A stretch of DNA of 64,000 nt from Caenibius tardaugens NBRC 16725 (GTDB lineage Bacteria > Pseudomonadota > Alphaproteobacteria > Sphingomonadales > Sphingomonadaceae), in the NCBI RefSeq assembly GCF_003860345.1, contig NZ_CP034179.1, positions 558,001 to 622,000 of the forward strand, in the 5' to 3' direction. A program made the position numbers and the translations under genes. Below the pieces are notes generated by a model. The model had not been told where the DNA came from. It worked only from the letters and a program-made list of their open reading frames with translations, and ran no database searches. This document shows, in pieces, positions 1 to 64,000 of this stretch; the stretch's first letter is position 1; the number at the start of each line of letters is the position of its first letter.

Positions 1-32
1 GCATACCTATTGCATGATTTACCCTCGCAGTA

Positions 33-55
33 TAGATGCATCAATAATACATGTT
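33..55 (+). promoter_or_regulatory. NsrR-like operator of the NO-detoxification operon
   Basis: Half-sites ATGCAT (36-41) and ATACAT (47-52) are separated by 5 bp inside an 11-1-11 imperfect palindrome that ends about 14 bases before the globin start codon. Sequence and spacing fit the known consensus of NsrR, the nitric-oxide-sensing Rrf2-family repressor. The genes behind it handle nitric oxide, which supports this reading. No nsrR gene is visible in the window, so the regulator itself is inferred. Confidence 0.5.
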
Positions 56-69
56 TAGGAGTCGCGGTG

Positions 70-510
70 ATGGGCGATTTGCAGATCGACGAACACGGAC
101 TGAGGGAACTGGTGGAAACGTTCTACAGCCGCGTCCGGGCGGATGAGGAACTGGGCCCGATTTTCAATCAGGCCGTTCACGACTGGCCCGAACATCTCGA
201 CCGGCTGACCGACTTCTGGTCGTCCGTGATGCTGACAAGCGGGCGCTATAAAGGGCAACCCGTGCCCGCGCATCGCAAGCATCAGGATCGCATTACGCCC
301 GCCCTGTTCGCTCGCTGGCTGGGTCTGTGGGCGCGTACCACCGATGACCTGATGCAGCCGGAAGCCGCAGCAGCCCTGCAGGCCAAGGCGGCACGTATTG
401 CCGAAAGCCTGCAACTCGCCCTGTTCTTCCGGATCGGACGATCATCTGCTGCTGCGCCACCAGGACAGTCCCGATCAGGGTGCCCGATCGCGACGGGAGC
501 AGCGGCATGA
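70..510 (+). CDS. group III truncated hemoglobin
   Basis: A 146-residue globin of the truncated (2-on-2) type. The segment around HRKHQDR followed by FARWLGLW resembles the proximal-helix region of group III truncated globins, and the ArIAESL-type last helix also fits. Such proteins bind heme and are linked to NO or O2 chemistry in the cytoplasm. I chose ATG 70 because AGGAG (57-61) sits 8 bases before it; GTG 67 is an alternative. The stop overlaps the next start by 4 bp (ATGA), so it is translationally coupled to the DUF1971 gene. Preceded by an NsrR-like site and followed by hmp, which points to NO detoxification. The last 25 or so residues are low-complexity and look unstructured. Confidence 0.85.
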   Translation: MGDLQIDEHGLRELVETFYSRVRADEELGPIFNQAVHDWPEHLDRLTDFWSSVMLTSGRYKGQPVPAHRKHQDRITPALFARWLGLWARTTDDLMQPEAAAALQAKAARIAESLQLALFFRIGRSSAAAPPGQSRSGCPIATGAAA

Positions 511-782
511 ACGGCCCTGCCCCCTATCGTTCCACCCCGGTCTTCGATCAGGACACCCTGCCCATCGCCCTGCGCGAACGCCACACCACCAAAGCCAATG
601 TCTGGGGGGTGATCCGCGTGCTGGAAGGACAGTTGCAACTGACCATGCTGGAACCTGCTGCCGACATCATCCTCGAACCGGGAAATCCCGGCGTGATCCA
701 GCCGCAGCAACCCCATTTCGTGACACCGCTCGGCCTCATGAAAATGCAGGTCGATTTCTACGACCAGCCGCCCTGCGGCTGA
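507..782 (+). CDS. DUF1971 (YeaR/TehB-like) protein
   Basis: A 91-residue small beta-rich protein matching the DUF1971 family (E. coli YeaR and the TehB-like domain). Family-typical pieces are LRERHTTKANVWG near residues 25-37, RVLEGQLQL, the QPQQPHFV segment and the final QVDFYD. E. coli yeaR is nitrate/NO-induced; its biochemical role is not settled. The start at ATG 507 overlaps the globin stop by 4 bp; an in-frame upstream ATG at 480 would extend it into the globin gene and is unlikely. Lies between truncated globin and hmp, so I infer a role in nitrosative stress. Confidence 0.82.
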   Translation: MNGPAPYRSTPVFDQDTLPIALRERHTTKANVWGVIRVLEGQLQLTMLEPAADIILEPGNPGVIQPQQPHFVTPLGLMKMQVDFYDQPPCG

Positions 783-846
783 CAACATCACACCAAACCA
801 CAATCCAATTTTCCATCAGATTCTAAACTCGCAGGAGAAAACAATA

Positions 847-2058
847 ATGTCGCAACCACTGAGCGCGCAGACGATTGCCCTTGTCAAAGCCACGGTTCCC
901 GCACTCGAAGCGCATGGCCTTGATATCGTCGGCGAAATGTACAGCCGGATGTTCCGCGATCCCGGCATCCGCGATCTGTTCAACCAGTCACATCATGGCG
1001 ACAGTGGCTCGCAACCCCGCGCCCTGACGGCCGCTATCCTTGCCTATGCCAGCAATATCGACAATCTTGGCGCACTGGCACCTGCGGTGGAACGTATCGC
1101 GCAAAAGCACGTCGGCCTGCAGATCCTCCCCGAACACTATCCCCACGTGGCGAATGCCTTGCTTGGTGCAATCCAGCATGTGCTGGGCGATGCCGCAACG
1201 GACGAAATTCTGGCGGCCTGGGGCGAGGCATACTGGTTCCTCGCCAATATTCTGATCGCGCGCGAAGGGCGCATTTATGACGAACAGCAGACCGCGCCGG
1301 GCGGCTGGAACGGCTGGCGTGATTTTCGCGTGGACGCCGTCATCCGTGAAAGCAGCGTCATCACCTCGTTCATTCTCAAACCAGTCGATGGCCAGCCAGT
1401 AATCGCCAACAAAGCAGGCCAGTACCTGACGTTCTGGTTCGAAATCCCCGGTCACCCGCCGATCAAGCGCAACTATTCGATTTCGAACGCTGCCAATGGC
1501 GAATATTATCGCATTTCGGTCAAGCGCGAACCGCACGGGTTGGCATCGGGCTGGCTTCATGACGAGGCGGCACAAGGCACGATCCTGAAAGTGGCGCCGC
1601 CCGCAGGCGAATTCTTCCTGGCAGACAATCCGGAACGGCCCGTCGTCCTGCTGTCGGGTGGTGTGGGGCTGACACCGATGGTGGCGATGCTGGAAACGAT
1701 CGCAGCCCAACATCCCGATCTGCCCACCATTTACGTGCATGGCACGCATGACCGCGATACCCACGCCATGCGCCAGCATGTGCGCGACACGGCGGCACAA
1801 GGCGCGCGGATCACGGTTGCAGATTTTCACCAGACACCGCTCGCCGGGGAGGCAGCCGGTATCGATTACGATCATGCCGGGCTGATTACAGAACAATGGC
1901 TGCTGGCCAACACGCCCATAGCAGAAGCCGATTACTACATCTGCGGCCCGCGCCCGTTCCTTCGGGCATCGGTCGCGGCCTTGTCGCTGTCGGGTGTGCC
2001 GTCGGATCGCATCCATTACGAATTCTTCGGACCGGCTGACGAACTGCTGGCTGCCTGA
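847..2058 (+). CDS. hmp: flavohemoprotein (nitric oxide dioxygenase)
   Basis: A 403-residue protein, the usual size for Hmp. It oxidises NO to nitrate using O2, heme, FAD and NAD(P)H in the cytoplasm. The N-terminal globin (about 1-145) carries Tyr32 in the MYSRMF helix, a Gln near residue 56 and proximal His88 in RIAQKHVG. The FAD domain shows RNYSISN and the NAD domain shows SGGVGLTPM and the C-terminal YEFFGP. The start has a clear ribosome site (GCAGGAG) 8-9 bases upstream. It is the central enzyme of the first operon and is expected to be NsrR-controlled through the site at 33-55. Confidence 0.97.
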   Translation: MSQPLSAQTIALVKATVPALEAHGLDIVGEMYSRMFRDPGIRDLFNQSHHGDSGSQPRALTAAILAYASNIDNLGALAPAVERIAQKHVGLQILPEHYPHVANALLGAIQHVLGDAATDEILAAWGEAYWFLANILIAREGRIYDEQQTAPGGWNGWRDFRVDAVIRESSVITSFILKPVDGQPVIANKAGQYLTFWFEIPGHPPIKRNYSISNAANGEYYRISVKREPHGLASGWLHDEAAQGTILKVAPPAGEFFLADNPERPVVLLSGGVGLTPMVAMLETIAAQHPDLPTIYVHGTHDRDTHAMRQHVRDTAAQGARITVADFHQTPLAGEAAGIDYDHAGLITEQWLLANTPIAEADYYICGPRPFLRASVAALSLSGVPSDRIHYEFFGPADELLAA

Positions 2059-2066
2059 GGATACCC

Positions 2067-2534
2067 ATGGTGGACGACTTCACTCTTGCCCGTGTCATCC
2101 ATGTCCTGGCCGTTCTGTTCTGGATCGGCGGGGTGGCATTCGTGACACTGATCGTGATGCCGTCCACCCGCGCCTCCCACGCCGCGGAAGATCGCCTCGC
2201 CGCGTTCCACGGTGTGGAGGGGCGGTTTGCCCCGCAAGCACGGCTCTGGGTCTTGCTTGCCGGGGCCAGTGGTTTGTGGATGACATGGCGTGCCGATCTC
2301 TGGAGCCGGTTCGCCGATCTCCATTTCTGGTGGATGCACGCCATGGTCGTCCTGTGGGCAATATTTGCCGCCATGCTGTTCGTTGTGGAGCCGCTGTTCC
2401 TGCATCGGCGTATGGCGGCGTCGCCCGATCCATCGCGTGATTATGCCCGGATGGAACGCATGCACCGGGTTCTGCTGGCACTGTCGGTCGTCACCACGAT
2501 CGGGGCAGTTGGCGGCAGCCACGGATTGTTCTAG
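2067..2534 (+). CDS. small four-helix membrane protein of unknown function
   Basis: A 155-residue integral membrane protein with about four hydrophobic segments (roughly 9-30, 70-86, 93-115 and 133-150). It resembles the CopD-like / DUF2269-like group of small membrane proteins only in general form. Histidines sit in or near helices (RVIHVLAVLFWIGG, HFWWMHAMVV, MHRVL), which could allow heme binding, but this is a guess. It begins 8 bases after hmp stops, so it belongs to the NO operon. I do not recognise a precise family. A role in membrane handling of NO, nitrite or heme would fit the neighbours. Confidence 0.7.
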   Translation: MVDDFTLARVIHVLAVLFWIGGVAFVTLIVMPSTRASHAAEDRLAAFHGVEGRFAPQARLWVLLAGASGLWMTWRADLWSRFADLHFWWMHAMVVLWAIFAAMLFVVEPLFLHRRMAASPDPSRDYARMERMHRVLLALSVVTTIGAVGGSHGLF

Positions 2535-2568
2535 CGGGCAGGATAGTTTCCACCGCCACGGAAAGCCC

Positions 2569-3666
2569 ATGTTCCCGTTCGATCATATATCCCGACTGGC
2601 ACCAGCCGGCAGGCTGGACGGCCTTCGCGCCTGTCTGGGGGCGCTGTGCGGCATTACCGTGACCGCGCTGGTCGGTTACCTGTGGTTGGGCGACAAGAGC
2701 GCGTTGCCCGCCCTGATCGCCCCGATGGGGGCCTCCGCCGTGCTCGCCTTTGCCGTACCGGCCAGCCCGCTGGCGCAACCTTGGTCAATCCTGGGCGGCA
2801 ATGTGATTTCCGCACTGGTCGGGGTGGCCTGCGCGATGGTCGCCCCTTCCCCCCTGATCGCTGCACCTTTCACGGTCGCACTGGCGATCACGATCATGAG
2901 CGCGTGCCGATGCCTGCACCCCCCGGGTGGCGCCGTGGCCCTGACCGCGGTTCTCGGCGGCCCGGCCATCGCCAAGGCAGGCCTCGCTTTCGCGTTCATT
3001 CCCGTAGGGCTTAACTCGGCCATTCTGGTGATGATGGCACTGCTGTTCAACAATGCCACCCGACACCGCTATCCCCATCGCGCGACCCCGCCGCCAGTCA
3101 ACCAGCATGGCACGCAGGACCCTCCGCCCCAAGATCGTGCTGGCTTTACCAGCGCCGATCTCGATGCGGTGCTGGCCCATTACGACGAACTGCTCGATGT
3201 CAGCCGCGATGATCTCGACGTCCTGTTTCGCGAAGTGGAAACCCGTGCGCACCAACGCCTGCATCGCGCCTTGCGGTGTGCCGACATCATGTCGCGGGAC
3301 GTCATCGTTACCCATCCCGACGAAGGTGTCGGTCAGGCGCGCGACCGGCTTCTGACGCGCAGACTGGCAGCCATGCCCGTGGTTGATGCCGACGGGCGGG
3401 CGGTCGGGATCGTGGAACACGCGCAATTGCTGGCCGGCAACGGCAAGCTGGTTGGCGAGGTAATGAACAAGGCCCCCTATCAGGTCGTAGCCGATTGTCC
3501 GATTGACGAACTGCTACCCGCCTTGTCGGCAGGCATACATCACGAAGCCCTTATCCTAGGGCCAGACAATCGCCTCGTCGGAATGATCACGCAGACCGAT
3601 CTTCTGGCCGCGTTATGGCGCAGCCACGTTGCCGAACAGGTCGCCAGTGCCAACGGTTCGCCGTGA
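2569..3666 (+). CDS. HPP-family membrane protein with tandem CBS domains
   Basis: A 365-residue protein. Residues about 1-170 form an HPP transmembrane domain with the family hallmark LHPPGGAVALTAV, and residues about 235-350 hold two CBS motifs (CADIMSRDVIVTHPDE and VMNKAPYQVVADCPI). HPP proteins are membrane proteins; a plant member transports nitrite into chloroplasts. CBS pairs usually sense adenosyl ligands. I chose ATG 2569, 34 bp after the preceding stop, because the sequence before it in frame overlaps the upstream gene. As the last gene of the NO operon it may export or move nitrite or nitrate made by Hmp; that role is inferred. Confidence 0.85.
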   Translation: MFPFDHISRLAPAGRLDGLRACLGALCGITVTALVGYLWLGDKSALPALIAPMGASAVLAFAVPASPLAQPWSILGGNVISALVGVACAMVAPSPLIAAPFTVALAITIMSACRCLHPPGGAVALTAVLGGPAIAKAGLAFAFIPVGLNSAILVMMALLFNNATRHRYPHRATPPPVNQHGTQDPPPQDRAGFTSADLDAVLAHYDELLDVSRDDLDVLFREVETRAHQRLHRALRCADIMSRDVIVTHPDEGVGQARDRLLTRRLAAMPVVDADGRAVGIVEHAQLLAGNGKLVGEVMNKAPYQVVADCPIDELLPALSAGIHHEALILGPDNRLVGMITQTDLLAALWRSHVAEQVASANGSP

Positions 3667-3693
3667 TCGCGCTGCGACAAGCGCAACGCACGA

Positions 3694-5463
3694 CTAGCTG
3701 GAAAAATTGGCGATGACATCGAGAAAGGCCCGCCCGTAAACTTCGCGTTTGCGTGTGCCGATCCCGGCAATCTGACCCAGATCACGGTCGCTGCGCGGGC
3801 GCTGTGCGGCCATATCGCGCAGGGTGCTGTCATGAAAGATGACATAAGGCGGCACCCCTGCCTCCTTCGCCAGATCGCGGCGCAGCGCGCGCAACGCATC
3901 GAACAGCGGATCGCCCACCGGATTGGTTTCCGCATTGCTGCGCTTGCCCCGGCGTGTGCGTGCCGGTGGCAGGACAAGGGAAACCGTTTCCTCACCACGC
4001 AGGAACTGCCGTGCCGCCGGGCCAAGCGCCAAACCGCCATGCGCGTTCGTGTCCAGCGCATCGCGCACCATCAGCGCCCTTGCCACCGGCTTGACCAGCG
4101 CCGTTTCATCGCCCGCAACAATACCGAAAACCGACAGGGCATCATGCCCGCGCGCCACGATCCGATCATCTGACTTGCCCGTCAGCACGGCTTCGATATG
4201 CCCCAGGCCGTAACTCTGACCCGTGCGATAGACTGCGGACAGCAGCTTCTGCGCGGTCTGCGTGGCATCGACGCAGGCGGGCGGCGCAAGGCAGTTGTCG
4301 CAGTTTCCGCACTGATCAGGCGGACTTTCTCCGAAATGGCGCAGCAACACCGCCCGGCGGCATCCCCCGGTTTCCACCAACGCGCCCAGTGCGGCAATGC
4401 GCGTACGCTCTCCGGCCTGACGCGCGGCTTCGACCTCGCCGATGCGTTGGCGCGCGCGCACGAAATCTTCCGGCCCCCACAGCAGCGTGGCCACAGCCGG
4501 ATCACCATCGCGCCCCGCCCGGCCGCTTTCCTGGTAATAGCCTTCGATCGACTTCGGCAGCCCGGCATGGGCAACGAAGCGCACATCGGGTTTGTCGATC
4601 CCCATGCCGAACGCCACGGTCGCGACCATCACCATATCTTCGCTGGCAAGAAACGCCGCCTGATTACCCGCACGGACCGCCGGATCGAGACCTGCGTGAT
4701 AAGGCAGGACCGGGCGCCCCTTGCCCCCCAGCGATTCCGCCAGCTTTTCCGCCAGCGCACGGGTCTGGACATAAATGATGCCCGGCCCCGGATTGGTTGC
4801 CAGAATCTCGGCAAGCTGACGGCCCATCCCATCGCGGGGTTTTACGGCATAGCGGATATTGGGCCGGTCGAATCCCGACACGATCAGCCCCTCGTTGGGC
4901 AGGCCGAGCTGGGTCAGGATATCCGCACGCGTATGCGCATCGGCAGTTGCCGTCAGCGCCAGCCTGGGAACCAGCGGGAAAGCATCGAGAAGTGGGCGCA
5001 GCAAGCGATAATCCGGGCGGAAATCATGCCCCCATTCGGACACGCAATGCGCCTCGTCGATGGCGAACAGGCATATCCGGGATCGTTCGAGCAGAGCACG
5101 GAAGGCATCGGAACTGGCCCTTTCCGGCGCGACGTAGAGCAGGTCCAGTTCGCCCGCGATCAGCCGGTCCTGCGTTTCGCGCCAGTCGGCATCAACCGAT
5201 GTCAGGCTGGCCGCGCGAATACCGAGCGCCCGGGCCGAACGCAGTTGATCGTGCATCAGGGCAATCAGCGGCGAAATGACGACGCAACAGCCCGGCAGGG
5301 CCACTGCTGGCAATTGATAGCAGAGCGATTTTCCCGCACCGGTCGGCATGATGGCGAGCGTCCCCAGCCCGTCCATCACACGCGTCACCACGCGTTCCTG
5401 CACCCCGCGAAAGGCCTCAAACCCGAATAAATCGTGGAGGATAGTGGCAGGATCGGAACGCAT
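3694..5463 (-). CDS. recQ: ATP-dependent DNA helicase RecQ
   Basis: A 589-residue superfamily 2 helicase, near the usual RecQ length (about 600). Walker A is PTGAGKS at residues 40-46 and the DEAH box is at 136-139 followed by CVSEWGHDFRPDY. A zinc-binding cluster (CRRAVLLRHFGE and CGNCDNC) lies near 370-400, and the C-terminal HRDC domain ends the protein (DPLFDALRALRRDLA). It unwinds DNA in recombination and repair. It converges on the HPP gene with a 27 bp gap and is separated from the upstream receptor gene by a strong terminator. Ordinary housekeeping gene. Confidence 0.97.
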   Translation of the reverse strand: MRSDPATILHDLFGFEAFRGVQERVVTRVMDGLGTLAIMPTGAGKSLCYQLPAVALPGCCVVISPLIALMHDQLRSARALGIRAASLTSVDADWRETQDRLIAGELDLLYVAPERASSDAFRALLERSRICLFAIDEAHCVSEWGHDFRPDYRLLRPLLDAFPLVPRLALTATADAHTRADILTQLGLPNEGLIVSGFDRPNIRYAVKPRDGMGRQLAEILATNPGPGIIYVQTRALAEKLAESLGGKGRPVLPYHAGLDPAVRAGNQAAFLASEDMVMVATVAFGMGIDKPDVRFVAHAGLPKSIEGYYQESGRAGRDGDPAVATLLWGPEDFVRARQRIGEVEAARQAGERTRIAALGALVETGGCRRAVLLRHFGESPPDQCGNCDNCLAPPACVDATQTAQKLLSAVYRTGQSYGLGHIEAVLTGKSDDRIVARGHDALSVFGIVAGDETALVKPVARALMVRDALDTNAHGGLALGPAARQFLRGEETVSLVLPPARTRRGKRSNAETNPVGDPLFDALRALRRDLAKEAGVPPYVIFHDSTLRDMAAQRPRSDRDLGQIAGIGTRKREVYGRAFLDVIANFSS

Positions 5464-5544
5464 CGCACCCGGCTATAGGAAACCGGCACGCTGCCGCCTA
5501 CCGCCTGCCGCGCGCTATCCCCCTTTTCCCGCATACCGGTTCAA

Positions 5545-5573
5545 ACGAAAAATGGGGCAGCCGAAGCTGCCCC
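5545..5573 (-). terminator. rho-independent terminator after the receptor gene
   Basis: GGGGCAGC (5554-5561) and GCTGCCCC (5566-5573) form a perfect 8 bp stem with a 4-base loop that reads TTCG on the minus strand. On that strand the stem is followed by ATTTTTCG. It lies 77 bp after the stop of the TonB-dependent receptor and before recQ, insulating recQ from it. Confidence 0.9.
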
Positions 5574-5649
5574 AGGAAGCGACCAGTGCTGTGATCGTGA
5601 TGGCGGCGACCGATCGTTGTCAGCACGCACGCCCATCGCACTGGCCAGG

Positions 5650-7941
5650 TCAGAAATTAACGCCGAAATCGACGCCAAAGGTCCGTGGCACCTGAAAAGT
5701 GCCGATGACGTTGGTGGTCAGATTGCGCGCGAATTCGAGCTTCTGATTGTTGGTCAGATTCTGCACCCAGCCCGACACTTTCACTTTCGCCCCGCCCAGC
5801 GGCAGATCGACCAACGATACCCGGGCATTGACGTCGAACCGCGCCGGCAATGTCGTCAGATCCAGCGTCGCCGCGTTTCTGATCGGATCGGACAGGCGCT
5901 TGTCCTTGTAAAAGCCGTCGAGACGGAACGTGAGATGGCTGCCATTCGCAAATGCCGGTGCATCGTACTGCGCCCCCAGGCTCAGGGTGTTCTTGGGCGC
6001 GAGTGAGTTGACCGGTCCCTTGATCGGATCGGTCGCCAACTTCTGATTCAGATAACCGTAGCTCGCATTCAAAGTGATATTCGATGTCGGTTTGGCGGTC
6101 AGTTCCACTTCGAACCCGTTTTCATGCCCATAAGGGGACGAGAACAGGAACGTGCCGTTGACGGTATCGAAGCCCAGCGTCTGCACATTCTTGCGGCGCG
6201 AAATGAAATAGGCGGCGTTGATGCGCAGCCGGTTATCCAGCAGATCCGCCTTGATACCCGCTTCGTAGCTTTTCACCGTTTCCGGCTTGAAGACCTGGCC
6301 GCCCAGAACCCCGCCCGACAAATAGCCGGTGGCGAAGCGCAGATAGGCCCGCACATTGTTGTTCACAATATAAGTCGCCGTGGCATCGAAATCCCAATGG
6401 TCGAAACTGGCATTGGAAACCTTGGGATCGGCCGCGAACGGAATGATGCCCGCTGCCCGCACCACTTCACGCCGCTTGTCCTTGGTATAGCGGATACCGC
6501 CCGCCAGCTCGAAATGTTCTGCCTTGTACCCAAGGTGCGCATAGGCGGCCATGGACTTGTTGCGGATCGATACGTCCGCGCCCGAGAAATAATCGCTGGG
6601 CACCCCGAAGGCGTTGATCGTATTGCCGATGCCATTGCCCAGCGAAGGAATGATTTCCGGCAGGTGGGTCGGGAACATCGCGCCAATGAAGACGGGATTG
6701 TTGTCGCGCCCGGTTTCCCGGAAATAGAACGCGCCCAACACCCAGTCGAAATTGCCGCTCTTGCCGAGAACCTGCAGTTCCTGCGTGAACTGTTTCTGGT
6801 GGCGATCCTGAATCGAGGAGATGTTGGTGAACGGCAGCCCACCCAGATCATAGGCACCGCCGTCGATATCGTTGCCACCGACGGCTTCATCCATTTTCCG
6901 GAAGCCGGTGATGCTTTTCAGCGTAATCGCCTCATTGAGATCCAGCGCCGCAGTCAGGCTGTGCCCCTGGATCTTCAGATGGGACGGCGACGTCATGTCG
7001 AGCGCGACGGCCTTCTGCCGTTTGGTGCTGGGCGGGACATAGATGCTCGGCGCAGCAGTATAGAAGGGCGGATTGCCCACGCCCGCAACATACCCGGGAT
7101 CGTAGCCGAGCAATTGCTGCGCCAATTGCGTGCTGACCTTGTCTGTATAGTCGAACTTGTAATCGACCTGCAGCGCACCGCCATCAATATGCACGGCAGC
7201 GGCAAAGGCATCGGTGTTTTCCGCACCGAAGCTCTTGGCCGATTTGATCGTGCCGAACGGTTCCACAAAATGGAATGTCCGGCCGGGCGTCAGATTCTTC
7301 ACGTAGCCACGGTTTTCATCGTGCAGATAGGACAAGCGCACACTGACCGGCCCGAACGAGGGGAGGTTCACTGTGACCCCGCCTTTCCGGCGATCGAAAT
7401 TACCGATCGTAGCATCCGCCTTGACGCTGAATTCACCCGAGGGGCGAGACGTGATGAAGTTGATCGCGCCACCCGTCGCATTGCGGCCAAACAATGTGCC
7501 CTGCGGCCCGCGCAACACTTCGACCCTTTCGATATCGGCCAGATCGAAAGCCGTCCCCGCCGGGCGACCGAGATAGACGCCATCGATATAGAGACCGATC
7601 CCGGCGTCCGCCTCGAACTTGAGCGAGCCTGTCGAAACACCGCGCAGGTAGTACTGCGGTGCGCTGGCAGACCCAAACTGACGCTGCACATCCAAATTGG
7701 GAACTGTCTTACCGATATCCCCAAAGCCCTGAATATTCAGCGCTTCCAATTGATCCGCATTGTAGCCGGTCACCGATACCGGAACTGTCTGGGCGCTTTC
7801 TTCCGTGCGCCGCGCAGTCACGACGATATCGCCGATTCCGGCCGATGCGGCACTGGTGCCCGACGTGTTTTGCGCCACTGCGATCTGCGGCACGGCTGTA
7901 GCCAGCATGGAGCCAGCCAAAACCACGAAACGAAAATTCAT
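5650..7941 (-). CDS. TonB-dependent receptor (catabolic type)
   Basis: A 763-residue outer-membrane receptor. It begins with a signal peptide ending near AVAQ, then a TonB box DIVVTARR at about residues 40-47, a plug domain (VPVSVTGYNADQL, GIGLYIDGVYLGRP, VEVLRGPQGTLFGRNATGGAI), and a beta-barrel ending in VNF. The start is ATG 7941; 28 in-frame residues upstream look non-native and lack a signal sequence. In sphingomonads this class imports organic substrates as well as siderophores. It is divergent from an SDR gene, and the shared 258 bp promoter region holds an Lrp-motif candidate, so I place it with the catabolic genes. Substrate unknown. Confidence 0.92.
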   Translation of the reverse strand: MNFRFVVLAGSMLATAVPQIAVAQNTSGTSAASAGIGDIVVTARRTEESAQTVPVSVTGYNADQLEALNIQGFGDIGKTVPNLDVQRQFGSASAPQYYLRGVSTGSLKFEADAGIGLYIDGVYLGRPAGTAFDLADIERVEVLRGPQGTLFGRNATGGAINFITSRPSGEFSVKADATIGNFDRRKGGVTVNLPSFGPVSVRLSYLHDENRGYVKNLTPGRTFHFVEPFGTIKSAKSFGAENTDAFAAAVHIDGGALQVDYKFDYTDKVSTQLAQQLLGYDPGYVAGVGNPPFYTAAPSIYVPPSTKRQKAVALDMTSPSHLKIQGHSLTAALDLNEAITLKSITGFRKMDEAVGGNDIDGGAYDLGGLPFTNISSIQDRHQKQFTQELQVLGKSGNFDWVLGAFYFRETGRDNNPVFIGAMFPTHLPEIIPSLGNGIGNTINAFGVPSDYFSGADVSIRNKSMAAYAHLGYKAEHFELAGGIRYTKDKRREVVRAAGIIPFAADPKVSNASFDHWDFDATATYIVNNNVRAYLRFATGYLSGGVLGGQVFKPETVKSYEAGIKADLLDNRLRINAAYFISRRKNVQTLGFDTVNGTFLFSSPYGHENGFEVELTAKPTSNITLNASYGYLNQKLATDPIKGPVNSLAPKNTLSLGAQYDAPAFANGSHLTFRLDGFYKDKRLSDPIRNAATLDLTTLPARFDVNARVSLVDLPLGGAKVKVSGWVQNLTNNQKLEFARNLTTNVIGTFQVPRTFGVDFGVNF

Positions 7942-8033
7942 ATCGCTCTCCCGAATATGGCGGCGGATTTCCTCCGCATCGTACCAACGCCTAAACTTAC
8001 GACATTTGCACGATTCGCCAAACATATTTTCTA

Positions 8034-8073
8034 CGTATATGTCATTTTACATCTATCATATTGACGCTTTGCG
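8034..8073. promoter_or_regulatory. candidate Lrp-type operator (weaker copy)
   Basis: TTTGCG at 8068-8073, followed by TA, is preceded by CGTATA at 8034-8039, a 4 of 6 match to CGCAAA, giving the same 40 bp outer span seen at 10976 and 17529. The inner text ATCATATT and the downstream TTTCC-CGCA-ATACC are shared with the site at 17529. It lies between the divergent receptor (start 7941) and SDR (start 8200). Confidence 0.4.
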
Positions 8074-8199
8074 TAGTTTCCCGCAAATACCGTGGCATTG
8101 ATGACGCAAAATCGCAGCACGCCGCGCATGGCTGGACTAAACGCGGGAGACTGCGCACCTTAGTGTCGAGCGGGTAGTGAGGGTTCGAAGGAGAGAGTT

Positions 8200-8958
8200 A
8201 TGGATTTTCAGGGGAAAGCTGTGCTCGTCACCGGCGGCGCAAGCGGCATCGGCGCGGCCACGGTGCGTCTGTTCGCCGCCGCTGGCGCGCAAGTCGCGAT
8301 TGCCGATCGCAATGCGCAAGCCGCGCAAGCGCTGGCGAAGGAGCTTCCGGGCGCGATCGCCTGCGGCGTGGACGTGATGAACCCCGACGATTGCCTGGCC
8401 ATGGTCGATACCGTGCACAAGGCGTTCGGCAGGCTCGACTGTGCTTTCAACAACGCCGGAATTACCGAAATCGGACCGTTGAAGGGTGCCCCGGTGCCGG
8501 AAACGCACGATCTTCCGCTGGATGTGTGGCGTCAGGTTCTGGGCGTCGATCTGGACGGCGTGTTCTATTGCCTGCGGGCACAGTTGCCCCTGATGCTCGA
8601 GACTGGTGGCGGCGCCATCGTCAACACCACATCGTTGCAGGCCCACGTCAGCTATCCCCGTACTGCCGCCTATACGGCGGCGAAGCACGGGGTGTTTGGC
8701 CTGACCAAGACCATCGCCAAGGAATACGGCAATCGCAATATCCGCTGCAATGCCGTGTCACCGGGCGTAGTCGACACGCCTTTGACCAACACTGTGATCA
8801 ATCAGCCCGAGTACAAGGATTCGCTGCTCAACACGATCCCGCTCGGCCGCTTTGCCGAACCGGAAGATGTGGCCAAGGCGGTCGTCTGGCTCTGTTCGGA
8901 CGGCGCCGGTTATATCAACGGTACCGTACTGGTTGCAGATGGCGGTTACCTCGCCTGA
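8200..8958 (+). CDS. short-chain dehydrogenase/reductase (classical SDR)
   Basis: A 252-residue NAD(P)-dependent oxidoreductase of the classical SDR family. It has the nucleotide motif TGGASGIG at about residues 12-19, NNAG near 88, Ser in NTTSLQA and the catalytic YTAAK, and the C-terminal NGTVLVADGGYLA. An acidic residue after beta-2 (IADRN) suggests NAD preference. A good ribosome site (AAGGAGAGAG) precedes the ATG. It is divergent from the TonB receptor and followed by a terminator, so it is a single-gene unit. It probably oxidises an alcohol in the catabolic pathway encoded around it; substrate unknown. Confidence 0.9.
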   Translation: MDFQGKAVLVTGGASGIGAATVRLFAAAGAQVAIADRNAQAAQALAKELPGAIACGVDVMNPDDCLAMVDTVHKAFGRLDCAFNNAGITEIGPLKGAPVPETHDLPLDVWRQVLGVDLDGVFYCLRAQLPLMLETGGGAIVNTTSLQAHVSYPRTAAYTAAKHGVFGLTKTIAKEYGNRNIRCNAVSPGVVDTPLTNTVINQPEYKDSLLNTIPLGRFAEPEDVAKAVVWLCSDGAGYINGTVLVADGGYLA

Positions 8959-8975
8959 CACAGGGCGCGTGTGAA

Positions 8976-9015
8976 AAATCCGGGATCGCACTTGGCGACC
9001 CCGGATTTCTATTTT
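8976..9015 (+). terminator. terminator of the SDR gene
   Basis: AAATCCGGG (8976-8984) pairs with CCCGGATTT (9000-9008), with an inner CGC/GCG pairing, followed by CTATTTTG. It begins 17 bp after the SDR stop. The right arm is the first copy of a 17 bp tandem repeat (9000-9033). Confidence 0.75.
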
Positions 9016-9033
9016 GCCCGGATTTCTATTCTG
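9000..9033. repeat. 17 bp tandem repeat on the terminator arm
   Basis: CCCGGATTTCTATTTTG (9000-9016) is followed at once by CCCGGATTTCTATTCTG (9017-9033), 16 of 17 bases identical. Either copy can pair with the left arm at 8976-8984. It lies between convergent genes. Confidence 0.8.
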
Positions 9034-9068
9034 CATCGCGACAGCCCACGCCGGGCTGAATCGCGCTT

Positions 9069-9536
9069 TCACCCGATGTTATACCTGCCATGCGCCGACA
9101 GGTTACCGAACAGATCGTTGGTGATGTACCGTTCCACGAAATGCCATTGGCCATTCCGCTTTTCAAAGCGATCGCGATAGTCGCCAGTGATGATCGGCTG
9201 CAAAGGCAGATCGGGCGCAGCCTGCACCACCAGCACCGTGCTGGTCGCGGTTGCCGCCACATCGCTTTCCGGTTCAACGATCACATTGCAGATCAGATGG
9301 CGCGTACGCGGAATACCATCATAAAGCTGCAGAAAGTCGGAAAACATGCGCGTGACTTCCGCTGCATCGTTGACCACGGGATCATCACGTCCTTCGAAAT
9401 GAACTGTGGCCGAAGCGAACAACTGCCCCATCGCATCCAGTTTCCCGGCATCCAGAAAACGCGGATAGGAATGGATCAGCTTCTGGATCGCCATAAGATC
9501 GACGACCCCGAAACCCGTATTCACCGGATCAACCAT
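9069..9536 (-). CDS. SnoaL-like (NTF2-fold) protein
   Basis: A 155-residue protein of the SnoaL-like / nuclear transport factor 2 superfamily. Typical features are an N-terminal helix pair (AIQKLIHSYPRFLDAG), the strand carrying ATVHFEGRDDP, RHLICNVIVEPE and the final strand GDYRDRFEKRNGQWHFVER. Members include limonene-epoxide hydrolase, ketosteroid isomerase and aromatic hydroxylase small subunits, and many are unassigned enzymes. I start it at ATG 9536, overlapping the COQ4-like gene by 8 bp; a longer start would run further into that gene. It is the third gene of a three-gene minus-strand operon (10922 to 9069). Reaction not determined. Confidence 0.82.
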   Translation of the reverse strand: MVDPVNTGFGVVDLMAIQKLIHSYPRFLDAGKLDAMGQLFASATVHFEGRDDPVVNDAAEVTRMFSDFLQLYDGIPRTRHLICNVIVEPESDVAATATSTVLVVQAAPDLPLQPIITGDYRDRFEKRNGQWHFVERYITNDLFGNLSAHGRYNIG

Positions 9537-10353
9537 ATGCCGCCTCCCAGGTCCAGGCCCAATGCCCTGCCGGAGGGCCATCCTCAAAACCGAATTCCTT
9601 GCGCACATCCTCGATCGAGACGTCGATCCAGTCTTCCCAACGGATCATGAACAGCGGCTTCTTCTGCTTCATGCCCAGCGCGTATCCGCGTGCCGTGCCT
9701 TCCAGCATGGCGGGCACGACTGCGGGATAGTGGCAATTCATCCGCATCAGGCTGGTGGACGACAGGAACATCGGCTGGAATGACAGCATCCCGGCCAGTT
9801 CGGGTGAGGAAAAGTAATTGAAACATGCCACAGTATTGGCGACAATCAGGGATTCTTCACCCACCGGGCTGGGATCGAGACCGGTAACGATATGTTCGAT
9901 ATCGTGGTTCTGTACCCGGCGTTTGTTGAGATATTCGAAATCGTTGCGCGGCTCCCCGCGGAACATGAAATCGATATCGAGTCCGCTTTCCTGAATAAAG
10001 CCACGCACGGCCGCACCAACCGTGCCATCCTTGCAGTGCGACAGGTCGATCTTGTTCCAGTCGGAAACGAAGCGCGCGTCCAGCCATTCGGCAAATTCGG
10101 CGTTGCTGGCCTTCTCCTCGTCCAGCAACGTCATAAGCCGTTCGAAATCCATTTCCTCGGCAATCGCGTTGCCGATTTCCGGCACGAGATAGGCTGCAGG
10201 CAGATCGTGCCCGTTCCGTTTCAGCCCCATCTGGGCATAAATGTCGCGGAACCGCGGATTGTTCAGATAGCGCGAATTGCTGATCAGAATGGACCCTGCC
10301 AGCGGCTCGTTCGCGCCCTTCAGATAATCCGCTTCTTTGCCTTCGATTTTCAT
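9529..10353 (-). CDS. COQ4-like protein in a catabolic operon
   Basis: A 274-residue protein with the COQ4 metal motif HDxxH-x11-E: His150, Asp151, His154 and Glu166 (HDIEHIVTG then GEE). COQ4 proteins act in ubiquinone biosynthesis, where the family has been tied to C1 decarboxylation/hydroxylation of the quinone head group. This copy lies between two SnoaL-like genes in a catabolic, Lrp-motif operon, with no ubiquinone gene nearby, so I infer a specialised paralogue acting on a catabolic intermediate. The start is ATG 10353, with a GGGAGAGG ribosome site upstream. Its stop overlaps the next gene by 8 bp. The family assignment rests on the motif and its exact spacing. Confidence 0.8.
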   Translation of the reverse strand: MKIEGKEADYLKGANEPLAGSILISNSRYLNNPRFRDIYAQMGLKRNGHDLPAAYLVPEIGNAIAEEMDFERLMTLLDEEKASNAEFAEWLDARFVSDWNKIDLSHCKDGTVGAAVRGFIQESGLDIDFMFRGEPRNDFEYLNKRRVQNHDIEHIVTGLDPSPVGEESLIVANTVACFNYFSSPELAGMLSFQPMFLSSTSLMRMNCHYPAVVPAMLEGTARGYALGMKQKKPLFMIRWEDWIDVSIEDVRKEFGFEDGPPAGHWAWTWEAAYG

Positions 10354-10478
10354 GCGTTCAAACCTCTCCCTCGATCCTGTGCGTCAGGATTCGAATCCAT
10401 ACGCGTAGTACAGAATGAGAAATCCCGGCTCAACCGTTCGGGACCGCGAACCGGCCCCGATGTGGTTGCCCGTCAGGA

Positions 10479-10922
10479 TCAGAGCGCTTCATTCTTGAAG
10501 TTCTGCCCAAACGCATCTGCGATAATCATCGGGTTCACGTATTCTTTCCAGAACACGACAATATCGCCTTCAAAACGCAGAATACCCAGATACCTGTTGG
10601 AATAATGCACCCCGGTGGACTGAAGCACCGTGTCCGAATGGTATTCCACGATCAGCGTATCGGGATCGAGCTGGTCGTAAAAGCTGTCGACCTGATGGTG
10701 ATACCCGTCGCAATCCGCCATCCCGCCACGGGACATCTCGATAAAGGCATCACGCCCGACCATTTGTTCGGGAAACCCCTTGATTGGCGGATAAGGCCAT
10801 TCGAACACGGCCTGTTCGTCGACATGGCGGCCGAAAGCGTCGAAATCCTTGCGCCCATATGCATCGATCAGTTCGGCAAAAATGGCGCGCAGCCGCGCTC
10901 TCCTGTCATCCTCGAATCCCAC
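10479..10922 (-). CDS. SnoaL-like (NTF2-fold) protein
   Basis: A 147-residue SnoaL-like protein of the ketosteroid-isomerase/PhzA-B type. The N-terminal helices (IFAELIDAYGRKDFDAFGRHV), the strand EQAVFEWPYPPI, the middle MVGRDAFIEM and the final FEGDIVVFWKEYVNP fit the fold. An Asp-rich patch (YDQLDPDTLIVEYHSD) sits where ligand-binding residues occur in relatives. It is the first gene of the operon that continues into the COQ4-like gene after a 125 bp gap. The Lrp-type element at 10976-11015 lies 54 bp before its start. Possible isomerase, dehydratase or epoxide hydrolase; not assignable from sequence alone. Confidence 0.82.
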   Translation of the reverse strand: MGFEDDRRARLRAIFAELIDAYGRKDFDAFGRHVDEQAVFEWPYPPIKGFPEQMVGRDAFIEMSRGGMADCDGYHHQVDSFYDQLDPDTLIVEYHSDTVLQSTGVHYSNRYLGILRFEGDIVVFWKEYVNPMIIADAFGQNFKNEAL

Positions 10923-10975
10923 TCAAGCCTCCTCTATGCTAAGCACAGATGGCTTCAGAACGCGGGATATGTCAA

Positions 10976-11015
10976 CGCAAAACGGAATATTTACATATCA
11001 AATTATCGCTTTGCG
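10976..11015 (-). promoter_or_regulatory. candidate Lrp-type operator
   Basis: CGCAAA (10976-10981) and TTTGCG (11010-11015) are inverted half-sites with a 28 bp spacer, 40 bp in total. The spacer is AT-rich (ATATCAAATTATCG). It sits between the end of the second Lrp gene and the start of the SnoaL/COQ4 operon. The same arrangement occurs at 12039-12079 and 17529-17568. Confidence 0.5.
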
Positions 11016-11018
11016 TAT

Positions 11019-11486
11019 TCATTGAGCGATAGTCGTCATCCTATAGTCATGCTTGAACATGCGGTGCGTCAGCTCATAACGGATGCGCGCGATCCCGGGG
11101 ATAGGATCGATCGTATCGTGCAGGTAATCCGCCAGATGGGTGGCGCTTCGCACCCAGGTGATCGCCATGATATCCGCACGCCCGATCAGCGAGGCCACGT
11201 AAGTGACTTCCGGCAGGGCAACGAGAGCATCGAGCACGCCCTGCAACGGATAGCTCGCGTCCACATCGATCCAGAGATAGGCGATGACGGAATCGGGAAT
11301 GTGATCGATGTTGGTTACCGCCACGACCTGCATGGCCTTTTCATCCATCAGCCGCTTCAGCCGCAAACGGATCGCCCCTTCGGTAAGCCCGAATTCGCGC
11401 GCAATCTCGCGATTGCTGACGCGCGCATCGCTCGCCAAACGATCGAGCAACCGCCGATCAAGATCGCTGAGTTCGATTTCCCTCAT
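11019..11486 (-). CDS. Lrp/AsnC-family transcriptional regulator (second of a pair)
   Basis: A 155-residue regulator. The N-terminal winged helix-turn-helix (DLDRRLLDRLASDARVSNRE then FGLTEGAIRLRLKRL) is followed by the RAM ligand-binding domain (about 65-150). The family forms dimers to octamers and senses small molecules, often amino acids, but also catabolic effectors. Its start overlaps the stop of the upstream Lrp gene by 4 bp, so the two are coupled and may form hetero-oligomers. Candidate operators flank the pair (10976-11015 and 12039-12079), suggesting autoregulation and control of the neighbouring catabolic genes. Confidence 0.93.
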   Translation of the reverse strand: MREIELSDLDRRLLDRLASDARVSNREIAREFGLTEGAIRLRLKRLMDEKAMQVVAVTNIDHIPDSVIAYLWIDVDASYPLQGVLDALVALPEVTYVASLIGRADIMAITWVRSATHLADYLHDTIDPIPGIARIRYELTHRMFKHDYRMTTIAQ

Positions 11487-11941
11487 TCGAAACGCCCCCA
11501 GGGTTGCACATATTTGACGATGTTCATGGCCAGCGCAGCCTCCACACCGATAACGCCATCGATCTGCGGTATGGTTTGCGTCACAAGCAGGTTCAACGCC
11601 GCCATATCTCGTGCAATAACCTGAATTTCCAGATCATTACGGCCAATAACCGACAGCACGGAGATGACCCCGGGAATATCGACCAGATCGTTCGCAACCT
11701 CGTCGATCGTCCTGCCGCGAATCTTCAGCCCAAGTAGCCCGGTAAAGGGATATCCCATCGAACCGAGATCGAGCTTGGCGACAATCCGCATGGAATCGGA
11801 CTCTTCAAGACGGCGAATGCGCGCCCTGACAGTCGCTTCGGTCAGCCCAACCCTTTGCGCAAGTTCACGGATCGGAACCCGGCCATCATCCCGCAATTCA
11901 GCGATGATCGCCTCGTCGTGTTCATCCAGTTGACGCCTCAA
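11483..11941 (-). CDS. Lrp/AsnC-family transcriptional regulator (first of a pair)
   Basis: A 152-residue regulator with an N-terminal helix-turn-helix (LDEHDEAIIAELRDDGRVP then VGLTEATVRARIRRLEESDSM) and a C-terminal RAM domain with the family pattern VISVLSVIGRNDLEIQV. It is the first gene of a two-gene operon with its paralogue at 11019. The two are clearly different in sequence, so this is not a recent duplication. The start at ATG 11941 is preceded by a GGGG-rich Shine-Dalgarno (AAAGGGGTGGG). The element at 12039-12079 lies about 98 bp upstream and is the likely control site. Confidence 0.93.
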   Translation of the reverse strand: MRRQLDEHDEAIIAELRDDGRVPIRELAQRVGLTEATVRARIRRLEESDSMRIVAKLDLGSMGYPFTGLLGLKIRGRTIDEVANDLVDIPGVISVLSVIGRNDLEIQVIARDMAALNLLVTQTIPQIDGVIGVEAALAMNIVKYVQPWGRFE

Positions 11942-12038
11942 GCACCCACCCCTTTCGCTTGAACGGCGCTATGGCATCACGCCTGTTTTTGCAAACCTGT
12001 AAAACAGCGGAACAATATTGCACAGATGGATGCGAATT

Positions 12039-12079
12039 CGCAAAATGAAAATCCGGATATTTGCCCTTATCGTTTTGCG
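12039..12079 (-). promoter_or_regulatory. candidate Lrp-type operator
   Basis: CGCAAA (12039-12044) and TTTGCG (12074-12079) are inverted half-sites with a 29 bp spacer, one base longer than the copies at 10976 and 17529. It lies upstream of the Lrp pair, in the 208 bp gap before it. Confidence 0.5.
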
Positions 12080-12149
12080 CATCACATAATGGGCAGCACT
12101 GCTACAACTGTGCCGCCTATCCCCTCAGGCAAAAAAACGATCGCATCAA

Positions 12150-13226
12150 TTAAAGCCGTATATGGCGCACCGTGGGGACAGGCGTTTCCTCCGCACGGAC
12201 CCACCGGAGCAGCAGAAATCCTTCGTTATGGCCATGTGTGGTCAGCCAGTTCGGCCGACCCGGATCCTGATGCGCGACAACGATTGTCGCAGTGCCATCA
12301 TCGTTCAGCTCTACGGTACCATTGTTGATGCAGGCCGGAACATAACGGTAATCGAGCGATTCCATCCACCAGTTGTTGACCTGGATATTCCAGAATTCGC
12401 ACGTCGGTATCGGGGTGTCGATCAGCAAGGCCTCGCCCGGTTCCAGCTTCCAGTATCCGTGGACATAGAAGATCGCCGGGTCGCCTCCGGCCTTCTGGAA
12501 CATCTCCTGCCCCCAATCGCGCATGTCATTGGGGTGCGACATGAACATCTTCGACCAGTCGGCAAACAGTTTCGAACTGTTCACAACAAAATCGGCGGCG
12601 CCCGTCAGCCGCGCGCGCAGTGCATCGGGATCAAGCGGATCGGGCATCGCCGGCCCTTCGCTGATCCGTTCGATGGCAAATGCCGCGGGCACTTCGCTGC
12701 GGCGGTCGATGAAGGTTTGCCGCACTTGCAGGATATTGGAATCCGCCGCCAGCGGGAGCCACGCCGAGCCATCGTCCGGCTTTGTCTGGCTCGCGATGAT
12801 GACGAAGTCGCCATTGGCGTCCGCCCCGAACTCATCCCCCTGCAATTCCCCGGTTGACGCCATGGTGCCGTCGATCGCGTAACGGTTGGCTTTCGAACCG
12901 ATGCTGAGATAGCTGACCGAGCCGATATTCCCGGTCAGCCGATAGGTGCGATCGCCGCCGATCGTGGCGGACAGATAGAGGTTATCGGGATTGTCCCCGC
13001 CCAGTTTCGCGGTTTCATGACTGGGCCGCACGAAAGTGGGGAAATCCGGATCGCCCCCCTCCAGATAGATTTCCAGACCCAGGCGGATCAGGCGGCTGAG
13101 ATAGCGTGCACCCTCCGCCTGATCGAACGCCGCCACGGGCGCCCCTTCGGCGGTCAGCGTGGCGCGCGCTTCGCCCAACCGCGCGGTAAACGCATCCCAG
13201 ACATCTGCACCCGTCGTCGTGTTCAT
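12150..13226 (-). CDS. DUF1214 domain-containing protein
   Basis: A 358-residue protein with a C-terminal DUF1214 domain, marked by GEALLIDTPIPTCEFWNIQ, NWWMESLDYR and HQDPGRPNWLTTHGHNEGF. DUF1214 has a beta-sandwich-like fold; its function is not known, although it often pairs with DUF1254. Here there is no DUF1254 half and no signal peptide, so it is probably cytoplasmic. It is the last gene of the OYE-MFS-SDR-DUF1214 operon (17382 to 12150), 22 bp after the SDR. Two other proteins in the window share its architecture (35108 and 38351), which argues for a recurrent role in this catabolic system. Confidence 0.88.
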   Translation of the reverse strand: MNTTTGADVWDAFTARLGEARATLTAEGAPVAAFDQAEGARYLSRLIRLGLEIYLEGGDPDFPTFVRPSHETAKLGGDNPDNLYLSATIGGDRTYRLTGNIGSVSYLSIGSKANRYAIDGTMASTGELQGDEFGADANGDFVIIASQTKPDDGSAWLPLAADSNILQVRQTFIDRRSEVPAAFAIERISEGPAMPDPLDPDALRARLTGAADFVVNSSKLFADWSKMFMSHPNDMRDWGQEMFQKAGGDPAIFYVHGYWKLEPGEALLIDTPIPTCEFWNIQVNNWWMESLDYRYVPACINNGTVELNDDGTATIVVAHQDPGRPNWLTTHGHNEGFLLLRWVRAEETPVPTVRHIRL

Positions 13227-13248
13227 ATCCCTGCTCCCTTGTGCCTCA

Positions 13249-14010
13249 TCACCCGGTCAGTTGCCCGCCATCGAGTATCAAAACCGTGCCCGTGGCATAC
13301 CGTGCCTCATCGCTTGCCAGATAGGCAATGGCTGCGGCGATTTCGGCCGGGGTGCAGGCATCCCGATCGGTGAGCTTGGGCATGTTGCGCCCTGCAGCCT
13401 CGGTAAAAATGGCAGGGTCGATGCCACCTGCGGCCGTGGTCTTTTCGTGCATCGGCGTGTTGACGCCGCCCGGTGCAATGGCGTTCACCCGGATGCCATG
13501 GCGCGCCCATTCCAGCGACGTGCTCTTCGTCAGGGCAATCACGCCCGCCTTGGAAATGCCATAGGCGGAGGTGCCATATACCGGATGCAGACCGCTGGCC
13601 GAAGCGACATTGACAATGCAGCCCTTTGCGGCGCTGAGCGGTGCAAACGCGGCCTGTGTCAGATAAAATGGTCCCGACAGATTGATATCCAACGTACGCT
13701 GCCATGCGCCCAGATCGGTTTCCTCGATCCGGCCCCAGGTCATGATCCCGGCAATATTCAGCAGGATATCGATCCCACCCATTGCCGCCTGCGCATCGCC
13801 AACCAGCTTCAGCGCGGCAGCGGGATCGCGCGCGTCATAGGCAAACGCATGGCCGCCAAGCCTGTCGGCCATGGCCTGCGCCCCCGCAACATCGACATCC
13901 CCGATTGCGACAGTTGCTCCTTCGGATGCGAAACGCTCCGCAGTGGCCTGCCCGATGCCCGATGCCCCGCCTGTCAGCAACACGCGCCTGCCGGCAAACC
14001 GCTGTCCCAT
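13249..14010 (-). CDS. short-chain dehydrogenase/reductase (classical SDR)
   Basis: A 253-residue classical SDR with TGGASGIG at about residues 13-20, NIAG in place of NNAG near 87, Ser in NVASASG and the catalytic YGISK, and a C-terminal TGTVLILDGGQLTG. The acidic end of beta-2 (IGDVD) suggests NAD(H). It starts one base after the MFS gene stops and precedes a DUF1214 gene, so it belongs to the OYE operon. It probably acts on a hydroxyl or keto intermediate of the same pathway as the OYE-type reductase. Substrate unknown. Confidence 0.9.
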   Translation of the reverse strand: MGQRFAGRRVLLTGGASGIGQATAERFASEGATVAIGDVDVAGAQAMADRLGGHAFAYDARDPAAALKLVGDAQAAMGGIDILLNIAGIMTWGRIEETDLGAWQRTLDINLSGPFYLTQAAFAPLSAAKGCIVNVASASGLHPVYGTSAYGISKAGVIALTKSTSLEWARHGIRVNAIAPGGVNTPMHEKTTAAGGIDPAIFTEAAGRNMPKLTDRDACTPAEIAAAIAYLASDEARYATGTVLILDGGQLTG

Positions 14011-14011
14011 A

Positions 14012-15223
14012 TCAGTCCCGTTCCTTCTCGATCAGATCATGTCGATTGCGCAACGCCACCCATGCGGCGACCGCGAGAAACACACACCCCGCTGCCGTGA
14101 ACGCACCCAGCGCCCCAAGATGGCGGCGCAAGGGATCGAAAATCAGCGGATTGAGGAATTGCCCGGCGTTGAGAGCGCTCACGATCAGGCCCATGGCGAG
14201 CGCATGCACCGTGGGCGACACCCGGCGGAACAGCAGCGATGCAGTGGCCGGTTCCGACATGCCTGCGCCGATCCCCACCAGCGCGCAGCCGAGGAAAATC
14301 ATCCAGATTTCCGATGAAAGGCCGATCAGCACGAGGCCCGCCCCCATGCTCAGGGCATCGATCGCCAGAAAACCATGCAAGCCGATCCAGCGCCGCAGGA
14401 AACCGAAGGCCCAGGCGGAAACCATCGCCACAAACGATGTCGCGGCGATGACCACGCCAATCGTCTCGGCACTGCCAATGCCCTTGTGGGCCAGCACGAA
14501 CCCGGCCTGAATCGGCGGGGTGAACATACCCAGCGTCAACAGGATCAGCAGCGCATAATAGGGCCACACGCGCGCCAGTTCGGGCGCGGGCTTTGCTTCC
14601 GTCCGGTCCACCGGCACATGACCCGGCGCCATATCGCGGATCACGAACCACGAAACGAACAAGACGGGAATGCCCAGCAGATAGAGCGCAAAGGGCATCT
14701 GCCAGCCGCCGATATCGACCAGCCTGCCGCCAAAGATCAACGCCACACCTGCCAGAAGCGAAGAGACCGACGTGGCATAGCCGAGCACGCGTTCGCGCGT
14801 GTGCCCCGAGAAATGATCACCAATCAGCCCGAGGCAGGATGTCAGCACACCCCCGCCCGCGATACCCAGCAACAGACGCAGCACGATCAGGGCCTCGCGG
14901 CTTTCTGTCAGCAGGACGCCCGCGCCACCGATAATATAGAGCACCAGCGATACCAGCAGCACCGCGCGCTGCCCCACATGTCCGGCCAGCCAGCCCGCAA
15001 CAGGCGCCGATGCGATCAGCATGGCAGCCGGCAATGTCATCACGATCTGCGAGAAAAGCTGACTGCCCGCATCGGCCCCGAAATGCTGCGCCATCGCGAC
15101 CAGCGCCGGGGCCGCCGCCATCGGAATCAACGATACCAACGCGGGCCCGGCAATACAGACAGCCGCCACCAGCCAGCCCGCATTTCTGTCTGCGGTGGCC
15201 CCGTTATCAAGCCCGGCACGCAT
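14012..15223 (-). CDS. MFS transporter
   Basis: A 403-residue major facilitator with about 12 membrane helices and an MFS-like loop (GWLAGHVGQRAVLLVSL). The start is ATG 15223, 11 bp after the OYE gene stops; an in-frame upstream ATG would overlap that gene by 67 bp and adds an Arg/His-rich stretch that is not native. The family moves small molecules by proton coupling across the inner membrane. It is co-transcribed with the OYE-type reductase, SDR and DUF1214 genes, so it probably takes up the pathway substrate or exports an intermediate. A related MFS gene lies at 33873, also directly followed by a DUF1214 gene. Confidence 0.9.
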   Translation of the reverse strand: MRAGLDNGATADRNAGWLVAAVCIAGPALVSLIPMAAAPALVAMAQHFGADAGSQLFSQIVMTLPAAMLIASAPVAGWLAGHVGQRAVLLVSLVLYIIGGAGVLLTESREALIVLRLLLGIAGGGVLTSCLGLIGDHFSGHTRERVLGYATSVSSLLAGVALIFGGRLVDIGGWQMPFALYLLGIPVLFVSWFVIRDMAPGHVPVDRTEAKPAPELARVWPYYALLILLTLGMFTPPIQAGFVLAHKGIGSAETIGVVIAATSFVAMVSAWAFGFLRRWIGLHGFLAIDALSMGAGLVLIGLSSEIWMIFLGCALVGIGAGMSEPATASLLFRRVSPTVHALAMGLIVSALNAGQFLNPLIFDPLRRHLGALGAFTAAGCVFLAVAAWVALRNRHDLIEKERD

Positions 15224-15234
15224 ATGGCGTGCGC

Positions 15235-17382
15235 TCAGATCGCCTGAGTGGCGAGCGTTGCGTCGCGCATCGCCCCTTCGATGTAACCGACCCCGGTGCA
15301 ATCGCCCACGCGATGCACCGTGAACCCCGCCGCCGCGAGCGCATCGGCGAGCGTTTCGTCCCCGGTCGCGCCTTTCGCCACGATCACCGTATCCGCGCCG
15401 ATCATGCGTTCCTGCCCGCCGTCATTGGTATAACGCACGGTGTGGTCGCCAATGCTGAAATCACTGGCATTGGTCAGCATGGCAACGCCCAGTTCGTGGC
15501 ATTCGTCGATCGCGCGAAAACGGCGGACCAGCGGGATACCCCGGCCGACACGCGATGATTCCTCGAGAACGGTGACTTTGCGCCCCCGTTTTGCGAGAAA
15601 TTCCGCCAGTTCCAGCCCAACCAGTTCCCCACCGATAATGACCACACGCTTGCCCAGCGGCATCCAGACTTTCGATCCCTGACGCAGCAGGGCGAGCTTG
15701 CCCGTAAGCCCCGTCAGATTGCCCAATCGCATCGCCACCCGCGTGGGCCGCGTGGTCTTGTCGGAAATCCGGTCCAGTTCACGGCCCAGCACAAGACTGC
15801 GCATATCGTCGCCGGAAAACACGAAATCGCGATCCGCGCCCGGGATCGGCGGCATCGTCCGCTTCGCGCCAGTCGCCACGACGATCTCGTCAACCTGCAG
15901 TTCCCGCGCCAGTTCCGGCGTGACTTTCGTGCCCAGCCGCACTTCGACCCGACCATCGGTGACCTGCCGCTTCAACCAATCCACGATGCCCTGGTTGGGC
16001 GCATAGGCAACCGATGCGAATTGCGCGGTGCCGCCCAGCCGCATCGTCGTTTCACACAGGGTCACCTTGTGGCCCTTGTCCGCCAGCAGACGCGCAGCCT
16101 CCATGCCGCCGGGGCCACCACCAACCACCAGAACTTTCTTGTGCCGTTCGGGCGCAGCGGGGCGCCGTTCCGTTTCGAACCCGGTCATCGGATTGACCGC
16201 GCACATCACGTGGCTGGAATTGAAAATCGCGCTGATACAGGTGTAGCAATAGACGCAGGGCCGCACCTCTTCAGGCGTACCGGCAGCCAGCTTGTTAGGC
16301 AGGTGCGGATCGGCGAGCAACTTGCGCCCCATCGTCACGAAATCGAGCTTGCCCTGCGCAATGAACCGGTCCGCATCTTCCGGCTCGATCCGCCCCGGGC
16401 AAATCACCGGGACCGAAACCGCCGCCTTGATCGCCGCGGCATTGCTGACGAAACAATTGGGAATGTCCGTCGCGTGGCCGGTGGAATAGGTGCGTCCGTA
16501 ATTGGAATCCCCATGCGCGCTGACGTGTATGGCATCGACACCGGCTTCCTCGGCCAGTTGCGCCGTGCGGATCGCGTCCTGCAAGGTGATGCCATAATCC
16601 ATCAGGAATTCCTGGCTGTCGAAGCGCATCCACACGGGATAGTCCGGACCGACCGTTTCGCGCACGGCGCGGATCGTGCGAGTCAACAAACGCGCGCGGT
16701 TTTCAATCGAACCGCCGTAATTGTCGGTGCGCTGGTTATAGGCCGGGGACAGGAAGGTGGAGAAGATATAGCCGTGGCCGGCATGCAACTCGACGGCATC
16801 GATGCCTGCACGCTTCGCCCGGTCGGCCGCTGCGGCGAACAGGTTCACGATGCGATCGATGCTCTCTTCGGTATCCAGCGTATCGTACTTGATTTCGCCC
16901 ATGGTAGCGTAGGGTTCGAAGAACTTCGCCTGCTCTTCCTCAAGCATGACGTCGACGAAATCGCCGCTGTCCTTCGAGGCCTTGGGCACGGATGGGCACG
17001 CCAGCGGCCGCCCGTCGAGCATGTCGGTCATCGCCGTGATGCCAGCGTGGTGCAACTGCACGGCAAGCTTGGCCCCATGCGCATGCACTTCATCAGCCAG
17101 CGCCTTCAGACCGGGAATAAACCGGTCATCCGAAATCGCTTCCTGCCGCCAGTTGCTGGCACCCACGGGGAACCCGACAGAAACCGATCCCATCGTGACC
17201 AGTGCCGCGCCCCCTTTGGCACGCTCCGCATAATATGTGCGCAGACGTTCTCCAACGGAGCCGTCTTCTTCCGCAAGGTTCGATCCCATCGGCGAGAAGA
17301 AGATGCGGTTGCGCAATTCCAGCTGGTTGATCCGACCGGGCGACAGCAGGTGCGGAAAGCTCTTTTTCTTGAACACGCCCAT
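15235..17382 (-). CDS. OYE-type NADH:flavin oxidoreductase with FeS and FAD domains (FadH-like)
   Basis: A 715-residue protein of the 2,4-dienoyl-CoA reductase / trimethylamine dehydrogenase family. The N-terminal TIM barrel (1-365) binds FMN. A 4Fe-4S cluster is predicted at Cys376, Cys379, Cys382 and Cys394 (C-x2-C-x2-C-x11-C). A dinucleotide-binding segment follows (VLVVGGGPGGMEAA, about 417-430), and a second one (VVIIGGELVGLELAEF) lies near 585. Relatives reduce conjugated C=C bonds or demethylate amines; the His-His pair at 110-111 and the active-site GHGY loop fit an enone reductase. First gene of a four-gene operon, with an Lrp-type element 147 bp upstream. Likely acts on an alpha,beta-unsaturated catabolic intermediate. 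Confidence 0.92.
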   Translation of the reverse strand: MGVFKKKSFPHLLSPGRINQLELRNRIFFSPMGSNLAEEDGSVGERLRTYYAERAKGGAALVTMGSVSVGFPVGASNWRQEAISDDRFIPGLKALADEVHAHGAKLAVQLHHAGITAMTDMLDGRPLACPSVPKASKDSGDFVDVMLEEEQAKFFEPYATMGEIKYDTLDTEESIDRIVNLFAAAADRAKRAGIDAVELHAGHGYIFSTFLSPAYNQRTDNYGGSIENRARLLTRTIRAVRETVGPDYPVWMRFDSQEFLMDYGITLQDAIRTAQLAEEAGVDAIHVSAHGDSNYGRTYSTGHATDIPNCFVSNAAAIKAAVSVPVICPGRIEPEDADRFIAQGKLDFVTMGRKLLADPHLPNKLAAGTPEEVRPCVYCYTCISAIFNSSHVMCAVNPMTGFETERRPAAPERHKKVLVVGGGPGGMEAARLLADKGHKVTLCETTMRLGGTAQFASVAYAPNQGIVDWLKRQVTDGRVEVRLGTKVTPELARELQVDEIVVATGAKRTMPPIPGADRDFVFSGDDMRSLVLGRELDRISDKTTRPTRVAMRLGNLTGLTGKLALLRQGSKVWMPLGKRVVIIGGELVGLELAEFLAKRGRKVTVLEESSRVGRGIPLVRRFRAIDECHELGVAMLTNASDFSIGDHTVRYTNDGGQERMIGADTVIVAKGATGDETLADALAAAGFTVHRVGDCTGVGYIEGAMRDATLATQAI

Positions 17383-17528
17383 CTTTCAGGCTCCTTTCGA
17401 GACCTTGTGCACCGGCAACGCCGCAACACGACTCCGCATCCGACCCTCCCTGAGATATTCTTCAGCCAGCTTATGGAAAGCATCGACTGAATTCAACCTT
17501 AATTGCGCATATATCGCGCATATTACTA

Positions 17529-17568
17529 CGCAAAGAGATATAGATTATCTCATATCAATCATATTGCG
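17529..17568 (-). promoter_or_regulatory. candidate Lrp-type operator
   Basis: CGCAAA (17529-17534) and ATTGCG (17563-17568) form inverted half-sites with the same 40 bp span as at 10976. Further TGCGCA-like half-sites lie just before it (17503-17520). The site is upstream of the OYE operon start at 17382. The flank ATTGCGTATTTCC-CAGATACC closely matches the region at 8068-8091. Confidence 0.45.
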
Positions 17569-17600
17569 TATTTCCGCAGATACCAATCCGCCACGCAACA

Positions 17601-17630
17601 AGCCCGGAGACAGCAAAGCTGCCCCCGGGC
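17601..17630 (-). terminator. probable terminator of the ADH gene
   Basis: GCCCGG (17602-17607) pairs with CCGGGC (17625-17630), with an inner CAGC/GCTG pairing around an AAA loop. On the minus strand the stem is followed by TTGTTGCG. It lies 30 bp after the stop of the zinc-type dehydrogenase. Confidence 0.6.
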
Positions 17631-17660
17631 ATATGCACCTTTGAAAAAGGAGAAGTAACG

Positions 17661-18695
17661 TCAGGCGGCGGCGTGCTGCGGAATTTCCAGCATCACTTTC
17701 ACCGCTTCGGGCATACCCTGCTTTTCGAAAGCCTCGGCAATCTCGCTCAATTGATAGGAGTGCGAGATCAGGCTTTTGCGATCCACCTGCCCACGCTGCA
17801 TCATCTCCAGCGCCTCGACCAGTTCCTCGGGGGCATAGCCATTCGAACCGATGATCACCGGCTCCTTCTTGATGACATAGCTGAAATCGATCAGCATCTT
17901 GTCTTCGTAAGCCCCGAAACACACGATCCGCCCGCCGCGATTGGCAATGCAGCGCAGCGCGATTTCCAGCGGTGGCGGCCCCGGAATATGCGGAATATAC
18001 CCGGCACAATCGATCACCACGTCGATTTTGGCGGACTTGCCGCGATAATCGTCTTCTCCGCCACACAGGGCCACGGCGGCATCGAAGATATCGGCATTGC
18101 GCGGGTTGATCGTATCGCTCGCCCCGACGTCCAGCGCGGCCTGCAAGCGCACGTCCTGCACATCGATGGCGATCACCCTGCCCACATCCGGACATTTGGC
18201 GCGAATGGCCTGTATGACGCCAAGACCGATAATCCCGACGCCGAACACCATGACATTTTCGCCCGGCTTGATCTCCGCCTTGCGAACCATCTGCAACCCG
18301 TCCGCCATCGGTTCGGTAGTCGCCGCTTCTGCAAAGCTCACCCCTTCTGGGATGCGGACAAGCTGGAACGGGTTGACCGGCACTGTCACGAACTGCGCCA
18401 TGCCGCCGCCATAGCCGGTGACGCCAACGACCTTCTCGCCGACGGCCCAGCCTTCGACCCCTTCGCCCAGTTCCGCGATCCGCCCGGCGAATTCGTGACC
18501 AGGCACATCATAGCCTTCGGGCGTTTTGCGAACGAGCGAATGGCGATAGCTGTTGTTACGGTACATGTGCAGGTCCGATCCGCAAATGCCGCAAGCCTCC
18601 ACCGCGATCAGAACTTCCCCCGGCGCGGGCACAGGCCTGGTCGCGTCATCGCGGGCCTCGATCTTGCCGGGATCAATATAATTGGCTGATTGCAT
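17661..18695 (-). CDS. zinc-dependent alcohol dehydrogenase family protein
   Basis: A 344-residue medium-chain dehydrogenase of the threonine/sorbitol dehydrogenase type. Catalytic zinc ligands are visible in ACGICGSD and GHEFAG, and the Rossmann motif is VFGVGIIGLGV near 160-170. The usual four-cysteine structural zinc lobe is absent (the region reads KVVGVTGYGGG). I chose ATG 18695 because GGGAG lies 8 bases before it; a GTG 15 bases upstream is part of that ribosome site. It follows the LLM flavoenzyme gene by 26 bp, forming a two-gene operon. It likely oxidises an alcohol made by that monooxygenase branch. Confidence 0.9.
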   Translation of the reverse strand: MQSANYIDPGKIEARDDATRPVPAPGEVLIAVEACGICGSDLHMYRNNSYRHSLVRKTPEGYDVPGHEFAGRIAELGEGVEGWAVGEKVVGVTGYGGGMAQFVTVPVNPFQLVRIPEGVSFAEAATTEPMADGLQMVRKAEIKPGENVMVFGVGIIGLGVIQAIRAKCPDVGRVIAIDVQDVRLQAALDVGASDTINPRNADIFDAAVALCGGEDDYRGKSAKIDVVIDCAGYIPHIPGPPPLEIALRCIANRGGRIVCFGAYEDKMLIDFSYVIKKEPVIIGSNGYAPEELVEALEMMQRGQVDRKSLISHSYQLSEIAEAFEKQGMPEAVKVMLEIPQHAAA

Positions 18696-18721
18696 ATCGT
18701 TTTCTCCCACGTTGCCCGCAT

Positions 18722-19900
18722 TCAGCGGCGGGCAATCGCCACATCTGTTTCCGCCGGCGCCTGTGCGGCGTGTTTCTCGAAGGCCCGCTTGGTCGCCGTC
18801 TGGATAACTTCGATGAAACCATCGCGGTTTTCCCGCGCCCAGTCGTAGGAACGCTGGCGATTGCGATTGTCGCCGTTGATCGCAGGCAGGACATAACGGG
18901 CGATCATTTCCATCGAACGCTTCTTGTCGCGCGTATCCGCCCAGTTCTTGTCCAGCATCAACAGGCAGCCGAAATCCGGTACTTTCTGTTCAAGACGATG
19001 AACCTGCGCGATCGCATCATCCGGCGTACCCACCACGATTTCACCGGATTCGATCAGGTCTTCCAATGTCTTGTGCGCGGGTGAATCCGGCAATTGTTCC
19101 GACTGGTTCTTGATATAGAGCAGGTACCGTTCATAGCCTTCACGCACCTGATCCATCGCCTTGTCGCGCGTTTCCGCGATATGGATATCGGTAGCGCAGC
19201 GGATCGACGACGGGTCCATCGCCCGGCCTTCGCGCGCAGCGCCTTCGCAAGCGATCTTCCAGTTGGTCGACAGGGCATCGAAGCCCCCGTAGCTGGTGGA
19301 CGCAAGGCACAGCATCCCCGCCCCGTATTTCGCGGCCAGCGCACCGCCATTCGGCGAAAATGTGCTGGCGACGCACACTTCGATGTCCTGCTGAAACGGC
19401 AGCACCTGACAATGGGCATCCTTGAGATCGTACCATCCATCGTACTTTTCGGTCACCCATTCGCCGCGCAGCAGGCGCGAAATGACCGAAAGCCCGACGT
19501 CCAGTTTGTCGCGCGATTCCCGCGCATCCAGCCCCAGCATATGCGCATCGCTGACCAGCAGCCCCGGTCCCGCACCAAAAATGGTGCGTCCGAAAGTCAG
19601 ATGATCGAGTTGCGCAATGCGGTTCGCGGTCATCAAGGGGTTGTGATAGGGCAGCGAAACAACCCCCGTGCCGAGCTTGATCCGCTTGGTCCGTTGCGCG
19701 GCAGCGGCAATCATCAGTTCCGGCGAAGGGCTGTTTTCATAGCCACCCGTGTGATGTTCGCCGTACCAGAATTCATCGAAACCAATCTCGTCAGCGAATT
19801 GCGCGAGATCGAGATCGCGTTCGAACGTCAGTGTCGGATTTTCATCAAGCGGGTGAAACGGTGCGAGAAACATCCCGGCCCGCAGTTTGACCTTGCGCAT
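18722..19900 (-). CDS. LLM-class flavin monooxygenase, limonene 1,2-monooxygenase-like
   Basis: A 392-residue luciferase-like monooxygenase using reduced FMN and O2. The start of the protein (GMFLAPFHPLDENPTL then RDLDLAQFADEIGFDEFW and EHHTGGYE) is the pattern of the limonene 1,2-monooxygenase (LimB) group. Further family text is GTGVVSLPYHNPL and RTIFGAGPGLL. I chose ATG 19900 because GAGG lies 6-7 bases before it; ATG 19915 is possible. It is divergent from a TetR gene (20047), and a TACGTTA-TG-TAACGTA palindrome lies 38 bp upstream. Together with the epoxide hydrolase at 22423 it suggests epoxidation followed by hydrolysis. The exact substrate cannot be read from the sequence. Confidence 0.9.
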   Translation of the reverse strand: MRKVKLRAGMFLAPFHPLDENPTLTFERDLDLAQFADEIGFDEFWYGEHHTGGYENSPSPELMIAAAAQRTKRIKLGTGVVSLPYHNPLMTANRIAQLDHLTFGRTIFGAGPGLLVSDAHMLGLDARESRDKLDVGLSVISRLLRGEWVTEKYDGWYDLKDAHCQVLPFQQDIEVCVASTFSPNGGALAAKYGAGMLCLASTSYGGFDALSTNWKIACEGAAREGRAMDPSSIRCATDIHIAETRDKAMDQVREGYERYLLYIKNQSEQLPDSPAHKTLEDLIESGEIVVGTPDDAIAQVHRLEQKVPDFGCLLMLDKNWADTRDKKRSMEMIARYVLPAINGDNRNRQRSYDWARENRDGFIEVIQTATKRAFEKHAAQAPAETDVAIARR

Positions 19901-19937
19901 AGGCACCTCTTCCATGTGATTCTCTGGATTCAATAAA

Positions 19938-19953
19938 TACGTTATGTAACGTA
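19938..19953. promoter_or_regulatory. TetR-type operator between LLM and tetR genes
   Basis: TACGTTA (19938-19944) and TAACGTA (19947-19953) are perfect 7 bp inverted arms around TG. The site is 38 bp before the LLM start and about 94 bp before the divergent TetR start, the classic position for TetR control of both genes. Confidence 0.65.
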
Positions 19954-20046
19954 ATGGTATCGAATATACAACGGTTTCGTCACAGCATTTGTCACGCGCG
20001 TAAAAACGCTTAAGAATCGCACGCAAAGTGTACCAAGGAGAGGGCT

Positions 20047-20655
20047 TTGGCCAGCCACACCAGCGAAGAGACAGAAATACGGGCAGGCGTGGGTCGGCCA
20101 AGAAGCGGCGAAATTGACGAACAGATTGTCGCTGCCGCACGCGCGCTGCTGGCCGAAGGTGGGTACGAAGCCATGACCTTCGAAGCGATCGGCAAGCTCA
20201 CCGGCATTGGACGCCCCACGATCTACCGCCGGTGGCCCAGCAAGGCGCATCTCGCCGCGGCTATCGCGTACGGCAAGAACAGGCCCCTGCCCCGGACCGA
20301 TGGCGATCTGCGCATGCAGATCCAGGCACTGGTCGATCAGGTGGCGCGGCAATACAGCCATCCCGAAATTGCGGCTGCAGCGATCGGACTGATCAATACC
20401 TTCAACAGCGACGATGGCTTACGCAGCGAACTTCACAAACCGGCTGAAGATGATGCGCGCAGGCAAATGCACGAAATCGTGGCTGCGGGCAAAGCGGATG
20501 GCAGCGTTTGCCCCGATGCCGACGCCGATATCCTGTTCGATATGATCGTGGGCACGCTCATCTTCCGCATCATGTTCAGCTCGAAAGAAATACCTGCGGA
20601 TCACATCGGCAAGCTTGTCGACCATTTGTGTCGCGCACTCACCCAGCCAGCCTGA
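20047..20655 (+). CDS. TetR-family transcriptional regulator (TTG start)
   Basis: A 202-residue regulator. The N-terminal helix-turn-helix (EQIVAAARALLAEGGYEAMTF then IGKLTGIGRPTIYRRWPSK) is about residues 25-70, followed by a helical ligand domain. It starts with TTG at 20047, supported by AAGGAG (20035-20040) 6 bases upstream; the codon after it is GCC. The neighbouring tetR at 24649 uses the same unusual layout. It is divergent from the LLM/ADH operon and probably represses it through the palindrome at 19938-19953, with release by a pathway compound. It converges on the GMC gene with a 14 bp gap. Confidence 0.92.
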   Translation: MASHTSEETEIRAGVGRPRSGEIDEQIVAAARALLAEGGYEAMTFEAIGKLTGIGRPTIYRRWPSKAHLAAAIAYGKNRPLPRTDGDLRMQIQALVDQVARQYSHPEIAAAAIGLINTFNSDDGLRSELHKPAEDDARRQMHEIVAAGKADGSVCPDADADILFDMIVGTLIFRIMFSSKEIPADHIGKLVDHLCRALTQPA

Positions 20656-20669
20656 CGTCTGGGCACAAA

Positions 20670-22289
20670 CTAGAGCATCGCGGGCGGCAGCGGTTCGCGC
20701 CCAAGGATCATGTCGGCCGCCTTTTCCGCGATCATGATCGTGGGCGCATTGGTGTTGCCCGATACCACGCGCGGCATGACCGATGCGTCGACCACGCGCA
20801 GGTTTTCCACCCCGTGAACGCGCAGGCGGGCATCGACCACCGCATCGTTCCCCGCGCCCATGGCGCATGTCCCGGCGGCATGATGATCGTTGGTCAGTGT
20901 GGCGCGGATATAGGCGTCGAGCGCCGCATCATCGTCCATGTTGGCGACCGGGATGTCCGGGGTAACCCCGAATTCCTGGAACGCGGGCTGGCGATAGATC
21001 TCGATCGCCGTGCGCAAGGCTTCGCGCAGCCGCGCACGATCGCTCTCTTCGGCCAGATAGTTGGCGTCGATCACCGGGCGCGCGAGGGGGTCGGCTGACG
21101 CCAGCCGCAGTGCGCCACGGCTTTCCGGCACGGTCAATTCCATGCGGTTGACCATTCCATGTTCGCGGACCGGCATCGATGTCAGCGGATCGAGCCGGAT
21201 CGGCACGAACTGATATTTGATATCGGGGATGACCTGTTCGGGAACGGAGCAGACCATGCCCACCGCCTCGATCGAACAGTTGGCCATAAACCCCCGACGC
21301 CCGAACACGCCCTTTGCCAGTTCCTTCGCCGCGACCAACGGATTGAGCAGGCTGGAATAGCTGACCGGCGCCGTGCAGCGGGCATGTGCGGTCACGCTGG
21401 CATGGTCGTGCAGGTTCTTGCCCACCCCGGGCAGCGCAGCCACGGTGCGAATACCGTGCCGCGCCAGTTCCTGCCCATCGCCAATGCCGGACAGCATCAA
21501 CAGGTGCGGTGATTGGAACACCCCGGACGAGACGACCACTTCCCCGGCGGTGCAGACCAGCGCATCCTGCCCACGCGCCATCTCAACGCCGGTCGCACGC
21601 CCGTTTTCAATCACGATCCGCGTGACCTGAACGCCTGTCATGACTGTCAGATTGGGGCGCTGCTGCACAGGCTTGAGGTATGCCGACGCCGTGCTCCACC
21701 GCCGTCCGCGCCAGATGGTCGTTTCCGCCGGGCCGAACCCCAATCGGTTCGCTCCGTTGATATCCGGATTGTAAGGGTGCCCCGCCTCCACTGCCGCGTC
21801 GAGGAAGGCGCGCGCCAACGGGTGTTCCACCTGCACGCGCTTCACATGCAGCGGTCCACCCGTGCCGTGATAGGCATCGCCGCCTTCGCTATGATCTTCC
21901 GCCCGCTTGAAATAGGGCAGTACCTCGCGATAGCTCCACCCCGCATTGCCCATGGCGGACCAGCCGTCATAATCGGCGGCCGCCCCCCGACAATAGAGCA
22001 TGCCATTGGTCGAACTGGTTCCGCCCAGCACCTTGCCCCGCACATCGCGCATCACGCGCCCGTCCACATGCGGCTGCGGCACGGTGCTATAGACCCAGGA
22101 GAATTTGCCCGGGCCGTACATGGAATTGAAAAAGCCGGGAATATGGATCAGCGCGCTCTTATCCGCAGGTCCTGCCTCCAGCAGCAGGACCGCGATCGCC
22201 GGATCGCTGCTGAGCCGGTTGGCTAGGACGCATCCCGCAGAACCCGCCCCGATGACGATCACATCGAAATGGCGTTTTTCCTGCGACAT
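20670..22289 (-). CDS. GMC-family oxidoreductase (choline dehydrogenase-like)
   Basis: A 539-residue FAD enzyme of the glucose-methanol-choline family. The dinucleotide motif VIGAGSAGCVLANRL is at residues 11-25, the GMC signature GGTSSTNGMLYCRG follows near 85-98, and the C-terminal catalytic segments are NDHHAAGTCAMG and SGNTNAPTIMIAEKAA. Such enzymes oxidise alcohols with O2 or a membrane acceptor; sphingomonad relatives oxidise side-chain alcohols of lignin-derived and terpenoid molecules. No signal peptide is visible, so it is likely cytoplasmic. It is the last gene of a minus-strand run (PhyH, epoxide hydrolase, GMC), 133 bp after the hydrolase gene. Confidence 0.92.
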   Translation of the reverse strand: MSQEKRHFDVIVIGAGSAGCVLANRLSSDPAIAVLLLEAGPADKSALIHIPGFFNSMYGPGKFSWVYSTVPQPHVDGRVMRDVRGKVLGGTSSTNGMLYCRGAAADYDGWSAMGNAGWSYREVLPYFKRAEDHSEGGDAYHGTGGPLHVKRVQVEHPLARAFLDAAVEAGHPYNPDINGANRLGFGPAETTIWRGRRWSTASAYLKPVQQRPNLTVMTGVQVTRIVIENGRATGVEMARGQDALVCTAGEVVVSSGVFQSPHLLMLSGIGDGQELARHGIRTVAALPGVGKNLHDHASVTAHARCTAPVSYSSLLNPLVAAKELAKGVFGRRGFMANCSIEAVGMVCSVPEQVIPDIKYQFVPIRLDPLTSMPVREHGMVNRMELTVPESRGALRLASADPLARPVIDANYLAEESDRARLREALRTAIEIYRQPAFQEFGVTPDIPVANMDDDAALDAYIRATLTNDHHAAGTCAMGAGNDAVVDARLRVHGVENLRVVDASVMPRVVSGNTNAPTIMIAEKAADMILGREPLPPAML

Positions 22290-22422
22290 CTATCTCTCCG
22301 TTGCTTTGGCATGAAACCCGCGTTGGGCAGCCACTCCCCGTCCGCGCGCCTATGCGCCCTTGTCGGGCGTGGCGGTGGTATCGGCCCGTTCGGTTGCCGT
22401 AAAGACCCGGTGTCGCAACGTG

Positions 22423-23610
22423 TCAGCGCAAGGTGCGGAACGTCGCACGGATATCCTCTACCAGCACCTCGGGCTGCTCTGCCGCAGCGAAATGCCCGCC
22501 GGAAGGATGATCGGCGAGGTGGTGGACATTGTAGATCGGCACCAGCGCATCGCCGAACAGCCCCGCCCCATCCTTGCGGAACAGCGACACGCCGGATGGC
22601 GCTTCGACCATCGGCTGGCGATCGTGTGACGGGGTCCACCGATGCCGCCCTGCTTCCGCGTAATAGCGCACGGTGGTGCCGAAGCTCTCCGTCACCCAGT
22701 ACAGCGTGGCCTTGGTCAGAATATCGTCGCGCGAAAAGGCCCGTTCCACATCGCCATCGCAATCGCTCCACGCGCGCAGGCGTTCCAGCAGCCATGCCAG
22801 CATCCCGACCGGCGAATCGTGCATCGCATAGGCCAACGTCTGCGGATCGAGCATGTGGGTCGTCACATGGCTGGCAATCCGCCGTTCGACCGCAATGGCA
22901 TGCGCCGCCATATCAGCCGGCATCTTGTCCAACTGTCCGTCGAGCAGGGCATAGGGGCGATCGCTGGAAAACGCGCCAAGGGTCATCGGCGCGGAAACCT
23001 GAATGCCGATCAGGCTATCGGCATATTTGTGGCCCAGTTGCGTCGTCACCATGGCACCCCAATCCCCCCCTTGCGCGGCATAGCGGGGAAATCCCAGAAC
23101 CTGCGTCATCAGGGTTTGCCAGAGATCGGCTGTCGTCCAGAAGTTGAGCCCGGTCTTCCTCAGCGGGGTGGAAAAGCCGAAGCCGGGAAGCGACGGCACG
23201 ATCACTTCAAAGGCATCCGCAGGATCGCCACCGAACGCCGCCGGGTCGCTCAAAGGGCCGATAAGGTCGCGATAATCCCAGAAGGTCCACGGCCAGCCAT
23301 GCGTCAGGATCAGCGGAACGGGATTGGGGCCTTTCCCCGGTTGGCGAAGATAATGCACCGGCACATCGTCGATAACCACGCGATAATGATCGAACCTGTT
23401 CATTGCGGCCTGATGCGCAAACCAGTCGAATTCTTCCGCCCAGTATTCCACCAGCGGCCGCAAATAACCGGCGTTAACGCCGTATCCCCAATCGTCGTTG
23501 GCAAAATCGGCGGCCCAGCGCGTGCGCCGCAGACGGTCCCGCAAATCGTCAATCACCGCACCGGCGATATCCACCCGGAATGGCTGCGGTTGTGGCCCGG
23601 CACCTGTCAT
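22423..23610 (-). CDS. epoxide hydrolase (alpha/beta-hydrolase with EHN domain)
   Basis: A 395-residue epoxide hydrolase of the microsomal / juvenile-hormone type. The N-terminal EHN domain (about 5-110; DLRDRLRRTRWA, GVNAGYLRPLVEYW) is followed by the hydrolase fold. The oxyanion segment is HGWPWTFWDYRDLI and the nucleophile Asp is in GGDWGAMV. Two tyrosines of the lid and the catalytic His near HRWTPSHD/GGHFAAAEQPE are plausible but not certain. It hydrolyses epoxides to diols in the cytoplasm. It sits 65 bp after the PhyH-like gene and 133 bp before the GMC gene. With the LimB-like monooxygenase nearby this supports an epoxide intermediate. Confidence 0.92.
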   Translation of the reverse strand: MTGAGPQPQPFRVDIAGAVIDDLRDRLRRTRWAADFANDDWGYGVNAGYLRPLVEYWAEEFDWFAHQAAMNRFDHYRVVIDDVPVHYLRQPGKGPNPVPLILTHGWPWTFWDYRDLIGPLSDPAAFGGDPADAFEVIVPSLPGFGFSTPLRKTGLNFWTTADLWQTLMTQVLGFPRYAAQGGDWGAMVTTQLGHKYADSLIGIQVSAPMTLGAFSSDRPYALLDGQLDKMPADMAAHAIAVERRIASHVTTHMLDPQTLAYAMHDSPVGMLAWLLERLRAWSDCDGDVERAFSRDDILTKATLYWVTESFGTTVRYYAEAGRHRWTPSHDRQPMVEAPSGVSLFRKDGAGLFGDALVPIYNVHHLADHPSGGHFAAAEQPEVLVEDIRATFRTLR

Positions 23611-23675
23611 TGCGATCCTCTCCTTTGGGTATCGCAGACTATTGGCGCAATTTCCCGGCAGGCGATAGCCGGATC

Positions 23676-24545
23676 CTACAATCGCCCTTCCGCCATGAGA
23701 TCGAGCGGATTGCGCCAGTCAACAGCACCCAGAAAACCGCCGTTCACTTCGATCCCGTCGTGCAGCGCGTACCCCAGAATGGCTTGCTGATCGCGCGGCA
23801 GCGTCCGCACCAGATCGATCGGGGCAGTCAGATAATTGTTATCCTCGGTACGCAACCAGCCGAGGCAATAGCTCAAATGCATGCCCCGGCGGCGCTGATC
23901 CGTGGTGTTCTCGCCCCCGGCGTGCAGTGTGGAGCCCAGATAGAACGCGGCATCGCCCGGTTCCATCTCTGCCACGGCGATTTCGTGCGGCTGCGGCACG
24001 CGGTCCTTTTCCCATCTATGGCTGCCAGGCACAATCAGGGTTGCCCCCCGTTCCGCCGTGAACGGGCCGAGCGCAATCATCGTTGCGAATTCCAGCGGGA
24101 ACCCCAGTGGCGGAAGATAGGGCCAGATGCCATCGTCGCGATGGAATATCTGCTGTGCCGCCCCCGGCCAGCGATCCATCACATCGGCGAAATTCAACTG
24201 GTAGGTCGCGCAGTGCGGGCGCAAAATCCGTTCGCATTGCGCCATCAGCACAGGATGGCACAGGACATCGCGCCGAAACACGGCGGACTTGCCCGCCAGC
24301 CCGGCCAGATGGCGGGTCTGCGGACCGAAAAACTGCGTCACCGTGCCGTTCATGTAACTGCGCGCGACATCGTCCTCACCCGCAAAGTATCCGTCAATCT
24401 CAGCGTTGAACGCGTCGAGCGTGGCGCGATCCAGCATCGCGCGAACAATCACCACCCCATCGGCCAACATCCGTGCCGCAATCGCATCCGGATTATCGTG
24501 GGCGTGAAACCGGGCGATCTGCGCAGAGGAAATTTCTGTATTCAT
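23676..24545 (-). CDS. phytanoyl-CoA dioxygenase (PhyH) family protein
   Basis: A 289-residue Fe(II)/2-oxoglutarate dioxygenase of the PhyH family. Predicted iron ligands are His and Asp in IFHRDDGIWP and the distal His in GSTLHAGGENTTD, with Arg in the following RRRGMHLSY binding 2-oxoglutarate. Members hydroxylate CoA esters, halogenated or terpenoid compounds. I chose ATG 24545, with GGGAG 8-9 bases before it; the in-frame upstream 56 residues cross the promoter and are not native. It is the first gene of the PhyH-epoxide hydrolase-GMC operon and is divergent from tetR at 24649. Probably introduces a hydroxyl in the same pathway. Confidence 0.9.
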   Translation of the reverse strand: MNTEISSAQIARFHAHDNPDAIAARMLADGVVIVRAMLDRATLDAFNAEIDGYFAGEDDVARSYMNGTVTQFFGPQTRHLAGLAGKSAVFRRDVLCHPVLMAQCERILRPHCATYQLNFADVMDRWPGAAQQIFHRDDGIWPYLPPLGFPLEFATMIALGPFTAERGATLIVPGSHRWEKDRVPQPHEIAVAEMEPGDAAFYLGSTLHAGGENTTDQRRRGMHLSYCLGWLRTEDNNYLTAPIDLVRTLPRDQQAILGYALHDGIEVNGGFLGAVDWRNPLDLMAEGRL

Positions 24546-24572
24546 CAAACCATTCTCCCAAGATAGTTTCAC

Positions 24573-24594
24573 GGCATACCGGACGCTGTACGCC
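24573..24594. promoter_or_regulatory. imperfect palindrome between PhyH and tetR genes
   Basis: GGCATAC (24573-24579) and GTACGCC (24588-24594) are 7 bp arms with one mismatch and an 8 bp spacer. It lies 27 bp before the PhyH start and 54 bp before the divergent tetR start, so it may be that regulator's operator. Confidence 0.3.
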
Positions 24595-24648
24595 CTCGCA
24601 GGGGGGCAGAACCCGTCAGTCCGCAACGTGTCCTTGCAGGAGAGGATC

Positions 24649-25287
24649 TTGGCCAAAACGGCACTGTTTGAAGATCCGCGCACCGTACGCCTGATCCACC
24701 ATGCCGCGCGCATTTTTATCGAACGCAGCTATGAAGCCGCAACGGTCGAAGACATCGCGTCCGCAGCGGGCATGGGCAAGGCCAGCGTCTATCGCATGGT
24801 TGGCGACAAGGCCGCGCTGCTGAATGCCGTCATCGCGCACGCCACGCACCATATGCTCCTGGCCTGCAAGGTCGCCTTTGACCCCCAACGCCCCGCCGAA
24901 GACATGCTGACCGAATTTGCCGTGGGCTATATCACAGCCATGTATCGCCCATTTGCGGGTGGACTGCCGTTTTATCAGGTCGCCCGGCTGATGATTGCCA
25001 TGGGTTTCAGCCGCCCGGAAGTGATGCAGGATTTTATCGCGGCCTATCAGGCCGATGGGGTCGAACCGCTTGTCCGCTATCTGCAATGCCGCTCTGATGC
25101 GGGCGAACTCGCACCCACCGATCGGCGCGATGCCGTGACTTTCTTTCAGTTGATCTTCTACACCGATCAGGCCCTTGCCTATCATGAAACAGCGCCATCG
25201 CCCGAGGTGATTGTCGAAACCGCGCGCTATCGCGTGCGACGGTTCCTCTATGGATGCGCCCTCTCCGATCAGGCCAAAGCCGGATAA
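24649..25287 (+). CDS. TetR-family transcriptional regulator (TTG start)
   Basis: A 212-residue regulator with an N-terminal helix-turn-helix (RLIHHAARIFIERSYEAATV then ASAAGMGKASVYRMVGDKAAL) and a helical C-terminal effector domain. I chose TTG 24649 because AGGAGAGG (24638-24645) lies just before it and the leader mirrors that of tetR 20047; GTG 24628 in the same frame is the alternative and has no ribosome site. It is divergent from the PhyH operon and is likely its repressor. It is followed by an SDR gene on the same strand after 182 bp, so it may also control that gene. Confidence 0.9.
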   Translation: MAKTALFEDPRTVRLIHHAARIFIERSYEAATVEDIASAAGMGKASVYRMVGDKAALLNAVIAHATHHMLLACKVAFDPQRPAEDMLTEFAVGYITAMYRPFAGGLPFYQVARLMIAMGFSRPEVMQDFIAAYQADGVEPLVRYLQCRSDAGELAPTDRRDAVTFFQLIFYTDQALAYHETAPSPEVIVETARYRVRRFLYGCALSDQAKAG

Positions 25288-25393
25288 ATGGTCACTGCCC
25301 CTGCCATGACGGCCCCACGTCCTATGGCGACGTGCAAGGATACGCTGGTGGACACCCCGCACATGTGCAAACAATCACGCACGTGAACGCAAC

Positions 25394-25424
25394 GCTTTTT
25401 CCGGAATGCCGATCGGTAAAAAGC
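25394..25424. promoter_or_regulatory. inverted repeat upstream of the SDR gene
   Basis: GCTTTTTCCG (25394-25403) and CGGTAAAAAGC (25414-25424) form an almost perfect stem around 10 bases, 45-76 bp before the SDR start. It could be an operator for a neighbouring regulator or a weak terminator of the tetR gene. Confidence 0.4.
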
Positions 25425-25469
25425 TTGCCCGATGCCCGGCTTCCGCCATCCGCATAAGGAACCCATACC

Positions 25470-26333
25470 ATGACCGACACCAAGCCTCTCGTTGCCGTTG
25501 TCACCGGTGCCAGCCGTGGCGCCGGACGCGGCATTGCCGTTGCGCTCGGTCAGCACGGTGCCACCGTTTATGTCACCGGACGCAGCATTCGGGCGGGCGA
25601 TGCCGCCTTGCCCGGTACGATCAGTGAAACCGCGGAAGCGGTCACCGCCGCTGGCGGCAAAGGCATTGCTGTGCAGGTCGATCATGCCGACGACGCCAGT
25701 GTCGCCGCACTGTTCCAACAGGTCGAGGACGAACAGGGTCGGCTCGATATTCTCGTCAACAACGTCGCGCATATCGATGACGATCTGATCAAGCCCGGCG
25801 GTTTCTGGGAGAAATCCATCTCGCTCGCCAGGATCATCGATGTCGGGCTGCGCAGCCAATATATCGCCAGCTATTACGCTGCCCCTCTAATGGTCAGGCA
25901 GGGTAGCGGGCTGATCGCCTTCACCTCCTCACCCGGTGCCACATGCTATATGCATGGCGCGGCTTACGGCGCACAGAAGGCTGGCACTGATAAGATGGCC
26001 CATGACATGGCCGTGGACCTGCGTCCCTATGGCGTGGCCACGACATCGATCTGGATGGGCATTCTCGCAACCGAACGGACGAAGGCATCGGCTGTGGAAC
26101 GGCCCGATGAATATGCGCAAATTCTGGCCATCGCAGAAACACCGGAATTCACCGGCCACGTGATTGCAGCGATCCACGCCGATCCGGCGCGCATGGACCT
26201 GTCGGGCAAGACCCTGATCGGCGCGGAACAGGCGCAAGTGTATGGCATTACCGATGAAGGTGGGAAAGTGCCGCAATCGCACCGCGACTGGCTGGGAAGC
26301 CCCAACAGTTACAGCGATGCCATTGTCGCCTGA
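25470..26333 (+). CDS. short-chain dehydrogenase/reductase (SDR)
   Basis: A 287-residue SDR, longer than the classical 250. The cofactor motif is TGASRGAGRG at about 12-21, followed by NNVAH in place of NNAG, Ser in FTSSPGA and the catalytic YGAQK. The basic residue in VTGRS after beta-2 suggests NADP(H). It ends with an extended tail past the usual substrate loop (VPQSHRDWLGSPNSYSD). It follows tetR by 182 bp, and a GTGTCGT-type palindrome and the second TonB receptor come next on the same strand. Probably a catabolic oxidoreductase; substrate unknown. Confidence 0.88.
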   Translation: MTDTKPLVAVVTGASRGAGRGIAVALGQHGATVYVTGRSIRAGDAALPGTISETAEAVTAAGGKGIAVQVDHADDASVAALFQQVEDEQGRLDILVNNVAHIDDDLIKPGGFWEKSISLARIIDVGLRSQYIASYYAAPLMVRQGSGLIAFTSSPGATCYMHGAAYGAQKAGTDKMAHDMAVDLRPYGVATTSIWMGILATERTKASAVERPDEYAQILAIAETPEFTGHVIAAIHADPARMDLSGKTLIGAEQAQVYGITDEGGKVPQSHRDWLGSPNSYSDAIVA

Positions 26334-26644
26334 ATCGCACCTTGTGTAATTTTGGGGCACTGCCACCCGCACAAGGACGCGGTGCCCCCGTTCACTATCC
26401 TCGAATCGCCGCGATTGCAGCAGACCAGGACAATGCAGGCACACAAAAAGTGGCGGTTTTCCGCATTTTTGGAGCGCGATAGACGCACGAGAGTGTCGTG
26501 AACGACACAATCCACAAGATTCGCAAAATCATTGCCACAACGTATGCGCGCGCCCTCTGGACGGCCCGATTTTATCCGATATATTGACCTCAATACAAAA
26601 ATGTACCTGCGTCCAAAAACGCACATTTAATGGGAGGGAGCATA
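26334..26644. other. 311 bp intergenic region before the TonB receptor
   Basis: It holds a hairpin after the SDR stop (GGGGCAC 26354-26360 with GTGCCCC 26382-26388, no T tract), the palindrome at 26493-26508, and an AT-rich stretch (26570-26605) with TTGACC at 26584 that may be the receptor promoter. The receptor ribosome site GGGAGGGAG lies at 26632-26640. I see no small gene. Confidence 0.6.
26493..26508 (+). promoter_or_regulatory. TetR-type palindrome upstream of the TonB receptor
   Basis: GTGTCGT (26493-26499) and ACGACAC (26502-26508) are perfect 7 bp inverted arms around GA, about 137 bp before the receptor start. The 7-2-7 geometry matches the sites at 19938 and 36413, although the sequences differ. 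Confidence 0.45.
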
Positions 26645-29158
26645 ATGCATCATCGTAGGAATTCCTGTGCGCGTCGCATCGACAGCGCATGGCGGTTCGG
26701 CGCTATCATTGCGTCAATCGGCCTGATGGCCGGTGTAACGCCGGCATTCGCGCAGGAAGAAGGCCCCGCGCCTGCACAGGCGTCGACCAGCAGCAGTGGC
26801 CTTGGCGATATCGTGGTTACCGCACGTCGTAGGGAAGAAGCCCTGCAATCCGTGCCGATTTCCGTACAGGCTTTCAGCGGCGAGGCACTGAGCAAGCAGA
26901 ACGTTCAGGACGCCAATGACCTGCAAAAACTGGTCCCCGCGCTGACCACGTACCAGCAGGCACGCGACGAAGTGACCATGTCGATCCGTGGCCAGTCCAG
27001 CTCGGGCGCATCGGCGCAGGGCCAGAACCCGCGCGTCACCGCCTACTTCTCGCAGGTTCCGCTGCAGACCGGCGACAATGGCCCGGGCAAGTTCTTCGAC
27101 TTGCAGAACGTGCAGATTCTGAAGGGCCCGCAAGGCACGCTGTTCGGTCGCAATTCCACCGGTGGTGCCGCGCTCTACGAACCGACCCGCCCCTCGCAGA
27201 ATTTCGGCGGTTACGTCAATCTGCAGTATGGCCGCTTCAACGATCGCCAGATCGAAGGCGCGATCAACGTTCCTGCAGGCGATACGCTGTCGTTCCGCTT
27301 CGCCGGCAAGGCCGCCAAGCGCGATGGCTTCACCAAGACCGAATATTACGCACCGGGCGCAACCACGCCCAAGCATCAGAAGCTCGACGATCGCAACTAC
27401 TTCGGCCTGCGCGGTTCGATGCTGTGGACCCCGTCCGATCGCTTCGAAAACTTCCTCATGGTCGATTATACGAAGTCGAGCACGAACGGATCGTCGCAGC
27501 AGATCGCCGGTATTGATGCGACCAAGACGTTTGCGGCAAATATCAACCGCTTGCCGGGAGGTGGGCTAAACACTGCGCAGCCTATTCGCCTGTCGCTCGG
27601 CGGCCCTTACGTGTCGCTTGCCCAATTCAGCACCAATCCCGCCCAGTATTACGCGCAGGCGGTAGCTGATGGCGCGGTTGCCTATTTCCCCAATCCGGCA
27701 ACGCAGAATGCCGTGGCATGGCAACAGCAGATGGGCCCGCGCTATTCGCGCACCAGCGTCGATGCCGTTTCCAAAGCGATCGGCTGGGGCATCACGAACA
27801 TCAGCACGTTCAACATCAGCGACAATCTGACGCTGAAGAACATCTTCGGTTATCGCCGCTTCAAGCAGAACAGCCGTTATGACATGGACGGCACGGCATT
27901 CCCGCTGCTCGATCAGATCACGCCGGACGGACATTGGGCAACCAATCTGCGCCAGATCAGCAACGAAACCCAGTTGCAGGGGCAGGCACTCGACGGTGCT
28001 CTGGACTTTACTCTGGGGGCCTTCCTGCTGTGGAGCAGTTCGCCGAAGCCGCAGTACCTTGTCCAGATGAACCTTGGGACGCCATCGCTCAGCATCTCGG
28101 ACCCGAAAGAACGCAGTCAGGCCGTGTTCGGTCAGGTTTCGTATGATTTCTCGAATGTGGGCGCCGAAGGGCTGAAGCTGACTGCAGGCTATCGTTATAC
28201 GCACGATTTCCGTTCGGTAACCTCTGCCAACTACCGCGATTCCTCGGCAACGCTGGCAAATGGCTACAAGTTCTCGCTGGCGCCTGCGACCTGTAACCTG
28301 CTCGCCGGGTGCCCGACCTCCATCAAGGCCAGCTTCAACGCCTCATCCTACAACATCGGGCTGGACTATCAGGTCAATCCGCAAACCCTGCTCTATGTCA
28401 CGCACCGTCGTGGCTACCGCGCAGGCGGCCTCAACCCGCAAGCCTACAACTTCGGCATGCAGTACGGGCCTGAAACGGTCACTGACTTCGAAGCCGGTTT
28501 GAAGACCGATTTCGCGGTTGGCGGGATGGATGGCCGCTTCAACTTTGCGGCGTTCCATTCGATCCAGAAAGACGCGCAGATCAGCCAGCCGTTTTCCACC
28601 ACCCACCCGGTCACGGGTGCACCGTCACTGGTCAACCTGATTGTGAACGCTGCGAAGGCCAAGGTGAAAGGTATCGAAGCCGACCTGACGCTGAAGCCAA
28701 TCGAGAACCTCACTCTGGGCGCCTCGTACTCCTACACGGACGCCAAATATACCAAGGTCGTCGATGCGCAGACGGGTGCGATCATTACCGGTCATCCGTT
28801 CGCGTTCCTCGCCAAGCATCGTCTGAATCTGTCGGCCAATCTGGTCGTGCCGCTTTCCGACACGGCTGGAGAACTTTCGTTCGGCGCCAACTGGGCCTAT
28901 TCGAGCAAGTACAGCCTTTCGGTCACCAAGGACCCGCTGGGCGTCGAAAACGGCTACAACCAGCTCGACTTGCGCGCCGACTGGAACAACATTGCCGGAC
29001 AGGACGGGCTCTCGCTCGGCGTGTTCGTCAACAACGTGACCAAGGAAGTGTACAAGATCGGCGGCGTGCCGATTTACACGACCCTCGGTTCCACGAGCCT
29101 GCTGTTCAGCGAACCGCGCACCTGGGGTCTCCAGCTGCGTTACCGCTTCGGCGACTGA
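26645..29158 (+). CDS. TonB-dependent receptor (catabolic type)
   Basis: An 837-residue outer-membrane receptor. It has a signal peptide ending near TPAFAQ, a TonB box DIVVTARRREE at about residues 52-62, a plug domain (VPISVQAFSGEAL, VQILKGPQGTLFGRNSTGGAA) and a barrel with a final aromatic segment (LQLRYRFGD; the last residue is Asp rather than the usual Phe). I chose ATG 26645 because GGGAGGGAG lies 5 bases before it; ATG 26630 overlaps that site. Two terminators follow, so it is a one-gene unit. It is flanked by SDR genes, which suggests import of an organic substrate rather than iron. Similar to the receptor at 5650. Confidence 0.92.
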   Translation: MHHRRNSCARRIDSAWRFGAIIASIGLMAGVTPAFAQEEGPAPAQASTSSSGLGDIVVTARRREEALQSVPISVQAFSGEALSKQNVQDANDLQKLVPALTTYQQARDEVTMSIRGQSSSGASAQGQNPRVTAYFSQVPLQTGDNGPGKFFDLQNVQILKGPQGTLFGRNSTGGAALYEPTRPSQNFGGYVNLQYGRFNDRQIEGAINVPAGDTLSFRFAGKAAKRDGFTKTEYYAPGATTPKHQKLDDRNYFGLRGSMLWTPSDRFENFLMVDYTKSSTNGSSQQIAGIDATKTFAANINRLPGGGLNTAQPIRLSLGGPYVSLAQFSTNPAQYYAQAVADGAVAYFPNPATQNAVAWQQQMGPRYSRTSVDAVSKAIGWGITNISTFNISDNLTLKNIFGYRRFKQNSRYDMDGTAFPLLDQITPDGHWATNLRQISNETQLQGQALDGALDFTLGAFLLWSSSPKPQYLVQMNLGTPSLSISDPKERSQAVFGQVSYDFSNVGAEGLKLTAGYRYTHDFRSVTSANYRDSSATLANGYKFSLAPATCNLLAGCPTSIKASFNASSYNIGLDYQVNPQTLLYVTHRRGYRAGGLNPQAYNFGMQYGPETVTDFEAGLKTDFAVGGMDGRFNFAAFHSIQKDAQISQPFSTTHPVTGAPSLVNLIVNAAKAKVKGIEADLTLKPIENLTLGASYSYTDAKYTKVVDAQTGAIITGHPFAFLAKHRLNLSANLVVPLSDTAGELSFGANWAYSSKYSLSVTKDPLGVENGYNQLDLRADWNNIAGQDGLSLGVFVNNVTKEVYKIGGVPIYTTLGSTSLLFSEPRTWGLQLRYRFGD

Positions 29159-29163
29159 CCGGG

Positions 29164-29203
29164 TTCCGGCCTGCTGCCTTGGGGGGTTAACAGCAGGCCG
29201 GAA
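29164..29203 (+). terminator. hairpin after the TonB receptor
   Basis: TTCCGGCCTGCTG (29164-29176) pairs perfectly with CAGCAGGCCGGAA (29191-29203), a 13 bp stem with a 14-base loop, 5 bp after the receptor stop. There is no T tract, so it may act as an mRNA 3' stabiliser upstream of the real terminator. Confidence 0.75.
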
Positions 29204-29218
29204 TGACAATCGCACTAC

Positions 29219-29253
29219 AAAGGGATCGGGGCCTGCGCTCCGATCCCTTTTTT
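29219..29253 (+). terminator. rho-independent terminator
   Basis: AAAGGGATCGG (29219-29229) pairs with CCGATCCCTTT (29240-29250) around a 10-base loop and runs into a T tract (29248-29253). It is a textbook terminator for the receptor gene. Confidence 0.9.
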
Positions 29254-29638
29254 GTTGATAGCGCCGTTACATCGTCGCCACGTGTTGGAAATACCGGGTC
29301 GGTGGTGTAACGCCGGATGGCGAGGCAATACTGCCGTGACAGGAGCATGCGGGTTCCCCGGACGAGAGTATCTTCTCCCGATATACGGCCCCCCGCGCAC
29401 GACCATGCAGCCCCTTATACGGCCCCGTCCGAAACCGCCGCTGATCCCGGAATATCACACGTTTATCGCGGGTATCCTTTCGTGGATCGCGCGATGATGC
29501 TGTTCGCGATCACAGCCTGCCCATCACAGTTTTGAATGGATCGCGCCCTCACTGCTTGGGGCGATCCCGCCATTCGGTTCGCCTGAAGTGCCAAAAGGCG
29601 TTTGTCAGCCGAACCCAATGATTAACGGATATGGAAAA

Positions 29639-30406
29639 ATGAACAGATTCGACAATCGCACAGTCCTTATCACCGGCGCCGGTTCGGGCATCGGTCAAGC
29701 CACCGTGGCCCGTATTCTCGCAGAAGGCGGCACGGTTCTGGCGGCCGACATTTCGGAAGCCGGGCTCGAAACCACCCGCACCCATGCCGAACAGTCCGGC
29801 CACGCCGACCGCCTGACCACGCTGGTGGTGGACGTTTCTGACGAAGGTTCGGTGCAGCGCGTCATTGGCGATGCGCTGAAGGCCGCCGGCAAACTCGACG
29901 TACTGGTCAATGCCGCCGGGATTCTCCGTTCGGTGCACACGCACGAGTGTACGTTGGAATTCTGGAACAAGGTTCTGACCATCAACCTGACAGGTACATT
30001 CCTCGTCACCCGCGAATGCCTGCCCGCATTGCTGGACACCGGCAATGGCGTCGTCGTCAACTTCAGTTCGACATCGGCCAGCTTCGGCCATGCCTATATG
30101 GCGGCCTATGCGGCATCCAAGGGCGGCATTCAGGCTTTCACCCACACGATTGCCCTCGAATATGCGAAGCAAGGTCTGCGCGCGGTATCCGTTTGTCCGG
30201 GCAGCATCCAGTCCGGCATGACCAGCGATCCGGGCCTGCCCGCCGATGCGGACTGGTCGCTGTTCGCGAAAATGTCGCCCGCTCTCAACCAGGGTGGGTT
30301 CGCTGGCCCTGAAAACATCGCCGCAGCGATTGCCATGTTCGCCTCCGACGATGGCAAGTTCATCACCGGCACCGAACTGCGGATCGACGGCGGCACCCAC
30401 ATGTAA
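29639..30406 (+). CDS. short-chain dehydrogenase/reductase (classical SDR)
   Basis: A 255-residue classical SDR with TGAGSGIG at about residues 12-19, an NAAG-type motif in VNAAGILR, Ser in NFSSTSAS and the catalytic YAASK, and the C-terminal GTELRIDGGTHM. The acidic ADISE after beta-2 suggests NAD(H). I chose ATG 29639 because the SDR fold begins at once (NRFDNRTVLITG); upstream in-frame ATGs at 29588 and 29618 add residues that do not fit. It stands alone between a terminator region and a hairpin. Probably a catabolic alcohol dehydrogenase; substrate unknown. Confidence 0.88.
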   Translation: MNRFDNRTVLITGAGSGIGQATVARILAEGGTVLAADISEAGLETTRTHAEQSGHADRLTTLVVDVSDEGSVQRVIGDALKAAGKLDVLVNAAGILRSVHTHECTLEFWNKVLTINLTGTFLVTRECLPALLDTGNGVVVNFSSTSASFGHAYMAAYAASKGGIQAFTHTIALEYAKQGLRAVSVCPGSIQSGMTSDPGLPADADWSLFAKMSPALNQGGFAGPENIAAAIAMFASDDGKFITGTELRIDGGTHM

Positions 30407-30413
30407 GAAATGC

Positions 30414-30442
30414 AGGAGCCGCGACACAAAGCCGCGGCTCCT
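30414..30442 (+). terminator. hairpin after the SDR gene
   Basis: AGGAGCCGCG (30414-30423) pairs with CGCGGCTCCT (30433-30442), a 10 bp perfect stem with a 9-base loop, 7 bp after the SDR stop. No T tract follows. Confidence 0.65.
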
Positions 30443-30501
30443 CAACCTGTTCCATCGCCACTAATCGACTCTGCGGCTTCCCACGGGGTTAACCGCCCCC
30501 A

Positions 30502-30687
30502 TCAGCAACAGCGCCCGGCACCCTTGGAACCGTAACGGGCCTGTTCCCGATTTCGGAAGAACGCCACGCGGTCCATCGGCGGTTGACCGGGATGGTGGGC
30601 CGCCATATGCGCCAGATAGGCATCATAGTCCGGCTGGCCGACCATCAGCAGCGCAGTTTCGCGAAGCTTGCGCCAGAACCCGTTCAT
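30502..30687 (-). CDS. YbdD/YjiX-family small protein
   Basis: A 61-residue protein with the family pattern LMVGQPDYDAYLAHMAAHHPG then MDRVAFFRNREQARYG. YbdD and YjiX are small soluble partners encoded directly after cstA and its paralogue in enterobacteria, and are needed for the function of the transporter. Its ATG overlaps the cstA stop by 4 bp, so the two are translationally coupled. It ends with GRCC, as in many relatives. Last gene of the araC-cstA-ybdD operon. Confidence 0.92.
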   Translation of the reverse strand: MNGFWRKLRETALLMVGQPDYDAYLAHMAAHHPGQPPMDRVAFFRNREQARYGSKGAGRCC

Positions 30688-32774
30688 TGTGCCGGTTCCA
30701 TTTCAGGCAGGACTTCACTCGCGGTAGGGGCATCGGCCCGCCGCGCGGCCAGACAGGTCCGGATCGTAAAGACCAGCAGCGACAGGACCACCAGCAGGAA
30801 CAGCCCGCACAGCGCCGCATCGATCCGGTCGTTGAAAATGATCCGTTCCATCTCCGCCATCGACTTTGCCGGGGCCAGCACTTCACCGCGCTGGGCCGCA
30901 GCAGAAAACTTCGCGCCATGCGCCAGGAAGCCGACTGCCGGATCGGAGGAAAACAGCTTCAGTGTCCCTGCCGTAACCGTGCAGACCAGCAACCATGCCG
31001 CCGGAACCATCGTGACCCAGGCGAAACGGGCTTGTTTCATACGGAACAGCACCGCCGTTGCCAGCATCAGCGCAATCGCGGCGAGCATCTGGTTCGAAAT
31101 ACCGAAGACCGGCCACAGCGTGTTAACCCCGCCCAGCGGGTCCGTGACGCCCTGATAAAGGAAGAAGCCCCATGCCGCGACGCACAGGCCCGTCGCGATA
31201 ATCCCCGGCACATGCGATGTGCTTGCCCGCATGGAAGGCACCGCCAGCCCCAGCAGGTCCTGCAACATGAACCGCCCCGCCCGCGTTCCCGCGTCAACCG
31301 CCGTCAGGATAAACAGCGCCTCGAACAGGATCGCGAAGTGATACCAGAACGCCTTCCAGCCGGGCCCGCCCAGCACATGGGCAAATATCTCGGCCATGGC
31401 AACGGCCAGCGTCGGCGCGCCGCCTGTGCGGGATATGACAGAATGTTCGCCGACTTCCTTCGCCGTCTGCGCCAGAAAATCGGGGCTGACCGGGAAACCC
31501 ATCGCGGTGACGGCAGCAGCGGCCGTGACCGGATCACCGCCGGTAATGGCAGTCGGGCTGTTCATCGCGAAATACAATCCCGGATCGAGGATCGAGGCCC
31601 CGACCAGCGCCATGATCGCGACGAAGGCTTCCATCAACATGCCGCCATAACCGATAATCGGCGCATCGCTTTCACTGGCGATCAGCTTCGGCGTGGTCCC
31701 GCTGGCGATCAGCGCATGAAACCCTGACACGGCACCGCAAGCGATAGTGATAAACAGGAACGGGAACAGCGCCCCTGACCATACCGGCCCGCCACCATGC
31801 ACGAACTGCGTCAGCGCGGGCATCTTGAGCGGCGGGGCCATGACCACGATGCCAATGGCCAAAGCGGCAATGGCACCGATCTTGAGGAAAGTGGACAGGT
31901 AATCGCGCGGCGCCAACAGCAACCACACCGGCAGCACAGAAGCCACCGCCCCATAGCCGATCAGAATCCAGCACAATTGCACCGGGGTGAAGGTGAACAG
32001 CGGCCCCCAGAACGGCGATGCCGCGATGTTCTGCCCGTAAACGATGGCCAGTATCAAGCCGACAAGACCGACCAGCGAAACCTCGCCAATACGCCCAGGC
32101 CGAATCCAGCGGGTATAGATTCCCATGAAAATCGCCAGCGGGACAGTCGCCACCACGGTGAACATGCCCCATGGGCTTTCCGCAAGGGCCCGCACGACGA
32201 TCAGGGCGAGTACCGCCAGAATGATGACCATGATCATGAAGGCCCCGATCAGGGCAATCGTCCCTGCCACCGGCCCCATTTCCATGCGCACGAGTTCGCC
32301 CAGCGATCGCCCGTCACGCCGCATGGAGATGAACAGCACCATGAAATCCTGCACGGCGCCGGCCACGACAACCCCGGCAATGATCCACAAGGTTCCGGGT
32401 AGATAACCCATCTGTGCGGCCAGCACCGGGCCGACCAGTGGCCCCGCCCCTGCAATCGCCGCAAAGTGATGCCCGAACAGCACGCGTTTATCGGTGGCAA
32501 CATAGTCCAGCCCGTCCGCGCGGTAGACTGCGGGCGTCGGGCGCGACGGATCGAGCCGCATGACATTGCGCGCGATGTAGAGGGCGTAATAGCGATAGGC
32601 GACGAGGAAGCAGCATGACGCCGCAACCACGATCCACAGCGCGTTGACCGCCTCCCCCCGGGAAAAGGCGACCACCGACAGGGAAAACGCCCCGACCAGC
32701 GCCATGACAATCCAGGGGAGATGCTGCGTTACGGAGCCCTGCCCTGCCCCGTTGGTCCGATCAATGAGCGCCAT
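30684..32774 (-). CDS. cstA: carbon starvation protein CstA family transporter
   Basis: A 696-residue inner-membrane protein, close to the usual CstA size (about 700), with many hydrophobic helices. Family landmarks are the FGHHFAAIAGAGPLVGPVLA segment after helix 2, and GFHALIASGTTPKLI. CstA and its paralogue BtsT take up pyruvate or peptides, driven by protons. It lies 6 bp after an AraC-type regulator gene and overlaps ybdD by 4 bp, so all three form an operon. The usual stringent/CRP control of enterobacteria cannot be judged here. It may supply or recover small carboxylates during growth on the local substrates. Confidence 0.95.
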   Translation of the reverse strand: MALIDRTNGAGQGSVTQHLPWIVMALVGAFSLSVVAFSRGEAVNALWIVVAASCCFLVAYRYYALYIARNVMRLDPSRPTPAVYRADGLDYVATDKRVLFGHHFAAIAGAGPLVGPVLAAQMGYLPGTLWIIAGVVVAGAVQDFMVLFISMRRDGRSLGELVRMEMGPVAGTIALIGAFMIMVIILAVLALIVVRALAESPWGMFTVVATVPLAIFMGIYTRWIRPGRIGEVSLVGLVGLILAIVYGQNIAASPFWGPLFTFTPVQLCWILIGYGAVASVLPVWLLLAPRDYLSTFLKIGAIAALAIGIVVMAPPLKMPALTQFVHGGGPVWSGALFPFLFITIACGAVSGFHALIASGTTPKLIASESDAPIIGYGGMLMEAFVAIMALVGASILDPGLYFAMNSPTAITGGDPVTAAAAVTAMGFPVSPDFLAQTAKEVGEHSVISRTGGAPTLAVAMAEIFAHVLGGPGWKAFWYHFAILFEALFILTAVDAGTRAGRFMLQDLLGLAVPSMRASTSHVPGIIATGLCVAAWGFFLYQGVTDPLGGVNTLWPVFGISNQMLAAIALMLATAVLFRMKQARFAWVTMVPAAWLLVCTVTAGTLKLFSSDPAVGFLAHGAKFSAAAQRGEVLAPAKSMAEMERIIFNDRIDAALCGLFLLVVLSLLVFTIRTCLAARRADAPTASEVLPEMEPAQ

Positions 32775-32780
32775 ATGGTT

Positions 32781-33626
32781 CTAGCTCCGGTTGCGCGTCG
32801 CGCTTTGACGTCTGTACTCCTGCGGGGATTGGCCCGCAATTCTTTGAAAGGCCAAGGTAAACCCGGTCCTGCTTGAAAACCCCAAAAGGTGCGCAATCTG
32901 TTTCAGCGGCTGATCGCCTTCCTGCAAAAGGATTCGGGCCTTCTCAAACCTTTGGCGTTCGACGAAACGATGCACCGTCTCGCCGGTCGCCGCGCGAAAC
33001 AGGCGCATGAAATGCCGTTCGCTGATATCGAGCAAAGCCGCCAGTTCCGCGATCGTGATGCGCGATGTGAGATGCGCGTCGACAAAGGCATAAATCTTGC
33101 GCAACTCACCCTGCGACAGGCTCCGTGCGACCGGTGTCTCTTCGCACGTCTTGCGCAAGTACCGCAGGATATCGACCAGGATGATCCGTCCAATCGCGTC
33201 CAGCACGATATCGGAGGCGAAGCCTGGCGTAGCCGTCTCGCGCACGAGGCGATGCATCCCGTGGGTGACATCCGGGCAACGAATATCCAGACAATCCCCC
33301 AGCTTTGCCGGATCGCGTTCACGTGCCAGCACATCGAGATCGTTATCAGCCGGCCGGAAGTGCAAACGCGCGACCCGGAAATTTCCGCCCGGCCCGCGCG
33401 TATGGAATGGCACTGTTGCCGGTGCGATCAGCATGGTTCCAAGCGGCCGTGGTGGGGAGAGGCGGTTATCGATCTCATGCCAGCCTTCGCCGCGCCTGCC
33501 GGGCGCTGTCTCGGCCATACTCAGCACGTGACTGGAATGCACCACGCGCCTGTCATGGTTCGCGGGCCAATCAAACCGGCCATATTCGAATTCCATGTCC
33601 GCCGTTCTGGCAGTGACACCTGTCAT
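32781..33626 (-). CDS. AraC-family transcriptional regulator
   Basis: A 281-residue regulator with an N-terminal cupin-like sensing domain (LIAPATVPFHTRGPGGNF) and a C-terminal AraC domain (about 180-275) with two helix-turn-helix units (ITIAELAALLDISERHFMRLF and LKQIAHLLGFSSRTGFTLAF). I chose ATG 33626, with GAGGAG about 12 bases before it; GTG 33674 in frame is an alternative. It is transcribed with cstA (6 bp gap) and is divergent from an MFS gene at 33873. A GCGCAA-N7-TTGCGC palindrome lies in the shared region. It probably controls cstA, the MFS operon, or both. Confidence 0.88.
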   Translation of the reverse strand: MTGVTARTADMEFEYGRFDWPANHDRRVVHSSHVLSMAETAPGRRGEGWHEIDNRLSPPRPLGTMLIAPATVPFHTRGPGGNFRVARLHFRPADNDLDVLARERDPAKLGDCLDIRCPDVTHGMHRLVRETATPGFASDIVLDAIGRIILVDILRYLRKTCEETPVARSLSQGELRKIYAFVDAHLTSRITIAELAALLDISERHFMRLFRAATGETVHRFVERQRFEKARILLQEGDQPLKQIAHLLGFSSRTGFTLAFQRIAGQSPQEYRRQSATRNRS

Positions 33627-33769
33627 ATTGCAGCCCCGCTCCTCACGCTCCTCAACTGTCGGGATTTTGAACACAGATGGCGGGATTCATAACATCGTCC
33701 CGATTGTTGCTGCATCCATACCTTTATATCTTGCCGAGCATTTGCAGAGTGCGCGCTTCCAACCGGTTG

Positions 33770-33788
33770 GCGCAAGGATATTTTGCGC
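33770..33788. promoter_or_regulatory. palindrome between araC-type and MFS genes
   Basis: GCGCAA (33770-33775) and TTGCGC (33783-33788) are perfect inverted arms with a 7 bp spacer, 85 bp before the MFS start. The half-site resembles the TTTGCG of the Lrp-type elements, but the spacing is different. Confidence 0.45.
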
Positions 33789-33872
33789 AGGAGCCTGAAG
33801 TTGACGAAAATTCGCATCTCATCATGTCTGCAACACGTCATTAATGGCTCGGTCGCCCGGTAATTATCGCGC

Positions 33873-35111
33873 ATGGAACCGCAGAATCAAACTCTGGTGA
33901 GCGAAGCAGCAACCCGCCTGCGGGCCATAGGCGGGGCGCAATGGATTGCGCTGCTCGTGGTCATGCTATCAGGGCCACCGCTGATGGCGCTGACCTTCTC
34001 CACTATCGCGCCCGTCCTGCCAGCCATTGCCCGCCATTTCGGCTCTCAGGAAGAAAGCACCCTGATCGCGCAGTGGATCATGACCGCGCCAGCGATGGGC
34101 CTGATGCTGGGCGGCCCTGCCGGCGGTTTCCTGATCGACCGCATCGGCCCCCGATGGCTGATTATCGGGGCTTTCGCCCTGTTTGCGGCTGCCGGTTCCG
34201 CGGGCCTTTATCTCAATAGCGCTCTCGCGCTTCTGATTTCACGGTTCCTGCTCGGTCTTGCCGGTTCCTGTATCGCGACCACCGCCACATGGCTGATCGG
34301 CGAACGTTTCGACGAACTGCGCCGCCGCCGGGTGATCGGCATTCAGGATTCCATCGCCGGGGTGACGGCGATGAGCGCTGTCCTCCTGTCAGGCATAATC
34401 GGGACCACAGACTGGCGATTACCGTTTGCGATCTATCTCATCGCGGTGCCTCTCTTTGTTCTCGCTCTGCTGGCGGTGCCCGCAGTAAGGCCCACGACTG
34501 ATGCGGAGGCAAATCCCCCGCTTATCGGCGTGCTCGCCCCGCTGTGGCCGGTCTATGCGCTGGTTCTCGCCATGGCGGGCCTGATGATGCTTCCGGCCAC
34601 GCAAGTGCCCTTCCTGCTGGAAAGCAGCGGAATTACCGATCCCATCACCCGGTCACGCGTGATCGCATCCAGCGCGGCACTGACCATCGTGTCGGCCGCG
34701 CTCTACGGCCCCATCCGGCAACGGCTGAAGGAACGCGGGACCCTGGCGCTGATCATTCTGGCCTACGCGCTGGGCACGACCACACTCAGCCAGTCGAGCG
34801 ACGCCTGGGGCGCGGCGTTCGGATGTATGCTGCTGGGTACTGGCACCGGTCTGTTTTCACCCCATTTCACCAGCGTGCTGATCGCACGAACACCGCAACC
34901 GACACGGGGCCGGGCCATTGGCCTGCTGTTCGGCACCATATTCCTGAGCGAATTTCTCAGCCCGCTGATCATTCTTCCCTTGCGCGCCGCTTTCGGTGTG
35001 CATGGCGGTTTTCTCGCACTTGGCGTCGCCCTGTTTGCCGGCTTTGCCGTGGCCATCATCACGCGGCGCGGCAACGGCACACCCCCTGTTCCAGAAAGGA
35101 TAGAAGCATGA
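33873..35111 (+). CDS. MFS transporter
   Basis: A 412-residue major facilitator with about 12 predicted helices and an MFS loop (GFLIDRIGPRWLIIG) after helix 2. It begins with a short soluble tail (to about residue 20). It resembles the MFS protein at 14012 in length and context: both precede or belong to a DUF1214 operon. Its stop overlaps the next start by 4 bp (ATGA), so it is coupled to the DUF1214 gene. It is the first gene of a six-gene plus-strand operon (33873-40072). It likely imports the substrate or exports an intermediate handled by that operon. Confidence 0.9.
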   Translation: MEPQNQTLVSEAATRLRAIGGAQWIALLVVMLSGPPLMALTFSTIAPVLPAIARHFGSQEESTLIAQWIMTAPAMGLMLGGPAGGFLIDRIGPRWLIIGAFALFAAAGSAGLYLNSALALLISRFLLGLAGSCIATTATWLIGERFDELRRRRVIGIQDSIAGVTAMSAVLLSGIIGTTDWRLPFAIYLIAVPLFVLALLAVPAVRPTTDAEANPPLIGVLAPLWPVYALVLAMAGLMMLPATQVPFLLESSGITDPITRSRVIASSAALTIVSAALYGPIRQRLKERGTLALIILAYALGTTTLSQSSDAWGAAFGCMLLGTGTGLFSPHFTSVLIARTPQPTRGRAIGLLFGTIFLSEFLSPLIILPLRAAFGVHGGFLALGVALFAGFAVAIITRRGNGTPPVPERIEA

Positions 35112-36331
35112 CAAACGATATTGCGGCAAACCGCGTGCTGACCGGTAAGGCATGGGACGATTTTTGCGAAACGGTCCGCCTGACAGGCCATGAAATTGAC
35201 CGCTGGGGCGATGTTCCGAACGATCTCGACCGGACCGAATGGTATCGCCACCTCAGTCGCCTGCTGCGCAATGGCCTCGAACGGTTCGTGGAAAACAGCG
35301 AACCCGATCACCCACGGCTGCGCGACACGCCATTCCGGTGTTCGATCAACGCCCAAACCCCGGATCAGGATCACCTGTTATCCGAATGGTACGAACCGGG
35401 CCATTCCTACCGCGTCTGGGGCAATCGCGGCACGCTACCCTATTTTGTCATGGCCGCATGGAAAGCCAGCCAGGATCGCAATGTCGGCGCGCAGGATTGG
35501 GCCGACAAGGGTGCCGACAGCGTGAAGGAATTCGACCCTGCCATGCTCTACACGACCGATTTTCTGCAGAGCGACGCCGTTCAGTTCGATGCGGACGGCA
35601 ATTTCGAGATCATCTGCAGCCCCGAAAAGCCGGCCGATGGCCGCGACTGGCTGAAGATCGACGACGATACCGTGGGCCTGCTGATCCGGTTGGTGCATCA
35701 GGATCGGGACAAGGAAGTGGCCCCCACATTCCAGATCGAACGGCTGGACAATCCGAAACAGCGCCCGGTCAAACCGGAAGAACTGGCGACCAATCTCGCC
35801 CGGGCGGCGCAGATGGTGCGCGGCTATGCCGAACTGGAACGGACATGGTGGTTCGACAATCTGGCGACCCGGGCCAACCAGCTGCAATTTTCGCGCACCG
35901 TCTATCTCAGCAACGGCGGCGTCGCCGACCGCCATCATGCCTTCGGCATGTGGGACAAGCCCAAGGATATGGCACTGGTGTTTCACTTTGCCACACCACC
36001 GGCCGAATACTGGATTTTCCAGTTGCTCAACATCTTTCAGGAAAACCTGGACACTTATGAACACAAGGGCGGCTACATCAATGGCATGATGGCCCGCCAC
36101 GAAGCCGATGGCACAGTGCGGGTGGTCATCTCGGAAGAAAACCCCGGCATTGGCGGCAACTGGATCGACAGTTTCGGCCATGTGCACGGCACGATGAGCC
36201 TGCGCTTCATCAAATGCGCCGTCCCGCCCGAAGTCGCATCCTATTGCGTGCCTCTGGCCGAGCTGAAAGCCAACGGCTGGGCCGCACTGACGGACGATCG
36301 GGCCATTCACAGCGGGCAACTGGTGGAATAA
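35108..36331 (+). CDS. DUF1214 domain-containing protein
   Basis: A 407-residue protein whose C-terminal part carries the DUF1214 pattern in divergent form: ATPPAEYWIFQLLNIFQE, then EENPGIGGNWIDSFGHVHG. Compared with the paralogues at 12150 and 38351 it has PGIGGNWI instead of PGxPNWL and lacks the WWES tryptophan pair. No signal peptide or DUF1254 half is seen, so it is probably cytoplasmic. The start ATG 35108 overlaps the MFS stop by 4 bp. It is followed by a 231 bp gap with a palindrome before the next gene. Function unknown. Confidence 0.85.
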   Translation: MTNDIAANRVLTGKAWDDFCETVRLTGHEIDRWGDVPNDLDRTEWYRHLSRLLRNGLERFVENSEPDHPRLRDTPFRCSINAQTPDQDHLLSEWYEPGHSYRVWGNRGTLPYFVMAAWKASQDRNVGAQDWADKGADSVKEFDPAMLYTTDFLQSDAVQFDADGNFEIICSPEKPADGRDWLKIDDDTVGLLIRLVHQDRDKEVAPTFQIERLDNPKQRPVKPEELATNLARAAQMVRGYAELERTWWFDNLATRANQLQFSRTVYLSNGGVADRHHAFGMWDKPKDMALVFHFATPPAEYWIFQLLNIFQENLDTYEHKGGYINGMMARHEADGTVRVVISEENPGIGGNWIDSFGHVHGTMSLRFIKCAVPPEVASYCVPLAELKANGWAALTDDRAIHSGQLVE

Positions 36332-36412
36332 CGCCCCAGTCAGGGCGCAGCGATTGCGGCTGGAAACAGCGAGAGCCCGATCGCGGCGCCCTGATCCTCT
36401 GACCAGCTTGAT

Positions 36413-36428
36413 CGGTCAGACCTGACCG
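36413..36428 (+). promoter_or_regulatory. TetR-type palindrome inside the operon
   Basis: CGGTCAG (36413-36419) and CTGACCG (36422-36428) are perfect 7 bp arms around AC; a further TCTGACC at 36398-36404 repeats the half-site. It lies 135 bp before the SnoaL start, in the 231 bp gap after the DUF1214 gene, and suggests a second promoter within the operon. Confidence 0.45.
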
Positions 36429-36562
36429 TTCGGCACCGTTAAAATGATGGCCGGATAAACAAAGCCATAACCGGCCATGCCTTTGACGATTGCGCAGGCA
36501 TGCGGCACGTTCCTGCACAAACAGGAACCGGCCAAGGCCGCCATGATCGCGTGGAGAGCATG

Positions 36563-37093
36563 ATGACATATGCACAGGATGAAGTCGTAGATACCGTCGA
36601 ACGCCTGATCGAAGCGTTCAAGAAGGCTGAGGAAACCAACACCTGGAGTTGGCTGGCGGACGAATTCTATCACACCGATGCCGTGTACGATTGTCAGTAC
36701 GGCGGGGTTATGCCGGTCGTTGCCAATGGCGTCGATGAAATCCGCGCGACGCATTACGGGCGCGATATGGCCACCGGTTGGGAAGGCTGGTCATTCCCCT
36801 ATGTCGGATATGCCGTGAACGGGAATGAAATCGTCACCCACTGGCTCAATCGCGGCCCCAGCCTGCGGCCTGACGGCACACATTATGACACCCATGGCGT
36901 CTCGTTCATCACTTATGGCGGAAATGGGAAATTCATCCGCCAGACCGACATGTTCGATATCGGACACCAGATGGTGCTGTGCGACGAACTGGACGATGCC
37001 GGCCTGCTTTCCGAACAACTGAAGCGCGAATGGGTGGAACCGATGAAGGCCCGGATCGCCGCCGCCATGGCACCGAAAGCCAACGCGGCGTGA
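36563..37093 (+). CDS. SnoaL-like (NTF2-fold) protein
   Basis: A 176-residue SnoaL-like protein. The helical start (VVDTVERLIEAFKKAEETNTW), the strand EFYHTDAVYDCQYGG, the mid-region EIRATHYGRDM and the closing strands (GNGKFIRQTDMFDIGHQM) fit the fold. It is longer than typical by a C-terminal helix. I chose the second of two adjacent ATGs (36563) because GGAG is then 6 bases away; ATG 36560 is possible. Its stop overlaps the GTG start of the sulfotransferase gene by 4 bp. The enzyme could be an isomerase, dehydratase or epoxide hydrolase; not decidable from sequence. Confidence 0.82.
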   Translation: MTYAQDEVVDTVERLIEAFKKAEETNTWSWLADEFYHTDAVYDCQYGGVMPVVANGVDEIRATHYGRDMATGWEGWSFPYVGYAVNGNEIVTHWLNRGPSLRPDGTHYDTHGVSFITYGGNGKFIRQTDMFDIGHQMVLCDELDDAGLLSEQLKREWVEPMKARIAAAMAPKANAA

Positions 37094-38361
37094 ACACGCC
37101 AGTGCAGTTCTGGCAAGCGCCAGAGCGCCCCGAATGGTTGGCCCGGATCATCGACGAATGTCGTTACATGGACCCGGCCGCCATCGTGCCGCTCGACGCG
37201 CAGAACCTTATTGCCACGGCCATGCAACGCACCGGGCTGGCCGATTTTGGCAGCGACGACTGGCGCGAACCGTTCGACATCCTGACGCGTTCGCTGGACA
37301 ATGAGGCCGAGCTGCACCTGTTCGGCCGGATCATGACCCGGAACGAGTTGATCAACCTGCTCGAAGTGCGTCTTCGGGTTGAGGAAACCTATCGCCTTCA
37401 CCCCGAAATCGAGGATGAAGTGATCGACGCGCCGGTGTTTATCACCGGGCTTGGGCGGTCGGGCACATCGATCCTGTTTGAACTGTTATCGCAAGATGGC
37501 CAGTTCGGCGTGCCGAGCAGTTGGGAAGCGATGTTCCCCTGCCCACCCCCCGAAGCGGCCACCTATCGCAGCGATCCACGGGCGGATGTGGCGCATCAAT
37601 TGCTCACGCAATGGGGCCGCGCGGCCCCGCCCTGGCAGGCGATGCACGAAAGCGGGGGATGGATCCCCGCCGAATGCGTGGCCGTTTACGAAGCCTCCTT
37701 CCGTAGCGACAACATGCCGTCCAAGGCACCGGCCGGCGAATATGCCGCATGGCTGGCCAGCGCAGACATGAAGCCTGCCCTGCAATACTATGCCCGGCTC
37801 CTGAAACTCTTGCAGTGGCGCAATCCGCGCAAGCACTGGCTGCTCAAATCGCCATCGCACTTGTCCTATCTGCCAACCCTGTTCGACGTGTTCCCGGATG
37901 CACGCGTGATCGTGACGCATCGCGATCCGATCAAGGCCAATGCATCGATCACGAACATGCTGGCGACGCTGTTCTGGATGCGCAGTACCAAGCCGTTTAA
38001 TGTCAGTGAATTCGAAGCCCTGATGACACCGGACGGGGTGGCCGCGCGGCTGAACCGGCTGATCGACTGGATCGATGCAGGCGATGTGCCCGCATCGCGC
38101 ATATCCGCGTCACTTTACGCCGACCTGATCAACGATCCGGAACAGGCAGTTGCTACGCTGTACAAGCGCGTGGGCCTCACGCTCGACGACAAGGCCAGCG
38201 AGGCGGTGCGATCCTACATCGCGCACAAACCACGGCACAAATTCGGCGTGCACACCTACGATACGGGCACAGAGGCGGATATCATACGGCAACGCGATCT
38301 CTTCCGCCGTTATCAGGATCGCTTTGCCGTGCCAGACGAGATTGTCGCCCATGCCGGATGA
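37090..38361 (+). CDS. sulfotransferase-family protein (GTG start)
   Basis: A 423-residue protein of the PAPS-dependent sulfotransferase fold. The 5'-phosphosulfate loop is FITGLGRSGTSILFELL (residues 117-133) and the 3'-phosphate segment is RVIVTHRDPIKANASI near 310-325. About 100 residues precede the fold. The start is GTG 37090, overlapping the SnoaL stop by 4 bp (GTGA); no ATG fits. Family members transfer sulfate from PAPS to hydroxyls of lipids, steroids or carbohydrates. It is unusual to find one in a catabolic operon between SnoaL and DUF1214 genes; it may activate a hydroxyl for elimination. That role is inference. Confidence 0.87.
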   Translation: MNTPVQFWQAPERPEWLARIIDECRYMDPAAIVPLDAQNLIATAMQRTGLADFGSDDWREPFDILTRSLDNEAELHLFGRIMTRNELINLLEVRLRVEETYRLHPEIEDEVIDAPVFITGLGRSGTSILFELLSQDGQFGVPSSWEAMFPCPPPEAATYRSDPRADVAHQLLTQWGRAAPPWQAMHESGGWIPAECVAVYEASFRSDNMPSKAPAGEYAAWLASADMKPALQYYARLLKLLQWRNPRKHWLLKSPSHLSYLPTLFDVFPDARVIVTHRDPIKANASITNMLATLFWMRSTKPFNVSEFEALMTPDGVAARLNRLIDWIDAGDVPASRISASLYADLINDPEQAVATLYKRVGLTLDDKASEAVRSYIAHKPRHKFGVHTYDTGTEADIIRQRDLFRRYQDRFAVPDEIVAHAG

Positions 38362-39520
38362 TACGGCCGCGCTGCGTTCGGCATGGCATGCCTTTTGCGA
38401 TGACCTGAAGCAGGCAGGCGAATATGCGTTCGATCCGGCCATGCCCGATGCCCCCGCCGACCGCGTGGCGGGCCTGCGCCAGATCGCCCGCAATATTGCG
38501 CTGGCGCTGCAGTTCGAATTCGAGAATTGCGATCCGCTCCACCCGCAATTGCTGCATTATTTCGACCCGATCCGGAAACAGGGCGGCGACAATCCCGATG
38601 CGCTCTATCTCGGCGCCCCGATCAACGGTACCGATCACTATCGCATATCCGGCCATCGTGGCAGCGCCGACTATGTCGCGATCACTGCAGTGGAAAGTGG
38701 CGGCACACCGTTCGGCGGCGGGGTTGCCGGCATGCTGCTGGGCGACAATCTGCAAACAGACGCAGACGGCCGGTTCACCATCGACATCGGCCCCGAACAG
38801 CACGGTCCCAACTGGCTGCGGACCAGCCCTGAAACCTATCGCGTCACCATCCGGCAGTTCTTCGGCGATTGGGAAAGCGAACGCCCCATGCGCGCGGCGA
38901 TTGAACGGATCGGCCCCGTCGCAGCCCGCCCGGTGCCGTCCCCGACAGAGCTTGGCGATGGCCTTGTCCGATCATCGCAATGGCTTGGCTGGTCCGTGCG
39001 GTACTGGGCCGAAATGCTGGCCCGCTGGAAACAGCAACCAGGCACGTTCCGCACCTACAGCGAAACCGTTACCAACCGGATCGATGCCACACCGGGCGGC
39101 GAACCGCTGACCGCCTACTGGACCTTGCCGCCGGGTGAGGCGCTGATTATCCGGGTCCATCCCCCACAGGCGCGATACTGGTCGGTGGAACTGGGCAATG
39201 CTTGGTGGGAAAGCATGGATTATCGCGACCGGTTGGCCAGCACCAATCACCATTACGCCCACCGGGAAGACGATGGGGAACTGCTGCTGGTGATTGCCCA
39301 TACCGATCCCGGCGTGCCCAACTGGCTTGACGCCTCAGGTCATTCGGAAGGCTTTGTCACCTTCCGCTGGATTGGGGTCGATCATCTCGCCCGGCCGACA
39401 ATGGAACGTGTTGCGATCGAAAAACTCGACGCTGTTCTGGGTCAATCCGGGCGTATCGACGCAGCAGGCCGCGCGGCGCAAATCGCCGCCCGCCAGCGCG
39501 GATTGCTCCACCGGTTTTGA
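38351..39520 (+). CDS. DUF1214 domain-containing protein
   Basis: A 389-residue protein closely patterned on the DUF1214 protein at 12150. Shared landmarks are GGDNPDALYLGAPI (GGDNPDNLYLSATI there), GEALIIRVHPPQARYWSVE, NAWWESMDYR and HTDPGVPNWLDASGHSEGF. No signal peptide or DUF1254 half is present. The ATG at 38351 overlaps the sulfotransferase gene by 11 bp; upstream in-frame ATGs run through that gene and are rejected. It is 15 bp before the next SnoaL gene. The same domain type occurs in both accessory operons, so it probably does a shared step; function unknown. Confidence 0.88.
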   Translation: MPDDTAALRSAWHAFCDDLKQAGEYAFDPAMPDAPADRVAGLRQIARNIALALQFEFENCDPLHPQLLHYFDPIRKQGGDNPDALYLGAPINGTDHYRISGHRGSADYVAITAVESGGTPFGGGVAGMLLGDNLQTDADGRFTIDIGPEQHGPNWLRTSPETYRVTIRQFFGDWESERPMRAAIERIGPVAARPVPSPTELGDGLVRSSQWLGWSVRYWAEMLARWKQQPGTFRTYSETVTNRIDATPGGEPLTAYWTLPPGEALIIRVHPPQARYWSVELGNAWWESMDYRDRLASTNHHYAHREDDGELLLVIAHTDPGVPNWLDASGHSEGFVTFRWIGVDHLARPTMERVAIEKLDAVLGQSGRIDAAGRAAQIAARQRGLLHRF

Positions 39521-39535
39521 CAGGAGGCTGCACGC

Positions 39536-40072
39536 ATGGACGATACCGACCACACGACCAACTTTTCGTTGCAGGGCCTCGCTGACAGGGCCGAGATTAC
39601 CGATCTTGTCGCACGCTACAGCCACGCTGTGGACCGGCACGACTACGATCTGCTTGCCAGCCTCTACGCCCCCGGCGCCATTCAGGATCACGGTGCTGCA
39701 TTCTGCGGGGAAATTGATGCCTTTATCGCATGGCTGCGACCATCGATGGGATCGATGCGTACCCAGCATGTTGTTGGGAATATGATTATTCGCCTGTTCG
39801 GCAACGAAGCCGAAGCGGAAGTCTACACCGTGAATTATCATATCATCGATGGCGAACGGCCGGTGCAGTTCATTGGCGGCGGGCGTTATCTCGACCGTTA
39901 CGTCAAACATCACGGGCGCTGGCTCTTTGCCCGCCGCCGCCGGGTGATCGACTGGTCACGCGAAGAACCCGCCCTGCCCAGCCCCCACACGGCCAGTTCC
40001 GCACAAGGCGGCCATGGCCCGGACGATCCGGTCTGGACGGAACTCGCGCGTTGGCGCCAGACGTTCGGCTAA
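39536..40072 (+). CDS. SnoaL-like (NTF2-fold) protein
   Basis: A 178-residue SnoaL-like protein of the aromatic-hydroxylase-small-subunit-like type. Features are the N-terminal helices (LADRAEITDLVARYSHAVDRHDYDLL cut here for length: LADRAEITDLVARYSHAV), the strand YAPGAIQD, RTQHVVGNMIIRLFGNEAEAEVY and the final strand RYLDRYVKHHGRWLFARRR. A very good ribosome site (AGGAGG) precedes ATG 39536. It is the last gene of the operon that starts at 33873. A His/Asp/Arg set is present as in many relatives, but I cannot name the reaction. The converging neighbour is a frameshifted gene. Confidence 0.83.
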   Translation: MDDTDHTTNFSLQGLADRAEITDLVARYSHAVDRHDYDLLASLYAPGAIQDHGAAFCGEIDAFIAWLRPSMGSMRTQHVVGNMIIRLFGNEAEAEVYTVNYHIIDGERPVQFIGGGRYLDRYVKHHGRWLFARRRRVIDWSREEPALPSPHTASSAQGGHGPDDPVWTELARWRQTFG

Positions 40073-40118
40073 TACCGCCGGGCAGGACAACCCTTGCCCG
40101 ACACCGCGATCCCGCGCG

Positions 40119-41647
40119 CTAACTGCCCTTCTGCGCCATGATCTGCGGCATGGCATATGTGCCGTCGATCAGCGGCGCCTTGGGCCCATAGAAACGCGCG
40201 GCGAGCTGGAAACTGTCCCCTTTGGCGGTTGGCAACCAGTTGCGGGCCTGCTCGGGATCTTTGGGTCGATCCGGTTGCAGATAGAACGTCACTTTTCCAT
40301 CCTTCTGCGCAAATTGGCCCGCCGCCAATTGATAGCTGGTCACGCTGTAACGATCGATCGGGTTCGGAATGAAATATCCGGCGGAATCGTAAACCGGCAA
40401 TTCCCAGAACTCCGTCACCGGCGGCAAGTTGGCGAGATCGAGCGTCAACGTATAACGTCGGTCGCCATCCAGCACCTGCCCGCTACTGTCCCGAAAAACA
40501 TAGGCGATCGTGTGGGATTCGAAGGGCACCGGCGTACCCCATGCCACGTCGTCAGAACCGGCTTTGGTCACATAGTCGAGATCGTCATGGAACAGCGACG
40601 ATTGCAGACGCCAGCCATTCATATCGATCAGGCTTGCCTCCAGTGCCTGCTTGGCCTTCTTGCGGGCTGCATCGAAACCCGTCTGGGCTGCGGTAACCTG
40701 TGCTGGCGTCAACTGCGCAGGGTCGAGCAGAACCCCTTCCCGCAGGCCAAGCTTCTCGAGCTTTGCCAGCGTCGCCAGTTCCTTCGCTGAATCGCTGCGC
40801 CGGGTCATTGTCGGATCGTTGATGGCAAGACTGAGCAGTTGCAGATAATCGATCGCGGTCATGGTCCGGCCATAGTCCACGATCTCCTTCATCCGGGGCA
40901 TATTGCGGTAGGTGCCCTTCACGACAGGCTGTTGCGCCAAGGGCGGGATCACACCACCGGCGGCGCTCCACAGGCTGAGCGGGGCAGCAGCCACGCTGTG
41001 CACCAGCTTGCGTGCCGCGGCCATATCCGCATCGCTCCGGTCCGTTACCGCGACCCGCACGGCCAGGGTAAAACTGTCAGAGGTTGCCCGATAGATTTGC
41101 GTCGAAAGAAATTCGGGGGCAGCATGCCGCGCCACCGGGGGCCGACAATCACATAGCGCTGCGGATCATTACCGGTGAATTGCGAGCCGACTTTCATGAA
41201 CCAGTTCACATTCTGGTCGCCCGCCTGAACGCTCCAGTAGCGTTTGTCCGTCACCGCCGGAATTTCAACCACCACGGGTTCGCGCGAAACATCGAACGCA
41301 CCACCGGAATAGAGCGTAGAGGCGTTGACCGTTGTCGCATAGCGGACCGACGCATCCATCAGGCGATCATTGGCCTGCATGCGGTTCACGCCGCGGAAGG
41401 CAGGCTGGCCTTCGAACTGGGTATAGACATAGCGCAATTCGTAGAACCCCGCGATGTTCAGGCCCCAGTAGAACGCTTCGCCCGTTAATGCTTCGATATC
41501 GGCGGGGGCAAGGGCGGGATCGAAACCCGTCGCCCCAAGCTGCGGCAAGGACGCAGCGACGAATGTAGAGGCAGATGCCGGCGTAGCGGCCTCCGCGATA
41601 CCGGCCGCAAGCATCGGCAGGAGCGAGAGGACAAGAGATGGACGCAT
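40119..41647 (-). pseudogene. DUF1254/DUF1214 protein, frameshifted
   Basis: An exported two-domain protein split by one frameshift. The first part (41647 to about 41116) has a signal peptide (MRPSLVLSLLPMLAAGIAEA) and the DUF1254 domain (EAFYWGLNIAGFYELRYVY, ANASTLYSGG-like VNASTLYSGGAFD). The second part (about 41115 to 40119) holds the rest of DUF1254 and the DUF1214 domain (GDRRYTLTLDLANLPPV, NPIDRYSV). The break is at a run of five G (41115-41119): one more base would join the frames. It could be a real single-base loss or a sequencing error in a homopolymer. GGGGAG lies 6 bases before ATG 41647. Function unknown; probably periplasmic. Confidence 0.8.
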
Positions 41648-41798
41648 ATTGGGCTCCCCTTGGCGACGCGGCCGCCACCTACCTAAACTGAACACAAGAA
41701 CAGTCATAGACACACACAGAATCGCACGACATTCTGCATATTATTCTCAAATTTGGAAAGAATCTATGACCGCGACCAAGGGTGGTCAAGAATGAACT

Positions 41799-42992
41799 TT
41801 ATATTTGTACAGCTCGATTTCTGTCGAATATACGACGCAACCAGACATCTGATGTCGTGTCGAGATATTCCGCACGCGCAGCCCGAGGCATGCGCAACGC
41901 CCGTTGCGTCAGAATGGTGGTAGCCGCTGACCAGATTATCCCATCCAGCCTGTCCACCTCGACATACCCTCGTGCATGCAACCAGCTTACGGCCGCCAAT
42001 CCGCGAAGATTGCGAAACGTTTCCGCAAGATAATCAAATTCGCCAAAATGCGTGGCAGCATTCATGAACGCCGTCAGCGCTGCGATATCGTTCCTCTCAT
42101 CGCAATTTTCATCCAATATGATCCGCGAAAGGAACTGCGGTGGAGGCACATCGCCCACCAGAACATCATTGACCGCACGCACCTGAACAGCCCGCGCGGC
42201 ATCTCTCACGATGTCCTCCTTGGTGGGGTAGAAATAGGTCGTCGCAGCAGCAGAAAGCCCCGCTTCCGCCGCAATATTACGGTGCGTCAGCCCGGCGATA
42301 CCCAACCGACCGCTAAGACGGATCGTCGCTTCCACAATCTGCTGCTTGCCATCGGGCCGCTGCTCGTCCTCCAGCAGCGCCAATGGAGTCCAATCCCCCA
42401 TCAGATCCACGCACTGACCGGTCAATCGCCTCACCAGACGGGACATCAACTGGATAATCTGCGCATTTCGGCGGACAGCAACCCCGTCCAGCATCGCAAA
42501 CGGCACGACGCCCGCGGCAACGACGCCGCAAAGCATCCGCGCCTCCGCGTCCAGCACATTCCCATCACACGGCAAACCCGCCCAGAACGCCTGCGCCTCA
42601 CCCGACATCAGCCGGAACACAGCATCGGCACCCGCCGATTCCTCGCTGATTGCCAGCGTCCGTGCAATCTCGTCACTGGCAGCAAAGGCACGGCCGGTCC
42701 GCGCAAGCACGTCAACAAGCGCCGCTGAAAACACCGCCTCGGCGCCGAAACCGCCATCGCCAGCCGAAGAGAGCGCGACACCAATCGCATCGTAGGCGAC
42801 GGCAATGCGCCGCTGCAGTGCGCCCAAAGCCGCCAGCAAAATACGATCACGATTGCGAAAATGATAGACGACCGCTGGCGGTGTGACCCCGACACGGTCA
42901 GCCAGGGCCCGCATTGTCAAACCGCCAACGCCAGCTTCAATGCATAAATCACCAGCCGCATCCGCCAATCTGGCGGCAGCAATCCCTGACAA
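41799..42992 (-). CDS. double-TetR regulator (two TetR DNA-binding domains)
   Basis: A 397-residue protein made of two TetR units in one chain. The first DNA-binding domain (about 5-58) has LTMRALADRVGVTPPAVVYHF; the second (about 216-268) has LTHRNIAAEAGLSAAATTYFY and the following KEDIV. Each is followed by a helical ligand-domain-like segment (about 60-200 and 270-390). TetR proteins normally carry one such domain and act as dimers; a tandem form could bind as a pseudo-dimer. There is no frameshift or stop between the halves. It stops 151 bp after the start of the DUF1254 gene and begins 3 bp after the LysR gene stops, so it is co-transcribed with lysR. Confidence 0.85.
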   Translation of the reverse strand: MSGIAAARLADAAGDLCIEAGVGGLTMRALADRVGVTPPAVVYHFRNRDRILLAALGALQRRIAVAYDAIGVALSSAGDGGFGAEAVFSAALVDVLARTGRAFAASDEIARTLAISEESAGADAVFRLMSGEAQAFWAGLPCDGNVLDAEARMLCGVVAAGVVPFAMLDGVAVRRNAQIIQLMSRLVRRLTGQCVDLMGDWTPLALLEDEQRPDGKQQIVEATIRLSGRLGIAGLTHRNIAAEAGLSAAATTYFYPTKEDIVRDAARAVQVRAVNDVLVGDVPPPQFLSRIILDENCDERNDIAALTAFMNAATHFGEFDYLAETFRNLRGLAAVSWLHARGYVEVDRLDGIIWSAATTILTQRALRMPRAARAEYLDTTSDVWLRRIFDRNRAVQI

Positions 42993-42995
42993 CGT

Positions 42996-43862
42996 TCACC
43001 TCTTCGCGTCGACGCCGCGGGAACGTTCCGACAGCGCCCTGACCATGAGTTCAACCAGAACCCCTATGGCACCCGCAGCTTCCCACGCATAGAGCGAGGT
43101 TGCCATCGGGCCATCAACGGCGAACGCATGACAGGGTCGCACATCATAGGCGCTGGCCGCAATAACCGGGATCAAAGAAAGTCCCAGCCCCACTTCCACG
43201 GCCACCAGAACGCTATCCAGGCTGTTGCCCGTGAAAGAGACATACCATTGGCGCTGTTCGCTTTCCAGGCGGGCGAACATTTCTTCGCGATACAGCCCCC
43301 CCACAGGGAACGTGACCAACGGCAGGGGATCACCCCATTCTTTCGTTATACGCGCGCTCTCGAACCAGCCGATCACTTCCGGGAAACTCGCGATGCAATC
43401 CGCAGCAGGCGCCTGCTCCTTTACCACCACGACATCGAACTCCCCCGCGCGATAGCGCCTGGTCAGGTCACGGCTTAGGCCCGCCGTAACATCCAGCCGA
43501 ATCTCCGGATGCTGCTGCGCAAAAAACGCAAAAACCTCGCTCATTGTGGCAACCGCGATATCATCGGGTAAACCGATACGCACCGGGATTGCCCCCATCG
43601 GATCCGCCAGCCGCAGTTCCGCCTCTTCATGCAAGGCCAGTATACGCCGCGCGTAGCAGAGCAGACGCTCCCCCGCTTCGGTCGGACGTGGCGGACGTGA
43701 ACCCCGCTGCACCAGCACATGCCCCACGGCTTCTTCCAGACGACTCAACTGCTGACTTATCGTGGACTGCGTGGTGTGCAACCGCTCCGCAGCAGCGGTA
43801 AATCCGCCGGAATCCACTATAACCACGAAGGCACGAAGAAGGCGCGGATCAAGCATCCACAT
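42996..43862 (-). CDS. LysR-family transcriptional regulator
   Basis: A 288-residue LysR regulator. The N-terminal helix-turn-helix is LRAFVVIVDSGGFTAAAERL then HTTQSTISQQLSRLEEAV, and the effector-binding domain (about 90-280) has the usual alternating strands (PVRIGLPDDIAVATM). It precedes the double-TetR gene by 3 bp and the two form an operon. It is divergent from the deaminase at 44158 across a 295 bp AT-rich region; LysR genes often control the divergent neighbour. The C-terminal part shows a shorter, GLSLIPVIAASAYDV-type strand; nothing missing. Effector not predictable. Confidence 0.93.
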   Translation of the reverse strand: MWMLDPRLLRAFVVIVDSGGFTAAAERLHTTQSTISQQLSRLEEAVGHVLVQRGSRPPRPTEAGERLLCYARRILALHEEAELRLADPMGAIPVRIGLPDDIAVATMSEVFAFFAQQHPEIRLDVTAGLSRDLTRRYRAGEFDVVVVKEQAPAADCIASFPEVIGWFESARITKEWGDPLPLVTFPVGGLYREEMFARLESEQRQWYVSFTGNSLDSVLVAVEVGLGLSLIPVIAASAYDVRPCHAFAVDGPMATSLYAWEAAGAIGVLVELMVRALSERSRGVDAKR

Positions 43863-44157
43863 CGACTCCTCAGAAAGGAATAAGATAACTAATTTAATTT
43901 AAAGTATTATTTTTCTGTATTTTGCCCATGCATGACCTTCATCATCATATTTAATTTCATGACATGGCAGAAAATAATTATCATTCTGACGCACATTCGT
44001 CAGCACTGATTTGAGACAAAACTCGGGATTACGCCCCCTTTCAACATCCACCAGAATTTTCACAATTGGAAAATAAATCATTGCAAATGCAAGATTTTTA
44101 ATCTTCTTTGCGCCTATCCGCCTGTGATGCCCTTCATCGAAAGGATCGCGTTTTCAT
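43863..44157. other. AT-rich intergenic region (295 bp)
   Basis: This gap is much richer in A and T than its surroundings. It must contain the divergent promoters of the LysR and deaminase genes. A 14 of 19 match to the classical Fur box (43970-43988) is present, but in such AT-rich sequence it may be chance. A 60-codon open frame (43899-44081, minus) has no family resemblance and no clear ribosome site. No hairpin or RNA gene was recognised. Confidence 0.55.
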
Positions 44158-44655
44158 ATGGATATTCAACGCCGTTTTCTGCGAGAGGCAATCGGACTGG
44201 CCTATTCCAACGTCGCCAAAGGGGGGCGTCCGTTTGGCGCGGTCATCGCCAGGCACGGCAAAGCTGTTGCGATCGGGGTCAACACAATCAACGTCACGCA
44301 CGATCCCACTGCGCACGCAGAAATGAACGCCTTGCGTGAGGCGAGCCAGGTCTTGCAAACTTCTGATCTCACGGGTTGTGAAGTCTATGCCAGCGGGCAG
44401 CCATGCCCGATGTGCATGGCGGCCATGCGCATGGCCGGGGTCACAAGCGTAACCTACGCCTATTCCAACGAAGACGCGGCCCCCTTTGGCCTGTCGACCA
44501 ATGCCCTCTATGCTGAACTGGCGAAGCCTTTCGTTGACCAGTCAATGGCCATCAACCACGTGCCCGAACGCTTCGACACGCATCCCGATCTTTACGCAGA
44601 ATGGATTCGACGTGAGGCGCGAAAGACCCAGATGGTCCAAGTCACCCAGGTCTGA
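44158..44655 (+). CDS. nucleoside/base deaminase (CDA-fold)
   Basis: A 165-residue zinc deaminase of the guanine-deaminase / tRNA-adenosine-deaminase-like type. The zinc motif is THAHAE-like TAHAE (His53, Glu55) with PCPMC (Cys83, Cys86). A downstream NEDAAPFGLSTN segment and an extended C-terminus fit guanine or cytosine-type nucleobase deaminases rather than TadA. The ATG at 44158 has weak upstream ribosome signals. It is divergent from LysR (42996) and followed by a GGGGC/GCCCC hairpin. Likely salvages or catabolises a purine base; substrate uncertain. Confidence 0.9.
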   Translation: MDIQRRFLREAIGLAYSNVAKGGRPFGAVIARHGKAVAIGVNTINVTHDPTAHAEMNALREASQVLQTSDLTGCEVYASGQPCPMCMAAMRMAGVTSVTYAYSNEDAAPFGLSTNALYAELAKPFVDQSMAINHVPERFDTHPDLYAEWIRREARKTQMVQVTQV

Positions 44656-44667
44656 AAACGCACAAAC

Positions 44668-44702
44668 GGGGCTGCAGCCATGCGCGCCGCCCCTCCTTTT
44701 CC
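44668..44702 (+). terminator. probable terminator of the deaminase gene
   Basis: GGGGC (44668-44672) pairs with GCCCC (44689-44693), with extra inner GC pairing, followed by TCCTTTTCC. It starts 12 bp after the deaminase stop. Confidence 0.6.
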
Positions 44703-44706
44703 AACG

Positions 44707-44753
44707 ATGCCGAAGGAGTATCTGCCGCTGTCGGCCAGAGTCCCCTTCGGCAT
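44707..44753 (-). terminator. hairpin after the aldolase operon
   Basis: ATGCCGAAGG (44707-44716) pairs with CCTTCGGCAT (44744-44753), a 10 bp perfect stem enclosing a second GCC/GGC hairpin. It lies just beyond the stop of the aldolase gene (minus strand). No long T tract is present. Confidence 0.55.
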
Positions 44754-44762
44754 AGCGTCCTA

Positions 44763-45803
44763 TCAGTTTGCCTGTTCCTTGAGCATATCGAGAGCGACAT
44801 CGACGATCATGTCTTCCTGTCCGCCGACCATCTTGCGGCGGCCGAGTTCGACGAGGATCGCACGGGTGTCGAGGCCGTAGGTTTCCGCTGCCTTCTCCGC
44901 ATGGCGCAGGAAGCTCGAGTAGACCCCGGCATAACCCAGCGCCAGCGTCTCGCGGTCCACCCGCACCGGGCGGTCCTGCAGCGGGCGGACAAGGTCTTCG
45001 GCCGCATCCATCAACGCCATGACATCGCAGCCATGGTTCCAGCCCTTGCGATCCGCTGCCGCAATGAACACTTCCAGCGGCGCATTGCCAGCACCGGCAC
45101 CCATGCCGGCAAGGCTGGCGTCGATACGCACCGCGCCTTCCTGCGCGGCCACCAGCGAGTTCGCCACGCCCAGGCTGAGGTTGTGGTGCGCGTGGATGCC
45201 GCGCTGCGTTTCCGGCTTCAGCACCCGGTCATAGGCCTGAAGGCGATCACGCACCCCGTCCATGTCGAGCGCACCGCCGCTGTCCGTCACATAGACGCAC
45301 TGCACGCCGTAGCTTTCCATCAGCAGCGCCTGCTGCGCCAGTGCTTCGGCATCGATCATGTGGCTCATCATCAGGAAGCCCGAGACATCCATACCCAGAT
45401 CGCGCGCGATCCCGATATGCTGCTTCGATACGTCCGCTTCGGTGCAATGCGTTGCCACGCGCACCGAACGCACACCCAGATCATAGGCGCGCTTCAGTTC
45501 TTCCACCGTGCCCACACCGGGCAGGATCAGCGTGGTCAGAACGCTCTTTTCCAGAACTTCGGCCACCGCACCGATCCATTCCCAATCGGTGTGCGCGCCA
45601 AAGCCGTAGTTGAAGCTGGCGCCCGAAAGCCCGTCGCCATGCGCCACCTCGATTGCGTCCACGCCTGCCTGATCAAGCGCCCTGGCAATCGCCTGCACGT
45701 GATCGATGCCATACATGTGGCGGATGGCGTGCATGCCATCGCGCAGCGTCACGTCCTGGATGTAAAGCTTGTCGCCTGCTTCGACGTTGAGTTTACCGGT
45801 CAT
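44763..45803 (-). CDS. dmpG: 4-hydroxy-2-oxovalerate aldolase
   Basis: A 346-residue aldolase, the usual size for DmpG/MhpE. It cleaves 4-hydroxy-2-oxovalerate to pyruvate and acetaldehyde, the last carbon-carbon cut in meta-cleavage and related aromatic routes. DREAM-type barrel motifs are [14 protein letters not shown] (active-site Arg/Asp and metal Asp), [11 protein letters not shown] (metal His pair) and the EVAHGDGL segment. The partner dehydrogenase gene lies 13 bp upstream, and the two proteins form a channelled complex. Regulation is probably by the divergent IclR at 46892. No ring-cleavage dioxygenase or hydratase lies in the window. Confidence 0.96.
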
Positions 45804-45816
45804 TGTCTGGATCTCC

Positions 45817-46758
45817 TCAAGCGTTCGCCGCAGCAGCCAGACGGCGCTGTGCCAGCAGTTCGCCCGTGGCCTTGGCGGCCGCGGTCATGATGTCGAGATT
45901 GCCCGAATAGCTGGGCAGGTAATCGCCTGCGCCTTCCACTTCGAGCATGATCATCGTCTTGATGCCGGTGAACTCGCCCATGCCGGGGATCTTCAGCTTG
46001 TTGTTGTCGCCAAAGCGTTCAAACTGCACTTCCTGCTTCAGACGGTAGCCGGGGACGTACTTCTGCACTTCGGCCGCCATCTCCTTGACCGACTGGCGGA
46101 TCGCTTCTTCGTCCGCGCCTTCCGACAGCGTGAAGACCGTATCGCGCATGATCATCGGCGGTTCGGCAGGGTTCAAAATGATGATCGCCTTGCCCTTGGT
46201 CGCGCCGCCGACCTTTTCGATGGCATTGGCCGTGGTGCGGGTGAACTCGTCGATATTGGCACGCGTGCCCGGCCCTGCCGAACGCGAGGACACCGAAGCG
46301 ACGATTTCTGCGTAGTGGACCTTGGCCACGCGGCTGACGGCCGCGACCATCGGGATCGTCGCCTGCCCGCCGCAAGTCACCATGTTGACGTTGGGCGCAT
46401 CGAGGTTCTCGGTCATGTTGACCGGCGGAATGGTGAAGGGGCCAATCGCGGCAGGCGTCAGGTCGACCACCTGAATGCCATCGGCGCGCAGCGCCTCGTC
46501 ATGAACCTTGTGGGCATAGGCGCTGGTCGCATCGAAGGCGATCCCGATTTCAGGATAGACCGACAGCTTCTTCAGCCCCTCGATCCCTTCGTGCGTCGTC
46601 GCAATCCCGTGCGAACGCGCCATCGCCAGACCTTCGCTCGCCTCGTCAATCCCAACAACCGCAACCAGTTCCATGTTCTGCGGGTTCTTGATCATCTTCA
46701 TCATCAAATCGGTGCCAATGTTACCCGACCCGATAATCGCTGCCTTCACTCGTGACAT
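45817..46758 (-). CDS. dmpF: acetaldehyde dehydrogenase (acetylating)
   Basis: A 313-residue acylating dehydrogenase, the normal DmpF/MhpF size. It converts acetaldehyde, NAD+ and CoA to acetyl-CoA. The NAD motif is [11 protein letters not shown] (8-18), and catalytic Cys129 is in [11 protein letters not shown]. The C-terminal dimerisation part contains the usual [13 protein letters not shown] chose ATG 46758, with a GGAGG-type site before it; an upstream ATG at 46824 adds 22 residues not seen in the family. It precedes the aldolase gene by 13 bp and is divergent from an IclR regulator. Order dehydrogenase-aldolase is typical. Confidence 0.96.
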
Positions 46759-46881
46759 CGCTGTCCTCCATCTCTCATCCCGCGTGACAACCAAGTGCTC
46801 TGACCATCGATAGCCCGCGTGCAATCACTGCGCGCATGTAGGAGGCTGGCACTCTTGAATCCAGTTGCCCGACATCCCAAC

Positions 46882-46898
46882 TTCTCAATATATGAGAA
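46882..46898. promoter_or_regulatory. palindrome overlapping the IclR start
   Basis: TTCTCA (46882-46887) and TGAGAA (46893-46898) are perfect 6 bp arms with a 5 bp spacer. It lies between the divergent dmpF and iclR genes and covers the likely IclR start codon (46892), so binding could block both transcription units. Confidence 0.55.
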
Positions 46899-47653
46899 AT
46901 AGTATTCCTCTCCTGTCCTCCTTGCGGCGCAGCCTGGCCATGCTCGAGGCCGTGATTGCCGACGGGGGCGAACATTCGGTGTCCACGATTGCCCGCCGGA
47001 TCGGCACGCCCATTGCCACCGCGCATCGGCAAGTGGCGACATTGATTGTGGAAGGTTATCTCACGCCGACCCGCGGCGGTAGGCATATCGCCGGACCAAG
47101 GCTGCTCGACCTGCTGCACAAGCTGGATGAAAAGCAGGTCATCGCCAATGTCGCCGCACCGGTATTGCAACAGCTTGGCAGCCGCCTGCGCGCGGTGGTG
47201 CAACTGGGTACGTTCGAAAACGACATGGTGACCTACCGGATCAAGGCCGGACAGGGTGCCGCCACGCTGTTCACCAAAGTCGGGATGCAACTGGAAGCCT
47301 ATTGTTCCGGCATCGGCAAAGTCCTGCTGGCCAACCTGCCTGAGGAACAGTTGCGCGGCTATCTTGCCACCGGCCCTTTTGTACCGCTGACGGATCGCAC
47401 CATCACCGATCCTGCGCAGCTTTCCCAGGAACTGGAACGGGTCCGGAATCAGGGTATCGCGATCGACGATGGTGAGATTGCGGAAGGCCTCTTTTGCATC
47501 GCCGCGCCGATCCGCATGCCCGATGGCAGGGTTCCGGCGGCGATTTCGATTTCCCGCAACATCGCACAGGTTACCCCCGCCCATGAAGAGAGCGTGCGTG
47601 CCTTGCTGATGGATGCCGCACAGACCATCGAAAAACGCATTCGTTCAGCCTGA
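46892..47653 (+). CDS. IclR-family transcriptional regulator
   Basis: A 253-residue regulator. The N-terminal winged helix (SLRRSLAMLEAVIADGG then IARRIGTPIATAHRQVATL) is followed by the IclR effector domain (about 80-250) with GAATLFTKVGMQLEAYCSGIGKVLLA-like text (CSGIGKVLLANLPEEQL) and ISISRN near the end. The start is uncertain: ATG 46892 is used here, TTG 46865 is possible. It is divergent from dmpF and likely controls the dmpFG operon, with self-control through the palindrome at 46882-46898. Convergent with metB by 7 bp. Confidence 0.9.
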   Translation: MRNSIPLLSSLRRSLAMLEAVIADGGEHSVSTIARRIGTPIATAHRQVATLIVEGYLTPTRGGRHIAGPRLLDLLHKLDEKQVIANVAAPVLQQLGSRLRAVVQLGTFENDMVTYRIKAGQGAATLFTKVGMQLEAYCSGIGKVLLANLPEEQLRGYLATGPFVPLTDRTITDPAQLSQELERVRNQGIAIDDGEIAEGLFCIAAPIRMPDGRVPAAISISRNIAQVTPAHEESVRALLMDAAQTIEKRIRSA

Positions 47654-47660
47654 TCGCATC

Positions 47661-48827
47661 TCAGTTGGAGCAAGCAGCAAGGCCCGCTTCCAGCCCCGCG
47701 ATCAAATCCTCTTGCGCTTCCAGCCCGATCGACAGCCGCAGCAGGCTATCGCCAATCCCGGCAATGGCACGCGCATCTTCACCCATATCGGCATGGGTCA
47801 TGGTTGCCGGGTGCGCCACGAGGCTTTCCACACCGCCCAGCGATTCCGCCAGCGTCAGCACATCGAACGCGCCAACAAATTGCTTTGCGGCGGCCCCACC
47901 GCCACGCAGATCGAAGCTTAACATCGCACCGAAACCGCTTTGCTGGCGCGCGGCAAGCGCGTGGCCCGGATGCGATTCAAGGCCCGGATAGTGCACGCGT
48001 TCCACCGCCGCATGGCCTTCCAGATACCGTGCGATAGCCATGGCATTGGCCTGCGCGCGCTCCATCCGCACGAACAGGGTCCGCAACCCCCGCAAGGTCA
48101 GCCATGCATCGAACGGCGCGCCGGTGGTACCCACTACATTGGCCCAGTAACGCAGTTGTTCCGCCCGTTCGGCATTACTCGCAACCACCGCCCCACCGAT
48201 CACATCCGAATGGCCGTTGAGATACTTGGTCGTCGAATGGATCACATAGTCCGCGCCGAGCGACAGGGGGCGTTGCAAGGCGGGGGACAGAAATGTGTTG
48301 TCCACCCCGACCAGAGCGCCCGCAGCATGGGCCTTTTCCGACAATGCGGCGATATCCGCGATCCGCATCAACGGATTGCTCGGCGTTTCGATCAGCACCA
48401 GTGTCGGCCGCCCATCCAGCGCGGCATCGAATGCCACGGCATCGCGCTGGTCAACCAGCCGCAAGGAAAACTGCCCCAGTGCCGCGCGCGCCTTAAGCAA
48501 ACGCATGGTGCCGCCATAGCAATCGTTGGGGGCGATCACGATATCGTCGGGCCTGAGTTGCCCGACCAGCAGATCGATGGCGGCCATCCCGCTCGACGTC
48601 ACCACCGCGCCTGCCCCGCCTTCCAGCCGGGCGAGCGCATCGGCCAGCATATCACGGGTGGGATTACCGGCCCGGCCATAGTCGTAAGTGCGCGGTTGCT
48701 CGAACCCGGCGAATTCAAAGGTGCTCGACAAGACCAGAGGTGGCGTCACGGCACCGAATGCCGTGTCGCTGGCCACTCCGTGCGTGGCAGCGATCGTTTC
48801 GGGGTGCAGCGGATACTTGGCGGTCAT
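47661..48827 (-). CDS. metB: cystathionine gamma-synthase (trans-sulfuration PLP enzyme)
   Basis: A 388-residue PLP enzyme of the Cys/Met metabolism family. The PLP lysine is in HSTTKYLNGHSDV, the tyrosine/arginine motif is YDYGRAGNPTRD (YSR-type), and RYWANVVGTTGAPFDAWLTL and RGLRTLFVRM match the MetB group. It joins O-acyl-homoserine and cysteine to cystathionine; lyase activity is possible in this family. I chose ATG 48827, with AGGAAG about 8 bases before it; earlier in-frame starts extend past the family's N-terminus. It is divergent from the unknown gene at 48974. No metabolic link to the catabolic genes is seen. Confidence 0.92.
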   Translation of the reverse strand: MTAKYPLHPETIAATHGVASDTAFGAVTPPLVLSSTFEFAGFEQPRTYDYGRAGNPTRDMLADALARLEGGAGAVVTSSGMAAIDLLVGQLRPDDIVIAPNDCYGGTMRLLKARAALGQFSLRLVDQRDAVAFDAALDGRPTLVLIETPSNPLMRIADIAALSEKAHAAGALVGVDNTFLSPALQRPLSLGADYVIHSTTKYLNGHSDVIGGAVVASNAERAEQLRYWANVVGTTGAPFDAWLTLRGLRTLFVRMERAQANAMAIARYLEGHAAVERVHYPGLESHPGHALAARQQSGFGAMLSFDLRGGGAAAKQFVGAFDVLTLAESLGGVESLVAHPATMTHADMGEDARAIAGIGDSLLRLSIGLEAQEDLIAGLEAGLAACSN

Positions 48828-48973
48828 CACTTTGCTTCCTGACGCGAGCATCATTCCGCACCTGCCCTGCAAAAATCAAAAGAAATATGCGTAGGCCGCC
48901 ATGAGTGGTAAATTTCCTCGCATATCCTCGGCCCACCCGCGCCCTGACCGGGCCAGCGCAAGGGAGAAGACAC

Positions 48974-49477
48974 ATGCCCGATGACGAACCATCCTCGCCC
49001 GTATGCTACGCGAATGAGGCCGATGCGATCTACATGGGCTACGCTGGTCGGGACGAACTGATCGCCGCGCTGACCGAATTGCTGGAGGCGGAACGCGCAG
49101 GGGACAGAATTGCCCATGCCAGCACCAAGGATGCGCCCGATACCGGCTATGGTGACCTGATGCGCGCGGTGCGTGGCGACGAAGCGCATTGGTGCGCCAT
49201 GCTGGCGCGCTATCTCAAACGGCTGGATGCCACGGTATCCACGCGATGCGGCGCCTTTCATCAAAAGGCGATGGCGATTGCCGATCCCTGGGAACGCCTC
49301 GCGTTTCTCAATCGCGGCCAGCAATGGGTCGTCCGCAAGCTGGAAACGCTGATGCCACGCGTGCGGGATGATGGTCTCTACGCCGATCTGCGCAAAATGC
49401 GCGACAGCCATCGGGTCAACATCACCATGGCAGAAATGCTGCTGAACAGCCCGGATGGCCCGTCCACACCCGCCTAA
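48974..49477 (+). CDS. conserved protein of unknown function
   Basis: A 167-residue, mostly helical protein with helices (ELIAALTELLEAERAGDRIA, WCAMLARYLKRLDA, RLAFLNRGQQWVVRKLETLM) and conserved-looking Glu/His (AERAGDRIA, GDEAHWCAM) that give it a ferritin-like look. I do not recognise a named family with confidence. I chose ATG 48974 because AGGGAGA lies 8 bases before it. Its stop codon overlaps that of the ApbE gene on the other strand by 4 bp. It is divergent from metB with a 146 bp gap. A metal or redox role would be speculation. Confidence 0.75.
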   Translation: MPDDEPSSPVCYANEADAIYMGYAGRDELIAALTELLEAERAGDRIAHASTKDAPDTGYGDLMRAVRGDEAHWCAMLARYLKRLDATVSTRCGAFHQKAMAIADPWERLAFLNRGQQWVVRKLETLMPRVRDDGLYADLRKMRDSHRVNITMAEMLLNSPDGPSTPA

Positions 49478-50487
49478 CTTATGCTGTCATCGGCCCAATG
49501 CCGCCAGGCCGCGCTGCACACCGTGCCATCGGCCGAAACCATGCGTGCGGGGATACCATGGGCATCGGCAAAGGCCAGACCATGATCAGGGCCAAGCACC
49601 ATGATGACCGTCGCCAGCGCGTCGGCCTGCATGCAACCTTGATGCAGGACAGTTGCTGACAGCATGTAATCAGACAGGGGAACCGCCCCCACCGGATCAA
49701 GGCTGTGCGACCAGGATCGCCCTTCTGCACTGCGGCGGCGGCGATAATTGCCGGAGGTTGCGATCGACCATCCCGTCAGCGCGACGCGAGCATGGATGGC
49801 GGTGCTGCCTGGCGGGATATCGATATCAACCCACCATGGCAGGCCATCGGCCTGCACCCCCGCCCCACGCAGTTCCCCGCCGATTTCCAGCAAGGCATGG
49901 CGAATGCCTGCCTGTTCCAGTTGCCGCATACCGTAATCGACCGCAAAGCCCTTGGCGATCCCGGACAGGTCCAGCCGCAATCCGCCCGGTTGCAGAATGT
50001 GCCTGCCGGTCTCGTCCTGTTGCAGATCGGCCCAGCGATAACGCGTGGCTTCCTTGCCGGGCGTGGGCAGCCACCCCGGTGCAGGCCCGGCGCCAAACCC
50101 CCACTGTTCGCTGACCTCACCCAGAGTGGGATCGAACGCACCGCCGCTTGCGGCCGCGATCTGCACAGCACAATCGAGAACGTAGGCAAATTCAGCAGAG
50201 ATCGGAAACACGTTGCCCGCAGGTGCCCGGTTGAACCGGCTTATCTCCGATTCCGGTTCCCACTGGCTCATCTGCGCGATGATACGATCGAAGCCCCGCA
50301 ACAGCAGCGCACGAACCACGCCGTCGTCTATCGCCGGATCGACTACTGCGGACAGCGACCAGTATGTCCCCATCGTTTCGCCATCAAGGCGCAGGGTCCG
50401 CCCGCCGGACAGCGGCTTTACGGCATCGCGTGTGATGCCGGGGGGAAGCAGCAGTTCGCCCGCTTCACCCTGATCCCCCCGCATCAT
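49474..50487 (-). CDS. apbE: FAD:protein FMN transferase (ApbE family)
   Basis: A 337-residue protein of the ApbE family. It attaches FMN from FAD to a Thr/Ser of partner proteins, usually in the periplasm. Landmarks are ETMGTYWSLS near the start, FDPTLGEVSEQWGF, GLRLDLSGIAKGFAVD, EIGGELRGAG and HSLDPVGAVPLSDYMLSATVL (substrate and metal site) plus the Asp-rich MQADALATVIMVLGPD. No clear signal peptide is seen in the chosen frame. The start is uncertain (ATG 50487 used; 25 bp after the DUF4198 stop). It is the last gene of the PepSY-DUF2271-DUF4198-ApbE operon and probably flavinylates the DUF2271 protein. Confidence 0.9.
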   Translation of the reverse strand: MMRGDQGEAGELLLPPGITRDAVKPLSGGRTLRLDGETMGTYWSLSAVVDPAIDDGVVRALLLRGFDRIIAQMSQWEPESEISRFNRAPAGNVFPISAEFAYVLDCAVQIAAASGGAFDPTLGEVSEQWGFGAGPAPGWLPTPGKEATRYRWADLQQDETGRHILQPGGLRLDLSGIAKGFAVDYGMRQLEQAGIRHALLEIGGELRGAGVQADGLPWWVDIDIPPGSTAIHARVALTGWSIATSGNYRRRRSAEGRSWSHSLDPVGAVPLSDYMLSATVLHQGCMQADALATVIMVLGPDHGLAFADAHGIPARMVSADGTVCSAAWRHWADDSIS

Positions 50488-50512
50488 TTCAAAAAGACCA
50501 GAAACCCCGCCG

Positions 50513-51325
50513 TCAGAGCGGCAGGAACTCCAGCACCGCGACATAGGATGCACGACGACCGGGCTGGCCATCCTTGCCTTCGACCGACTTGTCGGTTTCG
50601 AGGAAATACATCCCGGCGTTCTTCGCGTTCAACGTGACTTCGCCCTTGGCATCGGTGGTCAGCTTCTGGCTGCCCGCGTCATTGCGATAACGCGTCCCGC
50701 CTTCGACGAATTCGACTTCGAGCCCCGCAGCAGGCTGGCCATCGAGCAGGAACCGCATGACAGCGGCTTCACCTGCGGCCAAATCGGTCGGGTGGGTCAC
50801 CGGAATCATTTCCAGCCCCTTGCCAGTCGGCTTCAGGGCGACATCATTAGGGGCGCCCAGTGTCACAAACGTTTCGGTGCGCGAGGCGTTTTCGCTAACC
50901 TGCACTTTGGTCGCGCCCGCGGGGATCTGGGACAACTGTTCCTTCGTGCCGCGCCAACGCTGGCGTTCGCCGTTCAATTCGTATGAGCCTGCCAGACCAT
51001 CGCTGACCAGCGCCACGCGATAGGTGCCCTGCTGCTTCAGCGTCACTTCAAAGGCGCTGCGCAGCTTGCCCGACCCGATAATATCGGGCGAGACCGGATT
51101 GCCATCCGGTCCGGTAATCGTGAGATTATCCAGCGGCGTACCACGATGTTCGAACACAAACAGCTGATTGGATGTGGCCGCATCAAAACTGGCCGTGGCT
51201 TCCTGTCCGGCAAAGACGGTCATCGAAGGCAGAAGCCACCGACGATGTGCCTCGGCGGGGCTCGATGCAAGCGCGGTCAGGCCAAGCGCGAAACCTGCGG
51301 CAATCAAACTGGTTCTGGCAAACAT
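50513..51325 (-). CDS. DUF4198 periplasmic protein
   Basis: A 270-residue exported protein. A signal peptide ends near SPAEA, followed by HRRWLLPSMTVFAGQEA, the family's His-containing N-terminus after cleavage. The body is beta-rich with TYRVALVSDGLAGSYELNGE and a C-terminal segment like LTTDAKGEVTLNAKNAGMYFLE. DUF4198 proteins relate to periplasmic components of metal uptake systems and often sit near TonB receptors. It lies 34 bp after DUF2271 and 25 bp before apbE. It has no clear flavinylation motif (the DGLAGS segment lacks the acceptor), so it may bind metal or ferrisiderophore. Confidence 0.87.
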   Translation of the reverse strand: MFARTSLIAAGFALGLTALASSPAEAHRRWLLPSMTVFAGQEATASFDAATSNQLFVFEHRGTPLDNLTITGPDGNPVSPDIIGSGKLRSAFEVTLKQQGTYRVALVSDGLAGSYELNGERQRWRGTKEQLSQIPAGATKVQVSENASRTETFVTLGAPNDVALKPTGKGLEMIPVTHPTDLAAGEAAVMRFLLDGQPAAGLEVEFVEGGTRYRNDAGSQKLTTDAKGEVTLNAKNAGMYFLETDKSVEGKDGQPGRRASYVAVLEFLPL

Positions 51326-51359
51326 TATGGTGTCCTCTCGTATAGGGATGACTGATAGA

Positions 51360-51875
51360 TCAGGGCTTTACGGTAAGGGTCACCGCCCCCAGTTCAGACT
51401 GCCCCTTGGCAGACGCTGTACGGGTGCCCTTGGCCGGCCACTGGAACGGAAGGCTCAGCAGTTCGCGACCGCCGACTTCGCGTGCGGCCTCAATCTGCAA
51501 TTTGTAGGCCCCCGGCGCCAATTTGCCGAGCGGCCGGGCCCCTTCGGGGAATTTCAGAGTATAGCTTCCCGGCCCCTGGGTCGGGCCGCTGATGCCGTTC
51601 GCCGGCATGGCCAGGGTGCGCCCGGATTTGCGCCACCAGGTACGCAGATCGGGCAACCACTTGGTGCCGGCTTCCTTGCCTTTCAGATCGATATCGTACC
51701 AAACGTCGAGATTGCTCACGGCTTTCCCGTCCGCTGTCTCGATCCAGATCGCAACGTAGGGCTTGTGGTATTCGGCAACCTTCAGCCGGGGAATTTCAAC
51801 CGTGACTGTCAGTTCACCGGCCATGGCCGGTGTTGCGATCAGGCCAGTAGCGGCAAAGACAAGTGTTTTACGCAT
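51360..51875 (-). CDS. DUF2271 periplasmic protein with flavinylation-like motif
   Basis: A 171-residue exported protein. A signal peptide ends near AMAGE, then the DUF2271 pattern VTVEIPRLKVAEYHKPYVAIW, and TKWLPDLRTWWRKSG. Residues 93-99 read NGISGPT, close to the DGxSGAT motif that ApbE uses for covalent FMN attachment; Thr99 would be the acceptor. The Asp and Ala of the strict consensus are replaced by Asn and Pro, so this needs proof. It lies between the PepSY membrane gene and DUF4198 and in the same operon as apbE. It likely shuttles electrons in the periplasm for metal reduction. Confidence 0.85.
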   Translation of the reverse strand: MRKTLVFAATGLIATPAMAGELTVTVEIPRLKVAEYHKPYVAIWIETADGKAVSNLDVWYDIDLKGKEAGTKWLPDLRTWWRKSGRTLAMPANGISGPTQGPGSYTLKFPEGARPLGKLAPGAYKLQIEAAREVGGRELLSLPFQWPAKGTRTASAKGQSELGAVTLTVKP

Positions 51876-51899
51876 CGTTCGTCGTTCGTCCTTCGGCGT

Positions 51900-52571
51900 T
51901 CAGTGCATCAGGAAAATGAGGAGAAACATCGGGATGATCACACCGGCGCCGACAATCGGCCAGGTGGACCGCCGTTTTTTGGCGTGCAGTTGCAGCAACA
52001 GAAACCCGGTCAGGCTAAAGATGATGCAGGCAACGGCGAAAATATCGAGAAACCACGACCATGCCGTACCGGTGTCACGCCCTTTGTGCAGGTCGTTGAA
52101 ATAGGCGATCCAGCCGCGATCCGTATCCTCGAACGTGACATCGCCACTTGCCCGATCCACCGAAACCCACGCATCGCCGCCGGGCCGTGGCAGGGCCACA
52201 TAGAGATCGTCATCATTCCATTCGGGCTTGCGGCCCTTCATGCTGATGTCGAGTTCGCCTTCAAGCCATTGCGCAACCGCCGCAGGAACCGGTGCTTCGC
52301 CAGCCCCCTTCTCCAGAGTGGGGAGCAGGGCCGCGGGCAAAACCCGCTCCTCGTTCGTGACGACAGCACTGCTTTCGATGGACGCCGCGTGATTGAGCGT
52401 GATCCCGGTGATCGCAAACAGCAACATGCCGACAAGACAGATTGCACTGCTCATCCAGTGCCACGTGTGGAACTGGCGAACCAGAAAAGGAGGGATGCCG
52501 CGCTTCTTTGCCGGTCTGGATGCTGCCGCACCCTTCCCGCGCGAACGCGGCGCACTAGATTGCATGTCCAT
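51900..52571 (-). CDS. PepSY-associated membrane protein (putative transmembrane reductase)
   Basis: A 223-residue protein with a PepSY-type domain between two membrane regions. The first helix follows FHTWHWMSSAICLVGMLL (about 33-55) and the others lie near 172-222 (WSWFLDIFAVACIIFSLTG then VGAGVIIPMFLLIF). His residues at both ends (FHTWHW, LNHAAS, LQLHAKK) could ligate heme. The PepSY segment contains VSVDRASGDVTFEDTD. Such proteins move electrons across the inner membrane in ferrisiderophore-reduction systems. First gene of the operon that ends with apbE; a weak Fur-like palindrome lies 42 bp upstream. Confidence 0.87.
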   Translation of the reverse strand: MDMQSSAPRSRGKGAAASRPAKKRGIPPFLVRQFHTWHWMSSAICLVGMLLFAITGITLNHAASIESSAVVTNEERVLPAALLPTLEKGAGEAPVPAAVAQWLEGELDISMKGRKPEWNDDDLYVALPRPGGDAWVSVDRASGDVTFEDTDRGWIAYFNDLHKGRDTGTAWSWFLDIFAVACIIFSLTGFLLLQLHAKKRRSTWPIVGAGVIIPMFLLIFLMH

Positions 52572-52612
52572 CGGAATCGGAACCCACTTGAATTGGATGT
52601 CGGGTGAGCTAA

Positions 52613-52635
52613 TTGCGAATAAAGTGCAATAGCAA
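52613..52635 (-). promoter_or_regulatory. weak Fur-like palindrome before the PepSY gene
   Basis: TTGCGAAT (52613-52620) and AATAGCAA (52628-52635) form an imperfect inverted repeat similar in arms to the TGCGA-type boxes at 54897, 58511 and 58783. It lies 42 bp before the PepSY start. It overlaps nothing but the short gap after the histidine kinase gene. Confidence 0.35.
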
Positions 52636-52642
52636 ATTTGTG

Positions 52643-54019
52643 TCAGTTTGTATCGTTAGACCGCACAGGACCGACATCGGGGGCCGCTGGCAGCGAAAAG
52701 TGCACGGACAATCCTCCTGATGCAGCGGTGCCCAGCACGAGTGTTCCACCCTGCCGTTCCACGATCCGCTGAACAATCGACAACCCCAGCCCGGCCCCTT
52801 GCACATGGTTGTGGTCGGGCACCTGATCCAGCCGATGAAATGGCTGCAACGCCTCGGCCCGCTTCGCTTCAGGAATGCCCGACCCATCGTCATCGACGGC
52901 AATCTCCACCCGGATACGATCAGCACCGGATAATCTGACCTCGATCCGGTTCGCATAACGGCGGCTGTTGTCGATCAGGTTCTGCAGAACACGCGTCAAT
53001 GCGGCCGAGCGGGTATGCAAGGTGAGCGTTTCCGGGCCTATATAATGGACATTAGCCCCCATATCGGCCGCATCATCGACGATTGTGGATACGAGCACGG
53101 CCACATCGAGCAAACGTGGCGGCTCGTCCTCGCCGCTGCGGACATAGGCCAGCGTCGCATCGATGAACCGCTCCATCGCGGCAAGATCGTCGCCTATCGC
53201 CTCTTTCTGTTCTTCGCCTTCCAGCATGGCCGTGCGCAGGCGCAAACGCTGTATCGGTGTGCGCAGATCGTGCGAAACGGCGATAAGCGCCTGCGTGTTG
53301 TCTTCGATCATGCGCAGGAGGCGGCTTTGCATCGCGGCGAATGCGGCGCCCACGCGCCGGACTTCGTGCGGGCCCGATGGCGTGATCCGCGCCGCGTGAT
53401 TGCGCCCGGTCTCGTCCGCCGCCTCGGCCAATTCGCGCAAGGGACGGATCAGCGTCCGCACGAGGCCCAGCGCCACGCCAAACACCAGCAGCATCAGCAG
53501 CACATGTGCCAGAATTTCAAGGCTAAACGGCAGGGGGGCGTTGAGATAGGCGCTGACGCGAAACGACAGATAGGTACCGTCCTTCAGCCGCAGCACACCC
53601 ATGAGATCGCGCGAACCACCCCCGGCGGTGGGCAGCAGGCTCAAGCGCATTTCCCGCCCCGACAGAGCGGGAACGAAATCGAGCAAGCGGGCGCGCATGG
53701 CGGCCAGTTGCGGCTGGGCCGCACTGTGATCGGTTACGACACTGCGCGGCACCCAGTTGAGCGCCAGCCCCTCCACCTCAAGCGCGCGAACAAGCGCCAC
53801 GCGCTCCGGCAAGCTGGCATTTTCCGCAATTTTCGCCGCGCTGTTGATCTGTTCCGCGATATGTCGGGTCTGCTCTACCGAAACCAGTTCGCGCGATTGC
53901 CAGCGATGGAGGGCGAAATTTCCCAGTGCTTCCAGCAAAACCGCGCCCAATAAGACGATGGCGATGCGGGTGACCAGGCCAGCGCCGCGCGCCTTATCCC
54001 GCCCACCCTGTTCCGGCAC
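52643..54019 (-). CDS. sensor histidine kinase (HAMP type)
   Basis: A 458-residue membrane sensor kinase. A first helix (about 16-35) and a second (about 168-190) bracket a periplasmic domain of about 130 residues. HAMP follows (ADETGRNHAARI), then the H-box AVSHDLRTPIQRL with His250, the N-box NLIDNSRRYANR, and the G-boxes DDDGSGIP and GAGLGLSIV. It phosphorylates the response regulator encoded directly upstream (2 bp gap). It lies between a receptor gene and the reductase operon, so I infer that it senses a siderophore or metal state. Confidence 0.94.
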   Translation of the reverse strand: MPEQGGRDKARGAGLVTRIAIVLLGAVLLEALGNFALHRWQSRELVSVEQTRHIAEQINSAAKIAENASLPERVALVRALEVEGLALNWVPRSVVTDHSAAQPQLAAMRARLLDFVPALSGREMRLSLLPTAGGGSRDLMGVLRLKDGTYLSFRVSAYLNAPLPFSLEILAHVLLMLLVFGVALGLVRTLIRPLRELAEAADETGRNHAARITPSGPHEVRRVGAAFAAMQSRLLRMIEDNTQALIAVSHDLRTPIQRLRLRTAMLEGEEQKEAIGDDLAAMERFIDATLAYVRSGEDEPPRLLDVAVLVSTIVDDAADMGANVHYIGPETLTLHTRSAALTRVLQNLIDNSRRYANRIEVRLSGADRIRVEIAVDDDGSGIPEAKRAEALQPFHRLDQVPDHNHVQGAGLGLSIVQRIVERQGGTLVLGTAASGGLSVHFSLPAAPDVGPVRSNDTN

Positions 54020-54021
54020 GA

Positions 54022-54858
54022 TCAGGACCCCGTCACATCCGCTGCAAACATATAGCCCACGCCGCGGATTGTGCGGATCAGCGCGTTCTTGTTGCGGTTT
54101 CCGCTAAGCTTGCGGCGCAAGCGGCTGACCAGCACATCGATGCTGCGATCGCTGGGGTTGCCAATGCGATGGCGCACCAGTTCGATCAGGCGTTCGCGCC
54201 CGATAGTGCGTTGCGGATGGCGCAGCAGGGTCTGCAAGAGATCATGTTCCGCTGCGGTCAGCGAGACTTCCGCCTTTGATGGAGCCAGCAATTCACGGCG
54301 TTTCGGAAAATAGCTCCAGCCAGCGAAATCCAGTCGCGTGACAGAGAAGGCTTCGGGCGGAATGCGCGATTCCCCTGCCCTGCGCAACAGCGCCCGGACA
54401 CGGGCCAGCAGTTCGGAGCGGCTGAACGGTTTGGCGATATAATCGTCCGCACCGGTATCCAGCCCCGCCACGCGATCGGCCTCCAGCCCACGCGCGCTGA
54501 CGATGATAATCGGAACCTTGCTATATTCGCGAATGCGGTTGCAGAGGATCAATCCGCTTTCGCCCGGGAGCATGATATCGAGCAGGATCAGATCGATCGG
54601 GCTGGACCCGCGATCCGCCATGATGCGGAACATCTCTTCCCCATCGCCCACACCTGTCGCTTCGTAACCGTTTTCGATCAACAGGCGGGTCAGCAATGCC
54701 CGCAAGGGGGGATCATCCTCGACCACGATGATGTGCGGAACAGGCTCCGCCCGGAAATCGACCTGATCGTCGGACACCGTATCTTCAGGGCTTCCCCACA
54801 CTGCAGCGGCACCCGATGGCGTCAGAAACCGGCCATCATCGCCATTTCGGGAAACCAT
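54022..54858 (-). CDS. OmpR-family response regulator
   Basis: A 278-residue response regulator. The receiver domain (about 42-155) has the acidic pair EDD, the phosphorylation site Asp94 in LILLDIMLPGESG, and Lys in YIAKPFSRSE. The C-terminal winged helix (about 185-270) has LTAAEHDLLQTLLRHPQR and DRSIDVLVSRLRRKL. About 40 residues precede the receiver, so the true start may lie later than ATG 54858; longer frames upstream overlap the receptor gene and are rejected. It is 2 bp before the kinase gene. A TGCGA-type palindrome lies 39 bp upstream. It probably controls the adjacent receptor and reductase genes. Confidence 0.93.
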   Translation of the reverse strand: MVSRNGDDGRFLTPSGAAAVWGSPEDTVSDDQVDFRAEPVPHIIVVEDDPPLRALLTRLLIENGYEATGVGDGEEMFRIMADRGSSPIDLILLDIMLPGESGLILCNRIREYSKVPIIIVSARGLEADRVAGLDTGADDYIAKPFSRSELLARVRALLRRAGESRIPPEAFSVTRLDFAGWSYFPKRRELLAPSKAEVSLTAAEHDLLQTLLRHPQRTIGRERLIELVRHRIGNPSDRSIDVLVSRLRRKLSGNRNKNALIRTIRGVGYMFAADVTGS

Positions 54859-54896
54859 TTGTAACAAGGCCCTAGCTCCATCATCGCCCCAATGAA

Positions 54897-54911
54897 TGCG
54901 ATTTACTCGCA
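54897..54911 (-). promoter_or_regulatory. Fur-like 7-1-7 palindrome before the response regulator
   Basis: TGCGATTTACTCGCA has TGCGA and TCGCA arms in a 7-1-7 layout, 39 bp before ATG 54858. Similar boxes lie at 58511 and 58783 before other genes of the island. Confidence 0.4.
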
Positions 54912-55018
54912 ATAATACCCTATGACGGGATTCCCCCGATCCCGCAATGCACTTGCCCGGACGGGCATGCGCGACCGAAGCCAATGCCCCGGTCGCGCAA
55001 TCCCTTTCACAGAGCCGA

Positions 55019-57394
55019 TCAGAAGCGCGCGTTGACGCTGATCCAGTAGCTGCGGGCCTTGTCCTTGTTGTTATAATCGTCCGTGTATGTGGGGGTGTAC
55101 GAACCGTCGCCGTTGGCCACAAACGTGTGCTGGTAGCTGGTGAAGTCCCGGTCCAGCAGGTTGTTTACCCGCCCGCTGAGCGTAAGGAAATCGGTCAGGC
55201 GATACTGCACACCCAGATGCAGCACTTCGTAGCCCTTGTAGTACAAGTGGCTGCCATCGACGCCGAGGCCACGATAACGGCTTGAACGATGCTCTGCCGT
55301 GAGTTGCGTGCTGAGCCCTTCGGTGATCTGCCAGTTGATCGTGGCGTTCGCCATGTGCTTGGCCGTGTTGGTCAGCGGCTGGCCCTTCTCCGTCCCGCTG
55401 CGCTGCTTGCTGTCGGTGTAGGTGTAGTTGGCGCGCAGCGTTACCCCTTCGAGAATCTTTAACCGCCCCGCCACTTCAACACCCCGGATGCGGGCCTTGT
55501 CGACATTGACCGGGGCATTGATCGTCCCGCCCAGACCAAGCACTTCCCAGTAATCGCCCAGATTGGCGCAAGGCCGCACGAAATTGGTTACCGCACAGGG
55601 GCGGACACTGGTCGTGTCGATCTTATCTTTGAAATCGTTCTGGAAGACCGTGAGGTTGAGGCCACTGTCAGGCGTCGGATTCCAGTACAACGCGACTTCG
55701 CTGTTCACACTGGTTTCCGGCTTCAGATCGGGGTTGCCGATCATCGGGCTGGTACCCTGACCACCAAAACCACGAATCCCGTCATAGAGATCGGTCGTCT
55801 TCGGGGTCTTGTAACCGGTGCTGACCCCGCCCTTCAGGGTGAGGGTCGGATTGATATTGTAGACCGCATAGAGGCGGGGGCTGAAATGGCCGCCAAACAT
55901 GTCGTGGCGATCATATCGCAATCCGCCGGTAATCGTCAGGCCATCAACCGGGGTCCAGTTATCTTCCGCGAACAGCGACCAGATCTTGTGCTTCTGCACA
56001 CCCTTGATGCCATCGGCGGATTCTTCCAGCCCGAACACCCCGTCTTCCAGTTCACCATTGATATATTGGCCGCCGACGATGAAGTGGTGCTTTCCGCCGA
56101 AGCCTTCAACCGGGATATCCAGCCGGGCGTCCAGCGTGAACTGGCGGCTTTCCAGCTTGCGCAGCGGACGCGGCAGGAAGGTTTCTTCCGCCAGCGCGCG
56201 GCGGGCAGCCGTGCTGAGCCCCGCATAGGCGCCGGTGCCGCTGTACATCTGCTGGAGATGGACACGCTCCGCCACGGAGAATGGCATCGTGCGGCCCTTG
56301 TTGTTGGTCGCCACGTAAGCCAGCGACACAAAGCTGCGGCCGAAGCCCCATTCGCCCTGATGGGTCACCGACCAGTTAAGACGGTCGAAGACCTGCTTTT
56401 CGGTGTAGCCGACACGCGGCTGCACGACGCCTGCCGTAGCCCGCCAGATACTGTCAATGCCGTCGAGCGTACCCAGCGGATAGCTGATGGCGCCGGTTTC
56501 TGCGTCAACGGTTGGCGTATTGTCGTAAGACTGTCGCGAATAATCGATGTCGAAGACAATGCTCTGATTGTCGGCAGGCGTCAGGCTGAGCGAACCGCCA
56601 ATGCTCCGGTTAATATTGCTGACCGTCTTGCCCCCACCGCCGAAGCCCAGTGCACGCAGATGGGTCGTCCCTGCCGGATCGATCACCGGGGTATAATCCG
56701 GTTCCGAAGCATAGCGTTTGTAGATCGAGCCACGCAGCGAAAGGCCCAGGAGCCCCGGAACGATCGGCCCGCGAACGGCCGCGTCGAACGTCATATCGTC
56801 ACCGAAATCGCTCTTTTCCTGGATGCTGCGGCCGAATGTGGCCGACCCGGTCCAGCGGTCCGCGACCTTCTTGGTGATAATGTTGATCACACCCCCAAGC
56901 GCATCCGCACCATAAAGCGTCGACGCCGGTCCGCGGATCACCTCGATCCGCTCGATCGCATCCAGCGGTGGTACGTGGTTGAACTGGTTGCCGCCGAAAT
57001 CGTTGGGGTAGATGTCCCCGTGGTTGTTCTGACGTTTGCCATCGATCAGCAGCAGCGTGTATTCTGCGCCCATCCCGCGAATGCTGATAGTGCGCTGGCC
57101 GGTCTTGTCCGACGTTTCCCCGACGTCGACACCTTCCAGATCGCGCACGGCGTCGATCAGCGTGATATAGGGGCGCTGTGTCAGTTCCTCCGCCGTGATG
57201 ACGCTGATGCTGGCTGGCGCATCGGTGATTTTCTGTTCGAAACCCGCTGCCGTAACCACGATCTCGCGCCCATCGCGCAACTGTGTCTCAGCGCCCTCGT
57301 TCGCATGGGCCGTACCACAGCCCATCATCGCGAGCACGATCATGCTCGCCCCAGCCACCCCATGTCGCGACATCTTCGATTTTTGCTGACGCAT
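55019..57394 (-). CDS. TonB-dependent siderophore receptor (FepA/CirA type)
   Basis: A 791-residue outer-membrane receptor. The signal peptide (to about residue 31, AHA) is followed by a TonB box REIVVTAAG near 43-51, then a plug of the colicin I / FepA type (DLEGVDVGE, TISIRGMGAEYTLLLIDGKRQN, IERIEVIRGPASTLYGADALGGVINIITKK). The barrel ends in the aromatic VNARF. Its length (about 760 mature) fits catecholate siderophore receptors such as FepA and CirA. It is encoded beside tonB and the two-component system. A Fur-like box lies at 57415-57429, 21 bp before its start. Confidence 0.93.
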   Translation of the reverse strand: MRQQKSKMSRHGVAGASMIVLAMMGCGTAHANEGAETQLRDGREIVVTAAGFEQKITDAPASISVITAEELTQRPYITLIDAVRDLEGVDVGETSDKTGQRTISIRGMGAEYTLLLIDGKRQNNHGDIYPNDFGGNQFNHVPPLDAIERIEVIRGPASTLYGADALGGVINIITKKVADRWTGSATFGRSIQEKSDFGDDMTFDAAVRGPIVPGLLGLSLRGSIYKRYASEPDYTPVIDPAGTTHLRALGFGGGGKTVSNINRSIGGSLSLTPADNQSIVFDIDYSRQSYDNTPTVDAETGAISYPLGTLDGIDSIWRATAGVVQPRVGYTEKQVFDRLNWSVTHQGEWGFGRSFVSLAYVATNNKGRTMPFSVAERVHLQQMYSGTGAYAGLSTAARRALAEETFLPRPLRKLESRQFTLDARLDIPVEGFGGKHHFIVGGQYINGELEDGVFGLEESADGIKGVQKHKIWSLFAEDNWTPVDGLTITGGLRYDRHDMFGGHFSPRLYAVYNINPTLTLKGGVSTGYKTPKTTDLYDGIRGFGGQGTSPMIGNPDLKPETSVNSEVALYWNPTPDSGLNLTVFQNDFKDKIDTTSVRPCAVTNFVRPCANLGDYWEVLGLGGTINAPVNVDKARIRGVEVAGRLKILEGVTLRANYTYTDSKQRSGTEKGQPLTNTAKHMANATINWQITEGLSTQLTAEHRSSRYRGLGVDGSHLYYKGYEVLHLGVQYRLTDFLTLSGRVNNLLDRDFTSYQHTFVANGDGSYTPTYTDDYNNKDKARSYWISVNARF

Positions 57395-57696
57395 TCCTTA
57401 GCCCCGATTCATATTGATACTAATTCTCAAAAGCGAGGGTCGGGTAGAAGTCAGCACGTCAACCCGTCAATGGCGAGAACGCAATTGCGAGCGACGAGCA
57501 ATACTTTGTTACAATTCACCGCGCTCGGCACCGGGCCCGACGGGTCCGCGAACAGCGGCGTTGGCGGGTGCGGGCGGGCACCGGGCAAGCTGGATGGGCT
57601 GCCGAACGGGGGCGGAGAGAATAGCCATCTGCTGAACAGGGCATTTCAGGCAGCGCGGAGGGCGCCAGACGGATCACGCGCGCCTTGGGGAGAACC
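57395..57696. other. 302 bp intergenic region between tonB and receptor genes
   Basis: The receptor-proximal end holds the Fur-like box (57415-57429). The rest is GC-rich with a repeated GGCACCGGGC (near 57526 and 57583). I saw no convincing terminator for tonB and no small gene. Confidence 0.5.
57415..57429 (-). promoter_or_regulatory. Fur-like box before the receptor gene
   Basis: TGATACTAATTCTCA is a 7-1-7 inverted repeat close to the classical Fur box arms (TGATAAT and ATTATCA), 21 bp before the receptor start. Four of the seven arm pairs are symmetrical. Confidence 0.5.
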
Positions 57697-58503
57697 TCAA
57701 TCCGCCAAAACGAAGGGAATTTCGAACACACCCTTCACCATGGCTGGCTTGCCATCCTGAACGTAAGGGGCCCATCGCCATTTGCGCACGGCCGACAAGG
57801 CGGCCTGATCCAGCCGTTCGAACCCGCTGCTGCGCGCCACAGAAATGGTCGCCACACGCCCATCCAGGCCGAGCGTTAGCGCAAGCAGCACTGTACCCTG
57901 TTCCCGTTTCCGGCGGCTTTCCGTTGGGTAACGGGGCGGAGCGCCTGACAGCAAGCGCACTGACAAATCGGAAACCTGCACCACACTTGGCGGTGCAGGC
58001 GCCGCAACAGCAGCCGGTGCGACGGGCGCGGGAGCTGGCGCAGCCAGCAGCGTGGGCGGCTGGGGCGTTGGATCAGGCGTTGTCGCCACTGTCGGCTTTT
58101 GCACGAGCATGATTGGCGTAACGGGCGCCACCACGGCGGGGCGCGACTGCGGCGGCGTATCGGGTGATGGCGGCGGAGGCGGAGGCGTCAGATTGACCAC
58201 GGTGAGCCGTTGCTCCCGCTTTTCGGCTGGCGCATCCGCACGAATATAGAGCACGCCAGCCAATGCTATCGCGTGCAGCGCCGCAGTTACGACAATCGCC
58301 GACAGGTTGACGCTGCGCCCCTCGCCATAACGGCCGCTGGCGGCCCTGTTGCCTACAACCCCGGACGCGATTGGACGCGCATCGGCCAACTCGCCCGCAA
58401 CAGCAAGGCGTGCCGCAGGAACCGGCATGATCGCGTCATCACTTTGAATGTCTGCGCCGTCGAACATGGATCGTACTTCCTCAATGGAATTCGCGTTAGA
58501 CAC
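57697..58503 (-). CDS. tonB: energy transducer TonB
   Basis: A 268-residue TonB protein. A cytoplasmic tail of about 65 residues is followed by a membrane anchor (IVVTAALHAIALAGVLYI), a long Pro-rich spanner (PPPPPPSPDTPPQSRP and later PTPQPPTL), and the C-terminal TonB domain (about 180-268) with PPRYPTESRRKREQG, GTVLLALTLGLDGRV and GFERLDQAALSAVRKWRW. It transfers energy from the inner membrane to outer-membrane receptors. The N-terminal tail is longer than usual, so a later start is possible (ATG in EEVRSMF). A TGCGA-type palindrome lies 8 bp upstream of ATG 58503. Confidence 0.93.
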   Translation of the reverse strand: MSNANSIEEVRSMFDGADIQSDDAIMPVPAARLAVAGELADARPIASGVVGNRAASGRYGEGRSVNLSAIVVTAALHAIALAGVLYIRADAPAEKREQRLTVVNLTPPPPPPSPDTPPQSRPAVVAPVTPIMLVQKPTVATTPDPTPQPPTLLAAPAPAPVAPAAVAAPAPPSVVQVSDLSVRLLSGAPPRYPTESRRKREQGTVLLALTLGLDGRVATISVARSSGFERLDQAALSAVRKWRWAPYVQDGKPAMVKGVFEIPFVLAD

Positions 58504-58510
58504 AAATTAA

Positions 58511-58525
58511 TGCGAGTCAATCGCA
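58511..58525 (-). promoter_or_regulatory. Fur-like 7-1-7 palindrome before tonB
   Basis: TGCGAGTCAATCGCA has TGCGA and TCGCA arms in a 7-1-7 layout, 8 bp before ATG 58503. A second inverted pair (TTGCG-CTAA-CGCAA) follows at 58533-58546. Confidence 0.45.
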
Positions 58526-58749
58526 AATATCATTGCGCTAACGCAAATTGCACGCATTTAACTGAAAAGCCGGCGTTTCATCGCGCGCAACGTCCCGAAC
58601 AGCCTGCATCGATCGAAGAATCGAGGCGCGCTGCTTCACCGGATTACGGACCTGCGTGAACACCGAACACAGAGGAGGCTGATTCCACCCCTCCCTGCAT
58701 CATTTTCCCAGCTTATGGCAATTTTACGAAAACAGGGACTTGCCTTTAT

Positions 58750-58797
58750 TGCGAATCATGATCATTAGCGTCCAAGCTCAATTGCGAAGCGTTCGCA
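58750..58797 (+). promoter_or_regulatory. two Fur-like boxes before the Fiu-type receptor
   Basis: The 19-mer at 58751-58769 (GCGAATCATGATCATTAGC) matches the classical Fur box GATAATGATAATCATTATC at 14 of 19 positions. A second box at 58783-58797 is the palindrome TGCGAAGCGTTCGCA. Both lie 32-79 bp before the receptor start at 58829, where a Fur repressor site would be expected. Confidence 0.6.
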
Positions 58798-58828
58798 TAT
58801 AAACGTACAGCACTATCAGGGGGTCACC

Positions 58829-61042
58829 ATGACACACAAAAAAGCCGTACCATCTTTCCTCGCTCTGACCTGCTTCGGGGTCATGGCTTCGCCCGCACTG
58901 GCGCAGGATTCAGCGCAAGACGCGAACCAGCGCAGCCTAGGCAGCGTGACCGTGACGGACACGGCAATTGAGGAAGGGTTCAAGGCGGATCAGGCATCGT
59001 CCCCCAAATACACCCAGCCATTGCAAGACACCCCGCAGACCATTCAGGTGATCACGAAGGACCTGTTTTTGCAGCAGGGCGCCACGACCCTTGCCGAAGC
59101 GCTGCGTAACAGCCCGGGCGTCGGCACGTTCTATGCCGGTGAAAACGGAAACACCGCCACTGGCGATACGATCTATATGCGCGGTTTCGACAGTTCGAGC
59201 AGCATCTTTGTCGATGGCGTGCGCGATATGGGCTCGATCTCCCGCGATGTGTTCAATACCGAAGCTGTAGAAGTTCTGAAGGGCCCGGCCGGTACCGACG
59301 TGGGCCGCACTTCCCCGACCGGCGCTATCAACATGGTCAGCAAACGCGCCAAACTGGACAACAGCGTGTCCGGATCAACCACGATCGGCACCGACAACCA
59401 GAAGCGCGCCACGGCGGATATCAATCAGACCATCGGCGCCAATGCCGCGTTCCGCCTCAACGCGCTGTGGGATGACAGCGACGTTCCGGGCCGCGACCAC
59501 GTGAAGAACAAGCGTATCGGCATTGCCCCATCGATCGGCATCGGCATCGACACGCCGACCCGCGCATACCTGAATCTGCTCTATGTCGACCAGGACAACA
59601 TTCCGGATGGTTTCGTCCCGACCATCGGCCTCAAGACATGGTCACCGCAAGTCAATCAGAGCAAGCTCATCGGTCAACCGGTTGATTCAACCAATTTCTA
59701 TGGCTCGCGTAGCGATCATGACGATGTCACCGCCAAGATGGCGACGCTGATCCTCGAACACGATTTTTCGGACAAGGTGAAGCTGACCAACATCACGCGT
59801 TGGGGCCAGACGAAGCAGGATTATCTGCTGACCGCGTTTATGACCACGGGGGCCAATACCGCCTATACCAACGTCAACGACCTTTCGACCTACACCATCG
59901 CACGCAGCACGCCGACAGTGAAGGACGTCAAGAACCAGGTCCTGACCAACCAGCTTAACCTGCGAGCGGATTTCGCCACAGGCGCGGTTGAACACAGCCT
60001 CAGCGCAGGCATCGAACTGACTCAGGAAAAGTACAAGTCCTATGGCGTAACGGCCACAAACAACCTGACCAGGGCCAATCTCTACAATCCCGACTGGAAC
60101 ACGGCCGGCAGCTATACTGTGGTTCGCAACGGGTTGGACACGACCGGCCAGACCGATACCCAGGCGTTCTACATCTTTGACACCGCGAAGTTTTTCGACG
60201 GCAGCCTGCTGATCACCGGCGGTATCCGCGTGGACAATTACCAGACCAAGTATCGCTCCCCCACGCTCAAGCTGAAGGACAAGGGTACGCTGTTCAACTG
60301 GAAGCTGGGCGCGGTCTACAAGCCGGTCGAACCGGTCAGCCTCTATGTGAACTACGCCGTTTCGCAGCAGCCCCCGGGTGGCGCGAACTTCACGCTCAGC
60401 AGCGCCCTCAACAACGCCGCCAACCCCAACATGGACCCGCAAAAGGCCAAAACTTTCGAGGCCGGGATCAAGTGGAGCGCGCTGGGTGATGCCCTGTCAT
60501 TGAACGCCGCAGTGTTCCAGACCACCGTCTATAACGAAATCAACAGCCAGATTCTGGACGATGCAGGCAATCCAACCCAGACCGGCAAGAAACGGGTGCG
60601 CGGGATCGAACTCAGCGCGGTTGGCCAGATCACCGATGCCTGGTCGATTTCGGGCGGTTACAGCTACCTCGACACCAAGGTTACCGAAGGCCCCAACGTT
60701 GCCGCCAATGGGTCAAACGAATTGACCTACACCCCTGACAACGCGTTCACTGTGTGGAGCAACTATCGCTTCCCGTTCGGGCTGGAACTGGCAGGTGGCG
60801 TTCGCCACACCGGTGGCCTGCGCAAGGGCACCGACGGTGCGGTGGGCACGCCGCAGTACACCAAGGGCTATACGGTGGTTGATCTGATGCTGGCCTATCA
60901 GGTCACGGACAACATCAAGCTGCGCGTCAACGCCAACAACCTGTTCGACAAGGAATACATCGCGTCGATCAACAAGAGCGGGTACCGCTACACGCCGGGA
61001 ACGCCGCAAACATTTCTGTTCAGCGCGGACTTCAGCTTCTAA
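58829..61042 (+). CDS. TonB-dependent siderophore receptor (Fiu type)
   Basis: A 737-residue receptor of the Fiu/catecholate siderophore group. A signal peptide ends near PALAQ, and the plug carries QDTPQTIQVITKDLFLQQ, LRNSPGVGTF, YMRGFDSSSSIFVDGVRD and VEVLKGPAGTDVGRTSPTGA. The barrel ends in FSADFSF. Fiu-like receptors take up iron-catecholate monomers such as dihydroxybenzoylserine, often with the PiuC hydroxylase encoded next to them, as here. The gene has two Fur-like boxes upstream and a GGGGG-type ribosome site. It is separated from piuC by a terminator hairpin and a 72 bp gap. Confidence 0.94.
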   Translation: MTHKKAVPSFLALTCFGVMASPALAQDSAQDANQRSLGSVTVTDTAIEEGFKADQASSPKYTQPLQDTPQTIQVITKDLFLQQGATTLAEALRNSPGVGTFYAGENGNTATGDTIYMRGFDSSSSIFVDGVRDMGSISRDVFNTEAVEVLKGPAGTDVGRTSPTGAINMVSKRAKLDNSVSGSTTIGTDNQKRATADINQTIGANAAFRLNALWDDSDVPGRDHVKNKRIGIAPSIGIGIDTPTRAYLNLLYVDQDNIPDGFVPTIGLKTWSPQVNQSKLIGQPVDSTNFYGSRSDHDDVTAKMATLILEHDFSDKVKLTNITRWGQTKQDYLLTAFMTTGANTAYTNVNDLSTYTIARSTPTVKDVKNQVLTNQLNLRADFATGAVEHSLSAGIELTQEKYKSYGVTATNNLTRANLYNPDWNTAGSYTVVRNGLDTTGQTDTQAFYIFDTAKFFDGSLLITGGIRVDNYQTKYRSPTLKLKDKGTLFNWKLGAVYKPVEPVSLYVNYAVSQQPPGGANFTLSSALNNAANPNMDPQKAKTFEAGIKWSALGDALSLNAAVFQTTVYNEINSQILDDAGNPTQTGKKRVRGIELSAVGQITDAWSISGGYSYLDTKVTEGPNVAANGSNELTYTPDNAFTVWSNYRFPFGLELAGGVRHTGGLRKGTDGAVGTPQYTKGYTVVDLMLAYQVTDNIKLRVNANNLFDKEYIASINKSGYRYTPGTPQTFLFSADFSF

Positions 61043-61062
61043 CCATAGTCGGGCATTAAACG

Positions 61063-61096
61063 ACGGCGGGAGGACAACCTCCCGCCGTTATTCTTT
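61063..61096 (+). terminator. terminator after the Fiu-type receptor
   Basis: ACGGCGGGAGG (61063-61073) pairs perfectly with CCTCCCGCCGT (61078-61088) around ACAA, followed by TATTCTTT. It lies 20 bp after the receptor stop and 19 bp before piuC, so it may reduce but not abolish piuC expression. Confidence 0.8.
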
Positions 61097-61114
61097 CAAC
61101 CACTGGATATTGGT

Positions 61115-61792
61115 ATGATCCTGCACATCCCGAATGTTCTCAGCGCCGATGAAGTTGTCGAATTCCGGCGCAGGCTGGACGGTGTCGACTGGGCGGACGG
61201 ACGGGAAACGGTCGGCGCGCAGGGGGCCAAAGTAAAACGCAACGAACAGTTGCCGGATACCTCGGCGGTAAAGGAACAGCTTGGCAAGGCCGTGCTGGCC
61301 GCCCTGAAGCGCAGCCCGCTGTTTTTTGCAGGTGCCCTGCCCCGCAAAATTCTGCCACCCCGTTTCAATCGCTATGCCGGGGGCGGAGAATACGGCTTCC
61401 ATGTCGATGGTGGCGTGATGAATCTGGACGAACGTGAATTTTTGCGATCGGACGTTTCGTGCACGCTGTTCCTCAACGATCCGGCTGAGTACGAAGGCGG
61501 CAGGCTGATTATTAGCGACACTTATGGCGAACATGCGGTCGCGCTGCCCGCCGGTGATGCCATCATCTATCCGTCCAGCAGCCTCCACAAAGTGGAACCC
61601 GTCACCCAGGGTGCGCGCATCGCATCATTTTTCTGGATTCAAAGCCTCGTGCGCGACGACAGCCAGCGCAGAATGCTGTTCGAACTGGACACATCGATAC
61701 AGAAACTCACCGCCGATGGGGCGGATGAAGGCGCCGTGCTGCAGCTAACCTGCGTCTATCACAACCTCCTTCGCCTCTGGTCCGATACCTGA
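61115..61792 (+). CDS. piuC: Fe(II)/2-oxoglutarate dioxygenase, PiuC/YbiX family
   Basis: A 225-residue PKHD-type hydroxylase, the usual size of PiuC/YbiX (about 225). Iron ligands are His96 and Asp98 in GFHVDGGVM and His158 in SSLHKVEP; Arg168 binds 2-oxoglutarate. PiuC homologues are encoded with Fiu/PiuA receptors and appear iron-controlled, though their substrate is unknown. The start has no strong Shine-Dalgarno. It lies 72 bp after the receptor gene on the same strand. It probably acts on the siderophore or a cell component under iron limitation. Confidence 0.94.
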   Translation: MILHIPNVLSADEVVEFRRRLDGVDWADGRETVGAQGAKVKRNEQLPDTSAVKEQLGKAVLAALKRSPLFFAGALPRKILPPRFNRYAGGGEYGFHVDGGVMNLDEREFLRSDVSCTLFLNDPAEYEGGRLIISDTYGEHAVALPAGDAIIYPSSSLHKVEPVTQGARIASFFWIQSLVRDDSQRRMLFELDTSIQKLTADGADEGAVLQLTCVYHNLLRLWSDT

Positions 61793-61803
61793 TCGCGCAG
61801 AGG

Positions 61804-61837
61804 CGGAACAGCACAACACGGCCCCGCCCCTGTTCCG
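61804..61837. terminator. hairpin between convergent genes
   Basis: CGGAACAG (61804-61811) pairs perfectly with CTGTTCCG (61830-61837) around an 18-base GC-rich loop, between convergent piuC and the FecA-like receptor gene. It may serve both strands; no T tract is present. Confidence 0.5.
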
Positions 61838-61848
61838 TCACCATTTCA

Positions 61849-63849
61849 TCAAAAACGCGCGCGAATACCGCCAAACAGCGCCCGGCGTTCAACCGGATAA
61901 TAGATCGCCGACACCGCAGTCGCTCGGATAACCGCGCTGATATCGCCGACCGCCTTCTTGCCCGTCAGATTACGCGCATCAAGAAACACATCCAGATTAC
62001 GGGAAATCCTTGCCCCGGCCGTGGCGCCCAAAAGGGTATAGCCACCACTGCGCGTCGTATTGGCATAATCCGCCCACGCCCCTTGCGGCACCCATTCGAT
62101 GTTGGGCGCGATGTGCAAATCATCCCCACCCAGCCGCACTTCCGCGCGATAGACATGCTTCGGGGCGACCGGCAGACGATTGCCACCAAATTCGCGATCG
62201 TTGCGGAAACGGAAATCGCTGTACTGATAGACCTGTCGCACACGCAGCCAGGCGGCAAGATCAAGCGAAAGCGCCGCTTCGATGCCCTGATGCCGGGTCT
62301 TCCCCGCATTGAACGTCGATGCCGGAACATCCGGGCCAACCGTGTATTGCAGCATCTCACCCTTCAGGTCCGCGCGGTAAAAGGACACATCCCATTGCGC
62401 GATCCCCAGCGTTCCCCGCGTCCCGATCTCGGCCGTCCAGGCCCGCTGCGCCTTGACCGGCACGAATGCGCTTATTTGCGCCAGTTCCCCAAATCCGGGT
62501 AATTCGGCGGATCGGCTGTAATTCGCATAGATCTGAATCGTGTCCGTGGGTTCGTAAAGCACGCCGAACTTGGGCGACAACTCGCTGAAATCCGCCCGCG
62601 CCCGCACATCGCGCAGCCCGCCTACGGCACCATTGTAGCGTTCATGCTGATCGCGATAGCCATCGGCATAGATGGCGCCTGCAATCAGGCTCAGCCGGCT
62701 CAACGGTTTATACCGCACTTCGGCATAGAGATTGGCGGTGCGGGCCTTTTGGTCCGCGAGGAACGTCAGCGCGCCGCGTTTCCCGTTAACGTTGACGTAG
62801 CGACGGGAATCCACCGTGCCAAAACGGGCTTCACCCCCGACTGTAACCGCGAAAGGACCGCTGCCCCAATTGAGCCGCAGATAGGCCCCGCGATCCAACG
62901 ATGACTGATCCACCACCTGAAAAATGGGATGATCCAGCGATTTGCGATTGAAAAACAATCCCAGATCGAGGTTGGCATCACCCAGGGCCACGCTGGTCCG
63001 GTTCTGGAAACGGAGCGACCGGATATTCCGGGCCTGATCGCCTGCGAAGTTGCCGACCCGGGGATTGCTCCTGGCCTGCGCCAGCGTCAGCGCGCCGGGC
63101 AGTTCCTGATTGATATCATTGAGGCTGGCATAGAACCGCGTCTTCACCGCATCGCTGATGCGGAAGCCGACATTGCCATGGAAACGCAGCGAATGACGGC
63201 GCGCATGATCGCGGTCGCCGTCCGATGTGTCTGCGCTGATCGCACCCCAGTAATCCATGGCACCGGACATGCCGCCATAGGAGGCGAGGCCGCGCCATGT
63301 ATCGAAACTGCCTGCATCGCCACGCAGATAAAGCCCCTTTGCATCGGCACCGGTTGGCGTCACCCCGTTGATCGCGCCGCCCAGCGTGCCGGAACCGAAC
63401 CGCAGGGCATTGGCCCCGCGATAGACCTCTAGATGATCGAAGAAGGCCGGTTCCAGTTCCTGGAAATCGCCGTTGTCATCGGCCAGATTGATCGGCACGC
63501 CGTCCTGCAACAAGGTCAGGCCGCGCATATGATAGCCGCGCGAAAGGCCCGAACCGCGCACAGAAAGGCGCACTTCCTGTCCATAGCGGGGCTGAAGGTA
63601 AACACCCGGCGAAAACGCCAGCGCATCGCGCAACGAGACGAGCGATTTGTCCGCGTAGTCTTCGTATCCGACGATGTCGGCGCCCCCGGGCGTGGCATTC
63701 ACCTGCACCTCGGCCTCATCGATCACGGTCTTGCCATTTACGATGATGACATTGGCATTGGCGCGATCGGCGTCTTCCGCGCTCTCGGCATGGGCCGGCG
63801 CAGCGATGGCGACGATGGAGGCGGCAAGCGCCCATTGAGCGATATTCAT
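61849..63849 (-). CDS. TonB-dependent receptor (FecA-like / possibly copper)
   Basis: A 666-residue receptor. It has a signal peptide ending near APAHA, a plug with TPGGADIVGYEDY (the FecA-type opening), LSVRGSGLSRGYHMRGLTLLQ, VPINLADDNGDFQELE and VYRGANALRFGSGTLGGAI, and a barrel ending in IRARF. The FecA-type plug opening is shared by receptors for ferric citrate, copper and vitamin B12-like ligands. A SCO-family gene lies 36 bp upstream on the same strand, and SCO proteins are copper chaperones for cytochrome oxidase, so copper is a real alternative to iron. The start has GGGGAG 8 bases before ATG 63849. Confidence 0.9.
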   Translation of the reverse strand: MNIAQWALAASIVAIAAPAHAESAEDADRANANVIIVNGKTVIDEAEVQVNATPGGADIVGYEDYADKSLVSLRDALAFSPGVYLQPRYGQEVRLSVRGSGLSRGYHMRGLTLLQDGVPINLADDNGDFQELEPAFFDHLEVYRGANALRFGSGTLGGAINGVTPTGADAKGLYLRGDAGSFDTWRGLASYGGMSGAMDYWGAISADTSDGDRDHARRHSLRFHGNVGFRISDAVKTRFYASLNDINQELPGALTLAQARSNPRVGNFAGDQARNIRSLRFQNRTSVALGDANLDLGLFFNRKSLDHPIFQVVDQSSLDRGAYLRLNWGSGPFAVTVGGEARFGTVDSRRYVNVNGKRGALTFLADQKARTANLYAEVRYKPLSRLSLIAGAIYADGYRDQHERYNGAVGGLRDVRARADFSELSPKFGVLYEPTDTIQIYANYSRSAELPGFGELAQISAFVPVKAQRAWTAEIGTRGTLGIAQWDVSFYRADLKGEMLQYTVGPDVPASTFNAGKTRHQGIEAALSLDLAAWLRVRQVYQYSDFRFRNDREFGGNRLPVAPKHVYRAEVRLGGDDLHIAPNIEWVPQGAWADYANTTRSGGYTLLGATAGARISRNLDVFLDARNLTGKKAVGDISAVIRATAVSAIYYPVERRALFGGIRARF

Positions 63850-63885
63850 GGTAATAACTCCCCGAATTCGGGATAAAACAGGCGA

Positions 63886-64000
63886 TCAGGCGACAAGGCG
63901 GCGCAACTTGGCGAGCGCGGCATTCTCGTTTTCATGATGATCGAGGATGGATTGGAGACGGCCGTTGCGATCCATCAGGAACACCCCCGCCGTATGGTCG
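63886..64000 (-). CDS. SCO1/SenC family protein, C-terminal end (cut by window edge)
   Basis: The last 37 residues of a gene that continues past the window. They read DHTAGVFLMDRNGRL followed by a helix with LRRLVA at the end, the pattern of the SCO/SenC thioredoxin-fold family, where the conserved copper-binding His sits in the DH(S/T) motif. SCO proteins assemble the copper centre of cytochrome c oxidase and respond to copper. The CxxxC copper motif would lie upstream, outside the window. It precedes the FecA-like receptor gene by 36 bp. Confidence is limited by the short fragment. Confidence 0.65.
   Translation of the reverse strand, partial: DHTAGVFLMDRNGRLQSILDHHENENAALAKLRRLVA

Follow-up and report, generated by a model that had tools for sequence, protein, structure and literature searches.

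A spaced inverted element as putative operator of a tandem Lrp/AsnC regulator pair in sphingomonads

RESULTS

Genes and candidate operators of the cluster

The window, the whole stretch of 64,000 nucleotides of Caenibius tardaugens NBRC 16725 DNA that was analysed here, carries a gene cluster with two adjacent Lrp/AsnC regulator genes on the minus strand. The upstream gene, LrpA (11483-11941, 152 aa), and the downstream gene, LrpB (11019-11486, 155 aa), overlap by 4 bp, as a first-pass annotation of the sequence had stated. Both proteins combine an N-terminal AsnC-type helix-turn-helix (HTH) domain (PF13404) with a C-terminal Lrp/AsnC (RAM) effector domain (PF01037), each over cut-off, and their relatives in the PDB are PH1519, PH0140 and LrpA. 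On the same strand lie the genes for a TonB-dependent receptor (5650-7941, start set at an internal ATG; PF00593, PF07715), for SnoaL_4-like and Coq4-like proteins (9069-10353; PF13577, PF05019), for a SnoaL_2-like protein (10479-10922; PF12680), and for DUF1214, SDR2, MFS and OYE-type flavoenzyme proteins (12150-17382; PF06742, PF13561, PF07690, PF00724). The gene for the oxidoreductase SDR1 (8200-8958, plus strand; PF13561) is divergent from the TonB receptor gene. The window also contains a TetR gene at 20047, homologues of which are found in L056 and L105. None of the cluster genes was matched to locus tags in the accessible parts of the published estradiol, testosterone and cholate transcriptomes.

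The first-pass annotation had proposed that a shared element, CGCAAA-N28/29-TTTGCG, precedes several of these genes. Exact copies are indeed present at 10976-11015 (N28) and 12039-12079 (N29), and the site at 17529 has N28 and a single mismatch in its right half (ATTGCG). Apart from these two exact copies, the window has no match to CGCAAAN{26,32}TTTGCG; shuffled sequences averaged 0.11 matches, and 1 in 100 of them reached two. The extended form of the element, TACGCAAA-N28-TTTGCGTA, is 44 bp long with an AT-rich middle, and is present in four copies. Operator A (10974-11017, minus strand, 1/16 mismatches) is followed directly by the SnoaL_2-like gene and further on by the SnoaL_4-like and Coq4-like genes. 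Operator B (12037-12081, minus strand, 2/16 mismatches), the one site with N29, precedes the Lrp pair at 95 bp from the TTG start of LrpA, and operator C (17527-17570, minus strand, 1/16 mismatches) precedes the OYE-MFS-SDR2-DUF1214 genes. Operator D (8032-8075), TACGTATA-N28-TTTGCGTA, is located between the TonB receptor and SDR1 genes. The idea of a single element with a common AT-rich middle in front of the named genes is thus supported. Copy D had been described as a weaker version, and it does exist, with 2/16 mismatches, but its spacing is exact once the half-sites are extended.

The same element emerged from a blind census of 6-mers by gap in 13 core stretches of 7 genomes, in which the top three dyads, found in 10, 8 and 8 stretches against 5 for the runner-up, were three frames of it. 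Half-site letters outside the search pattern were enriched among 60 halves, many of which are orthologous (C10 in 34/60, G11 in 42/60 and A14 in 39/60). Each half shows a partial symmetry of the form ACGC-AAA-rCG, and since C10 and G11 compare with G4 in 60/60 halves, this mirror symmetry is incomplete.

The element in the whole genome

The short form, CGCAAAN{20,40}TTTGCG, occurs at 20 places in the whole genome versus 9 for a reversed control, so that it is largely background, and at about twice the control it was rejected as a genome-wide marker. One of its places, at 2424174 (N29), resembles a hairpin. With the 16 letters of the extended element and up to two mismatches, a whole-genome scan at the N28 spacing gave 4 places in 4.36 Mb, compared to 1.15 expected in random sequence with equal base use. 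Three of these, A, C and D, fall inside 9.6 kb of the window, with a Poisson P of 2.6e-9 that is not independent, because the extended consensus and N28 were picked after seeing the relatives; the replicon pNL2 served as the held-out check for this post hoc choice. The fourth place is a fifth copy of the element (E), a perfect match for which 0.001 would be expected, located at genome position 2213238, 1.64 Mb off, beside another TonB receptor gene. When up to three mismatches were allowed, the 15 places in the whole genome were background (14 in the control). The extended element is not scattered at random across the genome, an outcome that the original proposal had named as one that would refute it.

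Conservation in family genomes and on pNL2

N28 sites with at most one mismatch numbered 11 in 397 family genomes. They were confined to exactly the 5 genomes that carry an orthologous Lrp pair, and the other 392 had none (hypergeometric P = 1.2e-11 for the co-occurrence). In the same scan, genomes with other Lrp pairs but without this one contained no site at this threshold. Ten of the 11 sites precede genes of the regulon or belong to the second TonB locus. The eleventh, at 1296901 in G061, is GC-rich and unexplained.

A site with at most two mismatches is present at the OYE promoter in 8/8 genomes, and the equivalent of operator A, between LrpB and SnoaL2, in all 8 genomes with the orthologous pair, one of which (L046) has a contig that stops before SnoaL2. 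Upstream of LrpA, a site is found at 7 of the 8 orthologous loci, weak in the window and in L047, and not found in L046. The TonB/SDR1 region has a site in 6 of the 7 orthologous genomes for which any of this region was available; in L047, whose TonB gene lies outside the sequence covered, the 387 bp before SDR1 contain no site. The OYE and TonB genes of G084 still have their sites on a separate contig, 385 kb or more away from the pair, and the TonB gene of G295, a fragmented assembly, is on a separate contig with a site as well. The element thus keeps its place in front of these genes in different species, also where the genes have become separated.

The held-out replicon pNL2 of Novosphingobium aromaticivorans contains 5 sites, all with N28 or N29, and none at 38 other gaps between 10 and 49. 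In strain DSM 12444 of this species the pair is encoded by SARO_RS19550 and SARO_RS19545. Chance AT-rich inverted repeats, or a general promoter or terminator structure, would be in line with the twofold ratio of the short form to its control and with the hairpin-like place at 2424174, but are hardly credible, being already contradicted by the confinement of the extended element to pair-bearing genomes, by its fixed spacing per species and by its position before the same genes.

The sites co-occur with the gene cluster as a whole, and this co-occurrence alone cannot single out the Lrp pair as their reader. The element might instead be read by the TetR protein encoded nearby, which has its own homologues in two of the loci, by another Lrp paralogue or by an unlinked factor, the Lrp pair merely sitting in the cluster. 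Such a reader would agree with the half-site being common to other Lrp pairs (see below), yet we consider it quite improbable, since the 29 features listed for pNL2 (an incomplete gene table) include no annotated regulator besides the Lrp pair, and since genomes that have other Lrp pairs but not this one lack sites with at most one mismatch. Based on the exact coincidence of sites and pair in the family genomes, and on the sites and sole annotated regulators of pNL2, it is very probably the LrpA/LrpB pair that reads the element.

The half-site in related Lrp pairs

Related Lrp pairs use the same half-site in an everted layout with N20 (TTGCGT-N20-ACGCAA). With at most one mismatch, this layout was found at 10 of 15 paralogue-pair loci chosen by their proteins, and was absent from the other 5, which include the second pair of this genome. 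L155 and L157, fetched for their sites, were excluded from this count, and the bounds of L147 had been set around a known site. A scan of 20 genomes with 16 letters and up to two mismatches gave a moderate excess of everted sites: the 12 genomes with sister pairs had 26 places (reversed control 11), G000, G133 and G189 had 8 (control 0), and the 5 genomes for which LrpA/LrpB searches gave no related pair had 0 (control 1). The outer CG is weakly enriched in the everted sites (21/132 halves). Two distant tandem pairs, from an Acidobacteria MAG (L049) and a Rhodospirillales MAG (L050), had no N28 site at up to three mismatches and no everted gap-20 site at up to one mismatch. An inverted gap of 31 gave 5 matches at the paralogue loci, compared to a mean of 0.59 per gap; this signal was dismissed, as 2 of the 5 represent a single element conserved between two congeners and the rest look unrelated. 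The everted copies at 10 of the 15 loci suggest that the half-site is tied to Lrp pairs in general.

Directly before a lone Lrp gene (genome position 374106), three congeners carry the shared half-site in an everted arrangement. A pair is thus not required to read the half-site, the half-site alone is no proof of a heteromer, and we dropped its asymmetry as an argument for one.

Geometry and promoter context

When the pseudo-dyad at position 7 is taken as the centre, the half-site centres are 31 bp apart, approximately three helical turns, in both the inverted and the everted layout. This common distance is only suggestive, because the symmetry of the halves is incomplete and the outer CG is weakly enriched in everted sites; the constancy of the N28/N29 gap, on the other hand, is clear. 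Such a geometry is compatible with two dimers bound roughly three helical turns from each other, so that the Lrp octamer favoured in the first-pass annotation is not required; the spacing by itself does not reveal whether two dimers, a tetramer or an octamer would be bound.

Operator A ends 51 bp from the GTG start of the SnoaL_2-like gene, and its last two letters are the first two of a -35-like hexamer, TTGACA (10970-10975, minus strand). TTGACA is found at the operator end in 7/7 SnoaL2-side sites, the overlap being two letters at 6 of them and one letter at the seventh, and at the SnoaL2-side site of pNL2 two letters are again shared. No good -10 was seen by eye after the TTGACA of operator A, and a scan for sigma-70-type promoters from 7700 to 18000 found 4, compared to 4.4 in shuffles.

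LrpA and LrpB as a probable unit

In 41 tandem pairs, the upstream (A) and downstream (B) proteins separated with a support of 0.998 and none of the 82 sequences misplaced, and their divergence was correlated (mirror-tree r = 0.948, shared species history still included; 1000 permutations reached at most 0.258). This clean split and co-divergence suggest a lasting partnership, and lend indirect support to the earlier idea that the two Lrp proteins act as a unit. Partners were found in tandem for 20/20 LrpB matches and 28/29 LrpA matches; the exception, L021, is a solitary LrpA homologue.

Between the window clade and the paralogue pairs, LrpB is 56.5% identical in the HTH domain and 20.4% in the effector domain, versus 37.3% and 29.4% for LrpA. 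LrpB is therefore the proposed specificity subunit. The claim that only LrpB reads the site is weakened by the recognition helix, which is nearly as conserved in A as in B (73.2% and 76.1% versus sister pairs, 56.4% and 63.3% versus paralogues).

It is possible, though we think unlikely, that LrpA and LrpB each form homo-oligomers of their own and either use the same operators in common or split them between themselves. Both proteins have an intact HTH and effector domain and a fairly well kept recognition helix, and the lone Lrp gene with its everted site and the solitary LrpA homologue in L021 also speak in favour of this reading. The nearly invariable tandem pairing and the divergence of the chains in step argue against them, and the greater freedom of the whole HTH domain to change in A than in B suits a partner better than an independent reader.

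DISCUSSION

The elements are, with good probability, operators of a small uptake and oxidation regulon, probably for a hydrophobic substrate, that is read by the internally encoded LrpA/LrpB pair. Each half (TACGC-AAA-rCG) would be the contact of one Lrp dimer, and two dimers about 31 bp, or three turns, apart would occupy one face of the DNA, with the AT-rich middle bent or looped. The helix-turn-helix of LrpB would read the fixed half-site, and LrpA, as its dedicated partner and probably within a hetero-oligomer, would add the sensing of the effector, the substrate or an early intermediate being the most plausible ligand. At the SnoaL promoter, the complex probably activates, because the operator runs into a good TTGACA without a good -10, and feedback would result at the promoter of the pair itself.

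Two dimers at a spacing of approximately three turns are already known for Lrp proteins. According to the relevant part of a review, archaeal and bacterial Lrp operators contain at least two dimer sites that are in register with the helix (PMC2995911), and the present element likewise would have separate dimer sites on one DNA face, whereas its half-site sequence is different, its halves are strongly lopsided, and related pairs use them either inverted (N28) or everted (N20). Ss-LrpB of Sulfolobus solfataricus binds as one dimer per 15-bp site with the symmetrical consensus TTGCAAAATTTGCAA; it binds regularly spaced sites cooperatively, wraps the DNA and activates neighbouring metabolic genes (PMC4046817). 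The dimer per 15-bp site, the cooperative spaced sites, the wrapping and the activated metabolic neighbours would have counterparts in the system proposed here, but Ss-LrpB is a single regulator with a symmetrical consensus, for which the sections of that paper at hand describe no tandem partner.

Assembly of different Lrp-type chains also has precedents. The FL11/DM1 hetero-octamer of Pyrococcus horikoshii assembles in vitro from different Lrp-type proteins (PMC2995911), although there DM1 is a stand-alone effector (RAM) domain, whereas here both partners of one overlapping pair have an HTH. In the siroheme decarboxylase of Desulfovibrio desulfuricans, AsnC-related domains of two related genes form a heterodimeric barrel (PMC4835899), but this is an enzyme and no operator is involved. 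Closest in setting is the bile-salt cluster of Sphingobium sp. Chol11, a member of the same bacterial family, where two contiguous Lrp/AsnC genes lie in tandem beside steroid-degradation genes and the authors suggest cooperative or differential regulation (PMC12882949). This likeness is by description, the sequences being uncompared, and the parts of that paper at hand describe no operator, regulon or evolutionary pairing. A literature search, with most subscription journals outside it, found no paper on the operator described here, and both the conserved pairing and the flipped arrangement seem to be novel.

Taken further, and tentatively, sphingomonads may possess a large family of Lrp regulators built of two chains, LrpA and LrpB, which are duplicated and inherited as a unit, with LrpB as a nearly fixed reading head and LrpA as a variable sensing partner. 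One lopsided dimer site at a constant three-turn distance would then be used everted (TTGCGT-N20-ACGCAA) by many pairs and inverted (ACGCAA-N30-TTGCGT) in the window clade, and turning the sites with their letters unchanged would insulate this regulon from paralogues. If true, the flipped layout would show how paralogous regulators that share a half-site may avoid cross-talk. The two layouts, everted and inverted, also provide a natural experiment for studying the way in which DNA is held by Lrp oligomers. Should the pair prove to be an obligate heteromer, the homo-oligomeric Lrp/AsnC regulators would be joined by a design with two paralogous chains. The window organism is a probable steroid degrader, and very probably a model estrogen degrader, and for the catabolic clusters of sphingomonads, N. 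aromaticivorans among them, the element would provide a concrete operator and regulon.

Predicted operator sites in the window and the host genome

The first-pass annotation had placed a shared inverted element under the probable control of two tandem Lrp/AsnC regulators, and all four of its sites were present in the sequence. The short form (CGCAAA-gap-TTTGCG) was matched exactly by operator A, before the SnoaL_2 and Coq4-like genes (10976-11015, N28), and operator B, before LrpA, the upstream gene of the tandem pair (12039-12079, N29), and with one mismatch by operator C, before the OYE run. Operator D, between the TonB receptor and SDR1 (8032-8075), had been described as a weaker copy. The site stands, but its spacing is exactly N28 once the half-site is lengthened by two letters. 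Across the single-contig genome of 4,358,096 bp, of which the window is positions 558001-622000, the short form was only about twice as frequent as its reversed control (20 versus 9). The extended form (TACGCAAA-N28-TTTGCGTA; 16 letters), scanned genome-wide at N28 spacing with at most two mismatches, was found at four places, namely operators A, C, and D and a mismatch-free copy at 2213238. The chance expectation is approximately 1.15 places per genome and 0.0025 in the 9.6-kb stretch holding three of them, but this estimate treats the four bases as equally frequent and relies on a consensus that was refined once relatives had been inspected, and therefore independent tests were made.

The fifth copy (16/16 letters; L102:8239-8282, genome 2213238-2213281) lies where an SDR gene and a second TonB receptor gene diverge, the same setting as operator D; enoyl-CoA hydratase, SDR, and glyoxalase-family genes are close by. 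This is a probable second locus of the regulon. None of the four other TonB-dependent receptor genes of the window (26630-29158, 55019-57394, 58829-61042, and 61849-63849) had an N28 operator when up to two mismatches were allowed. Two further half-site-like stretches, CCGCAAATAC and GACGCAAAATCGC, lie at 8080-8115, between operator D and SDR1, and their spacings fit neither the inverted nor the everted layout.

Independent tests across genomes

In a family sample of 397 genomes, drawn from a larger group, 11 sites with at most one mismatch were found, confined to five genomes (3, 4, 1, 1, and 2 per genome), which are the same five that have a close LrpB orthologue (69-100% identity, E <=2e-69). 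No such inverted N28 site was present in the other 392, and the reversed control gave six single matches, in six other genomes. One of the 11 sites (G061, 1296901), a GC-rich one outside the cluster, may be due to chance. Since the five genomes all have the whole cluster in common, this co-occurrence ties the sites to the cluster and not to the pair alone.

Plasmid pNL2 of N. aromaticivorans DSM 12444 was located by protein search and took no part in the motif definition. With up to two mismatches allowed, it carries five sites, four N28 and one N29; the 38 other gaps within 10-49 gave none. Four of the sites are located before an OYE-type gene, LrpA (16/16 letters), an NTF2/SnoaL gene, and a TonB gene. 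The fifth overlaps a sulfotransferase gene by 7 bp at its annotated start, and this gene lies inside the predicted regulon with its own site. The Lrp pair is the only regulator among the 29 listed features of a gene table that is incomplete by its own description. Elsewhere in the window are a sulfotransferase-family gene and another DUF1214 gene, at 36979-38361 and 40119-41135. In a blind census of 6-mer dyads by gap (10-49; 13 core stretches, 7 genomes), the top three dyads were frames of this element, occurring in 10, 8, and 8 stretches, against 5 for the next best.

Genes carrying sites in relatives

Among the eight genomes with an orthologous pair, a site was found between LrpB and SnoaL2 in all eight (the L046 contig stops short of SnoaL2), before OYE in all eight, and before LrpA in seven, the exception being L046; the LrpA-side site of L047 is N29 with 3/16 mismatches. 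The TonB/SDR1 region carried a site in six of seven genomes, L046 being too short to count; no site was present in the 387 bp upstream of SDR1 in L047, a stretch covered without the TonB gene. The OYE and TonB genes of G084 kept their sites even though they are on a separate contig, no less than 385 kb away from the pair; in the fragmented assembly G295 the TonB gene, on a separate contig, has its site. In L058 and L103, the site overlaps the start of OYE or TonB when the ORF is drawn at its longest; the true start is probably further inside. The DUF1214 gene, which follows OYE in one gene run in the window, stands apart in G295 with a site directly upstream (L105:5139-5182).

The LrpA/LrpB pair

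Tandem pairing was found for 20 of 20 LrpB matches and 28 of 29 LrpA matches, the sole exception being a solitary LrpA homologue (L021:1498-1974, 46% identity) without adjoining LrpB. One script resolved 41 of 42 candidate loci as a same-strand pair, with a 4- or 16-bp gene overlap in 29 of these 41; this set leaves out L041 (over-long ORF call), includes L155 and L157, which were chosen for their sites, and contains a few near-identical species. The A and B chains form two clades (support 0.998, 0/82 misplaced), their distances correlate at 0.948, and each chain recovers the window clade as monophyletic (support 0.999 and 0.994). Because the HTH is far better kept than the effector domain in LrpB and hardly so in LrpA, we infer that LrpB would be the main reading head and LrpA its partner; the recognition helix, taken by itself, is conserved to a similar extent in both.

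Half-site anatomy and promoter position

Over 60 halves from 30 sites, many of them orthologous, the half-site reads TACGCAAA followed by weaker C10, G11, and A14, AT-rich at 14-18; letters from 9 on played no part in the search. C3G4 and C10G11, as spaced pairs, point to incomplete mirror symmetry around position 7; the two centres of one operator would then lie 31 bp from each other, roughly three helical turns. Dimer centres two or three turns apart have been observed for archaeal Lrp proteins, according to a review (PMC2995911).

On the SnoaL2 side, a TTGACA overlaps the operator end by two letters in six of seven loci and by one in L056, and the start codon follows 46-51 bp on in five of the seven (in L106 the distance was taken to a later codon, and the L046 contig lacks the gene). 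Inspection of this promoter by eye revealed no good -10, and a consensus promoter scan gave no excess over shuffles. Regulation of the SnoaL2 promoter would be by activation.

Everted layout in related Lrp pairs

Sister pairs (LrpB 46-52% identity) and paralogue pairs, related tandem pairs outside the window clade, have the half-site in common, but everted (TTGCGT-N20-ACGCAA). At everted gap 20, there were 10 matches in 17 sister loci, against a mean of 0.76 per gap, and 20 in 17 paralogue loci (two site-chosen), against 1.02; 10 of 15 protein-chosen paralogue loci have the site. Given a centre at position 7, this layout also has a centre distance of 31 bp, an equality that we hold as suggestive, since the centre was taken from the inverted sites and the outer CG is weak in everted ones (21/132 halves). 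At an inverted gap one base longer than that of the N28 element, the paralogue loci also gave five matches, against 0.59 per gap; two of the five represent a single element that a pair of congeners has conserved.

Three congeners have a conserved everted TTCGCGTA-N18-TACGCAAA upstream of a single Lrp gene (L141:7984-8017, L144:7274, and L145:2688; in L144, upstream refers to the homologous start), which looks like autoregulation of an unpaired Lrp. The second tandem pair of the window's genome (L142:7262-8225) has no everted site in the surrounding 16 kb; about 8 kb from the pair, an inverted ACGCAT-N31-TTGCGT (L142:15846), conserved in a congener (L171:222), precedes an SDR gene. Another tandem pair (L121, G061) has a different long dyad, AAATGCGC-N35-GCGCATTT, upstream of LrpA at about -218.

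Function of the predicted regulon

Judged from these sequence comparisons, the element represents a genuine family of predicted operators that is conserved and linked to the cluster with the Lrp pair, and the LrpA/LrpB pair is most likely its reader, based on the pNL2 result and the link of the half-site to other Lrp pairs. Two contiguous Lrp/AsnC genes have been reported in the bile-salt cluster of Sphingobium sp. Chol11, in an account that, as far as consulted, describes no operator (2026; PMC12882949). The genes under the sites encode a TonB receptor, an MFS transporter, an OYE-type flavoenzyme, SDRs, SnoaL, Coq4-like proteins, and DUF1214. Given these genes and a host that is probably Novosphingobium (now Caenibius) tardaugens NBRC 16725, an estradiol degrader (PMC6424214), our guess is that the substrate is a hydrophobic, possibly steroid- or terpenoid-like compound.
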